A DNA stretch of 43,640 nucleotides, taken from NCBI GenBank assembly GCA_027013225.1, contig JALUXU010000052.1:1-43640 (forward strand). Reading direction: 5' to 3'. Within the stretch, counting starts at the first letter, position 1; each line of letters starts with the position of its first letter. The DNA comes from Acidihalobacter sp. Lineage in GTDB: Bacteria; Pseudomonadota; Gammaproteobacteria; DSM-5130; Acidihalobacteraceae. Below are positions 1-43,640 of the stretch, piece after piece. Both the position numbers and the translations under genes were made by a program. Below the pieces are notes generated by a model, which was not told the DNA's origin, made no database searches, and was given only the letters and a program-made list of their open reading frames with translations.

Positions 1-870
1 CGGGTGTTGTTGATAAACCGAAAGAGGAGGCCCCGAGATGAAGGTGTTTGGCCTTCAAGGCGAAATCATGCGTTCTGCCCGCCTGGCAGACAAGGTTTTT
101 GATGATCCCGAAGGTGATTTTTCGTCTCCAGCCGCTGGAATGGTTCGAGCGGCTGCGAAAGCGGCATGGCCTGACTGTGTAGATCAGGCGGCGGAGATTC
201 TGGGCGTGAGCCGGGCTACCCTGTACCGCTGGTGCCGGCGTTTGTCCGAGGCGGGCATCCAGGGTCTGAGATCCCGTTCCCGCCGCCCGCGGCGTGTTCG
301 GCGGCGTCCCTGGGCGCGGCGTGCGCCCTATGGACTGAAGGGTGAGCGCCCGGGGACCTGGTACAGGTGGATGTCTTGCACGTGCACCGGCAGCCGGGGG
401 TAACGGTCTACCACTTCACCGCCTGGGATGGTGCATCACGCTGGCGCGTGGGGCAGGTGTACAGCCGGGTGAGAAGCCGCTGTGGGGCGGATTTTCTCAA
501 GCCGCTTAAGGCCCGCAGCCCGTTTCCGATCCGGGCCATCCAGATCGATGGCGCCTCGGAATTCAAGGGCGACTTCGAGCAGGCCTGCCAGGAAGCGGGT
601 ATCGACCTCTATGTGCTGCCGCCGAAACGGCCCCAGCGCAATGGCGGGGTGGAACGGGCCAACGGCATCTGGCGCTACGCGTTCTATGCCAGCTACCCGC
701 TACCGACCACGATACGGGCGCTTCGCCCCCTGGTGCAATGGTGGGAACAGGTCTACAACCTGCTGCGCCCCCATCAGGCATTGAAACAGAGAACCCCAGC
801 CGAGTATCTTCGTGAGGCCGGGTATGAGGTCCCCGAGGTCTCCGTGTCTCATATGTACTGAACCAGGACA
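1..870 (+). mobile_element. IS481-like insertion sequence, left copy, start cut by window edge
   Basis: The element carries a helix-turn-helix plus DDE integrase transposase. Its right terminal repeat, read inward from base 870, begins TGTCCTGGTTCAG. This pairs with TGACCAGGTTCAG at the left end of the second copy at 43200, so the ends are defined by sequence. Comparison with the second copy shows that about 56 bases of the left end lie outside the window, giving a full length near 926 bp. That is short for IS481 elements because the transposase has lost an internal block. The element ends only 5 bp before the -35 box of tRNA-Thr. Target duplication cannot be seen. Confidence 0.85.
38..861 (+). 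pseudogene. IS481-like transposase, internally deleted and frame-disrupted
   Basis: Frame 1 (38-403) gives an N-terminal part with a helix-turn-helix around QAAEILGVSRATLYRW and an arginine-rich stretch. The -1 frame (from about 355 to 861) gives the DDE catalytic core: VQVDVLHV with the first Asp, IQIDGASEF with the second Asp, then NGGVE with the Glu 34 residues later. Full-length relatives have some 60-70 residues between the arginine-rich stretch and the first Asp; here only about 15 remain. The two frames could be joined by a -1 slip at CCCGGGG (349-355). Relative to the right copy, this one also has +1 (about 111-122) and +2 (about 177-182) insertions that scramble residues 25-50 before the frame is restored. 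Probably inactive alone. Confidence 0.8.
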
Positions 871-875
871 AGGGT

Positions 876-905
876 TTGGACTGTGCTCCGTACCTGTTGT
901 ATATT
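876..905 (+). promoter_or_regulatory. Promoter of tRNA-Thr
   Basis: TTGGAC at 876-881 and TATATT at 900-905 are separated by 18 bp and lie 13 bp before the mature tRNA 5' end. The IS terminal repeat ends at 870, so the insertion stopped just short of the -35 box and left the promoter intact. Confidence 0.55.
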
Positions 906-918
906 CCACCACTCATTT

Positions 919-994
919 GCTGGCGTAGCTCAGTTGGTAGAGCGGCTGATTTGTAATCAGTAGGTCGCGGGTTCGACTCCTGCCGCCAGCACCA
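919..994 (+). tRNA. tRNA-Thr (anticodon TGT)
   Basis: A complete cloverleaf can be read. The acceptor stem is GCTGGCG/CGCCAGC, and the anticodon stem GCTGA/TCAGT encloses loop TTTGTAA with anticodon TGT. The T-loop is GTTCGACTC, the discriminator is A, and CCA is encoded in the DNA. It reads ACA codons. It sits between an IS element upstream and decayed accessory genes downstream, a common position for genomic-island junctions, but I found no second copy of its 3' end in the window. Confidence 0.96.
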
Positions 995-1054
995 ATAAAA
1001 TCAAGCACTTAGTGGATTCATCGGAAAGTCAAGAGGTCTTGAGGTACACTTTGA

Positions 1055-1579
1055 GTTGTACCTGAGTACGTATGCAAGCTGCGCCAGGTGTTCGATGCCA
1101 CTGATCGCACGCGGGGCATCTACTTCTTCGACGAGTTCGACGCCATCGGTTCGCAGTGGGGCCTGGCCAACGGCGTCGGCGAGGTGCGGCGCATCCTCAA
1201 CAGCTTCCCGCAGATGATTGAGCAGGACGCGTCCCACAGCCTGATCGTGGCGGCCACCAATCACCCCGAAATACTTGACCAGGCGCTATTTCGCCGCTTC
1301 GATGACATTCTCCATTATGGTCTGCCTGACGAAGCCCTGATTGCCGCTTTGCTGAAGGCGCGACTGGGCCGACAGGGGCGTAAAGGCATTTCCTGGAAGC
1401 GCCTGGCCCAGCAAGCAAAGGGGCTGAGCTATGCCGAGATCGTCCGTGCCTGTGATGAGGCGCTGAAGGAGGTGATCATCGAGCAGAAGGAACACCTTGG
1501 CGAACGTGATATTCGGCACGCCATTGAAGAGCGTGTTCAGGCTAGATCGAATTTCCGCAAACAATCCAGCAGAACCTGA
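1055..1579 (+). pseudogene. AAA+ ATPase, 5'-truncated remnant
   Basis: The open frame begins after a stop at 1052-1054 and has no convincing start; the first usable codon is GTG at 1088. It encodes the second half of an AAA+ domain. There is a Walker B motif (GIYFFDEFDAIG), the arginine-rich second region of homology (VAATNHPEILDQALFRRFDD) and a C-terminal helical lid. The Walker A P-loop and everything before it are missing, so it cannot bind ATP. The sequence is most like the AAA ATPases encoded next to S8 subtilase-like proteins, and that partner follows 6 bp downstream. Truncation probably happened when DNA was inserted or deleted next to tRNA-Thr. Confidence 0.8.
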
Positions 1580-1585
1580 CGACGC

Positions 1586-2099
1586 ATGGCAGAAGACGGA
1601 CCTCAGCCCAGGCGACATTTCATTTTTGACCATACAGCGCAAGCGGAGCCTTTCCGGCGCCCGGGAGGCAGTAGCGGTGGCAAGTCCAGTGCCGCGCCAA
1701 AACCGGCAAGCTGACGGCGGCGCTCTGCTGCAACAGGTCGAGGGCCTGAAACCGGAACTCGAACAGGCCAGGGCGCGGCAGCAACAGAGCGGCATGGAAG
1801 AAGGCTTTGGCCTGCAGATCGAATTCGAGAGCTTTCCGGACATTGAACTGGCCTTCGAGTCGCTGGCGGTGGAGCGTTCTGGTATCGAGCTGCTGAATGT
1901 GCGGCATGAAGAACACAAGACCTTGGCTTCCGTGTTTGTACCTGATGGCAAGCTGCATATTCTCGAAAACAAGATCAAGGCTTATCTGGAACAGGGTACA
2001 CCCAAGGGTGAGCCAAAAAATCAGAGCTGGATCGATGCCATCCGCAGCATCCGCGTGGGCAGCATTTTCTCCCTTTTCTTCGATTTGCAGCCCCCGTAG
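1586..2099 (+). pseudogene. S8 (subtilase)-family protein, N-terminal remnant with frameshift
   Basis: The ATG at 1586 opens a frame reading RHFIFDHTAQAEPFRRPGG, which resembles the start of AAA-linked S8 proteins, but it stops at 1712-1714. The match continues in another frame from about 1705: ALLQQVEGLKPELEQAR, then GFGLQIEFESFPDIELAFES and RSGIELLNVRHEE. This is the conserved N-terminal domain of those proteases. One frameshift therefore lies near 1700. The coding match ends near 2075, before the Asp/His/Ser catalytic domain, so no protease can be made. Together with the upstream ATPase fragment this is a decayed two-gene module. Family assignment rests on my recall of the sequence pattern. 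Confidence 0.65.
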
Positions 2100-2141
2100 G
2101 AACAGCCGGAATGAGCAGATAAACTGCTCCAGCGCTTGACG

Positions 2142-2396
2142 CTACCAAACGAAGGGGCGGCAGTGCCGCATGTCTGCCGGTTGGACACCGGCGTCAATAA
2201 AGCGCACCCACTGCTCGCCCCTGCCATTCGGTCTTCCGAGGTCCGTATCGGGCTCAGCTTTTCGAGTGCCGCCGCCAGCTCTGCCTCCAGCGCCTGTTGG
2301 ACCAAACGCTTTACTCCTTATCGCAGGTTCTCTTTGATCCCCATTCCAAGCCCTGCCACTTCCACTATGGCTTTGCTGTCTTCTCTCATGGCACAC
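2142..2396 (-). pseudogene. Degraded gene fragment of unknown family
   Basis: Reading leftward, an ATG at 2396 with a possible ribosome site (GAAGAGG) opens MREDSKAIVEVAGLGMGIKE and then hits TAA after 23 codons. A second frame continues plausibly as LVQQALEAELAAALEKL, which faintly resembles the start of some transposases (for example the LxQxALEAE pattern of IS256-type proteins). After that no frame looks coding. I do not recognise the family. The mixed frames, early stop and position between two other remnants suggest a fossil gene. Confidence 0.35.
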
Positions 2397-2932
2397 CTCT
2401 TCGTTGCTGATCAGATCTCGAAACCCTTTTCTAGCAACCGTGCGCCAACTTCCTCAAGTCAGCTGTGATCTCCCATTAGACCACCTCAGAGGAACAAGGG
2501 ACGAGCAAAGGGCTCCTAACCAATCTGCACAAAGCAGATGCTCAACACCTGATTTGTTTCTGTGGAAATACCGAAGTTGGGCAAGGGATATGTCAATCTA
2601 GCACAGACAGACCGGCCAGAAATTAGAGGCGAAAATTCTTTGATAATCCCAAACAAGGACTCTTTTTAGGCTCATTGCTGGATTAAAAGGACTCCCAGCG
2701 ACAATGTCAGTCTCATGAATTGAGGTGAAACTTACAAATTTGTATAACAATTGAGCCTAAACTCTGGTGTAGATTATGGCCTAGCGTCGAAATCACCAAC
2801 TATCCATGCATGAGGTCTCTACGAATTGAAAAATAATAGTAGCGTTAATAACCCCCTGCAATCCACCAGGCTTATATAGCTCGGATTCAAGATCGAAATA
2901 ATTTTTCTCACTCTTTCCTTAAGGAGATAGCG
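2397..2932. other. AT-rich region without a recognised gene
   Basis: About 535 bp between the decayed genes and the RND operon. Short open frames here have no family signature. Base composition is visibly more AT-rich than the core genes to the right. The only ordered structure I see is the repeat/palindrome block at 2718-2763 and the translation-start region just before 2935. Confidence 0.6.
2718..2763. promoter_or_regulatory. Operator-like direct repeat with central palindrome
   Basis: The pattern AATTGAG-N3-AAACT occurs at 2718-2732 and again at 2749-2763, exactly 31 bp apart, close to three helical turns. Between the two copies lies the palindrome ACAAATTTGT (2734-2743). This is about 170 bp before the first RND adaptor gene. 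Same-face spacing of a repeated motif around a palindrome suggests a regulator-binding site, but the regulator is unknown and no regulator gene lies beside it. Confidence 0.4.
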
Positions 2933-2938
2933 ATGTGA
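2921..2938 (+). promoter_or_regulatory. Ribosome site with AUG-stop mini-ORF overlapping a GTG start
   Basis: AAGGAG at 2921-2926 is followed 6 nt later by ATG TGA (2933-2938), a start codon directly followed by stop. The GTG start of the adaptor gene (2935) overlaps it, 8 nt from AAGGAG. Ribosomes choosing the ATG would terminate at once, so this could limit expression of the pump. It could also mean that the true start is the ATG at 2980. Confidence 0.45.
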
Positions 2939-3966
2939 GCAGCAACGATCATCGTGTGTTTCTCATCTTCCAAGGACTTATGGCCAGGATTTGCGAGAAT
3001 TCTCCAATTAAGCGTCTGACCCGAGCACATTCCCTAATTTTATCTGCGGTATTTGTTGTCTCAACCGCACATGCGGCAAACGGAATATCACTGTCAGCCG
3101 TAGGCATTCACCTTCCGTATGAAGCGCCCGCCCACGTAATCAGTCGATCACGATCCGATATCGCAGTACAAATCGACGGCCCTGTAAAAAGCGTGAACGT
3201 ATTTGAAGGGCAGACAGTGAGGAAAGGAGACGTTTTATTCACTATAGACTGCCGAAGTTATGTCTACGCCCTTAAACTCAAGGAGGTTGCGTTGACGCTC
3301 GCACAGAATAAAGCCGAGCTGGCGAAAGCCTCGCTGCAGCGCAGTCGGGCTAGATTACGCATCAGCACAATTTCAAAAGCCAAATTCGAATCTGATCAAT
3401 TGAATTATCAAACATCCCTTCTCAATGTAAGGACCGAAAAATTATATCGAGATAGTGCGCAACTTGCTGTCGATCGCTGCAAAGTATCTGCGCCATTCAG
3501 TGGCGTTGTCACCAGAATCGCGACCGGACAAGGGAGTTATTTGACCACGGGCACGGTGGTGATGTCGATGTCTGAAACCGAGCATCTTGAGGTCATAGCC
3601 AACCTGACATCCGACGAAATCAATTCTCTCATTCATTCTTCCAGAATAGATTTTGTTTTCGGAAAAACCCGATTCCCGCTTAAACTAAAAGTAGTAGAGC
3701 CTGTTATCAATCAGGCTACAGGTGCGCAGCGAGTTTACTTCGACTTGCCGCCAAAAGCCGCCCTGCCGATCAATCTTGCTGGCACATTACGATGGAAAGG
3801 GGAGCGTTTCCGCATTCCCCCCGACTATTTGATTCATGGAACGAATGGGCTTGGGGTATTGATCGACAGAGGCGGTAAATCAGTTTTTTTTCCAGTGCCT
3901 GCCGCCATTGACGGAATGCCCGTCATCATTCACCTTCCTGCGACCACAAAGATCATCAAACCATGA
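2935..3966 (+). CDS. RND efflux periplasmic adaptor subunit with alpha-hairpin
   Basis: A 343-residue membrane-fusion protein that would bridge an inner-membrane RND permease and an outer-membrane channel. A signal-like segment ends near residue 47 (STAHA); the N-terminal region is long if GTG 2935 is used, and more normal from ATG 2980. The first lipoyl half (VKSVNVFEGQTVRKGDVL, about 82-99) is followed by a roughly 75-residue charged helical hairpin, then the second half (CKVSAPFSGVVTRI) and a beta-barrel domain. The usual membrane-proximal C-terminal domain seems reduced. Its stop overlaps the start of the second adaptor by ATGA, so the two are made together. Substrate unknown. No His/Met-rich metal-binding tail is seen. 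Confidence 0.85.
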   Translation: MSSNDHRVFLIFQGLMARICENSPIKRLTRAHSLILSAVFVVSTAHAANGISLSAVGIHLPYEAPAHVISRSRSDIAVQIDGPVKSVNVFEGQTVRKGDVLFTIDCRSYVYALKLKEVALTLAQNKAELAKASLQRSRARLRISTISKAKFESDQLNYQTSLLNVRTEKLYRDSAQLAVDRCKVSAPFSGVVTRIATGQGSYLTTGTVVMSMSETEHLEVIANLTSDEINSLIHSSRIDFVFGKTRFPLKLKVVEPVINQATGAQRVYFDLPPKAALPINLAGTLRWKGERFRIPPDYLIHGTNGLGVLIDRGGKSVFFPVPAAIDGMPVIIHLPATTKIIKP

Positions 3967-4832
3967 CGCGGGTCAAAACACTCAAAATCATTATGGTTAT
4001 TTTGACTCTATTTTCGAGTGCGCCTTCATGGGCTCAGTCGATGCCTGTTACCGTAGCGATTGTGAACAAAGGCCCCATCAAACAGGTCTACCATGGATTC
4101 GCACGGGTTCAACCCCTTATGAAAACGCATCCAAGCAGTAGTTACGCTGGACGAATAGTTCAAATTCTTGCGCATGTCGGGGAGAAAGTATCCCTGAACC
4201 AACCACTCGCCCGGATAAAACCATTGAGCAAAAATCGCGATAACTCGTCTTTATTTGCCGCGGGCGGGGCTTACACGGTGGTGGCAAACGTCCCAGGAAT
4301 CATCGTTGGCGAGAATTATTCCCTAGGTGATGTTATTCCTTCTGGTGCCCCGGTTTTCACCCTCGTGCCAGATACCGGATTCCGTGTTGCTTTATCGATT
4401 CCCTTGCAATATTCCCCTGGGATTGACTATGCCACCAAAGCCACAATTCATCTCGCCTCAGGAGCTGCGCATGCCACGCCCAGCAGCATTCGGGCATTTG
4501 ATATGAGCGGAACCGGATATTTTTTGGTTGAGTTTGTGGTTACAAAAAATAAACCTGTTCTTGGCAGCGTCATTCCGGTGGATGTCGTCGTAAAACATGA
4601 CAATTCTGCTTTGTTGATACCGGCAAATGCGGTAGTAGAGAAAAACGGCGCATTTTTTGTTTTTGTGGTCAAAAATGGAAAAGCCATACAAACACTTGTG
4701 AAAATAGGAATTCAGACGCCAAGTAGTGTGCAAATACTCTCAGGACTTCATCCAGGAGAAAAGGTCGTGACGACCGGACAGTATTCCCTGGAAGATGGCG
4801 CAAAAGTCACCGTGGTTTCGACGGGTGGATAA
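3963..4832 (+). CDS. Second RND periplasmic adaptor, hairpin-less
   Basis: A 289-residue exported protein; the signal peptide is about residues 1-24 (cut near PSWA-QS). The two lipoyl halves are recognisable (GRIVQILAHVGEKVSLNQPL and VVANVPGIIVGENYSLGDVI) but only about 25 residues separate them, so there is no alpha-hairpin to reach an outer-membrane channel. In contrast it keeps a clear membrane-proximal domain (LLIPANAVVEKNGAFFVFVV through the GLHPGEKVVTTG motif). It thus complements the upstream adaptor, which has the hairpin but a weak C-terminal domain. The start overlaps the upstream stop (ATGA). The 3' end overlaps the permease start. Confidence 0.82.
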   Translation: MTRVKTLKIIMVILTLFSSAPSWAQSMPVTVAIVNKGPIKQVYHGFARVQPLMKTHPSSSYAGRIVQILAHVGEKVSLNQPLARIKPLSKNRDNSSLFAAGGAYTVVANVPGIIVGENYSLGDVIPSGAPVFTLVPDTGFRVALSIPLQYSPGIDYATKATIHLASGAAHATPSSIRAFDMSGTGYFLVEFVVTKNKPVLGSVIPVDVVVKHDNSALLIPANAVVEKNGAFFVFVVKNGKAIQTLVKIGIQTPSSVQILSGLHPGEKVVTTGQYSLEDGAKVTVVSTGG

Positions 4833-7800
4833 ATTCATACGGGGCATTCTTGCCAATCGCAAGAGCCTATTGTTCATCTACTTGCTACTGATTGCTTTTG
4901 CCGTGAGCATCGTGATGCATCAGCGGCAGGCGGTATTTCCCGATGTCAATTTTCCGAAGGCAGAATTCACTGTCGATGATGGACTTGCGCCGCTGAGCGA
5001 GATGGAAAAAGTATTCGCCAGGCCAATGGAAACATTGGCGCAATCTTCTGAAGGAGTGTTGAATTACAGCACCAAAATCGAGCGTGGAGTCGTCAAATTG
5101 AAAGTCGAATTTGATGGCCGGCGTAACTTCGCCCGTGATTTTCAACTCCTTAAAGGCAAGATAACCACTCTGGTACAGGGCACTCCGACACTCGGAGGCG
5201 CACCAGCTCAAGTCACCGCCAATCTGACCAATTCAAACAATTTCGCCATTCTCGGATACAGTCTGGTATCAAGAACCGCCAGTTATGTCGATCTACGCCG
5301 GGTAGTGGATACGCGTATACGACCGATACTTGAACAAATTCAAGGGGTAGGAAAAGTCGAGGTCATCGGCGGTAGCCTGCCAGAAATTCGGATAACGCTT
5401 GATCCGGCCAAGCTAGAGCAATACAAGCTGACGCCAGAAATGATAGCCAGTCAGATCAAGGCGTCTGAAAACACGAGGTTTCTTGGTCACTTTATCGCCT
5501 ATGGAAAATTGATCCTGGGCTTCAGTTCATCACATCTGGTAGGGCCTCGGGCGATTGCTGACATTCCTCTCAGAGCGGGAAGTCAATCGCTGCGGCTTGC
5601 GGACGTTGCCGATGTCCGCATGACGGGTACCTATCCTCAAACTCTGACTTCCACCGACCGTAAGCCATCGGTGCTATTCAATATTTATGGTGCACCCGGA
5701 GTGGATGTGGTTTCCTTATCTGCCGAAGTCGCTAGAGCCATTGATGGTATTCGTCCCTCACTACCGCCTTCAATGAAGGTTTCGCGCTGGTATTCACTTG
5801 CCGACTTCATCAAAAGTTCCCTTGACGGTGTGGGGAGGGACATCGTTATTGGCATTCTGATCGTGTCTTTGTCGGTGGTGTTATTTTTGCGAAATCTACG
5901 TGCTTCGATGCCTGTCATCGCTTCCATGCTGGTCACGGTGATCTTAACTTTTCTGGCTATGAAATACTTGGGAGAAACGCTCAATATAATGACGCTTGCT
6001 GGAATCAGCGCTGCCATCGGTTTAGTCGTCGACGATGCGATCGTCGCGGTAGAAAACATTACCCGCTTTCACGAAAAAGGGCTAGACAATGAAGCGGCCG
6101 TAGTAAGGGGCACAAAGGAAGTCTTATCACCTCTGTTATCATCAACCCTGACGACAATTTCTGTTTTTGCGCCTTTAGGGCTGTTGACCGGAATTACTGG
6201 ATTTTTATTTAAATCTTCGGCTTTGGTTATCATCGCCGCATTGTCGATTTCATTCGTGATGGCGGTGACTCTTGCCCCGATCTTGTCATTCTCGCTATTG
6301 CGCCCTGCCGGACGGGTGCATCCATCCCATTCGAAAAGTCCATTGCTGCAAAAGTATGAAGCTTTTCTTATCGCTATATTGAAATCTCCTTTGCGGGTCA
6401 TCGCTGTAGCCACAGTGGTTATCGGCTTGGCGTTCTATATCGGACTTAGCCTTCCTACTACTTATTTGCCCCAATGGGACGAAGGCACTTTCATCATGGA
6501 TATGGACACCACGCCCGGAACTTCTCGCGCCGAAATGGCGCGCAAAGTGGCAGGCGTTGAAAACGTGATTGCGCAACTTGGAATCATTCAGACCTATTCA
6601 ATGCAAATCGGTGACAGTGCCCTACGATCGAATCAGGCGCATTTCTATATGCACCCAAAACCGAAAGGCGCTACAGGAGGCGGCTCTGTTTTTCAAGCCA
6701 TGGATACTCTTCAGCATTCTCTGGAAACGAAATTCCCCAACCTCAATGTAGACTTGCACCAGATTCTTCCCGACCATTTCGGTGGTCTGGTTGGAAAAAA
6801 CAATGTAATCGCTATTGATATCTTCGGCGCAAATCCAAAGGATTTGTTAGCCGCTGGCAAGATAATTTCAGCCGCCATCGGTAAATTGCCAGAAGTCGCA
6901 CATGTCAAAATGAGCCCACCCCATAATGTGACCCAGTTCAGGCTCGTTCTCGACCCAGCTCGCTTGGCGAGCTACAAGCTGACTCGGGCCGAAGTGGTTT
7001 CTCAAGTTCAAGTGGCCATGCAAGGCAAAAACCTTGGTTATGTTCAGGCGCAGGGGCAGCAAGCGGAGATGCGAATGGTCTATCCCGATCATTGGCGCAG
7101 GCTCATGCCCGCACTTATGGACATGCCTATCTTTCGGGTTGACGGTAGCACCACTCCTCTGAGTGCGCTTGGACATCTTGAATTGCGTTCGGCTCCGGAT
7201 CGCATAACCCGCAAACAAGGCCACCTCTACCTGGCGATGAGCGCAAAAACCCGCAATACTGATCTTGGCGGAAATGCGGCGCGTATCTCTGCCATACTGG
7301 CCAAACTCCCCCTTCCGGCAGGAACCTATGCTCTGGTTTCTGGAGACTGGAAGTTGCAGGCACAAGCATTCGCTGAACTACGTTACGTATTCTTATTGGC
7401 GATTGCTGCTGTTTTCACTCTGCTCCTGATCTTTTTCCGCAGTTATGGAACTTCGTTGCTCATTTTGCTCAACACGCTGACGTCCCTTGCATTCGTGGTA
7501 TTCGGCATCTGGATTTTTCATACTCCCTTCAATGTGCCCACCTTCATGGGCCTGATTTCAGTCATCGGCATCGTGGTAAAAAACGCTATTTTAATCATGG
7601 CATTTGCCAACAACAATCTCAAAAAAGGCGAAGATAGCATTCGCGCGATCATAGATGCATGCCTGGTGAGAGCCCGCCCCATTCTTATGACATCAACAGC
7701 CGCGGTTCTCGGTTTTCTGCCCATGGCGCTCAGCAGCGGGCGCGGGGGTGAAATGATGCAGCCTTTTGCCGCAGCCGTGATCTATGGTGTACTCGGCGGA

Positions 7801-7881
7801 GTGGTTTCATCGCTGGTATTACTGCCGGCGATGTACGTCTTACTATCAAACTTCCAGCGGATACTCAAACGCCCCATTTGA
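4825..7881 (+). CDS. RND-family efflux transporter permease
   Basis: A proton-driven inner-membrane pump of about 1018 residues with the standard RND plan: one membrane helix, a large periplasmic loop, a helix bundle, a second loop and a last bundle. The TM4 proton-relay motif GLVVDDAIVAVEN has the paired Asp residues typical of hydrophobe/amphiphile exporters rather than the metal-exporter form. The second half has GLISVIGIVVKNAILIM and ends in LLPAMYVLL. I place the start at GTG 4825, overlapping the adaptor stop by 8 bp, because relatives begin about ten residues before the first helix. ATG 4795 is the alternative. The stop lies 29 bp from the convergent outer-membrane factor gene. Substrate cannot be told from sequence. 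Confidence 0.9.
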   Translation: MDKFIRGILANRKSLLFIYLLLIAFAVSIVMHQRQAVFPDVNFPKAEFTVDDGLAPLSEMEKVFARPMETLAQSSEGVLNYSTKIERGVVKLKVEFDGRRNFARDFQLLKGKITTLVQGTPTLGGAPAQVTANLTNSNNFAILGYSLVSRTASYVDLRRVVDTRIRPILEQIQGVGKVEVIGGSLPEIRITLDPAKLEQYKLTPEMIASQIKASENTRFLGHFIAYGKLILGFSSSHLVGPRAIADIPLRAGSQSLRLADVADVRMTGTYPQTLTSTDRKPSVLFNIYGAPGVDVVSLSAEVARAIDGIRPSLPPSMKVSRWYSLADFIKSSLDGVGRDIVIGILIVSLSVVLFLRNLRASMPVIASMLVTVILTFLAMKYLGETLNIMTLAGISAAIGLVVDDAIVAVENITRFHEKGLDNEAAVVRGTKEVLSPLLSSTLTTISVFAPLGLLTGITGFLFKSSALVIIAALSISFVMAVTLAPILSFSLLRPAGRVHPSHSKSPLLQKYEAFLIAILKSPLRVIAVATVVIGLAFYIGLSLPTTYLPQWDEGTFIMDMDTTPGTSRAEMARKVAGVENVIAQLGIIQTYSMQIGDSALRSNQAHFYMHPKPKGATGGGSVFQAMDTLQHSLETKFPNLNVDLHQILPDHFGGLVGKNNVIAIDIFGANPKDLLAAGKIISAAIGKLPEVAHVKMSPPHNVTQFRLVLDPARLASYKLTRAEVVSQVQVAMQGKNLGYVQAQGQQAEMRMVYPDHWRRLMPALMDMPIFRVDGSTTPLSALGHLELRSAPDRITRKQGHLYLAMSAKTRNTDLGGNAARISAILAKLPLPAGTYALVSGDWKLQAQAFAELRYVFLLAIAAVFTLLLIFFRSYGTSLLILLNTLTSLAFVVFGIWIFHTPFNVPTFMGLISVIGIVVKNAILIMAFANNNLKKGEDSIRAIIDACLVRARPILMTSTAAVLGFLPMALSSGRGGEMMQPFAAAVIYGVLGGVVSSLVLLPAMYVLLSNFQRILKRPI

Positions 7882-7910
7882 ATGCTCGCAGGGCAAAGCG
7901 CTTTTCTCGA

Positions 7911-9275
7911 TCAGCCCGTCATCCATCCGCGTCCAGTGGCTACTTGAAGCCTTGCCCAAGCTAGGCCGGCATTCCGCTTTGCCTGAGCCAAAGCTAACTG
8001 CGCGTTGAATAGATCGCGTTCCGTAGTCAAAAGATCGAGGAGAGACGCGCTCCCAAGAGCATAATCCTTCGCATAGAGCTTACGCAGCCGATATAAGGAA
8101 TCAACGGCCTTAGTCCAGACGGTGACTTCTTTTTCGGCATTCAAGAACCGGCTTTGTTCACTCTGAACCTCCTGTACGGCTGTCAGAACACTTTTTTGCC
8201 ATTCCAGCTTTCGTTGCTCTGCTACTTTTATGGCCGCACGGCGCTTCGCATCCAGCGTGGATTGATTGAATAGCGGCAAGTTAAGGGTTGGACCGAAAGA
8301 CCAACTGTTGCTGCTACCCAGAGTGATCGATCCTCCAAGAGTCAAGCTTGGATACATATTTGCAGTTGCGACACCCACAGCTGCCACCGCCGCAGCGTAA
8401 GCACGCTCCGTTGCGCGGACGTCAGGTCGATTGCGAAGCAGATCGGCGGGTGAACCAATACCAGCACTCATCGCAGGCAAGGGTTGTGGCGCCTGTTTTT
8501 TCATGTTTGCCAGAATCGATCCAGCCGGTTCAGCCAACAGTGTTGCCAGAGAATAGACTGCCGCATCGAATCGGGCTTGTAGCGGCGGGAGTGCTGCAAC
8601 CACTTGTTCGTATCGGCTTTTCGCTAGTGTGACATCGAGATTGGATGCCGTGCCGATTTTCTTTTGTTTTTGAACAAGAAGATACATTTTGCGCCGATTT
8701 GCAATTGTTTTCTGGGTTAATTCCACGGCTCGCTGGTAATAACGCGCGTCAATATAGCTCCCTACAATGTTTGATAGAAAAGCGAGACGCGCAGCCATCG
8801 CGGAATATTCGCTGGCCTGGTAGTTTGCGCCGGCTTCCTCATGTAAGCGCCGCAAACGGCCGAAGATATCCAGCACATAATTCCCTCCCGCCATAACAGT
8901 ATCAATCGTGGTCGGAACGGCACCTCCGCCTCCGGTGCGGATGCTGCTGTAATCGATTGAACCATTAATGTGGGCTGGAATGCCACTGGCGGAGTATAGC
9001 GCCTGCAACTGAGCAGCCCGTTCCTTAGCAATTTTCAAATCGATATTCTGAGAGAGACCCCGCGCAACAAGGGTGTTCAGATACTTGTCATGCAAAGCCG
9101 ACCACCAGTTGGTTTGTATGGCACGCGTGGCGGCAGGCTGGCTAACTGCATAAGATCCTGCCAAGGCGATTTTTGGTGATGTGTAATTGGGCCCGACGGC
9201 AGCACAGCCGCTTAGCAAACCCGCACTCAAGGCCATGGAATAAATTAGTTTATGTGAGAGCAAAAAAGGTTTCAT
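7911..9275 (-). CDS. RND outer-membrane factor lipoprotein (NodT/TolC type)
   Basis: A 454-residue outer-membrane channel subunit. The start at 9275 gives MKPFLLSHKLIYSMALSAGL followed by lipobox LLSGC, so Cys24 would be acylated after signal removal. Family landmarks are GPNY just after the Cys, WWSAL, the duplicated OEP helical halves, NRPDVRATERAYAAAVAAVG and TERDLFNAQLALAQ. A longer open frame runs upstream to 9701 but crosses the IS110 remnant and is not needed. A weak ribosome site (AGGG) precedes 9275. The gene faces the permease tail to tail instead of following it, so it must have its own promoter, in or next to the IS110 remnant. Confidence 0.92.
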   Translation of the reverse strand: MKPFLLSHKLIYSMALSAGLLSGCAAVGPNYTSPKIALAGSYAVSQPAATRAIQTNWWSALHDKYLNTLVARGLSQNIDLKIAKERAAQLQALYSASGIPAHINGSIDYSSIRTGGGGAVPTTIDTVMAGGNYVLDIFGRLRRLHEEAGANYQASEYSAMAARLAFLSNIVGSYIDARYYQRAVELTQKTIANRRKMYLLVQKQKKIGTASNLDVTLAKSRYEQVVAALPPLQARFDAAVYSLATLLAEPAGSILANMKKQAPQPLPAMSAGIGSPADLLRNRPDVRATERAYAAAVAAVGVATANMYPSLTLGGSITLGSSNSWSFGPTLNLPLFNQSTLDAKRRAAIKVAEQRKLEWQKSVLTAVQEVQSEQSRFLNAEKEVTVWTKAVDSLYRLRKLYAKDYALGSASLLDLLTTERDLFNAQLALAQAKRNAGLAWARLQVATGRGWMTG

Positions 9276-9359
9276 AGTAACCCTGATCCTGGGGCAGAAT
9301 TCCGCGTCGGGGTCAGCGCGAAGTGAACAATTAGAGGAATAAGTACCGTCAGCGCAGAG

Positions 9360-9760
9360 CGGCGACAGTTCGGTGCATTCCAGAAAGACCGTCGGGCACT
9401 GGCCCAGTAGTGCGCTTCCCATCGGCCCGATAAGGTCGTCATGGAGAGCACGGGGATCTACTGGAAGAGTCCCTATGCGGCTTTGGAAAAGGTGGGGATC
9501 CAGGCCCTGATTTCGGCAAGTCCTCCAGAGGCGCTGCTCCGTCTGGTCAGCCGGCGGCTCGAGGCCAGCCAGGAGTTTCAGAGTCTTGTCATTCGCTGCG
9601 GGCACAAGTGTTTCATCATCGCGATTGTCCACAAGATGGTGCGCATCATCTACGCCATACTCTCGACTGGCACATACTACCGGGATGCCGACACAGACCA
9701 TGAGGCACTCAGTGTGCAGCGAGTCGCTTCTCGCTGGATCAAGAAACTGATTAAATCATC
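9360..9760 (+). pseudogene. IS110-family transposase remnant
   Basis: The frame reads FGAFQKDRRALAQ, a TAG stop at 9408-9410 where relatives usually have Trp, then PDKVVMESTGIYWKSPYAAL, the RuvC-like DEDD-domain segment of IS110 transposases. After QALI the sequence jumps to PPEALLRLVSRRLEASQE and soon after to CGHKCFIIAIVHKMVRIIYA, the C-terminal conserved part. The match fades near 9760 although the frame stays open to 9851. The middle of the protein and much of each end are lost, so it is inactive. It lies directly upstream of the outer-membrane factor gene, on the opposite strand. Confidence 0.8.
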
Positions 9761-9864
9761 AGCCAGCGTAAAGCGTCACCAACACCTGAATATGGCCCCA
9801 TCGGGGAGCCAGGCCCCGCCATGCCCACCTTATCGATTTCTTGCACAGTAAAGCGGTAAAGGTT

Positions 9865-9887
9865 CCGGATCGGTTTTTCCGATCCGG
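9865..9887 (-). terminator. Perfect hairpin downstream of the PepSY gene
   Basis: CCGGATCGG and CCGATCCGG form a perfect 9-bp stem with a 5-base loop, 24 bp beyond the PepSY stop. The run of T sits in the loop, not after the stem, so it is not a classical intrinsic terminator. It may protect the 3' end of the message or end the minus-strand operon. Confidence 0.45.
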
Positions 9888-9910
9888 CGCCAAAGACGAG
9901 TTGGAAGGGA

Positions 9911-10333
9911 TTATTGCTGAATTTCGCCTTGCATCCCGTCGTTGCTGTTGTCTTGATTGTGGCTTTCCTGATTATATTCGTCATGGCCGTATTCACCTTC
10001 GCCGCCCCCTTTTTCAGAATTTTCTAGCCCCTGGCTGAGGATTTTGCCGCTCATGGCATCGATCTTGACGGTATAGGCCTGTTTTTTGGCATCGACTATG
10101 TCGGCTTCCCAAACCCCTTTGCCGTTTTCGTCGTTGAAACTGACCCCGCTCACCGTACCCGGAACGGCGTTTTGGGCGATGTTTTTGGCCTGGTCGAGCG
10201 AGATTTTGGCTGCATGCAGCATTTGAGTTTCCACCGCAAGGGATTGTTCGCCGTGGTTCGAGGCGAGTGCCGCGCCGGCCGCCGTCAAGCCCAACACAGT
10301 CAATGTCGAGGCGATCAGGATTTTGGTTTTCAT
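9911..10333 (-). CDS. PepSY-domain periplasmic protein
   Basis: A 140-residue exported protein. The signal peptide is about residues 1-24 (TLTVLGLTAAGAALA then SN). One PepSY-type domain covers about 36-98: KISLDQAKNIAQNAVPG, then VWEADIVDAKKQAYTVKIDA and GKILSQG. The tail is hydrophilic, rich in Gly, Glu, His, Asn and Gln. PepSY proteins are thought to restrain proteases or bind ligands in the periplasm. The start is supported by AAGGAG 8 nt upstream of ATG. It lies downstream of, and on the same strand as, a histidine kinase gene after 275 bp. PepSY proteins are often found beside such kinases, so a sensing role is plausible but unproven. Confidence 0.85.
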   Translation of the reverse strand: MKTKILIASTLTVLGLTAAGAALASNHGEQSLAVETQMLHAAKISLDQAKNIAQNAVPGTVSGVSFNDENGKGVWEADIVDAKKQAYTVKIDAMSGKILSQGLENSEKGGGEGEYGHDEYNQESHNQDNSNDGMQGEIQQ

Positions 10334-10608
10334 GATGTAACTCCTTAAGTTGTGGGTGGACGGTCACCCCTTTGGTGTCCGTTGGTGATTACTTTACGCA
10401 GTGATTGTTGCGTGGATCTGGCCAGCGGTTTACATCTTGGTAAGGGAAGCCATAAACCGAGAGATTCAATTCAGATATTTCCTTCGGGAATGCGTTCTCG
10501 TGCCGATCTGGCACTTTCGGCAAGCGTTTTTTTCTTATCGATAGCTACAGGCTGGCCCAATCGTGCTCATCCGTCAGCGTGCTGAAGAAGGTCAAGGCAA
10601 ATACAGCT
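10334..10608. other. Intergenic region between PepSY gene and histidine kinase gene
   Basis: No gene seen. It contains a plus-strand hairpin TGCCGA...TCGGCA (10501-10522) followed by seven T (10527-10533). This looks like a weak intrinsic terminator but has no plus-strand gene to serve. The part next to 10333 must hold the PepSY ribosome site and possibly its own promoter. Confidence 0.4.
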
Positions 10609-11985
10609 TTAGGGGGCGCAGTCGGCATCCGTTGGAAATTGTACGCTGACTTTGAGGCCGGGGTGAGCATCTTCAAGCACGAGTCTGGCGCCATGAAAAC
10701 CTGCGATGGCCTTGACAAGGCTCAGGCCGAGTCCACTCCCTGGGTGGCTGCGGCTTTTATCCAGTCGATAGAAACGGCGAAGCACCCGTTCGCGTTCCTC
10801 GGTCGGGATACCGGGGCCGTTATCGCGTACCACCAGCGCTGGGGATTTGCCATGCATCTCGATGCCAAGCGTTATCCGCGTGCCTGGGGGACAGTGACGC
10901 AGGGCGTTTTCGATCAGGTTGGCTCCGAGCTGAATCAATAGTTCACGATCCCCGTGCACGCTGGAACGCTTTGTTGATCTGGCCGTTTCAAGCGTCATCT
11001 TTGCATCTTCTGCCACTTCGGCATAGATTTCATGCAGGGTGGCGGTGATCTCGTTGAGGTAAATACATTCGAATCGCGCCTCGCACGCACCTCCTTCGAG
11101 ACGGGCAATGCGCAACAAGGCTTCGAAAGTGGCGTTGAGATGATCCACCTGAGCGAGGGCGGCTTCCAATTCCTCACTCACCGCTTCGCCATGGATTGCC
11201 CGCGCTTGCGCCTCGAGCAGGCGGATTTTCAAACGGCTCAGGGGGGTCTTGAGATCATGGGCGATATCGACGCTGACCTGGCGGATGCCCTCGACCGTGG
11301 CCTGCAGATGGTTGAGCGCCTGATTGAGTTGGGCAGCAAGCTGGTCGATGTCGTTTTTGCGCCCGTCTCGCGGCACTCGGGAGGCCAGATCGCCGGCCGC
11401 CACCTTCTCCATGGTGCGACCAATGGCATTCAACCGACGCTGTGCACGCATGCCTAGCAATCCACCGCCACCGAGCGCGATCAGGGCAAGAAACAGCGTT
11501 GCCAGCGCGAATCCCTGGGCGGTGAAACTTTCCATGGCGTCTATGGCCCGCTGACTGGCCCCGACCGTCAACTCTAAATCATGTATGCGTCCCGTCAACA
11601 GGCGATAACGGGCCTCTCTGCGTAAGCCAAGTGCTGTGCCTGGTACACTCAGGAAGCCTTCTGGCAGGGGGCGTTTAGGGGTGAAGTTCCCCGCCAGCAT
11701 GCGGCCTTTTTGGGTGCGCGCCAGAAACAGACGTTGGCGTAAAGGCGCCGCTTGCACGTAGGCACGGAGCATATCGACGAAGTCGTGTTGATCGCTGTCT
11801 TTCTCGTAGGCGTTGGCGAGAACGGTGAAGGTCTCGCGCAGGGTTTGATCTTGTTCCCGCAACAGTTCGCGTTGCATCAGATGATAGGCGACCGCGCCGA
11901 TCAGCAGGTAAGCCAGCAGGCTGAGCGCAGCGGTCAGCAGTGCCGCGCGCAGCGCCGTGCTGCGCCAGATTTCAGTCGGGCGCAT
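10609..11985 (-). CDS. Sensor histidine kinase (HAMP-HisKA-HATPase)
   Basis: A 458-residue membrane kinase. Membrane helices are at about 13-37 and 155-178, with a periplasmic sensor region of about 115 residues between them that has no named fold I can recognise. A HAMP segment (about 179-232) leads to the phospho-acceptor helix VSVDIAHDLKTPLSRLK, with His243. The ATP-binding domain has the N-box (NLIENALRH, Asn356/360), G1 box DNGPGIP (388-394) and G2 box GSGLGLSL (416-423), so all catalytic features are present. Its start overlaps the response-regulator stop by 14 bp, which ensures paired expression. Neighbours suggest control of the adjacent exporter and PepSY protein; the signal is unknown. 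Confidence 0.93.
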   Translation of the reverse strand: MRPTEIWRSTALRAALLTAALSLLAYLLIGAVAYHLMQRELLREQDQTLRETFTVLANAYEKDSDQHDFVDMLRAYVQAAPLRQRLFLARTQKGRMLAGNFTPKRPLPEGFLSVPGTALGLRREARYRLLTGRIHDLELTVGASQRAIDAMESFTAQGFALATLFLALIALGGGGLLGMRAQRRLNAIGRTMEKVAAGDLASRVPRDGRKNDIDQLAAQLNQALNHLQATVEGIRQVSVDIAHDLKTPLSRLKIRLLEAQARAIHGEAVSEELEAALAQVDHLNATFEALLRIARLEGGACEARFECIYLNEITATLHEIYAEVAEDAKMTLETARSTKRSSVHGDRELLIQLGANLIENALRHCPPGTRITLGIEMHGKSPALVVRDNGPGIPTEERERVLRRFYRLDKSRSHPGSGLGLSLVKAIAGFHGARLVLEDAHPGLKVSVQFPTDADCAP

Positions 11986-12649
11986 GGAGAGTGTAACCGA
12001 GGTTGCGCTCGGTGTGGAGGAGCGGAGTGGAAAAGGGTTTGTCGATCTTGGCGCGCAGGCGGCTGATGTGGGTTTCTACCACACTGGTCTTGGGATCGAA
12101 GCGTAATCCCCAGACGTGTTCCAGCAGCATCGTTCGGGTGACGATGCGATCGGCGTTGCGCATAAGGTATTCAAGCAAACGGAATTCACGCGGCTGCAGG
12201 TCTATGGGGCGGCCGGCCCGTGTCACACGATGCCGCAGCCGGTCGAGTTCAAGATCCGCAACCCGCAGTACGGCATCTTCGGCAAAACCAGGCGCTCGAC
12301 GCGTCAGTGCCTGTACGCGGGCGGCCAGTTCGCTGAAGGCGAAAGGCTTGACCAGATAGTCATCTCCTCCCGCCTCCAGCCCCGCGACGCGGTCATCTAC
12401 GTCGCCGATGGCAGTGAGGAAGATTATCGGTGTGGTCACCTGCGCCGAGCGCAACGCGCGAACCAGCGGCAGACCTTCAAGACGCGGCAGCATGCGATCT
12501 ACGATGATCACCTCATAGCCTCCGGCCAGCGCCTGGGCCAGACCTTGCTTGCCATCTCCCAAAACGTCACAGACATGTCCCTGCTCGCGAAAGCCGCGGG
12601 CGATGTAGTTGGCTGTTTCGGAGTCATCTTCGATAAGCAGAATTTTCAT
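11972..12649 (-). CDS. OmpR/PhoB-family response regulator
   Basis: A 225-residue DNA-binding regulator. The receiver domain has the acidic pair EDD (residues 7-9), phospho-acceptor Asp51 in VIIVDRMLP, Thr79 in FLTA and Lys101 in DDYLVKPF. A winged-helix output domain follows (about 128-222), with LQPREFRLLEYLMRN and VVETHISRLRAKID. I use ATG 12649, where the receiver fold begins; an in-frame ATG at 12685 would add 12 residues with no ribosome site. It pairs with the overlapping kinase gene. The 105 bp to the upstream ABC permease gene could hold a promoter, or the whole block could be one transcript. Confidence 0.93.
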   Translation of the reverse strand: MKILLIEDDSETANYIARGFREQGHVCDVLGDGKQGLAQALAGGYEVIIVDRMLPRLEGLPLVRALRSAQVTTPIIFLTAIGDVDDRVAGLEAGGDDYLVKPFAFSELAARVQALTRRAPGFAEDAVLRVADLELDRLRHRVTRAGRPIDLQPREFRLLEYLMRNADRIVTRTMLLEHVWGLRFDPKTSVVETHISRLRAKIDKPFSTPLLHTERNLGYTLHAPD

Positions 12650-12754
12650 GTCGCCTACGGTAGTCCGGAAGGAATCATTAGGCAATATCCATGTGATTGC
12701 ATCGAGGAGAGTAAAGAGCAGCCAAGCAGCATAAGAAACAGAATAAATCCCCTC

Positions 12755-13861
12755 TTAGTTCAAGCGATGGCGAAAGAGCCATCCGGCAGCGGTGAGTGTG
12801 GTAAGGCCGATCAATGCCATTGGCCAGAATTGACCGATCAGCGCAGGAAAAGGCGCGGCTTCAAGGAAAACACCCCGCACTACAACCATGAAGTAGCGCA
12901 AGGGGTTCAAATAGGTCAAGTACTGCACCACGATGGGCATATTACTGATGGGCGTCGCGAAGCCAGAGAGAATGACCGACGGTACTAGAAACATGAACGC
13001 GCCCAAGAGGGCCTGTTGCAAGGTGGTGGCCATCGAAGAAATCATCAGTCCTATGCCTATGGCCGAGAGCGAGAACAAAAGAATGCCGGTGTAAAGGCTC
13101 AACAGTGAGCCGCGCAACGGCACCCCAAACCACCATGTCGCCAAAAAAATGAGAGCACTCGACTCAAGCAAGCCGATAATTAACCCGGGCATCGATTTGC
13201 CGATGAGAATCTCAAGCGGCCGCAACGGGGTTACCAACAGCTGATCGAAGGTGCCCTGTTCTCTTTCCCGGGCAACCGACAAGGCGGTGACCATGGTCAC
13301 TACAACCAGAAGAAGCAGGCCAATGATGCCTGGCACGATGAACCAGTGGCTTTCAAGGTTCGGATTGAACCAGGCGCGGGTGACGAGTTTGACCGGCGGC
13401 GGTTCGCCATGCTTTTCTGCCCAGCGGCGATTGAAACGCTCGATGATTTGACGGGCGTACCCCAAGGCGATCATGGCTGTATTGGAATTTCGTCCATCGA
13501 GTATGATCTGTACCCGGGCATTCTCACCGCGGCGTAAATTGCTGGAAAAATCGGGCCCGATGGACAAGATGATGAGAGCTTTCTGATCATCAATGAGCTT
13601 TTTCAGCCCATGGGAGTTGCGCCGCATGGCTACGCGTTCAAAATGCTTCGAGCCGATAAAATCCGAGATCAGGCGCTGGGCGATGGTGCCGTTATCCTGG
13701 TTGTAAATTGCGAGAGGGACGTGATTCAGATCGAATGTGGCCGCATAGCTGAACAGGAAGAGCTGAAATAGAGGCGGCACGATGATGATGATGCGTTCAC
13801 GGCGGTCTTTGAGTATGGCCAGGAACTCCTTGATTACCAGTGCGAACACACGTTGCCACAT
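12755..13861 (-). CDS. ybhR: ABC-2 type exporter permease, YbhR-like
   Basis: A 368-residue inner-membrane permease. An N-terminal helix (RIIIIVPPLFQLFLFSYAAT) precedes a large extracytoplasmic domain of about 130 residues. Five further helices follow, with the ABC-2 signature region around FDQLLVTPLRPLEILIGK and the closing LTYLNPLRYFMVVVRGVF. It is the last of four genes in the order adaptor, double ATPase, permease, permease, matching E. coli ybhG-F-S-R. E. coli YbhFSR has been linked to drug and cation export; the substrate here is unknown. Six bp separate it from the first permease gene, so the two permeases probably form a heterodimer. Confidence 0.85.
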   Translation of the reverse strand: MWQRVFALVIKEFLAILKDRRERIIIIVPPLFQLFLFSYAATFDLNHVPLAIYNQDNGTIAQRLISDFIGSKHFERVAMRRNSHGLKKLIDDQKALIILSIGPDFSSNLRRGENARVQIILDGRNSNTAMIALGYARQIIERFNRRWAEKHGEPPPVKLVTRAWFNPNLESHWFIVPGIIGLLLLVVVTMVTALSVAREREQGTFDQLLVTPLRPLEILIGKSMPGLIIGLLESSALIFLATWWFGVPLRGSLLSLYTGILLFSLSAIGIGLMISSMATTLQQALLGAFMFLVPSVILSGFATPISNMPIVVQYLTYLNPLRYFMVVVRGVFLEAAPFPALIGQFWPMALIGLTTLTAAGWLFRHRLN

Positions 13862-13867
13862 AGGGTA

Positions 13868-14998
13868 TCACTCGAGCCGTTTATGAATCCTAAGGCGCGC
13901 CATGCCGAGGAAGAGCAAAGCCATCAAGGCCAAGGCCAAGGTGTTCGGCAAAATGACGGCCCATACATCGCCGGCCAAAAACAGGGTATGCAGCACATTG
14001 ACGAAATAGCGTGCAGCGACGATATGAGTCAGAGCTTGCAGCCAGCCCGGCATGCTGCTGATGTCGAACAAAAACCCTGACAACATGAAAGCCGGCAGAA
14101 AAGTCACAAGAATGGCGATCAGGCTGGCGACGAATTGATTGCGGGCAAGGATGGAAATAAGCAGGCCCATGCCAAGGGAGGCCAACAGAAAGAGGGCAGA
14201 CACAAAGAGGAGGAGGAACAGGTTGCCGCGTAATGGGACGGCGAACAGGAAGATGCCCATAACGAGTGAAAAGAGCATACTACACATGCCGAGGATGAAA
14301 TAGGGAATGAGCTTCCCCAGCAATATTTCTCGCAGGGTAACCGGCGTAACCATGAGCGCTTCCAGTGTGCCGCGTTCCCATTCGCGCGCCATCACCAAGG
14401 CTGTCAGAAGTGCACCGATGAGGGTCATGATGACTGCGATCAAGCCAGGCACCAGGTATTCCCGGCTGCGTACCTCGGGATTGAACCATACGCGTGCTTC
14501 CAGCATTACGGGTGTGCTTATGGGTATGCCGCGACGTTCGGCGCGCTGTTCCAGCCAGTTGTTGATGGTCGCTCCTACATAACCTTTGATCAGGCGGGCC
14601 TGATTGGCGTCCACCCCGTTGACGATCAGTTGTATGGGCGCCGTGTTGTCACTTTCCATCTGGGCGGAGAAATTACTTTGCAGATGCACGATCGCATCGA
14701 TGCGCCGTGTCATCAATTCCGCCTGGGCTTCACGCATGTTTGGCAAGCGGCGCGGCGAAAAATACCGCGAATGTTCGAATGCACTGAACAGGCTGGCGCT
14801 GGCGACGCCGGGCGAGTCAGCCACCATGCCCACCGGCACATGCTTGGCATCGAGAGAAACGCCATAGCCGAATATCAAAAGCAGCACGACGGGCATGACA
14901 AAAGCGATAGCCAAGCTGGAAGGATCGCGAAGTATCTGCTTGAACTCTTTGTACAGCAGGCCGCGCAGGCGCATCTGGCTGCCGCCGCGAGAATTCAT
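13868..14998 (-). CDS. ybhS: ABC-2 type exporter permease, YbhS-like
   Basis: A 376-residue permease of the same plan as its downstream neighbour. The first helix (LAIAFVMPVVLLLIFGYGVS) is followed by a large outer domain, a helix with the sequence MAREWERGTLEALMVTPVTL at its cytoplasmic side, and then a helix bundle. The start at 14998 overlaps the ATPase stop as ATGA, and an internal Met at residue 9 is a weaker alternative. It is the probable partner of the second permease, powered by the double-ATPase protein. Confidence 0.86.
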   Translation of the reverse strand: MNSRGGSQMRLRGLLYKEFKQILRDPSSLAIAFVMPVVLLLIFGYGVSLDAKHVPVGMVADSPGVASASLFSAFEHSRYFSPRRLPNMREAQAELMTRRIDAIVHLQSNFSAQMESDNTAPIQLIVNGVDANQARLIKGYVGATINNWLEQRAERRGIPISTPVMLEARVWFNPEVRSREYLVPGLIAVIMTLIGALLTALVMAREWERGTLEALMVTPVTLREILLGKLIPYFILGMCSMLFSLVMGIFLFAVPLRGNLFLLLFVSALFLLASLGMGLLISILARNQFVASLIAILVTFLPAFMLSGFLFDISSMPGWLQALTHIVAARYFVNVLHTLFLAGDVWAVILPNTLALALMALLFLGMARLRIHKRLE

Positions 14999-16710
14999 GC
15001 GGCGCGCTCCATTTTCTGGATCAAGGTAATGAAGGCATCTTCCATTTTCGGCCGTGGGTTATCGGGCGTTGCGGCGCGGGCGCGAATTGCCGCTGGCGTA
15101 TCAATAGCGAGAATGCGCCCTTGGGCCATAATGGCCAGGCGATCGCAATATTCCGCCTCTTGCATGAAGTGGGTGGTGACCATAATCGTCACGCCTTCTT
15201 CGGCCAAGGCATTGATGCGCGACCAGAAGGCCCTGCGTTCGAGCGGATCGACGCCGGAGGTGGGTTCGTCAAGAAAGAGAATCGCGGGTTCGTGCATCAA
15301 GGCGCAGGCCATGGCCAAGCGCTGCTTGTAACCCAGGGGCTGATCATCGGCGATAGCATCGGCGGCTGTTCGCAGGTCAAACTCGTCTAGCGCCCAATCG
15401 AGTCTTTGTTTGTAGCGCATACCTTTCAAGCCATACGTTCGCGCAAAAAAACGCAAGTTGTCCATCACCCCTAAATGGCCATAGAGCGAAAAGCGCTGCG
15501 CCATGTAACCGATCCGCGCCCGCGCTTTTGCGGGAGCCTTGCGCAAATCCACCCCGTTGACGGCTAGTTGGCCTTCACTAGGAGGAAGCAGGCCGCAGAG
15601 CATGCGGAAAGTAGTCGACTTGCCGGCGCCATTGGCACCGAGCAAACCAAAGATTTCTCCCTTTTTGACTGCGAAACTGATATGCCGCACGGCCCAAAAA
15701 TCGCCGAAGCGCCGGCTCACGTTGCTGGCGACAATCACCGTTTCCTTCTTGAACGTGACAGGCGCCCTCTCTATAGAGGTATGCGTAGGACGTCTCTGTT
15801 GAGCCAGGATCGCCACAAAAGCATCCTCGAATCGAGGTTCCATGGGGGACCAAAGAATGCCTTTCAGATTCGGGGGTGAGGCTTTGTCAGCCAACAGCGC
15901 GCGTACTCCTTCGCCTTCGAGAACGGCATCCAGCACCTCTTCGCGGCGAATCAATCCGTCTTGCAAACGCCGGCGAAGGACGCCAGGCTGCTCGGCATAC
16001 CAGACCCGTCCCTGGAATCGCTGGCTAAACTCTTGTGGAGTACCTTGTCCTAGCACCTGTCCTTGATACAGCAAGACCACTTGTGCACAGCGTTCCGCTT
16101 CATTGAGATAAGTCGTCGACAGCAAAACGCTCATGCCTTCTTCGGCAACCAAACCCTTGATGATCTGCCAGAGTTCCTGTCGCGAAAGCGGATCCACGCC
16201 GACCGTGGGTTCGTCGAGCAACAGTAATTTGGGCGGACGGACAAGTGTGCAGGCCAGCCCCAGTTTCTGTTTCATGCCGCCCGAGAGGTGACCCGCGAGG
16301 CGTTTTGTGAAACGCTCGAGAGCGGTCAGGTGGAGTAATTCGGCATAACGGGCTGGGCGTTCGGCAGGGGGCAGTCCCTGCAGGTCTGCGTATAGCGCGA
16401 GATTCTCGGCAACCGTGAGGTCTTCATACAAACCGAAGCGTTGTGGCATGTAACCGATTTTTGACTGGATGGCAAGCGGATCCAGCACGGCATCGACACC
16501 CAATACCTGAATCTGTCCGGCGTCGGGCCGCAGCAGGCCGGCGACGAGACGCATGAGGGTCGTCTTTCCGGCGCCATCTGGGCCGATCAGGCCGGTAATG
16601 CATCCGCATTGGGCATCGAGATTCACCTTGTCCAGCGCCTTGATCAGGCGTCGTCCCGCACGAAAATGCTTTTCGAGGTTGCCAACGTGCAATGCGGTCT
16701 GCTTATTCAT
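14995..16710 (-). CDS. ybhF: Double-domain ABC ATPase, YbhF-like
   Basis: A 571-residue protein with two fused nucleotide-binding domains, close to E. coli YbhF (about 578). Domain 1 has Walker A GPDGAGKT (43-50), signature LSGGMKQKL (142-150) and Walker B LLLLDEP (162-168). Domain 2 has Walker A GANGAGKST (358-366), a divergent signature PLGYKQRLAMA (457-467) and Walker B ILFLDEP (476-482). The switch histidine is present in domain 2 (VTTHFMQEAE) but replaced by Thr in domain 1 (LSTTYLNEAE), so the two ATP sites should differ in activity. I start at ATG 16710, which overlaps the adaptor stop by 8 bp. The longer open frame upstream lies within the adaptor gene. Confidence 0.9.
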   Translation of the reverse strand: MNKQTALHVGNLEKHFRAGRRLIKALDKVNLDAQCGCITGLIGPDGAGKTTLMRLVAGLLRPDAGQIQVLGVDAVLDPLAIQSKIGYMPQRFGLYEDLTVAENLALYADLQGLPPAERPARYAELLHLTALERFTKRLAGHLSGGMKQKLGLACTLVRPPKLLLLDEPTVGVDPLSRQELWQIIKGLVAEEGMSVLLSTTYLNEAERCAQVVLLYQGQVLGQGTPQEFSQRFQGRVWYAEQPGVLRRRLQDGLIRREEVLDAVLEGEGVRALLADKASPPNLKGILWSPMEPRFEDAFVAILAQQRRPTHTSIERAPVTFKKETVIVASNVSRRFGDFWAVRHISFAVKKGEIFGLLGANGAGKSTTFRMLCGLLPPSEGQLAVNGVDLRKAPAKARARIGYMAQRFSLYGHLGVMDNLRFFARTYGLKGMRYKQRLDWALDEFDLRTAADAIADDQPLGYKQRLAMACALMHEPAILFLDEPTSGVDPLERRAFWSRINALAEEGVTIMVTTHFMQEAEYCDRLAIMAQGRILAIDTPAAIRARAATPDNPRPKMEDAFITLIQKMERAA

Positions 16711-17770
16711 GCGCTTGATGAGTTTTACAAGGCTGCTTGTCGAGATGCAAAGGCTTGGCAGCCGTATCGATGGTGACCGTGACGGGCATACCCAAACGCA
16801 AAGCCTGTCTGGGATTGCAGACATAGACGCGAATCTGATAGACCAATTGGGTGCGCACTTCGGGAGCCTGGACGGTTTTCGGTGTAAATTCGGCCGTCGG
16901 TGAAATGTAGCCCACCCAGCCTTTGAAGCGTTTTCCCGGGTAACTGTCGCTGCTGATCGTCGCCGGCAGGCCAGGCTTGACCCGCCCGAGATCGGGTTCG
17001 TCGACATACACTCTCGCCCAGACCGGATTGGTGAGCGCCAGGGTAAATGCGGAGCGGGCCGGAGTGGCCATGTCACCGGGTTCAAGAATACGGTCGCGGA
17101 TCACACCCGCCTCGGGGGCGCGTAGTTCAGTGTCTTCCAGATCGATCTTGGCCAATGCCCGCGCGGCCTTGGCGGCGGACAACTCTGCCCGGGCCTGGGC
17201 GATGACTTGCTTGCGAGGGCCGGCAATGCCAAGAGCAAGGGATTGCCGATCGGCTTGCAGGCGCGCGTTGGCTTCTCGCAGCGATGCGCGCGCCTCGTCA
17301 AGACGCTGTTTCGAGGTGGCCTGCGCGGCCGCGAGGCGTTGCAAGCGATGATAAGTCAGGGTCGCGATTCGGACTTGGGCTTTATCTGCCTGCACAAGCG
17401 CTTTCAAACGGGCGATCTCTTCGGGTCGGGTGCCGGCCAGAAGCCGCTCCAATGCCGCCTGATCAGCAGCGACCCTGGCATTGGCCTGTTGGAGTGCCGC
17501 CTGATAGCGTCGAGTGTCCAGCACCGCCACTACTTGGCCGCGTTTGACAGAGTCGCCGGCCTCAACATTCATTTGCTGGATACGTCCATTGTCATTAAAG
17601 GCCAACTGGATCTGCCGCAAGTCGATGTTGCCATAAAGGGTCAAAAAAGCGGTGGCGCGCTGATTGTGTTGTTTGCCCGCAAAATATAAATAGAGCGCGA
17701 AGGAAACGCCGCAGACGAATCCGATTATCAAAAGCACGGCCAGCGCTCGGCTCGATTTGATACCAGTCAT
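16703..17770 (-). CDS. ybhG: HlyD-family membrane-fusion adaptor, YbhG-like
   Basis: A 355-residue periplasmic adaptor anchored by one N-terminal helix (ALAVLLIIGFVCGVSFALYL, about 9-28). The first lipoyl half (MNVEAGDSVKRGQVVAVLD) is followed by a long Ala/Arg/Gln-rich coiled-coil hairpin and the second half (LRAPEAGVIRDRILEPGDMA). A beta-barrel follows with YVDEPDLGRVKPGLPA. Start ATG 17770 has GAGGGTG 7 nt upstream; the open frame to 17836 is not needed. It is the first gene of the four-gene exporter and probably links the permeases to an outer-membrane channel such as TolC, which is not encoded here. Confidence 0.88.
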   Translation of the reverse strand: MTGIKSSRALAVLLIIGFVCGVSFALYLYFAGKQHNQRATAFLTLYGNIDLRQIQLAFNDNGRIQQMNVEAGDSVKRGQVVAVLDTRRYQAALQQANARVAADQAALERLLAGTRPEEIARLKALVQADKAQVRIATLTYHRLQRLAAAQATSKQRLDEARASLREANARLQADRQSLALGIAGPRKQVIAQARAELSAAKAARALAKIDLEDTELRAPEAGVIRDRILEPGDMATPARSAFTLALTNPVWARVYVDEPDLGRVKPGLPATISSDSYPGKRFKGWVGYISPTAEFTPKTVQAPEVRTQLVYQIRVYVCNPRQALRLGMPVTVTIDTAAKPLHLDKQPCKTHQAHE

Positions 17771-17850
17771 ATTCGACACCCTCAAACAAGAGGCTCTTTG
17801 TCTAGCTATTTGCAGATTGCCGCAGGCGGCAGGCATATATCGAGGCGAAA

Positions 17851-17928
17851 GTTCTCAAGTTAGCTTTCCGTATTTATCATTTATCGACAGGCGGATAGGA
17901 GGGAGGCGGTTGGTGATTACTTGAGAAC
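17851..17928. promoter_or_regulatory. Perfect 10-bp inverted repeat flanking the exporter promoter region
   Basis: GTTCTCAAGT (17851-17860) and ACTTGAGAAC (17919-17928) are perfect inverted copies with 58 bp between them. The AT-rich TGATAAAT stretch, read on the minus strand, lies between the arms and could be the -10 region of the exporter operon. Two inverted half-sites flanking a promoter fit a looping or cooperative operator. Whether the neighbouring response regulator binds is unknown. Confidence 0.4.
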
Positions 17929-17966
17929 GCCCGTCCCGGCTCTCGAATTTGCGGTCTAAGGCCCGT

Positions 17967-20705
17967 TCATGCGGCGAGCTGACGCAGCACGAATTGCAAG
18001 ATGCCGCCATTGCGGTAGTACTCGACTTCTTGCGGCGTATCTATCCTCACCCTGGCCGAAAATGTCTGGCGGCTGCCGTCAGACGCTGTGGCGGTGATTT
18101 GCACCTGTTTGGCCGCGCCGTCGCCGAGGCCTTCGATGTCATAGACTTCCTCGCCAGTCAGTTCCAGGGTTTCGGCGTTCTCGCCAGGCATGAATTGCAA
18201 AGGCAAAATGCCCATGCCGAGAAGATTGGAGCGGTGGATGCGTTCAAAACTTTCCACTAGCACAGCGCGCACGCCTAACAGTCGGGGGCCTTTGGCCGCC
18301 CAGTCGCGGCTGGAGCCAGAGCCATATTCCTTGCCGGCGATGACGATCGTGGGTATGCCTTCGGCCTGGTAACGCATGGCCGCGTCATAGATGCTCATCT
18401 GTTCGCCGTCGGGCAGATGGCGGGTGATGCCGCCTTCGGTGCCAGGAGCAAGTAGGTTGCGTAGGCGCACGTTGGCGAAGGTGCCGCGCATCATGACTTC
18501 GTGGTTGCCGCGCCGTGAGCCGTATGAATTGAAATCGGCGGGCGCCACGCCGTGTTCGATCAGATACTTACCTGCCGGGCTGTCGGGCTTGATTGCCCCG
18601 GCCGGCGAAATATGGTCGGTGGTGACCGAGTCGCCGAGTTTGGCGAGCACCCGCGCGCCCTTGATGTCGGCTACCGGCCGCAGAGGTTGGTCGATGTCTT
18701 CGAAATAGGGGGGATGCTGGATATAGGTGGAAGCGGGATCCCAGGCGAACAGCTCACCCTCTGGCGCCTGCAAGCGCTGCCAGCGTTCTTCTCCAGCGAA
18801 AACATTCTCATAGGCTTGACGGAATTGTTCCGGGCTAAGGCTGGAGGCGATGGTGTCTTGTATTTCATGCTGGCTCGGCCAGATGTCTTTGAGGTAAACC
18901 GGACGACCGTGTTCATCTTCGCCCAATGGCTCCTTGTATAGATCGATGTCCATGCGTCCGGCTAGGGCATAGGCCACCACCAACGGCGGCGAAGCCAAAA
19001 AGTTCATTTTTACATCGGAATGAATGCGGCCCTCGAAGTTGCGGTTTCCGGACAAAACCGAGCACACGGTCAGATCGTCGCGGCGGATGGCTTGGCTGAC
19101 CGGTTCCGGCAAGGGGCCGGAGTTGCCTATGCAGGTGGTGCATCCATAACCTACGAGACTGAACCCGAGTGCGGCCAGATCGTCAGCAAGCCCGGCTTTG
19201 CTGAGGTATTCGCTGACTACGCGCGAACCGGGGGCCAGCGAAGTCTTCACCCACGGCTTGACCGTCAGGCCGCGCTGGTGGGCCTTCTTCGCCAAGAGTC
19301 CCGCGCCGATCATCACCGAGGGATTGGAGGTATTGGTGCAGGAGGTAATGGCGGCGATGACGACCATTCCGTCGCTAAGGTGCAGTTGGGGGCTGTTTTC
19401 CAGCGCTTGCATGCTGTTTTCGTTTTGCCGTTCCGTGCCTGGCACGGCCTGTCCGCCTTCGGCGGTGAATTTCTCCGCCTCGGCACGGGCGGCGTGCGCT
19501 CGCATGCGCGCCTGCATGCTGTCTTCCAGGGCATTGGTGATCGCCGTTTTGGCCTGCCGAAGAGAAATCCGGTCCTGGGGGCGTTTGGGGCCGGCGATGG
19601 AAGGCTCGACCGTCCCCAGATCCAGTTCCAGGACGTCGCTGTACTCGGCCTCAGGCGTGTCGGCGTCGTGGAACAGGCCTTGGGCGCGGGCATAGGCTTC
19701 AATCAGGGCGATCTGTTCGAGGCTGCGGCCGGTGAGTTGCAGGTATTTGAGGGTTTCCGCGTCAATAGGAAAGATGCCGCAGGTGGCGCCGTATTCAGGC
19801 GCCATATTGCTCAGGGTGGCGCGATCCGCAAGTGGCAGGTGTTTCAGCCCTTCGCCGAAAAACTCGACGAACTTGCCCACCACGCCCTTGGCGCGCAGCA
19901 TTTGCACCACGGTCAATACGAGGTCGGTGGCCGTTGCGCCTTCCGGAAGATGGCCCGATAGACGGAAGCCCACCACCTGGGGCAGGAGCATGGAGATCGG
20001 CTGGCCAAGCATGGCGGCTTCGGCCTCGATTCCGCCCACGCCCCAGCCGAGTACCCCAAGACCGTTGATCATGGTGGTGTGAGAGTCCGTGCCGACCAGC
20101 GTGTCCGGATAGGCTTCGATGCGGCCGTCGTCGAGCTGACGGGTGAACACGACTCGAGCTAGGTATTCGAGATTGACCTGGTGAACGATGCCTGTGTCGG
20201 GGGGGACGACCTTGAAGTTGGAAAAGGCGTTCTGGCCCCATTTGAGAAAGGTGTAGCGCTCGCGATTGCGTTGGTATTCGAGGGCGGCATTGAGATTGAA
20301 TGCTTCGTCGGAACCGAAATAATCGACCTGAACGGAGTGGTCGATGACCAGCTCGGCCGGTTGCAAGGGATTGATGCGCTCTGGGTTGCCACCCAGGCGG
20401 CGCATGGCATCGCGCATGGCCGCCAGATCCACCACCGCAGGCACGCCGGTGAAGTCCTGAAGCAGCACTCTTGCCGGCCGAAAGGCGATTTCCTTGCGGG
20501 GCTCAGCCTTGGGGTTCCAGTGGAGTAGTGCCTGGATGTCTTCTTGGGTGACCGTGTTTCCATCTTCGAAGCGCAGGAGGTTCTCAAGCAGAGTCTTCAT
20601 GGAAAACGGCAGTCGCTCGGTTCCGGGAAGCGCTTTGATGGCGTGTATGAGGTAGGACGTATTCTGAATTTTGAGTTCGGTCTGCGTGGAATGGCTGTCG
20701 CTCAT
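17967..20705 (-). CDS. acnA: Aconitate hydratase A
   Basis: A 912-residue TCA-cycle enzyme that interconverts citrate and isocitrate through cis-aconitate, using a [4Fe-4S] cluster. The cluster Cys residues are seen in [13 protein letters not shown] and in [12 protein letters not shown]. The substrate loop [14 protein letters not shown] and the swivel domain near GSGSSRDW identify the AcnA/IRP branch, as does the N-terminal [11 protein letters not shown]. The start at ATG 20705 has AAGGGG 9 nt upstream; the open frame continues upstream but would overlap hflD. The gene follows hflD at 46 bp, in the place where purB often sits in other gammaproteobacteria, and is near icd, the next enzyme of the cycle. 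Confidence 0.97.
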
Positions 20706-20751
20706 AAATATTCCCCTTGCGGTTGAAATGCGTAAAGGTTGGGTGTTTGCC

Positions 20752-21369
20752 TCATGTGAGGAGTCGCTGGGCTTCGCTGGCCATGGCACGGCGCTCAAGC
20801 AACAATCGCCAACGGTTGCCGCCGCCCTGCCGCCACAGCACGGCTGCGCGGATGCCTGCCAGTAGATAGGCCCGAATACGGTCGGCAATGTTTGTATTGG
20901 CTAGATGATGCTGTTCGCCGCGAACGATGAGACGGGGGCCCAGTGTGCTGATGGTGTCACGATAGAGCGAAGCCAGGCCGGCAATCACGTTTTCGTGCGT
21001 CGGTTCAAAGTATTCGCTTTGGGCCTGGGCTTTTTTTATGCCGGTGGCGAGCCGCTCGGAAACGGCTTGATTTTTTTCAAGACGCCGTTGCAGGTCAATC
21101 AAAGCGATGGCGTAGCGCATGGCTTGCAGGTTGCGAGGTTGATCTGATTCGCCAAGCTCCTGCAACAACAGATTTAAGCCAGGTGTGAGGGCACCGACAC
21201 CGCCGTAGATGTCTTCCAGACTGGCCGACTCCAGCTTGAGGATGCTGTTGGTCATGGTGGCCAGTGTGGCCGGATCGGTTTCGCCGGAGCGTGCCAGGCG
21301 ATCTACTTCGCCTATGCACTGAAACAGCGCGGCAAAGGCTAGGGTGCGGTTTTGTATGGTGCGATCCAA
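20752..21369 (-). CDS. hflD: High-frequency-lysogenization protein HflD homologue
   Basis: A 205-residue, largely helical protein of the HflD (YcfC) family. HflD is a peripheral membrane protein that in E. coli binds the lambda CII regulator; its normal cell role is unclear. The N-terminal pattern ([19 protein letters not shown]) and the C-terminal [20 protein letters not shown] with RWRLLLERR are characteristic. The start is TTG 21369, supported by GAGGA a few bases upstream. It lies downstream of mnmA on the same strand, as in enterobacteria and pseudomonads. Confidence 0.93.
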
Positions 21370-21464
21370 GCGTCTTCCTCATTGCTATTTGCCTGGGCCA
21401 ATTCTACATGCAGGATGAATGCCGTGCGCATGATCTTGCTGTTTGACCATTCACGCGCGGTTTT

Positions 21465-22604
21465 TCAGGCCATCTTTGTGTTGCGACGGATTTCTTCCCC
21501 GGCGAGATGGGTGTCGGCAGAGCGCGTTGGCTTTGTCGTCTCTATCACGCCGCCACCAAGGCAGACATCGCCGGCATACAACACCAGCGATTGTCCGGGA
21601 GTGACGGCGCGTTGTGGCGATGCAAAGCGCACTTCCACGCCATTTCCTTTGACTATGGCTTCACAGGCTTGATCGGTTTGACGATAACGAACCTTTGCAG
21701 TGGCTGCAAAGTGGTCCGAAGGCGGTTTGCCAGCGATCCAGTGGATGCGGTTGACCCAAAGCGCCGCAGAGAAAAGCAAGGGATGATCATGGCCCTGCAC
21801 TACGACCAGCTCATTGCTTTCAAGCCGCTTTTGAGCGACATACCATGGGGCATCGTTGGCATCGCTCCGTCCGCCGATTCCGAGGCCCTGGCGTTGTCCT
21901 AAGGTGTAGAACATCAGACCCTGATGTCTGCCAAGACGCTTTCCTTCGGGGGTGACGATTTCACCTGGTTGGGCGGGCAGATAACGGGACAGAAACTCGC
22001 GGAAACGGCGCTCTCCGATGAAGCAGATGCCCGTGCTGTCTTTGCGTTGAAAATTGGGCAGTCCTGCCCGGTGCGCGATTTCTCTGACCTCGATTTTGTG
22101 CAGATCGCCCAGGGGGAAGCGGCTGGCTCTCAATTGTTGCTGCTGCAAGGCGTGCAGAAAATAACTCTGATCCTTGCTCGGGTCAGTTCCCCGCAGGAGA
22201 GTGGGGCCAGGGCCGAGCCGTGCATAGTGGCCGGTGGCGATGGCGTCGGCGCCTAGGGCGCGGGCATGATCGAGAAAAGCGCGGAATTTGATTTCTGAGT
22301 TACAAAGAATATCGGGATTTGGGGTGCGACCGCGGCGGTATTCATCAAGGAAATGGGTGAATACCCGATCCCAGTATTCGCGCGCGAAACTGACCTTGTG
22401 AAGGGCGATCCCAAGGGTGTCGGCGACTCGCCGGGCTTCTTCGAGATCTTCAGCCGCGGCGCAATGGCCGTCGGCGTCGTCGTCATCCCAATTCTTCATG
22501 AATAGCCCTTCCACCCGGTGGCCTTGCTCGAGCAGGCGCAAAGCGGCGACGGCGGAATCGACGCCTCCTGAAAGGCCAACGATGATACGTTCGCTTTTTT
22601 TCAT
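21465..22604 (-). CDS. mnmA: tRNA-specific 2-thiouridylase
   Basis: A 379-residue enzyme that adds sulfur to U34 of tRNA-Lys, -Glu and -Gln, using ATP and a persulfide delivered by the TusABCDE relay. The N-terminal PP-loop SGGVDS binds ATP, and KNWDDDD follows as in MnmA. The catalytic cysteines lie in [12 protein letters not shown] and [13 protein letters not shown]. The central and C-terminal barrel domains are complete ([11 protein letters not shown]). The start overlaps the nudJ stop as ATGA, so the two are translated together. It is the middle gene of the nudJ-mnmA-hflD series. Confidence 0.97.
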
Positions 22605-23053
22605 AGATCCTGAAGCACCTCAAGGGGATAACGTATGCCGGCAAGATAGTCCTTGATGCAACGAGTAACGAGCGGGCTTCGCAAGGCATCTCCCAAGGAA
22701 TGAATCTGCTCGAAGTTCAGCCACACCGCCGCTTCAATACCTTCATCCAGCGGTTGGGATGCGTCTTTGGAAATTGCCTGTCCACAGAACGTGGCGCGCA
22801 AAAAAGTGGTGCCATCCGGCGCGATCCAGCGATAGACGCCGATGATAGCCTCCGGCTGATAGCGCCAGGCCGTTTCTTCTAGCGTTTCCCGGATCGATGC
22901 CTGCCGCAGGGATTCACCCGCTTCGAGATGTCCGGCCGGTTGATTATATCGTTGCTGGCCGCCGATAGACTCGCGAACCATGAGGAATCGGCCTTCGTTT
23001 TCAATGACAGCGGCGACGGTGACATGAGGCAAGAAGCGTGGAGTTGACGGCAT
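22601..23053 (-). CDS. nudJ: NUDIX hydrolase, NudJ-like
   Basis: A 150-residue NUDIX phosphohydrolase. The Nudix box [20 protein letters not shown] has Gly, Glu and REUxEE in place; the final Gly of the motif is Ala (ETAW). E. coli NudJ, found beside mnmA, acts on nucleoside di- and triphosphates and on thiamine pyrimidine pyrophosphate. The conserved placement supports the name. No strong ribosome site precedes ATG 23053. About 290 bp of intergenic DNA separates it from divergent icd and probably holds both promoters. Confidence 0.9.
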
Positions 23054-23342
23054 GAGATAGGGTATCTTATTGGTTGTTTGCTGAAGTGCAGGGTGAATGG
23101 CCGCGCGTTACCGCAGTGCTCTTTCTTCGCTGTGGCCAGGTGGATTTGGTTTTCCATGTTCGTGTCTCAGCGCGTTGTTCATCCCGGTCATGCATTCAAT
23201 GTGAATTTGCGTAGTTTACTCTGCAATTTGCTGGCGATCACCGTTACAGTGTCTGGCTGATCTTCGGGCACGTGTTTTGCTTCATGCATATCGCTTTCGA
23301 GCATTGGCGTATTTCAATCATCTCTCGTGAAGGAGTTTTCAA

Positions 23343-24602
23343 GTGAGTTTTCAGCATATCAAGGTGCCCGCTCAGGGCGAGAAGATCACCGTTTCGAAAG
23401 ACGGCGCATTGAACGTGCCCGACCAGCCGATCATTCCTTTCATAGAAGGCGACGGTATAGGTGTCGACATCACGCCGGTCATGCGCGAGGTCATCGATGT
23501 GGCGGTGCAGAAAAGCTATGGAGATAAGCGCAAGATCGCATGGATGGAGGTCTATGCCGGTGAAAAAGCCACGCGAATCTATGGACCGGATACCTGGCTG
23601 CCCGAAGAAACGCTGGAGGCGGTAAAGGAATATGTGGTTTCCATCAAGGGGCCGCTCACAACCCCAGTCGGAGGTGGCATTCGTTCGCTCAACGTGGCTT
23701 TGCGTCAGCAGCTCGATCTGTATGTTTGTTTGCGCCCCGTACGTTATTTTTCTGGCGCGCCCAGCCCGGTTTGCGTGCCGGAAAAAATCGACATGATCAT
23801 ATTCCGTGAAAATTCTGAGGACATCTACGCGGGCATAGAGTGGCGCGCCGAAACACCGGAAGCACGGAAGCTTATCGAATTCTTGCGTCAGGAAATGAAG
23901 GTAACGAAGATACGGTTTCCAGATACCTCGGGCATCGGCATCAAGCCAGTTTCTCGGGAGGGCACGCAACGACTGGTACGCAAGGCTCTCCAGTACGCCA
24001 TTGATCAGGGACGCGATTCGGTGACCTTGGTGCACAAGGGAAATATCATGAAATTCACCGAAGGCGCGTTCAAGGAATGGGGCTATCAGGTGGCCAAGGA
24101 AGAATTCGGCGCGGAGGAGATAGAAGGCGGGCCTTGGTGTGCTTTCAGTCATCCGCAAACAGGCGCGAAGATTGTCGTCAAGGACGTCATCGCCGATGCT
24201 TTCCTGCAACAGATTCTGTTGCGTCCAGAGGAATATGACGTCATCGCCACCCTTAATCTCAACGGCGATTATATATCGGACGCGCTTGCCGCTCAGGTCG
24301 GCGGTATCGGCATTGCTCCTGGTGCAAATCTTTCCGATACGGTAGCGATGTTCGAAGCGACCCATGGCACGGCGCCGAAATATGCGGGCAAGGACAAAGT
24401 CAACCCGGGATCGCTCATTCTTTCCGCGGAGATGATGCTGCGACACATGGGGTGGAGCGAGGCGGCCAATCGCGTGATCCATGGAATGGAAGGCGCCATC
24501 AGCTCCAAGCATGTGACGTATGATTTTGCCCGACTGATGCCGGGTGCGACAGAAGTTTCGTGCTCTGGATTCGGCAAGCAAATCATTGCTTACATGGATT
24601 GA
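23343..24602 (+). CDS. icd: NADP-dependent isocitrate dehydrogenase
   Basis: A 419-residue TCA-cycle enzyme making 2-oxoglutarate, CO2 and NADPH from isocitrate. Seen are the substrate-binding segment [33 protein letters not shown], the metal/substrate region [19 protein letters not shown] and the cofactor region [19 protein letters not shown]. The start is GTG 23343, 9 nt after AAGGAG. It is transcribed away from nudJ and toward clpS. The same stretch on the other strand is open for 445 codons, but that is a shadow of this gene. Confidence 0.97.
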
Positions 24603-24644
24603 TCAAACTTGATTTTTTGCTTGACAAACCCTATTTGGTAAGAC

Positions 24645-24968
24645 ATGAGTCAACAGCATGATAACCCCCGGTTCGCGGACGAACTCGCCGTTGATCCGGC
24701 GCGTTCGGAACTCAAACCCCCGCCCCGGTACAAGGTCGTCATTCTGAATGACGATTACACGCCCATGGAATTCGTGGTGGAGGTGCTTGAGCTGTTTTTC
24801 GCTATGGATCGCGAGCGCGCCACGCGGATCATGCTGCATGTTCACACCCGTGGAAAAGGCATTTGCGGCGTCTATACTCGTGACGTGGCCGAAACCAAAG
24901 CCGCGCAAGTCAATGAGTATGCTCGCCTGCACCAGCATCCGCTGTTATGCACCGTTGAAGAGGAATGA
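24645..24968 (+). CDS. clpS: ClpS adaptor of ClpAP protease
   Basis: A 107-residue protein that delivers N-degron substrates to ClpA. Signature segments are [20 protein letters not shown], the ClpA- and N-end-binding face, and [19 protein letters not shown]. The N-terminal 25 residues are the flexible tail that engages ClpA. It is followed by clpA after about 200 bp, the standard pair. That gap is larger than usual, so clpA may have its own promoter there. Confidence 0.96.
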
Positions 24969-25166
24969 GGGATACGGTATGCCGATGATGCTTGGCGGTG
25001 ATTCCCCTGATATCGTGGGTGGGTATGCGTTTGATTGGCCCATAACATGCATGTCCAGACTCACGAGAAGCCAGGCCGTAAGTCCAGATCGTAAGTACGG
25101 GCTTGCGAGGACTCCTTGTTTTTTACGAGTTTGATTTATAAGATTTGATTGATTGAGGCATTTGAG

Positions 25167-27425
25167 ATGCTGAATAAAGAGCTTGAATTTACTTTGAATA
25201 TGGCTTTCAAGCAGGCGCGCGAGAAGCGGCATGAATTTATGACCGTGGAACATTTGCTGTTGGCTTTGACAGACAACCCCACCGCTGCCGGCGTGTTGCG
25301 CGCTTGTGGCGCCAATTTGCTCACTTTGAAGCGCGACCTGGAGCAATTCATCGATGAAAGCACACCGCGGCTTTCCGCCGATGACGAGCGGGACGCCCAG
25401 CCGACGTTGGGTTTTCAACGTGTCTTGCAGCGTGCCGTTTTCCATGTTCAGTCGGCAGGGCGCAAGGAGGTGAATGGAGCCAATGTGCTGGTATCCCTGT
25501 TCGGGGAACAGGATTCGCATGCTGTCTATTTGCTTGCTCAACAGGACATTACCCGTTTGGATGTGGTCAACTACATCTCTCATGGCATTTCCAGCGGCGC
25601 AGACGAAACCCCCGAGCAAGAAGGTGGGTCATCCGCTGAAACAGGCGCAGGGGAGGACCCCTCGCGCAGTACGCCATTGGAGCAGTTTGCCACCAATCTC
25701 AACGAGCTGGCCCGCCAGGGAAAAATCGATCCCCTTATAGGGCGTGATGAGGAAATCGAACGTACCGTGCAGGTTCTGTGCCGCCGCCGCAAGAACAATC
25801 CCTTGTTCGTGGGGGAAGCCGGGGTGGGTAAGACGGCTTTGGCGGAGGGATTGGCCAAGCGCATCGTGGATGGACAGGTGCCAGAGATTCTGGCGGAGGC
25901 TGTCGTGTATTCACTGGATCTGGGGGCTCTGGTCGCAGGAACAAAGTATCGGGGCGATTTTGAAAAACGCCTCAAGGGCGTGCTGGCACAACTCAAGCGG
26001 CAACCCTCGGCGGTTCTGTTTATCGATGAAATTCACACTCTGATTGGCGCTGGCGCGGCGTCGGGCGGGGTGATGGATGCATCCAACCTGATAAAACCCA
26101 TGCTGGCCAACGGGGAGCTGAAATGTATCGGTTCCACCACCTATCAGGAATATCGTGGTATTTTCGAGAAAGACCGAGCCTTGGCGCGCCGTTTTCAGAA
26201 GATCGAGGTTCGCGAGCCGACGGTGGATGAAACCTATCGCATTCTCAAGGGGCTGAAAAGCCGTTTCGAAGAGCACCATGAAGTTCGCTACACGAATCCG
26301 GCGCTTCGCACCGCTGCGGAATTGGCCGAACGCTATATTACCGACCGCCATCTTCCCGACAAGGCGATTGATGTAATCGATGAAGCAGGCGCCAGGAGGC
26401 GGATGCAACCCTCGTCACAACGCCGAAAGACTATCTCTGTCCGTGATGTAGAGGATATCGTCGCCAAGATGGCGCGGATACCGCCAAAGCAGGTTTCGGT
26501 TTCTGATCTCGAGACGCTGAAGAATCTGGCGCGTGATCTCAAGCTGGTGGTGTTTGGGCAGGACGAGGCGATCGATACGCTTGCAGCTGCCATTAAGATG
26601 GCGCGCTCGGGATTGGGTGCTCAAGATAAGCCTATCGGCTCGTTCTTGTTTGCAGGGCCCACCGGGGTAGGCAAAACCGAGGTCAGTCGGCAACTTGCGC
26701 GGCAGCTGGGAATCGAGCTGGTTCGCTTCGACATGTCCGAATACATGGAGCGGCATACCGTGTCTCGCCTGATCGGCGCGCCGCCGGGTTATGTGGGTTT
26801 CGACCAGGGTGGACTTCTCACCGACGCCATTCTCAAGCATCCACATGCTGTTCTGCTGTTGGACGAGGTAGAAAAAGCACATCCAGATGTGTTCAATCTG
26901 CTATTGCAGGTTATGGATCATGGCACATTGACGGACACCAATGGCCGGCAGGTGGATTTCAGAAACGTCATCTTGATCATGACGACCAATGCCGGTGCGC
27001 AAACAGTCAGCCGTCGCAGCATGGGCTTTACCGAGCAGGACCACAGCAGCGATGGCATGCAGGAGCTCAAGCGGATGTTTTCACCTGAATTTCGTAACCG
27101 GTTGGATGCAATCATCCAGTTCAGGCCGCTCGACCGACGCACTGTCGTCAATGTTGTCGACAAGTTCCTCATCGAGCTGGAAAGCCAGTTGGCTGAGAAG
27201 CATGTGCATATGGTGGTTGAGGATGAAGCGCGGGCATGGCTGGCCGAGCATGGCTACGATCCTTTGATGGGTGCGCGGCCGATGTCCAGGGTCATTCAGG
27301 AGCACCTTAAAAAACCGCTTGCCGAACAAGTGCTGTTCGGCCCTTTGTCGAAAGGAGGAGAGGTGCGCATAAAAGTTGAGAACGATGAGATCAAGCTTGA
27401 ATTTGAGGAGGCAGCTGTCAGCTGA
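25167..27425 (+). CDS. clpA: ATP-dependent Clp protease ATP-binding subunit ClpA
   Basis: A 752-residue AAA+ unfoldase that feeds proteins to ClpP. The N-domain (about 1-145, [18 protein letters not shown]) binds ClpS. Domain 1 has Walker A GEAGVGKT and Walker B VLFIDE; domain 2 has Walker A GPTGVGKT and Walker B VLLLDE. The ClpP-docking tripeptide is MGF in [20 protein letters not shown], in place of the IGL or IGF of most homologues. I start at ATG 25167 rather than the in-frame TTG 25149 because ClpA proteins begin MLNxELE and a GAGG lies upstream. clpP is not in the window. Its stop is 9 bp from the convergent infA stop. Confidence 0.97.
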
Positions 27426-27434
27426 GCGCAGAAC

Positions 27435-27653
27435 TCATTTTTTTCGGAAAACTATTCGGCCTTTGCTTAAATCGTAGGGCGTCAGTTCCACGGTCACGCG
27501 ATCTCCGGTGAGGATGCGAATGTAATGTTTGCGCATGCGGCCGGAGATGTGGGCCATGACGACATGACCGTTATCGAGTTTCACCCTGAACATAGTGTTG
27601 GGGAGAGTGTCGATGACCGTGCCTTCCATTTCGATTGCGTCTTCTTTTGCCAT
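27435..27653 (-). CDS. infA: Translation initiation factor IF-1
   Basis: A 72-residue S1/OB-fold protein that binds the ribosomal A site during initiation. It shows the full family pattern: [40 protein letters not shown] and [17 protein letters not shown]. Placement next to clpA is conserved, though here the two genes converge. A good promoter lies upstream at 27693-27720. Confidence 0.98.
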
Positions 27654-27692
27654 ATGTTCAGTTTGGATCCTTAGCTACAAGAGAGGCCGCTC

Positions 27693-27720
27693 ATTATCAA
27701 TAATTTCGCCCATAACTCAA
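27693..27720 (-). promoter_or_regulatory. Promoter of infA
   Basis: On the minus strand TTGAGT (27720-27715) and GATAAT (27698-27693) are separated by 16 bp. The predicted start is about 33 nt before the infA ATG. The fit to the vegetative sigma factor consensus is good. Confidence 0.5.
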
Positions 27721-27854
27721 GGTGAAAAGACGTTTTTCTGCAAATATTTCTTGTGGGCATTCCGATTGTTTGTCTGGAAACGAGTTCTGAGTATTTACCG
27801 CATACGCCGCTTTGCCTAAACTAGCCGTCCTCTTTTGTATAAGGCAATCCATCG

Positions 27855-28799
27855 ATGAGTTTAGCCGCTGTATTTCCGGGTCAAGGGTCGCAGGCGATTG
27901 GCATGCTGGCCGGTTTGTCAGACCGTTTTTCGCTGGTACGTGAAACCTTCCAACAAGCTTCGGATGTCTTGGGGATTGATCTGTGGTCCCTGGCTCAACA
28001 TGGTCCACGGGAAGAGCTCGACCAAACTGCTTTAACCCAGCCGATCATGTTGACGGCTGGCGTGGCGGTTTGGCGAGCCTGGGACGAAGAGGGGGGGTGC
28101 GCACCCGTCATGTTGGCTGGCCACAGTCTGGGCGAATATACGGCTTTGGTGTGTGCCGGATCGATCGATTATGAAGAAGCCGTACGTTTGGTTGCCGAAC
28201 GCGGGCGCCTGATGCAACAGGCCGTGTCCTCAGGGGATGGATCCATGGCGGCGATTCTTGGCTTGTCGGATGAAAGGGTGGTGGAATTATGTAATGAGGC
28301 GGCTCAAGGCGAGGTGGTTGAGGCGGCCAACTACAACGCGCCGGGACAGGTTGTTGTGGCGGGTCATGTGGCGGCCGTCGAACGTTTGATGAATCTCGCT
28401 AGGGGGGCGGGCGCCAAGCGTGTTGTGCCCTTGCCCGTCAGTGTTCCTTCTCATTGCAGTTTGATGGCGCCCGCGGCCAAAGCCTTGCGCGAAGTTCTGG
28501 CGAAAGTCGAGATCAGGCCGCCTCGAATCCCAGTGATTCACAATTATGACGTCTTGCAACATGACGACCCCGAGGCGATTCGCGAGGCGCTCGTGCGTCA
28601 ACTCGATCACCCGGTGCGCTGGGTGGAGGTGGTCGAGACTCTTGCGGGTGAGGGGGTGACCAGGGTGTTCGAGTTCGGTCCCGGAAAGGTATTGAGCGGC
28701 CTGACAAAACGCATCGATCGCAGTCTCAAGGTGCTATGCATTGAGGACAGCAAGAGCCTCGATGCCGGATTGAACGTATGTGAGGAGTTCGGGGTATGA
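27855..28799 (+). CDS. fabD: Malonyl-CoA:ACP transacylase
   Basis: A 314-residue enzyme that moves the malonyl group from CoA to acyl-carrier protein for fatty-acid synthesis. Near the start is VFPGQGSQAIGM. The nucleophile is Ser91 in LAGHSLGEYTALV, and the catalytic His is in VPSHCSLM. It is the first gene of the plus-strand series. The fabH, plsX and rpmF genes that usually precede it are absent here, and infA lies divergently upstream. The 3' end overlaps fabG by ATGA. Confidence 0.97.
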   Translation: MSLAAVFPGQGSQAIGMLAGLSDRFSLVRETFQQASDVLGIDLWSLAQHGPREELDQTALTQPIMLTAGVAVWRAWDEEGGCAPVMLAGHSLGEYTALVCAGSIDYEEAVRLVAERGRLMQQAVSSGDGSMAAILGLSDERVVELCNEAAQGEVVEAANYNAPGQVVVAGHVAAVERLMNLARGAGAKRVVPLPVSVPSHCSLMAPAAKALREVLAKVEIRPPRIPVIHNYDVLQHDDPEAIREALVRQLDHPVRWVEVVETLAGEGVTRVFEFGPGKVLSGLTKRIDRSLKVLCIEDSKSLDAGLNVCEEFGV

Positions 28800-29539
28800 T
28801 GCTCAAGGGTGAAATTGCATTGGTTACCGGCGCATCGCGCGGCATCGGCAAAGCCATCGCTCTAGAGCTTGGCTGTCAGGGGGCGACTGTCATCGGGACG
28901 GCAACCTCCTCTGAAGGCGCCGAGATGATCAGCGAATATTTGGCCGAAGCAAAACTCTCGGGTAGCGGGAAAGTACTGCGTGTAGAAAGCCAATCCTCTA
29001 TTGACGCCTTGATATCGGCCATAACAGATGAGTACGGCGTCGTAAGCGTGCTGGTCAATAATGCCGGAATCACCCGCGATGGCTTGTTGATGAGTATGAA
29101 GGACCCAGACTGGCAAGGCGTTATTGATACCAATCTGGGATCGGTCTTCCGCCTCTGCCGCGCATGTATCCGCGGCATGATCAAGAGGCGGGGCGGACGC
29201 ATCATCAATATCTCATCAGTAGTGGGCGTTTCCGGTAATGCCGGACAATCGAATTACGCGGCATCTAAGGCTGGGATGATCGGTTTTTCAAAATCGCTTG
29301 CGCGCGAGGTGGGTAGCCGTGGAGTGACAGTCAATGTGGTAGCGCCGGGTTTCATCGACACGGATATGACTCGCGGCCTTAAAGAGGATCAACGCAAGGG
29401 GCTGCTCGAACAGATCGCATTGCGGCGTCTCGGAAATCCCGAAGAAATTGCTCATGCGGTCGCGTTCTTGGCTTCTGCGCGCGCCGCTTACATTACCGGA
29501 GCTACTTTGCATGTCAACGGCGGCATGTACATGGCCTGA
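28796..29539 (+). CDS. fabG: 3-oxoacyl-ACP reductase
   Basis: A 247-residue short-chain dehydrogenase that reduces 3-oxoacyl-ACP with NADPH. The cofactor loop GASRGIG is at 12-18 and NNAG near 88. The catalytic residues are Ser140/141, Tyr154 and Lys158 (INISSVVG, YAASKAG). The C-terminus ITGATLHVNGGMYM is typical of FabG. The start overlaps the fabD stop (ATGA), with GAGGAG upstream inside fabD. Confidence 0.97.
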   Translation: MMLKGEIALVTGASRGIGKAIALELGCQGATVIGTATSSEGAEMISEYLAEAKLSGSGKVLRVESQSSIDALISAITDEYGVVSVLVNNAGITRDGLLMSMKDPDWQGVIDTNLGSVFRLCRACIRGMIKRRGGRIINISSVVGVSGNAGQSNYAASKAGMIGFSKSLAREVGSRGVTVNVVAPGFIDTDMTRGLKEDQRKGLLEQIALRRLGNPEEIAHAVAFLASARAAYITGATLHVNGGMYMA

Positions 29540-29653
29540 GTCCACTTTGCCTGATCCTGGTTTCATGTTTCTTATTTCGGTCCGATTAGAAGAGCGAATC
29601 CCCAGAAAATATCATTTCTCTCATGAAGAGAAGCTGATTTCCCGGGAAATGGT

Positions 29654-29682
29654 GGTTTCAGACCTGCTATGGGTATTATAAT
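29654..29682 (+). promoter_or_regulatory. Possible acpP promoter
   Basis: TATAAT at 29677-29682 is a perfect -10 box. The -35 region (TGGTTT/TTTCAG around 29654-29661) is weak. It would give acpP its own strong transcript with a leader of roughly 95 nt, as expected for a highly expressed gene within the fab cluster. Confidence 0.45.
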
Positions 29683-29706
29683 CAGCCGCTTTCTGGTCAT
29701 GGTGTG

Positions 29707-29764
29707 GCGCTGCGGCTACTCTTTACATTAAAATCCGCGGCGCAGCTATCCGCTGCCTTTTTTT
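29707..29764 (+). promoter_or_regulatory. Attenuator-like leader of acpP
   Basis: A terminator-like hairpin GCAGC-TATCC-GCTGC (29742-29756) is followed by seven T (29758-29764), 19 bp before the acpP ATG. Upstream, GCGCTGCGG (29707-29715) can pair with CCGCGGCGC (29735-29743) in a 9-bp stem with one G-U pair. That stem would use bases of the terminator's left arm, so the two folds compete. It may simply end fabG read-through. Confidence 0.35.
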
Positions 29765-29783
29765 AACAAAGGGAATACGAGCA

Positions 29784-30020
29784 ATGAGCAACGTTGAAGA
29801 ACGTGTCAAGAAAATTGTTGTGGAACAGTTGGGTGCGAAGGAAGAAGACGTCAAGAATGAATCTTCTTTTGTTGATGACCTGGGTGCTGACTCGCTGGAT
29901 ACCGTCGAGCTGGTAATGGCGCTTGAAGAGGAATTCGAATGCGAAATTCCCGATGAAGAAGCTGAAAAAATCACCACTGTCCAGCAGGCCATCGATTACA
30001 TAAACGAACATCTCAAGTAA
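29784..30020 (+). CDS. acpP: Acyl-carrier protein
   Basis: A 78-residue acidic four-helix protein that carries growing acyl chains. Phosphopantetheine is attached at Ser37 in [19 protein letters not shown]. The spacing of acidic residues and the C-terminal [15 protein letters not shown] match bacterial AcpP. A ribosome site (AAAGGGA) precedes ATG. It is flanked by structured RNA on both sides, suggesting separate control of its message. Confidence 0.98.
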
Positions 30021-30035
30021 TCCACGCATGCCTGT

Positions 30036-30070
30036 GCGCGTCCGCTTGTCTTGACGGCATGCGGACGCGC
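30036..30070 (+). other. Strong hairpin between acpP and fabF
   Basis: GCGCGTCCGC (30036-30045) and GCGGACGCGC (30061-30070) form a perfect 10-bp GC-rich stem with a 15-base loop, 15 bp after the acpP stop. No T-run follows, so it is more likely to stabilise the abundant acpP message or partly stop transcription than to end it fully. Next to fabF, CCTCCTGCGGGAGG can also fold. Confidence 0.5.
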
Positions 30071-30111
30071 GGGATCAAACCTCCTGCGGGAGGTACTGAG
30101 AGGAATTCATA

Positions 30112-31350
30112 TTGTCCAAGCGGCGTGTCGTCGTAACTGGTCTTGGTATCGTTTCCCCGGTCGGATCTACGATCCAAAAGGCATGGGAAAACATTCTGGC
30201 AGGACGCAGTGGTATTACGGCCATCGAACATTTCGATGCGTCGGAATCGCCTGTGCGCATCTCTGCGGCAGTGAAGGATTTCGATGCCAAGGAATACATC
30301 CCCCCCAAGGACCAGAAAAAAATGGACATTTTTGTCCAGTACGGAATCGGAGCTTCCAAGCAGGCCATCCACGATGCCGGCCTGGATGAATTCGATTTCG
30401 ACCCAGAGCGGGTCGGCGTATCCATTGGTTCGGGGATAGGCGGGCTGCCGGGAATCGAAAAAGGCCATTTGGCCATGCTCAAGGGCGGTGCGCGCAAGGT
30501 TTCGCCTTTTTTCATTCCTGCCAGCATTATCAATATGGTATCCGGGAATGTGTCCATCATGTATGGTTTTCGCGGTCCCAATACCGCCGTGGTTACTGCC
30601 TGCACGACCGGAACCCATAATATCGGCGCAGCCGCCCGCATGATCGCCTACGGCGATGCCGATGTCATGATCGCCGGCGGCGCGGAAATGGCGAGCACCC
30701 CTCTGTGCGTGGCGGGTTTCGCTGCGGCGCGTGCGCTTTCCACGCGTAACGATGATCCGGCAACTGCAAGCCGCCCATGGGACAGGGATCGTGATGGTTT
30801 TGTGCTTGGTGATGGCGCTGGCGTGCTGGTACTCGAGGAATACGAGCATGCAAGGGCCCGCGGCGCGAATATCTATTGCGAACTGGCCGGATTCGGGTTG
30901 AATGCTGACGCCTATCACATGACTCAGCCATCCGGGGGCGGGGAAGGTGCGGCGCGTTGCATGCAACGCGCTTTGCAGGACGCCGGGCTCGATGCGCATC
31001 AGGTCGACTACATCAACGCTCATGGCACTTCCACGCCTGCCGGCGACAAAGCTGAGACCGAAGCGGTGAAGCTGGCGTTTGGTGAGCATGCCTACCAGCT
31101 GGCAATGAGTTCCACCAAATCGATGACAGGGCATTTGCTCGGTGCCGCAGGTGGCGTGGAAGCGGTGTTCTGCGTGCTTGCTTTGCGCGACCAGGTGATC
31201 CCCCCAACTATCAATCTCGAAGTTCCCGATCCCGATTGTGATCTGGATTATGTGCCCAATGGGGCCAGAGAGTCCCGTTTGGAAAACGTGATATCCAATT
31301 CCTTCGGTTTCGGAGGCACTAACGGCACCTTGGTATTCAGGAAGCTTTGA
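30112..31350 (+). CDS. fabF: 3-oxoacyl-ACP synthase II
   Basis: A 412-residue condensing enzyme that elongates acyl-ACP with malonyl-ACP. The catalytic triad is complete: Cys164 ([12 protein letters not shown]), His304 ([11 protein letters not shown]) and His341 ([13 protein letters not shown]), with Lys336. The start is TTG 30112, supported by AGGA 7 nt upstream; relatives begin [10 protein letters not shown]. It ends 7 bp before pabB. Confidence 0.97.
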
Positions 31351-31357
31351 CGCCTGC

Positions 31358-32704
31358 GTGTCGAATGCAAAACCGTATCACCAGCTCCAATTGCCCGGCG
31401 GATGGGATCTGCTGGAGCTGCACCGGCATGCCCCCGACCGTTATCCTCACCTCCTCGAAAGCTCATCCAAAGGAAAAAATCAGGGACGTTACGATCTGCT
31501 GTTTGCCTTTCCGGAAGAGCGTATAAGCGCTGAACCATCCCAGTTTCTTTCCCGGCTGGATTCCGAGTATGGCACATCCTTCGATGTCTCCAGCGAAGAA
31601 GGTCCGCCTTTTCAGGGGGGGTGGTTTCTCTACCTCGGATATGAGCTGGCTCACGCTATAGAGCCTGTTCTTGGTGAGCCGATTCCCCATCCCTGGGGAT
31701 GGGAAACGGCTTGGGCGCAATATTTTCCGGCCGCTATAATCCATGATCATGTATTGAGTCGGCGGTATGTGGTGAGCATGGCCGGTCGAAAAGATCTGCT
31801 GGAATTGATTTTCGCAGATGTAATGGATGCAGTGGATGCGGTGGGGAGAAAGGCAAGAGCGAGGGACATTCCTTCTCTCGAGGTTGTCTCCCTGCAAGCA
31901 CCGGCTGATGATGCGTATTTGGAGGCAGTGGCTCGCATTCTGAGTTTCATTTGTGAGGGGGATGTCTTTCAGGTCAATCTATCACACGCTTGGAACGGTG
32001 AATTGGGCGCTGGCGTTTCGGCGGCTGATTTGTATGCGGCGTTGAGGCGTGCTAATCCAGCACCCTTCTCGGGTCTGGCTACCTGGGGGCGCAGCGCCGT
32101 GGTCAGTTCTTCACCCGAACGCTTGGTGGAAGCCGATCAAGGCTGGGCAGCGATGCGTCCCATTGCAGGCACGCATCCGCGCGCGACTGATCCCGCGCAG
32201 GACAGAAAACTGCGCGAGCGTTTGATGGCGCATCCCAAGGAGCAGGCCGAACACATCATGCTTGTCGACCTGATCCGAAACGATCTCGGCCGCATCGCCA
32301 GGTTGGGCACGGTGGAGGTGGATGAATTGATGGTGTGCGAAACCTATCGTCATGTGCATCATATCGTCTCCAACGTGCGTGCCCGGCTGCAAGAGAGCAT
32401 GACGCCTGGGCAGGTGATTCGTGCAGTTTTTCCAGGCGGGACCATCACGGGATGCCCCAAAGTGCGCTGCATGGAGATTCTCAATCAGCTTGAAACCACG
32501 GCACGAGGGGCTTATACCGGCTCCATGGGCTATCTTTCCAGGCATGGCCGGATGGATTTGAACATTTTGATCCGCAGCTTCGAAGTGCAAGGACGTAATT
32601 TTCGTTTCCGCACTGGGGCGGGCATTGTCGCGGATTCGCGTCCCGGATTAGAGCTTCAGGAGACCCACCAAAAGGCCAAGGGCTTGTTGAGGGCGCTGGG
32701 TTGA
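31358..32704 (+). CDS. pabB: Aminodeoxychorismate synthase component I
   Basis: A 448-residue chorismate-using enzyme that makes 4-amino-4-deoxychorismate for folate. Seen are the N-terminal WDLLELHRHAPDRYPHLLES, GDVFQVNLSHAWNG, SSPERLVE, HIMLVDLIRNDLGRIA and PGGTITGCPKVRCMEIL. The active-site motif is PIAGT (268-272): E. coli PabB has PIKGT, whose Lys forms a covalent intermediate, while Ala is typical of anthranilate synthase. Length and the overlapping pabC support PabB rather than TrpE. The start is GTG 31358. The amidotransferase partner pabA is not in the window. Confidence 0.92.
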   Translation: MSNAKPYHQLQLPGGWDLLELHRHAPDRYPHLLESSSKGKNQGRYDLLFAFPEERISAEPSQFLSRLDSEYGTSFDVSSEEGPPFQGGWFLYLGYELAHAIEPVLGEPIPHPWGWETAWAQYFPAAIIHDHVLSRRYVVSMAGRKDLLELIFADVMDAVDAVGRKARARDIPSLEVVSLQAPADDAYLEAVARILSFICEGDVFQVNLSHAWNGELGAGVSAADLYAALRRANPAPFSGLATWGRSAVVSSSPERLVEADQGWAAMRPIAGTHPRATDPAQDRKLRERLMAHPKEQAEHIMLVDLIRNDLGRIARLGTVEVDELMVCETYRHVHHIVSNVRARLQESMTPGQVIRAVFPGGTITGCPKVRCMEILNQLETTARGAYTGSMGYLSRHGRMDLNILIRSFEVQGRNFRFRTGAGIVADSRPGLELQETHQKAKGLLRALG

Positions 32705-33510
32705 CCGCCATCTGGGTGGATGGGAGGCCGGATGACGGCTTGCCTGCCGATGACCGTGGACTTGCATTTGGTCATGGCGTATTCGAAACCATGCCTGTCA
32801 TCTTTGCCGCTATACCCCATTGGGAAAAGCATTGGAGGCGCCTATGGAAAGGATGCAGACGCCTTGGTATTGCGCCCCCCGAAGAACGTCTGCTCAGGGA
32901 TGAATTGAAGCTCGCAGTGGAAGGTCAAGAGCGGGCGGTTCTAAAACTGATCGTCACCGCTGGAAGCAGCCATTCAGGGTACAGCTTACCGCTCGAGACC
33001 ATACCACGGCGCATCGTGATCCGGCGACCCTGGCCGATACGGGAGATACCTCCGGATGGTATTCGCTTGCGATGGTGTGATACGCGTTTACCTATAGATC
33101 CAATGTTGGCGGGCATCAAACATCTCAACCGCCTGCATTCGGTGATGGCGAGAGCCGAATGGGGGGATGAAGTCGATGAAGGATTGATGCTGGATCAGGA
33201 GGGATTCGTCGTCGAAGGGACGATGAGCAATGTATTCTGGATCGAAGGCGCTACACTGGTGACGCCGGATTTGAGATATTGTGGGGTAGCGGGAGTCATG
33301 CGGGAACGCATTTTTGAGTGGGCAGGTTCTCATCGAGTCGAAGTATGTCAGACGCGTTCCAAACCCGCTCGTTTGCTTGCTGCCGATGGTGTATTCGTAT
33401 GCAACAGCCTGATTGGTATCTGGCCAGTGGAACGCATCGGAACCCAGCGTTTCGCACATGCGGGGCTGACGAAACGCCTTCTGGATGCGATGGCGGAGGG
33501 TAAGTGTTGA
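32701..33510 (+). CDS. pabC: Aminodeoxychorismate lyase
   Basis: A 269-residue PLP enzyme of fold type IV that splits aminodeoxychorismate into p-aminobenzoate and pyruvate. The family pattern is clear: DDRGLAFGHGVFETM, the PLP lysine in GIKHLNRLHSVMARAEW, DEGLMLDQEGFVVEGTMSNV and VCNSLIGIWPV. The start is TTG 32701, overlapping the pabB stop as TTGA, so the two enzymes are made together. It is followed by mltG, as in E. coli. Confidence 0.96.
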   Translation: MTAIWVDGRPDDGLPADDRGLAFGHGVFETMPVIFAAIPHWEKHWRRLWKGCRRLGIAPPEERLLRDELKLAVEGQERAVLKLIVTAGSSHSGYSLPLETIPRRIVIRRPWPIREIPPDGIRLRWCDTRLPIDPMLAGIKHLNRLHSVMARAEWGDEVDEGLMLDQEGFVVEGTMSNVFWIEGATLVTPDLRYCGVAGVMRERIFEWAGSHRVEVCQTRSKPARLLAADGVFVCNSLIGIWPVERIGTQRFAHAGLTKRLLDAMAEGKC

Positions 33511-34529
33511 AAAAACGCGCGCTTTTTGTGCTTGGCGGAATCGCGGTTTTTGCAGTAATCTCAAGCATCGTGTATGTCTGGCAAGTTTTGGTGACCCCCT
33601 TGCCTGTTGATTCCAAAGGCCAGCTGATTACCGTGCAAGCCGGGATCTCGGCGAGATCGCTCGCAAATCAGTTGGCGCAGGACAAAATTCTTGCTCATCC
33701 TCGAATCTGGTTGCTCTATGCGCGCTTGAGCGGGGACGCCGAACGGATCAAGCAGGGTCAATACCGGTTGAAGAAAGGAATGACGCCTGTCGGGCTTTTA
33801 GATTTATTGGTGTCCGGACGGGTAACGCAGTATCCAGTGACGTTGATTCCTGGATGGACTTTTCGTCAGGTCATGCAGGCGCTCAATGCAAATCCTCATC
33901 TTTCCCATACGCTGCCGCCATCGGAATATGCCGGTTTGATTCATCGTCTGGGTGGGCCGGCCGGCATGTCCCCTCAAGGATGGTTTTATCCGAACACCTA
34001 TTACGTTACTGAGGGTACAAGCGATACGAGCGTATTGCGACGCGCCTATGCAGCCATGAAACATTATCTTGATCGTCAATGGGCTGAGCGCGCCCCGGAT
34101 CTGCCATTGAAGACACCGTACCAGGCGTTGATCCTGGCTTCCATCGTTGACCGAGAAACATCGGTGCCCAAGGAAAGGCCGTTGATTGCTGGCGTATTCA
34201 TCAACCGTCTGCGCAAGGGCATGCCTTTACAGAGTGATCCCACGGTCATCTTCGCTTTGGGCGCAAGTTATAAGGGAAACATCACGTTTAAGGATTTGCG
34301 TAATCCTTCACCCTACAATACCTATACGCACCGCGGTCTTCCTCCGACGCCCATCGCATTGCCGAATCCGGCGGATATCCATGCGGTTTTGCATCCAGCA
34401 AAAACCCCGTATCTCTATTTCGTGGCAACGGGGAATGGTACGCATGTGTTTTCAATTACTTACGCTGAACAAAAGCGTGCGGTTGCCAAATATCAGCTTG
34501 GCGGCAAGCAGAGACAGCAGGAGGGATAA
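33504..34529 (+). CDS. mltG: Endolytic murein transglycosylase
   Basis: A 341-residue inner-membrane enzyme that cuts nascent glycan strands and sets their length. One N-terminal helix (ALFVLGGIAVFAVISSIVYV) anchors it, followed by a LysM-like region (KGQLITVQAGISARSLANQL) and the YceG catalytic domain. The catalytic Glu is Glu218 in LASIVDRETS; TDPTVI-like SDPTVIFALG and PYNTYTHRGLPPTPIA follow. The start may be GTG 33504 or TTG 33507. TTG has better spacing (6 nt) from GGAGGG and gives a TTGA overlap with pabC, repeating the pabB-pabC arrangement. Confidence 0.96.
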   Translation: MLKKRALFVLGGIAVFAVISSIVYVWQVLVTPLPVDSKGQLITVQAGISARSLANQLAQDKILAHPRIWLLYARLSGDAERIKQGQYRLKKGMTPVGLLDLLVSGRVTQYPVTLIPGWTFRQVMQALNANPHLSHTLPPSEYAGLIHRLGGPAGMSPQGWFYPNTYYVTEGTSDTSVLRRAYAAMKHYLDRQWAERAPDLPLKTPYQALILASIVDRETSVPKERPLIAGVFINRLRKGMPLQSDPTVIFALGASYKGNITFKDLRNPSPYNTYTHRGLPPTPIALPNPADIHAVLHPAKTPYLYFVATGNGTHVFSITYAEQKRAVAKYQLGGKQRQQEG

Positions 34530-34531
34530 GC

Positions 34532-35173
34532 ATGCGGGGTGCATTCATAACCTTCGAGGGAGTCGAGGGCGTCGGCAAGTCGACTTTGATCGAATTTGCC
34601 GCCGCCCATCTTGAATCGACTGGACGAATCGTGTTGCGAACCCGCGAACCCGGTGGAACGCCCCTTGCCGAAGCGATTCGTTCGTTATTGATCGGGGAAT
34701 GTCGAGAGGGAATGCATGCCGACACAGAGCTGCTGCTCATGTTCGCTGCCCGCAATCAGCATTTGGAAACAAGGATTCGTCCTGCCTTGGATGAAAATCG
34801 CTGGGTTCTCAGCGATCGTTTCAACGACGCAAGCTATGCGTATCAAGGAGGAGGGCGCGGAATCGACATGGAGCGCATCCGTTTTCTCGAGTGCTTTGTT
34901 CAGCGTGGCTTGCAACCCGATCTGACCTTTTTGCTCGACGCGCCGCTTGAAATCGGCATGCGACGTGCCGCTATGCGTCAGCGAAAGGCGGATCGTTTCG
35001 AAAGTGAAGCCATGTTTTTTTTCGAGCGAGTGCGAAACGTTTATCTAGAGCGCGCATCGCTTGAGCCGCAACGATTCCGCCTCATCGACGCATCGCAATC
35101 GCTGGAAGCGGTGCAGGCAGAAGTGCGCAAGAAACTGGATGAATTCATCGCTTACTGGGAAGAACTAAAATGA
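34532..35173 (+). CDS. tmk: Thymidylate kinase
   Basis: A 213-residue enzyme converting dTMP to dTDP. The P-loop is EGVEGVGKST (about 9-18), then REPGGTPLAE, the DR motif in VLSDRFNDASYAYQGGGRG, FLLDAPLEIGMRRA and a lid region with RQRKADRFE. AGGAGGG precedes ATG. It overlaps holB by ATGA, and the mltG-tmk-holB order is widely conserved. Confidence 0.97.
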   Translation: MRGAFITFEGVEGVGKSTLIEFAAAHLESTGRIVLRTREPGGTPLAEAIRSLLIGECREGMHADTELLLMFAARNQHLETRIRPALDENRWVLSDRFNDASYAYQGGGRGIDMERIRFLECFVQRGLQPDLTFLLDAPLEIGMRRAAMRQRKADRFESEAMFFFERVRNVYLERASLEPQRFRLIDASQSLEAVQAEVRKKLDEFIAYWEELK

Positions 35174-36150
35174 GCGCAATGCCCTATCCGTGGCAGGATA
35201 GCCTATGGAGGCGAGTTCTCAGGCAGTGGCGAGAGGATCGCTTGCCTCACGCGCTTTTGCTTGCGGGGCCTTCAGGCTTGGGGAAACGCCATTTTGCCGA
35301 GGCCATGGCGAAGTCATTGTTGTGTGAAAAAACAGCAGATGACGGACTGGCATGCGGTATTTGTCATTCCTGCCGGTTGTTCGAGTCAGGTGCTCATCCG
35401 GACTATAGCGATCTCGGGCCGGAAGCCCCAGGAAAGGCGATACGCATCGACGAGGTTCGGCGGTTGATAGAGTTCATCGGACTCACTCGCGGCTTGGGAA
35501 AATATAAAATCGGATTGATCGAATCTGCAGAGGCGCTCAATGCCGCCGCCGCCAACGCCTTGTTGAAAACGCTCGAGGAGCCTCCGGAAGGGGCTCTCTT
35601 GCTGCTGGTGTCGAATCGCCCTGGAACCCTGCCGGCGACTGTGCGCAGTCGATGTCAGGCTTTGCCGTTCAGCCGGCCTGCTGCGGAGAAGTCACAAAGC
35701 TGGCTGGAGGGTGAGCTCGAGCCTGCACAAAAACCATTGGCTGCTTTGCTTCTCTCCAGGGCGGGTGGGGCGCCTTTGGCGGCCTTGGAGCTTGGCGATG
35801 CACAACGAATCGGTCGCGAAGAGGCGTGGTTGGACGAACTCTCGCGGGCGCATTTCGATGCCGGTGAGCTTGCAGACCGCATGATGGGAACCGATCCGGC
35901 TCAGGCCTTGGATGTATATGTGGCTTTGCTGCGGGATCTTGTTCGGTGCGTGCTGGGTGCGCCTTTGCGCGAGATTCCTTCCAGGACAAGGGAGTTGCAG
36001 GCATTGAGTGGCGGAGTACACTTGCAAGTCGTGTTCGCTTGCCTGGATCAGGCAGAGCGTTTGCGCACTCAACTCAGCAAAGGGTTAAACATGGCCTTGC
36101 AGATGGAGGAGTTGCTGCGCCGCTATCAGGCGGCGGTCGCATCGGCATGA
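35170..36150 (+). CDS. holB: DNA polymerase III delta' subunit
   Basis: A 326-residue clamp-loader subunit. The P-loop-like segment is AGPSGLGKRH (32-41). A zinc module follows with cysteines 52, 62, 65 and 68 (CGICHSC). NALLKTLEEPPEGALLLLVS and RSRCQALPF, in the sensor region, are typical of HolB. The C-terminal domain (about 205-326) forms the clamp-loader collar. Its start overlaps the tmk stop. Confidence 0.95.
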   Translation: MSAMPYPWQDSLWRRVLRQWREDRLPHALLLAGPSGLGKRHFAEAMAKSLLCEKTADDGLACGICHSCRLFESGAHPDYSDLGPEAPGKAIRIDEVRRLIEFIGLTRGLGKYKIGLIESAEALNAAAANALLKTLEEPPEGALLLLVSNRPGTLPATVRSRCQALPFSRPAAEKSQSWLEGELEPAQKPLAALLLSRAGGAPLAALELGDAQRIGREEAWLDELSRAHFDAGELADRMMGTDPAQALDVYVALLRDLVRCVLGAPLREIPSRTRELQALSGGVHLQVVFACLDQAERLRTQLSKGLNMALQMEELLRRYQAAVASA

Positions 36151-36239
36151 TAGGCGGGTGTGAGTGTTCCATTTTAATGACCCCATGCTTTCACGGGTGA
36201 CGACGAACGAATTTTTCATTTCTCATCGAGGGAGGTTAC

Positions 36240-36581
36240 ATGTCTATCGGTCACGGCATTTTGCAGGCAGTAATAAGCGATCAAAACGCGCTTTACCAGG
36301 CCTACATGAATTTCATCGAGGGCGGCGGGCTATTCGTTCCGACCCAGCGAGAATACAAATTGGGCGATGAGGTGTTCATGTTGCTCACTTTGCCCGATGA
36401 GAGCGACAAAATTCCCGTTGCAGGGAAAATCGTATGGATCACACCCAAGGGGGGGCAGGGTGGGCGTCAACCTGGTATTGGCGTGCAATTCAGTGAACGG
36501 GACAACGGCAAAATTCGCGCTCGCATTGAAAACGCTTTGGGGGGGCTGCTCAAGTCTGATAAGCCGACGCATACCTTGTAA
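36240..36581 (+). CDS. pilZ: PilZ-domain protein
   Basis: A 113-residue protein of the type IV pilus PilZ group: YMNFIEGGGLFVPTQREYKL, DEVFMLLTLPDE, VAGKIVWITPKG and PGIGVQFSE. The canonical c-di-GMP binding RxxxR and DxSxxG motifs are not visible, as in Pseudomonas PilZ itself, which does not bind the nucleotide. Position after holB matches pseudomonads. GGGAGG lies before ATG. A terminator-like hairpin follows. Confidence 0.9.
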   Translation: MSIGHGILQAVISDQNALYQAYMNFIEGGGLFVPTQREYKLGDEVFMLLTLPDESDKIPVAGKIVWITPKGGQGGRQPGIGVQFSERDNGKIRARIENALGGLLKSDKPTHTL

Positions 36582-36590
36582 CGTAGTGCT

Positions 36591-36616
36591 GCACACTTGG
36601 AGTGTGCCAGGTTTTT
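36591..36616. terminator. Terminator between pilZ and the convergent permease gene
   Basis: GCACACT (36591-36597) and AGTGTGC (36601-36607) form a 7-bp stem with a 3-base loop, followed four bases later by TTTTT (36612-36616). A second small stem AGGTT/AACCT lies just beyond. It probably ends the long plus-strand operon and may also serve the minus-strand genes. Confidence 0.5.
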
Positions 36617-36638
36617 GAACCTGCTGCCATGAGGGGCT

Positions 36639-37409
36639 TTATGAACGTATTCCCACGCCTCTATTGAGCAAATTCAGCGCAACGGTAAAAAGAATGAAAA
36701 TAAAGCCAAGAATGATCGCATAGGAAACGCCAAGGGGAATGTCGGAGGTGCCGAGCATGCCTTTTCTGAAGGCGTTTACCATATAAAGAATCGGATTGGC
36801 GAGCGACAACTCTTTCCAGAAGCCAGGGAGTAAGTTGATCGAATAGAACACGCCTCCTAGATAAGTCAGGGGGGTGAGGACGAAGGTCGGCACAATCGAA
36901 ATATCATCAAAACTATTGGCGAAAATCGCATTGATGAAACCGGCCAGAGAGAATAAAGCCGCTGTGAGCAGGGCAATGGTGACCGTGACGGCGATGTTTT
37001 CGACCCATAAATGAGTGAACAGCAGCGAAACCGCGCTCACAGCGATTCCCACCGCCAATCCTCTGGCCATTCCGCCGAGCACATAGCCAAGCAGAATCAG
37101 CCAGTTGGGAACGGGTGAGACGATCAGTTCCTCTACATGGCGACCAAATTTCGCTCCGAAGAATGAGGAAACAACGTTGGAGTAGGAATTGGTGATAACC
37201 GCCATCATCACCAGCCCGGGCACGATAAATTCCATATAACTGTAGCCGTCCATTTTGCCTATGCGGCTACCGATCAAATGGCCAAAGATGATGAAATAGA
37301 GCGATGTGGTGATCACAGGTGGAACGATCGTCTGCACCCAGATCCGGGAGAAACGCAAGACCTCCTTGATCACGATAGTTTTCAGAGCGACGTAATAATA
37401 TTTCAGCAT
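36639..37409 (-). CDS. yadH: ABC-2 type permease, YadH-like
   Basis: A 256-residue inner-membrane protein with six predicted helices and the ABC-2 landmarks VEELIVSPVPNWLILLGYVL and FVLTPLTYLGGVFYSINLLP. The length equals E. coli YadH. It follows the ATPase gene by 20 bp. The transported substrate is unknown; export is inferred from the ABC-2 family. Confidence 0.92.
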   Translation of the reverse strand: MLKYYYVALKTIVIKEVLRFSRIWVQTIVPPVITTSLYFIIFGHLIGSRIGKMDGYSYMEFIVPGLVMMAVITNSYSNVVSSFFGAKFGRHVEELIVSPVPNWLILLGYVLGGMARGLAVGIAVSAVSLLFTHLWVENIAVTVTIALLTAALFSLAGFINAIFANSFDDISIVPTFVLTPLTYLGGVFYSINLLPGFWKELSLANPILYMVNAFRKGMLGTSDIPLGVSYAIILGFIFILFTVALNLLNRGVGIRS

Positions 37410-37429
37410 GGCCGGGATCTCTCTCGGGT

Positions 37430-38380
37430 TCAGTTCCCGACGGGAAGGTTTTTGTTGCTTTGTCTGGCTTCTTCGCCGACCAGCGAGAGGAACAGCTCCT
37501 CAAGTCGATTGCTCTTGTTGCGCATGCTGGCGACGTGTATGCCGAGATCGTTGAGATGGCAAAACAAAGTATTCAGATCGCGATCGCGCGAGATATCGAT
37601 TTCGATCGTACCCGGATCTATAAGGCGAGTGGCATATCCGTCGATAGAGGGGGGATGATCCAAGGTTTCCTCAATATCGAGAATCAGGGTTTCCCGGTCG
37701 AGTTTTGCCAGCAGGCGTTTCATTGATGTGTTTTCTATGATTTCGCCATGGTCGATGATGGCGATATTTCGGCACAGATTTTCCGCCTCTTCGAGGTAAT
37801 GCGTAGTAAGAATAATGGTCGTGCCCAGGGCATTCGCTTCGCGGAGAAAATCCCACATGGAGCGCCGTATTTCTATGTCGACACCCGCGGTGGGTTCATC
37901 CAGGATCAGCAGCCGGGGCTCATGGACCAGTGCTCTGGCGATCATCAGGCGGCGTTTCTGGCCTCCCGAGAGCGAGCGGGCCATTTGGCGGCGCTTTTCC
38001 CATAGATCCAGTTCTTCCAGGTAGCGTTGGGCGCGTCGGCGTGCTTCCCGCCGTTCGATGCCGTAATATCCGGCCTGATTGATGAGGATTTCCTCGACCG
38101 GTTCGAACTGATTGAAGTTGAATTCCTGCGGCACCAGACCAATGCAGCGTTTGGCCTCGTTTTTTTGCGTATCGATATCTTTTCCACAGACGTACACTTT
38201 CCCAGAAGTCTTGTTGACAAGGGTGCTCACGATCCCGATCGTAGTGGATTTGCCGGCGCCATTGGCGCCGAGCAGGGCGAAAAAATCGCCTTCCATGACG
38301 TCGAGATCTATGCCGCGCAAGGCTTCGACCCCATCGCGGTAGACTTTCCATAGATCACGGATGTACAACGCTCGATTCAT
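37430..38380 (-). CDS. yadG: ABC transporter ATP-binding protein, YadG-like
   Basis: A 316-residue ATPase. Walker A is GANGAGKST (38-46), the Q-loop is LVPQEFNFN, the signature is LSGGQKRRL (137-145), Walker B is LLILDEP (157-163), and the switch His is in LTTHYLEEAE. The C-terminal extension of about 90 residues is typical of YadG. I use ATG 38380, where family similarity begins. An in-frame ATG at 38437 is possible; neither has a clear ribosome site. It pairs with the downstream permease. Confidence 0.93.
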   Translation of the reverse strand: MNRALYIRDLWKVYRDGVEALRGIDLDVMEGDFFALLGANGAGKSTTIGIVSTLVNKTSGKVYVCGKDIDTQKNEAKRCIGLVPQEFNFNQFEPVEEILINQAGYYGIERREARRRAQRYLEELDLWEKRRQMARSLSGGQKRRLMIARALVHEPRLLILDEPTAGVDIEIRRSMWDFLREANALGTTIILTTHYLEEAENLCRNIAIIDHGEIIENTSMKRLLAKLDRETLILDIEETLDHPPSIDGYATRLIDPGTIEIDISRDRDLNTLFCHLNDLGIHVASMRNKSNRLEELFLSLVGEEARQSNKNLPVGN

Positions 38381-38467
38381 GAAATCACGGGCCAGAGAAA
38401 AGACATAGAAGTGTAACACGCTCCTTCCCTTTATCATTCACTTGCAAATTCTCCAGAGAGAAAACTG

Positions 38468-39826
38468 ATGACGAAAACGCCTCGATTGCTCGAATGTGTC
38501 ACTGCCACGGATTATCCGAACTGGCTGCAAAAACAACCCGAAAATCTGTGTAACTGGCTGACGGACGCAGGCTTCGAACCCAAGCCGGGCCGCTATTTCA
38601 TCCTTCCCGGCAATGAACCGCTGCGGGTGTTGGCCATCGTGGAGGATTACGCTGACATTTGGGGGTCGGCTGGATTGCCGGATCGTTTGCCTGCCGGCGA
38701 CTACCGTCTGGAGTGGCCGGTGGAGGAGGGGCAGGTCAGCGCGCTGGCGTTGGGATGGGCGCTTGGCGCTTACCGCTTTGATCGCTATCGCCAGAGTGAG
38801 TGCGAGACGCCCTCCATGCTGATCGGGAACGTTCAGGTGCGCGATCGGGTAGAACGCCTTGCCGAAGCAGTCTATCTGGTGCGTGATTTAATCAATACAC
38901 CTGCACAGGACATGGGGCCGGCAGAGCTCGCGCACGCGGCCAGGGAGCTTGCCAGAGATAAAGGGGCGGAATACAAATCCATCGTCGGCGATGATCTGCT
39001 CACTGCCAACTATCCATCCATCCACGCCGTGGGGCGCGCCAGTGCGCGTTCTCCGCGCCTGATCGAGTTACGCTGGGGAGAGACCGGTCACCCGGCTGTC
39101 ACTCTGGTCGGGAAGGGCGTGTGCTTCGACAGCGGCGGACTCGACCTCAAGAACGCCAGCGGCATGCGGCTGATGAAAAAGGATATGGGCGGAGCCGCCC
39201 ACGTCTTGGGGCTGGCCAAGCGAATCATGGATGAGAAATTGCCTGTGCGCCTGAGAGTATTGATACCTGCTGTCGAAAATGTGGTTTCCGGCGATGCCTT
39301 TCGCCCGGGTGATGTGATTCGTACCCGCAAGGGGATCACCGTGGAGGTGGATAATACCGATGCCGAAGGCCGTTTGGTGCTAGCGGACGCCCTCGCGGCA
39401 GCAGCGGAAGAATCGCCACAATTGATCATCGATTTTGCGACCCTCACTGGCGCGGCGCGGGTGGCGCTTGGCACTGAGCTGCCGGCTTTTTTCACCCATA
39501 ACGACGCTTTGGCTGAAGCGCTTTTAGAATATGCCCGAAAAGTTCAGGATCCGGTGTGGCGCCTGCCTTTGTTCGAGGATTATCGCCATCTTTTAGAGAG
39601 CCGGATTGCGGATATGGTCAATAGCGCCTCGACAGGATTTGGCGGAGCGATCACCGCCGCGTTGTTTCTGGATGAGTTCGTGCCCAGAGAGATCGACTGG
39701 ATTCATCTTGACATCATGGCCTGGAATCAGCGGGCCCGCCCAGGCCGTCCCCGCGGCGGTGAAGCGATGGGCCTTAGGGCAGTTTATGCCGTTCTGGAGA
39801 AGAAGTTCGGGAAAAGGTCGGCGTGA
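38468..39826 (+). CDS. M17 leucyl aminopeptidase family protein
   Basis: A 452-residue cytoplasmic metallopeptidase removing N-terminal residues from peptides. The C-terminal catalytic domain has the two-metal site: GKGVCFDSGGLDLKNASGMR, KKDMGGAAHVLG and the signature NTDAEGRLVLADAL. The N-terminal domain is shorter than in PepA, so it is nearer the PepB-like or unnamed M17 subgroup. It is divergent from the yadGH pair and overlaps dusA by GTGA. Confidence 0.93.
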   Translation: MTKTPRLLECVTATDYPNWLQKQPENLCNWLTDAGFEPKPGRYFILPGNEPLRVLAIVEDYADIWGSAGLPDRLPAGDYRLEWPVEEGQVSALALGWALGAYRFDRYRQSECETPSMLIGNVQVRDRVERLAEAVYLVRDLINTPAQDMGPAELAHAARELARDKGAEYKSIVGDDLLTANYPSIHAVGRASARSPRLIELRWGETGHPAVTLVGKGVCFDSGGLDLKNASGMRLMKKDMGGAAHVLGLAKRIMDEKLPVRLRVLIPAVENVVSGDAFRPGDVIRTRKGITVEVDNTDAEGRLVLADALAAAAEESPQLIIDFATLTGAARVALGTELPAFFTHNDALAEALLEYARKVQDPVWRLPLFEDYRHLLESRIADMVNSASTGFGGAITAALFLDEFVPREIDWIHLDIMAWNQRARPGRPRGGEAMGLRAVYAVLEKKFGKRSA

Positions 39827-40857
39827 GCGCGAAAAAGTTGAATCGGCGCTTGAGCGTGGCGCCGATGATGGATTATACGGATCGCCACGCACGATATTTG
39901 TGGCGGCTAATCAGTCGCCACACCCTCCTCTATACGGAGATGATTACCTCTGCTGCTTTGCTCCATGGGGATGTTTCTCGCCTGTTGGCTCATCATCCCG
40001 ATGAGCGCCCCGTAGCTTTGCAACTCGGCGGTTCCGATCCGCGAACGATGGCTGAAGCCGCTCGCTTGGGAGTGGAGTTTGCCTACGACGAAATCAATGT
40101 CAATGTCGGTTGTCCTAGCGACAGAGTGCGTTCCGGGCGCTTCGGCGCTTGTTTGATGGCGGAACCCAAGACAGTGGCCGATTGCGTCGAGGCCATCCGG
40201 AGGGCTGTGGATGTGCCGGTGACGGTCAAGACTCGCCTGGGCATCGATCATCACGACAGCTACGATTTTTTGCGTCAATTCATAGCCACGGTGCAAGCGG
40301 GTGGAGGTGAGGTTTTCATCGTCCATGCCCGCAAGGCTTGGCTTCAGGGGTTGAGCCCCAAGGAGAATCGCGAGATTCCGCCCCTGGATTATGAGCAGGT
40401 GTACCGCCTGAAGAAAGACTTCCCGGAACTCGAGATCAGCGTCAATGGCGGGATTCGCTCGCTGAATGAAGCCATGCGGCATTTGCAGCATGTCGATGGC
40501 GTGATGATCGGTCGGGCCGTGTTCGATAATCCGTGGATGCTGGCCGAGGCGGATCGAAAGATTTTCGGCGGTGATTCAGAATCGCCAGAAAGAAGCGATG
40601 TTGTCTCCATATATACTGAATATTGCCGTCGTGAAATGGAGCAAGGGGTACGCATGACCGAGTTGATCCGCCCCTTGATGGGGCTTGCCTATGGATTGCC
40701 GGGCGCACGCCGTTTCAGGCATGACCTCAGCCAGCAGGCCAGACGGCCGGATGCATCGCCAGTTAGGATAGTGCGTGCTTGGGAAGCGCTCGAGGCGAAT
40801 ATCACAGGGGGGGGAAGCTATAAAGTTTTTGAAACGGATGAATCTGGAGCAGGCTGA
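39823..40857 (+). CDS. dusA: tRNA-dihydrouridine synthase A
   Basis: A 344-residue flavoenzyme that reduces uridines in the tRNA D-loop (U20/U20a in E. coli). Seen are the start SVAPMMDYTDRHARYLWRLI, GGSDP, catalytic Cys97 in NVNVGCPSDRVRSGRFGACL, the FMN-binding FIVHARKAWLQG and VNGGIR with GVMIGRA. The start is GTG 39823, overlapping the aminopeptidase stop. Its last 56 bp overlap the convergent phosphatase gene. Confidence 0.96.
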   Translation: MSAKKLNRRLSVAPMMDYTDRHARYLWRLISRHTLLYTEMITSAALLHGDVSRLLAHHPDERPVALQLGGSDPRTMAEAARLGVEFAYDEINVNVGCPSDRVRSGRFGACLMAEPKTVADCVEAIRRAVDVPVTVKTRLGIDHHDSYDFLRQFIATVQAGGGEVFIVHARKAWLQGLSPKENREIPPLDYEQVYRLKKDFPELEISVNGGIRSLNEAMRHLQHVDGVMIGRAVFDNPWMLAEADRKIFGGDSESPERSDVVSIYTEYCRREMEQGVRMTELIRPLMGLAYGLPGARRFRHDLSQQARRPDASPVRIVRAWEALEANITGGGSYKVFETDESGAG

Positions 40858-41590
40858 GAGCGGCAGTGGGATATGCAGGAGCGTAGGCGGCGCCGCTATC
40901 CAAAAAACACACGTTGGCAACGCAGCTGGCTGTTTCTACAGGAGTATGTCCAACCACTAGCAGGTTCAAGCCATCGACCGGGAGAGGAGGGTGTCCATTT
41001 TGAAATTGATTGATTCGATGACGCGACCAAAGTGCGTATTCCTGCAGGTATTTGTTTTTCGGCAAGTCGGCAACGAAACTATCCCAGTCATAATCAGAGG
41101 GGATATCGGCGTGGACAACGCCGATGCGGCCGTTTTCCGTGTCGGTCTCCATGGTAAAGGGCAGCTTTGAGAAAGCCTGGTAAAGCGCTTCCCGAGCCTT
41201 TGCATCGAGTGACAGCCACCACTCAGCACCCGCCCGTACGAGCCAGGCTATATCGGCTTCCAGGAGATCACTGTTTTCTAGAAAAATGGCTTCATGATTT
41301 CCGCGTACAGAAAAAAACCAGGGTTGCGCCAGTAATTCAAGCGCTCGATGGGACTCGGGGCCGCGGTCTATGAGATCGCCCACGCTTAGCAAGCGATCCC
41401 GCGCGGGGTCGAATACAAGACTTTCCATCGCTTTTTCAAGCCAGGCGAACTGGCCATGTAAATCGCCCACGCAAAAATCTCTTCCCGCAAGGTTTTGGGG
41501 TAGGGTGAGATGATGGCGGTATTCGTTTGGTGATGATTGCATGGACGAGGGGTTACTTGTACGAGCAGGGGGATGAGACTCATACATCAT
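40802..41590 (-). CDS. PrpA/ApaH-like metallophosphatase
   Basis: A 262-residue calcineurin-like phosphoesterase with all metal motifs: GDLHGQF, GDLIDRG, GNHE, VVHAD and VGHTP. The spacing and SVGDLIDRGPESHRALELLA resemble PrpA-type protein phosphatases (lambda phosphatase group), and less so diadenosine tetraphosphatase. The first 35 residues are Pro/Ser-rich and not conserved, so translation may begin at the ATG at 41542. Its 3' end overlaps dusA by 56 bp. Confidence 0.88.
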   Translation of the reverse strand: MMYESHPPARTSNPSSMQSSPNEYRHHLTLPQNLAGRDFCVGDLHGQFAWLEKAMESLVFDPARDRLLSVGDLIDRGPESHRALELLAQPWFFSVRGNHEAIFLENSDLLEADIAWLVRAGAEWWLSLDAKAREALYQAFSKLPFTMETDTENGRIGVVHADIPSDYDWDSFVADLPKNKYLQEYALWSRHRINQFQNGHPPLPVDGLNLLVVGHTPVETASCVANVCFLDSGAAYAPAYPTAALSLLQIHPFQKLYSFPPL

Positions 41591-41653
41591 AATGCAATTA
41601 TGCGGTTTGCGCCGGAGAGCAAAGAGCCACGCCTTGATTGCATGTAAAAGTCG

Positions 41654-42019
41654 ATGTGGATATTGAAGATGACAGAAGAGTTACAAGCTTTCAGACCGCA
41701 GCTGGCGCAAATCGTTGCCGTCATTCATCAGGCCACGGCTTTGATCGCCGTACTGAGTTTCGCCGGTTACGGTCTTGCCGTCTGGCTGTGGTTTTCCGCT
41801 CAGCCCTGGTTGGGCCTAGGCATCGCCACGGTGAGTTATCTTTTTTTTCGTCTGTATCCCTTGTTGTCGATACAGTGGGCGCGCTGGCGTCTGGCGGATG
41901 ATGAGATGGCAAGGCGGGCGTTCGCCGCCTTGGAAAAGGCCTGGGAAAAGCGCTCCAGGCGAACGGTGCTGATGGAGGTGGATGCCTGGCTGCGGCAAAC
42001 TTCAGAGAACGACGGATAG
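41654..42019 (+). CDS. Small predicted membrane protein of unknown function
   Basis: A 121-residue protein (or 116 from ATG 41669). Two hydrophobic helices, about 29-48 (LIAVLSFAGYGLAVWLWFSA) and 52-70, are followed by a basic, Arg-rich cytoplasmic tail of about 50 residues. I do not recognise a family. Codon pattern and length suggest a real gene, but no clear ribosome site is seen. The last 18 bp overlap convergent cyaY. Confidence 0.6.
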   Translation: MWILKMTEELQAFRPQLAQIVAVIHQATALIAVLSFAGYGLAVWLWFSAQPWLGLGIATVSYLFFRLYPLLSIQWARWRLADDEMARRAFAALEKAWEKRSRRTVLMEVDAWLRQTSENDG

Positions 42020-42325
42020 GCCGGTTTGTTTGCTGAGGATGCGGCTGAGCACGGCAAACAATTCTTCCTCGGTTCGGTCATCGAGCCAGGCATCTTTTAG
42101 CGGATCGTAATTGAAATGGGCAGGGCCTTCCGGAGAGGCCAACCAGAGTTGCCGAGCCGCTTCCTGTCGATTGAGGATGAGCACACTGCCATCATCGAAC
42201 TCCAGAGTGAGTACGCCGTCGACGAGGTCAAAATCCAGATCACTCAAATCCTCATTGCCGCTCAGTCGCTCAAGTATGTCTTCCACTGCCTTATCGGCGA
42301 GCAAGGGAAAAGGGGTGTCGTTCAT
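42002..42325 (-). CDS. cyaY: Frataxin homologue CyaY
   Basis: A 107-residue iron-binding regulator of Fe-S cluster assembly. The acidic first helix (ADKAVEDILERLSGNEDLSD) and the sheet sequences GVLTLEFDDGSVLILNRQ, RQLWLASPEG and HFNYDPLKDAWLD are characteristic. GGAG lies 7 nt before ATG 42325. It is followed upstream on the same strand by the DUF423 gene. Confidence 0.96.
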   Translation of the reverse strand: MNDTPFPLLADKAVEDILERLSGNEDLSDLDFDLVDGVLTLEFDDGSVLILNRQEAARQLWLASPEGPAHFNYDPLKDAWLDDRTEEELFAVLSRILSKQTGLSVVL

Positions 42326-42341
42326 GTTAGTCTCCAGCGAT

Positions 42342-42749
42342 TCAAGGGCGGCTTAACAGTATGCCGATAAAATAGAGCAGCCAGGCCAATATGAAGGATG
42401 AGCCGCCGAAAGGAGTGATAATCTCTACGGCGTGCCAGGCAAAAAAAGTACTCAGATAAAGGCTGCCGCAAAATAGGATGACTCCAAGAAACATTAGCCA
42501 TCCCGCGGCGCGCAACCAGCCGCGCGCCGACAGATGCGCCATGCTCATCCCAATGGCAATCAATCCCAGCGCATGATAGAACTGATAACGAACGGCAATC
42601 TCATAGATGGAATAAATCCTATGTGAATCATCCAAGTGGACGAGATGCGCACCCAAAGCGCCGAGAATAACGCCTAACATGCCCAAAAAAGCGCCTAGCG
42701 CCACAAATGTCTTGTCGATGCCGACGTTTCTCGATAATTCATGTCTCAT
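42342..42749 (-). CDS. DUF423 family membrane protein
   Basis: A 135-residue inner-membrane protein with four helices. DUF423 features are LGAFLGMLGVILGALGAHLV, RYQFYHALGLIAIGMS, LFCGSLYLSTFF and TPFGGSSFILAWL. The role of this family is not established; E. coli YgdD belongs to it. The start at 42749 lacks a strong ribosome site. It ends 16 bp before cyaY. Confidence 0.9.
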   Translation of the reverse strand: MRHELSRNVGIDKTFVALGAFLGMLGVILGALGAHLVHLDDSHRIYSIYEIAVRYQFYHALGLIAIGMSMAHLSARGWLRAAGWLMFLGVILFCGSLYLSTFFAWHAVEIITPFGGSSFILAWLLYFIGILLSRP

Positions 42750-42806
42750 ATGGGGTAATCAGCTCTCATCGGAGTGAATCAGCTCATCGGGCCGCCAGCC
42801 CATGCT

Positions 42807-43082
42807 TTACGCTCGTTCAATGGCTTCACGGTGAATACGTTCATGTAGCTGACGCAATTCTTCCGGCAAGTTACTGACCCTGTAGCCACATTCTTCCCAT
42901 TTGCTTGAGGTTTGGTCATACAAGAGTTGCAACGGCCCCGCCGTCCAGCCCTCGCAGGTTTGAGATTCTGGAATCAGGCCGAATATCCATGCGTCTTTTA
43001 CGATGGATCCGGTGGGGGTCATGCCGCCGAATTCGTCATTGTAGATGCCGACGTAGGTTTTTTGTCTGCGAGTCATCTTCAT
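42807..43082 (-). CDS. Conserved small protein of unknown function
   Basis: A 91-residue soluble protein: YVGIYNDEFGGMTPTGSIVK, DAWIFGLIPESQTCEGW and LPEELRQLHERIHREAIERA. I recall similar proteins in sulfur-oxidising and related proteobacteria, but know no function. It has no signal or membrane segment. Two cysteines (CEGW and EECGY) and three Trp are notable. AGGG precedes ATG 43082. The IS copy starts 117 bp upstream and may have altered its promoter. Confidence 0.75.
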   Translation of the reverse strand: MKMTRRQKTYVGIYNDEFGGMTPTGSIVKDAWIFGLIPESQTCEGWTAGPLQLLYDQTSSKWEECGYRVSNLPEELRQLHERIHREAIERA

Positions 43083-43242
43083 GCGTCCCTAAAGAGATCA
43101 ACGTAACTTTGAGTTTATGAATGCGCTGCATGTTACCAGAGGAATGCCGCCACGCGATGAAGAAAGAACCTGGCACGGTATATACGGACGAATGAGAGAT
43201 GACCAGGTTCAGACACATGTGAGACGTAGAAGGGATAAGGAA

Positions 43243-43295
43243 GGGGCCTCATTTCCGGGTGTTGTTGATAAACCGGAAGAGGAGGCCCCGAGATG
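43243..43295 (+). promoter_or_regulatory. Hairpin hiding the IS transposase ribosome site
   Basis: GGGGCCTCATTTCCGG (43243-43258) can pair with CCGGAAGAGGAGGCCCC (43273-43289), leaving a 14-base loop. The right arm contains the ribosome site GAGGAGG (43279-43285), 7 nt before ATG 43293. Message started outside the element would include both arms and fold the ribosome site away, a known way for IS elements to avoid activation by neighbouring promoters. Confidence 0.55.
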
Positions 43296-43640
43296 AAGGT
43301 GTTTGGCCTTCAAGGCGAAATCATGCGGTCGGCTCGCCTGGCAGACAAGATGCTTGATGATCCCGAGGTGGTTTTTCGTCTCCGGCCGCTGGAGCGGTTC
43401 GAGCGGCTGCGAAAGCGGCATGGCCTGACGGCGGCCCAGGCGGCGGAGATTCTGGGGATGAGCCGGGCCACCCTGTACCGCTGGCATCGTCGTCTGACAG
43501 AGGCGGGCCCCTTGGGTCTGAGATCCCGTTCCCGCCGCCCGCGGCGTGTTCGGCGGCGTCCCTGGGCGCGGCGTGCGCCCTATGGACTGAAGGGTGAGCG
43601 CCCGGGGACCTGGTACAGGTGGATGTCTTGCACGTGCACC
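43293..43640 (+). pseudogene. IS481-like transposase N-terminal part, truncated by window end
   Basis: The frame is open to the edge. Residues 25-50 here read normally as a helix-turn-helix region (FERLRKRHGLTAAQAAEILG, then MSRATLYRWHRRL), showing what the left copy has lost by frameshift. After the arginine-rich RSRSRRPRRVRRRP the protein jumps to ARRAPYGLKGERPG, the same internal deletion as the left copy. The catalytic domain would follow in the -1 frame beyond the window. Confidence 0.75.

What the first reader, a model, noticed from the sequence alone, without database searches (positions are those of the whole stretch)
2935..7881. RND pump with adaptor functions split over two proteins
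The first adaptor has the lipoyl hairpin but a weak membrane-proximal domain. The second has no hairpin but a strong membrane-proximal domain. They are translationally coupled and could form a mixed ring in which one contacts the outer-membrane channel and the other the permease. Most RND operons have a single full adaptor.
Basis: partly seen in the sequence, partly recalled or inferred. Interest (0 to 1): 0.55.

Follow-up and report, generated by a model that had tools for sequence, protein, structure and literature searches.

The report
Two-adaptor efflux pump, complementary adaptor losses
A bacterial efflux-pump operon carries two different connector proteins instead of one, the first keeping the rod that should reach the outer-membrane channel and the second keeping the foot that should grip the inner-membrane pump; two-connector pumps are known, but a pair with complementary missing parts could help explain how connectors without the rod work.

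Summary
A1 (2935-3966) has lipoyl, hairpin and barrel domains and a shortened membrane-proximal (MP) domain. A2 (3963-4832) has lipoyl, barrel and a complete MP domain but a 21-residue stretch instead of a hairpin. ATGA joins the genes; an RND permease (4795-7881) with intact proton-relay motifs follows. The reading is partly supported.

A1 and A2 are neither a split nor a duplicated adaptor. A1 falls inside a family (36 other loci) that serves singly with a different RND permease clade, and ends at least 9 residues before those members. A2 falls outside it; its nearest fold is BesA, the known hairpinless adaptor. Hairpinless adaptors also stand alone in Legionella. Both kinds thus occur singly, and none of 78 comparison loci has two adaptors before one permease. 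The cluster lies in low-GC, probably acquired DNA; no ortholog was found.

Most likely it is a TriABC-like mixed 3+3 ring: A2 docks and drives the permease, A1 supplies the hairpins. In TriABC both adaptors have all domains; here the losses are complementary: a new variant of a known kind. The mixed ring is inferred, not shown.

The parts
2921..2926 (+). AAGGAG Shine-Dalgarno-like site, 8 nt before the GTG start of A1
   Evidence: read in the sequence
2935..3966 (+). A1, first adaptor: lipoyl, hairpin, barrel, shortened MP domain; in-frame ATG at 2980 is an alternative start; signal-peptide-like N-terminus (by eye)
   Evidence: ORF; Pfam/NCBIfam; family alignment; tree; model
3253..3474 (+). 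A1 alpha-hairpin (residues 92-165 counted from the ATG at 2980)
   Evidence: AlphaFold2 helices 92-127 and 133-165; aligned to family X hairpins
3814..3963 (+). A1 MP remainder: 50 residues from the barrel/MP border, ending at least 9 residues before each of the 36 other family X members
   Evidence: low pLDDT
3963..4832 (+). A2, second adaptor: lipoyl, barrel, complete MP domain, no hairpin; signal-peptide-like N-terminus (by eye)
   Evidence: ORF; BesA as top fold match
4221..4271 (+). loop between the lipoyl halves of A2 (residues 87-103 of the model) where other adaptors have the hairpin
4599..4829 (+). A2 MP domain (residues 213-289)
   Evidence: 18 of 28 conserved columns of the single-adaptor family kept
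4795..7881 (+). RND permease; in-frame GTG at 4825 is an alternative start; proton-relay motifs VVDDAIV, VVKNAIL, RARPILMTS intact
   Evidence: ACR_tran 567.5 bits; motifs; trees
7911..9275 (-). NodT-type outer-membrane channel lipoprotein (454 aa from MKPFLL), convergent with the permease; candidate partner, not in the same operon
   Evidence: TIGR01845 258 bits; coordinates
9911..10333 (-). PepSY-domain protein
   Evidence: PF03413
10609..12685 (-). sensor kinase (10609-11985) and response regulator (11972-12685), of the kinds seen beside many of the single-adaptor relatives; possible regulators

Best explanation
A drug/metabolite efflux pump of RND type with two adaptors of separate origin. 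A2, a BesA-like hairpinless adaptor, docks on and stimulates the permease through its complete MP and barrel domains. A1, recruited from the adaptor family of another RND pump, packs beside A2 through the lipoyl and barrel domains that both have and reaches the outer-membrane channel (probably the convergent NodT protein) with its hairpin. The ring would be 3 A1 + 3 A2 on a permease trimer, so only three hairpins meet the channel. Shown: domain content, gene overlap, separate origins, intact proton-relay motifs. Inferred: co-assembly, stoichiometry, division of labour, choice of channel. Substrate unknown.
For: Complementary domain content measured on 86 adaptors and seen in both models. ATGA coupling and overlap with the permease. 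A2's best fold matches are the three BesA entries, Z 17.2-17.6 over 248-259 residues and ranks 1-8 by Foldseek. At columns conserved in 70% or more of the relatives, A1 keeps 6 of 10 in the hairpin and 9 of 17 in the barrel, and A2 keeps 18 of 28 in the MP domain, which speaks for retained function of those parts. The four other full-length RND permeases of the genome each have their own adaptor with a hairpin, so no orphan permease was found that awaits A1. Precedent: in TriABC-OpmH two adaptors are both required, and a 3:(3+3):3 assembly is favoured; the review passage gives TriA the stabilising of the channel contact and TriB the activation of the pump, though its wording is not consistent (PMC13328181, passages; PMC4338810, passages).
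Against: No ortholog of the trio was found, so co-occurrence cannot be tested: the best other permease matches are 28-31% identical in 369 class genomes, none is better than E 3e-123 in 388 phylum genomes, and A2's best is E 9e-18. Members of A1's family, and hairpinless adaptors elsewhere, serve alone. A1's home permease clade is not the window permease's, so A1 may not fit this pump. A1 and A2 have each drifted further than any compared relative: A1 keeps 58% of conserved columns against 59-93% in 36 family members, A2 44% against 58-93% in 21 single adaptors; A2 keeps only 4 of 13 barrel columns. A1 still has most of an MP region, so its role need not be limited to the channel, and the low confidence of that region comes from a thin 8-row alignment without its own family. 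No complex was modelled.
Confidence: 0.5

Rival explanations
1. A2 alone serves the permease in the way BesA serves BesB, without hairpins, and A1 is a passenger or works with another permease.
For: Hairpinless adaptors stand alone in Borrelia (PMC3807786, passages) and in two Legionella copper-type operons. A1's family belongs to a different permease clade.
Against: A1 overlaps A2 by ATGA. No family X permease without an adaptor was found in the genome: the other four full-length RND permeases have adaptors of their own; two short weak matches (E 2e-8 and 2e-4) were not followed up.
Confidence: 0.25
2. A1 forms the working adaptor ring by itself and A2 is a helper that tunes the permease or stabilises the ring.
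For: Members of A1's family work as sole adaptors with a similar MP region; A1 keeps 8 of 11 conserved MP columns.
Against: A1 ends 9 or more residues before every other compared member of its family and its MP region is modelled with pLDDT mostly under 50. A2, not A1, carries the MP domain that resembles the adaptors of the permease's nearest relatives.
Confidence: 0.12
3. A decaying or badly assembled acquired cluster with no working pump.
For: GC 45-53% at 2.5-9.5 kb against 54-62% in the flanks up to 20 kb, transposase-like frames nearby (by eye), long terminal branches for all three proteins, and both adaptors keep fewer conserved columns than any compared relative.
Against: All three frames are open, many family-conserved residues and the proton-relay motifs are kept, and no leftover of a longer A1 end was seen by eye in the other two frames at the junction.
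Confidence: 0.1

Closest known systems
TriABC-OpmH of Pseudomonas aeruginosa (PDB 6vej, taken as the TriA-TriB fusion; the identity of the entry is recalled)
   Same: two adaptor genes before one RND permease, proposed mixed 3+3 ring with different roles; 6vej is the best PDB sequence match of A2 and second best of A1
   Different: both halves of 6vej match nearly the whole adaptor profile, hairpin and MP included; here the losses are complementary and the adaptors come from different groups
BesA of Borrelia burgdorferi (PDB 4kks, 4kkt, 4kku)
   Same: lipoyl, barrel and MP domains with a short loop instead of the hairpin; best fold match of A2
   Different: no hairpin-encoding gene was seen near besCAB (PMC3807786, passages); A2 has A1
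Hairpinless adaptors of Legionella copper-type RND operons (L064, L066)
   Same: no hairpin
   Different: single adaptor, channel gene upstream in the same direction, other permease clade
VexIJK of Vibrio cholerae
   Same: two adaptor genes in one RND operon, significance unknown (PMC10225521, passages)
   Different: domain content of VexI and VexJ not examined here
DSY0927 of Desulfitobacterium hafniense
   Same: one adaptor unit without coiled coil and one RND-type unit together (PMC4338810, passages)
   Different: fused in one chain, ABC-type transporter, discussed there under Gram-positive bacteria
Family X: unnamed single adaptors, one in each of L176-L211
   Same: A1 falls inside it (SH-aLRT 100)
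   Different: single adaptors with a longer C-terminus and another permease clade

Membership tests
RND-type periplasmic adaptor (TIGR01730) | score over the curated cut-off of the family model | tested here: met
   A1 112.2 and A2 112.3 bits against 94.9
RND-type periplasmic adaptor (TIGR01730) | all four domains complete in one chain | tested here: not met
   A2 lacks the hairpin, A1 ends inside the MP domain; known variants such as BesA also lack one
BesA-type hairpinless adaptor (A2) | lipoyl, barrel, MP present and a short loop for the hairpin | tested here: met
   21-residue stretch; BesA top fold match Z 17.2-17.6
BesA-type hairpinless adaptor (A2) | no hairpin-bearing adaptor gene nearby | tested here: not met
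   A1 overlaps A2 by ATGA
TriABC-type two-adaptor RND pump | two adaptor genes directly before one RND permease | tested here: met
TriABC-type two-adaptor RND pump | both adaptors with hairpin and complete MP domain, as in TriA and TriB | tested here: not met
   for 6vej, for A1/A2
TriABC-type two-adaptor RND pump | both adaptors required and in one complex | not testable with these tools
   needs deletion and cross-linking
Family X adaptor (A1) | grouping with the family in a tree | tested here: met
   SH-aLRT 100, quick tree
Family X adaptor (A1) | followed by a permease of the X clade | tested here: not met
   window permease lies outside the X clade (12 permeases, support 100), quick tree
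RND permease (ACR_tran) | family score and proton-relay motifs | tested here: met
   567.5 bits over 28; motifs

The most novel reading that the evidence does not exclude
A natural hetero-hexameric adaptor ring made of domain-complementing proteins taken from two different pump families, in which three hairpin-less subunits grip the permease and only three hairpins from the partner engage the channel. If true, it shows a way in which a hairpinless adaptor such as BesA can be made to work by a hairpin-bearing partner.
Probability: 0.35. Interest if true: 0.6.

Novelty: new variant of a known kind. Interest (0 to 1): 0.4.

Why it matters
[quoted passage not shown] Here a hairpinless adaptor is coupled to a hairpin-bearing one with a shortened MP domain. 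Deleting or swapping either would separate permease docking from channel docking in a natural system.

Tried and rejected
Rejected: (1) One adaptor split in two (fission): both proteins carry lipoyl and barrel (HlyD) domains. (2) Recent tandem duplication with complementary loss: A1 groups with family X (SH-aLRT 100) and A2 does not. (3) A frameshift or sequencing error that cut A1: the other two frames at the junction show, by eye, no family C-terminus, and A2's signal-peptide-like start follows at once. (4) Conserved two-adaptor operons in relatives: 0 of 41 and 0 of 37 comparison loci.

Led nowhere: a scan for relatives of A2 in genome contigs gave four loci with distant, longer adaptors and no ortholog. 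Scans of viral contigs with the permease, A1 and A2 gave no relatives. Profile-guided scans were not possible because the alignments are too divergent. A first permease search at E 1e-150 found only the window's own genome. Two literature searches that combined two adaptors or a lost hairpin with RND pumps listed nothing; that is no proof of absence in print. The permease's grouping with L122/L123 (99/97; 87) joins two long branches and is not relied on.

Limits: the adaptor tree and the second permease tree are 'quick' trees. In the adaptor alignment, reading frames over 420 aa were shortened by script at an internal start and the hairpin columns were left out of the tree. Thresholds were set by hand: one search used adaptor ORFs over 60 bits, one search used E 1e-14, the surveys saw only frames of 90 aa or more, and 37 of the 47 other genomes with a match were followed up with their neighbourhoods. 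In one search three adaptors from the A1-homolog loci (L188_1137, L200_2203, L212) were left out of family X because they do not group with it.
Full report
What is there. The region holds three intact overlapping reading frames: A1 (2935-3966, 343 aa, or 328 aa from the ATG at 2980), A2 (3963-4832, 289 aa) and an RND permease (4795-7881, 1028 aa). A1 and A2 share the ATGA of stop and start, and the permease frame overlaps the end of A2, with an in-frame GTG at 4825 as alternative start. A convergent NodT-type channel lipoprotein (7911-9275), a PepSY protein, a sensor kinase and a response regulator follow on the other strand.

Domains. Pfam finds HlyD and lipoyl-type domains in both adaptors, the lipoyl hit of A2 being weak and under its cut-off. 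RND_mfp (TIGR01730) matches A1 at profile positions 15-228 of 322, and its best stretch in A2 is 136-321, each protein over the curated cut-off. In a joint alignment of 86 adaptor sequences the stretch between the lipoyl halves is 21 residues in A2, 14 in two Legionella adaptors, and 57-132 in the other 83. After the barrel/MP border A1 has 50 residues and the others 60-91, except one ABC-type adaptor of the window with 17. It gives A1 (mean 72.6) a confident hairpin and a fair barrel, with residues 276-328 mostly under 50. The best fold matches of A2 are the three entries of BesA, Z 17.2-17.6 over 248-259 residues, rmsd 6.1-6.3 (ranks 1-8 by Foldseek). A1's best matches are MexC/AcrA-type adaptors, Z 17.1 at best; in most adaptor rows the match ends at model residue 271-284, in two (5nik, 6iok) at 313 and 328.

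Relatives of the permease. In 369 genomes of the class the best 19 other permease matches are 28-31% identical, E 4e-126 to 7e-109; in 388 genomes of the phylum none is better than E 3e-123. Around the nearest ones the usual layout is channel, one adaptor and permease, often with PepSY, kinase and regulator. None of 41 comparison loci in that call has two adaptors before one permease; these include the genome's four other RND operons. Three of the 41 are not informative: L077 is cut by its contig and shows no adaptor, and L065 and L067 show no RND permease. The window permease is a divergent member: 27-29% to the near relatives. The mean pairwise identity of 19 relatives' rows, which include two distant second permeases of the same loci, is 51%. 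The window permease keeps the AcrB-like Asp-Asp, Lys and Arg motifs.

Where A1 comes from. A1 finds relatives over nearly its whole mature length in the class: 48 of 369 genomes match at E 1e-14 or better, the own one included, the best other at E 1.6e-38. I fetched 37 neighbourhoods. In 36 of them an adaptor groups with A1 (SH-aLRT 100, quick tree). Each of these 36 has an RND permease on the same strand downstream, at least three of them cut by contig ends and one (L199) about 1.8 kb away. None of the 37 shows a second adaptor before the same permease. Four loci need comment: L188 and L200 hold a further adaptor that has its own permease, L192 has a weak 600-aa match on the other strand, and L212's adaptor does not group with A1. 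The permeases of this family X (12 tested) form a clade (100) that excludes the window permease. The 36 family members run 9-21 residues beyond A1's end; three have only 9-10. A1 keeps 8 of 11 conserved MP columns, and only 3 conserved columns lie beyond its end. So A1's weak MP domain is partly a family trait and partly a real loss of the C-terminal end.

Where A2 comes from. A2 is not in family X, and its exact place in the tree is open. It keeps 18 of 28 conserved MP columns of the single-adaptor family of the nearest permeases, but only 4 of 13 barrel columns. Over all conserved columns A1 (58%) and A2 (44%) both lie below every compared relative (59-93% and 58-93%), so both have diverged fast; this is compatible with relaxed constraint as well as with a new role. 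Hairpinless adaptors of the same build occur alone in two Legionella operons, as the BesA paper had noted for Legionella (PMC3807786, passages).

Origin of the cluster. GC is 45-53% from about 2.5 to 9.5 kb and 54-62%, mostly 57-62%, in the flanks up to 20 kb. No ortholog of A2 turned up in 95 relatives, in 369 class genomes or in the scan of genome contigs. This suggests an acquired cluster put together from two pump lineages.

Mechanism. In TriABC-OpmH two adaptors are needed, different roles are proposed, and a 3:(3+3):3 assembly is favoured (PMC13328181 and PMC4338810, passages); the sentence on roles in PMC13328181 is not consistent in itself. Both halves of 6vej match nearly the whole adaptor profile. 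In the window, A2 would dock the permease, A1 would reach the channel, and the lipoyl and barrel domains of both would build the ring. I rate this 0.5. The chief rival (0.25) is that A2 works alone like BesA. The evidence for division of labour is anatomical only.

Known or new. Two-adaptor RND pumps are known (TriABC; VexIJK, PMC10225521, passages), and so are hairpinless adaptors and a fused pair of a coiled-coil-less and an RND-type adaptor, DSY0927 (PMC4338810, passages). I found no report of separate adaptors with complementary losses, in listings of the open library only. I call it a new variant of a known kind, seen so far in one genome.

Noticed in passing
window 2933-2938: An ATG directly followed by TGA (start-stop) overlaps the GTG start of A1, 6 nt after AAGGAG; possibly chance, possibly an effect on A1 translation.
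   Followed up: no
loci: 22 of 42 permease rows (L069, L070, L077, L124 and one row of each of L100-L117): The single-adaptor RND permeases, many beside PepSY and two-component genes, have Glu where AcrB-like permeases have the relay Lys (mostly VTEVAIF instead of VVKNAIL); the window permease has Lys.
   Followed up: partly
L064 5908-6828 and L066 5980-6954: Legionella plasmid RND operons, both near a multicopper-oxidase gene, have a single adaptor without any hairpin.
   Followed up: partly
window 9911-12685: PepSY, kinase and regulator on the minus strand resemble those beside the single-adaptor RND relatives (regulator 285 bits to that of L114), while the channel next to them has its best other match at only 83 bits, in L131 of the same genus.
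   Followed up: partly
window 38-861 and 9441-9851: Reading frames that look by eye like an integrase-type transposase and an IS110-type fragment (not searched), at the edges of the low-GC cluster.
   Followed up: no
window 12755-17836, minus strand: An adaptor, a long frame with two ABC ATPase units (judged by eye) and two ABC-2 permeases form a separate export cluster next to the two-component genes.
   Followed up: no
L188, L200, L101, L103, L106, L117: Two adaptor-permease pairs lie close together in one neighbourhood, some cut by the end of the stretch, a possible route by which adaptors of different pump families come to sit side by side.
   Followed up: no
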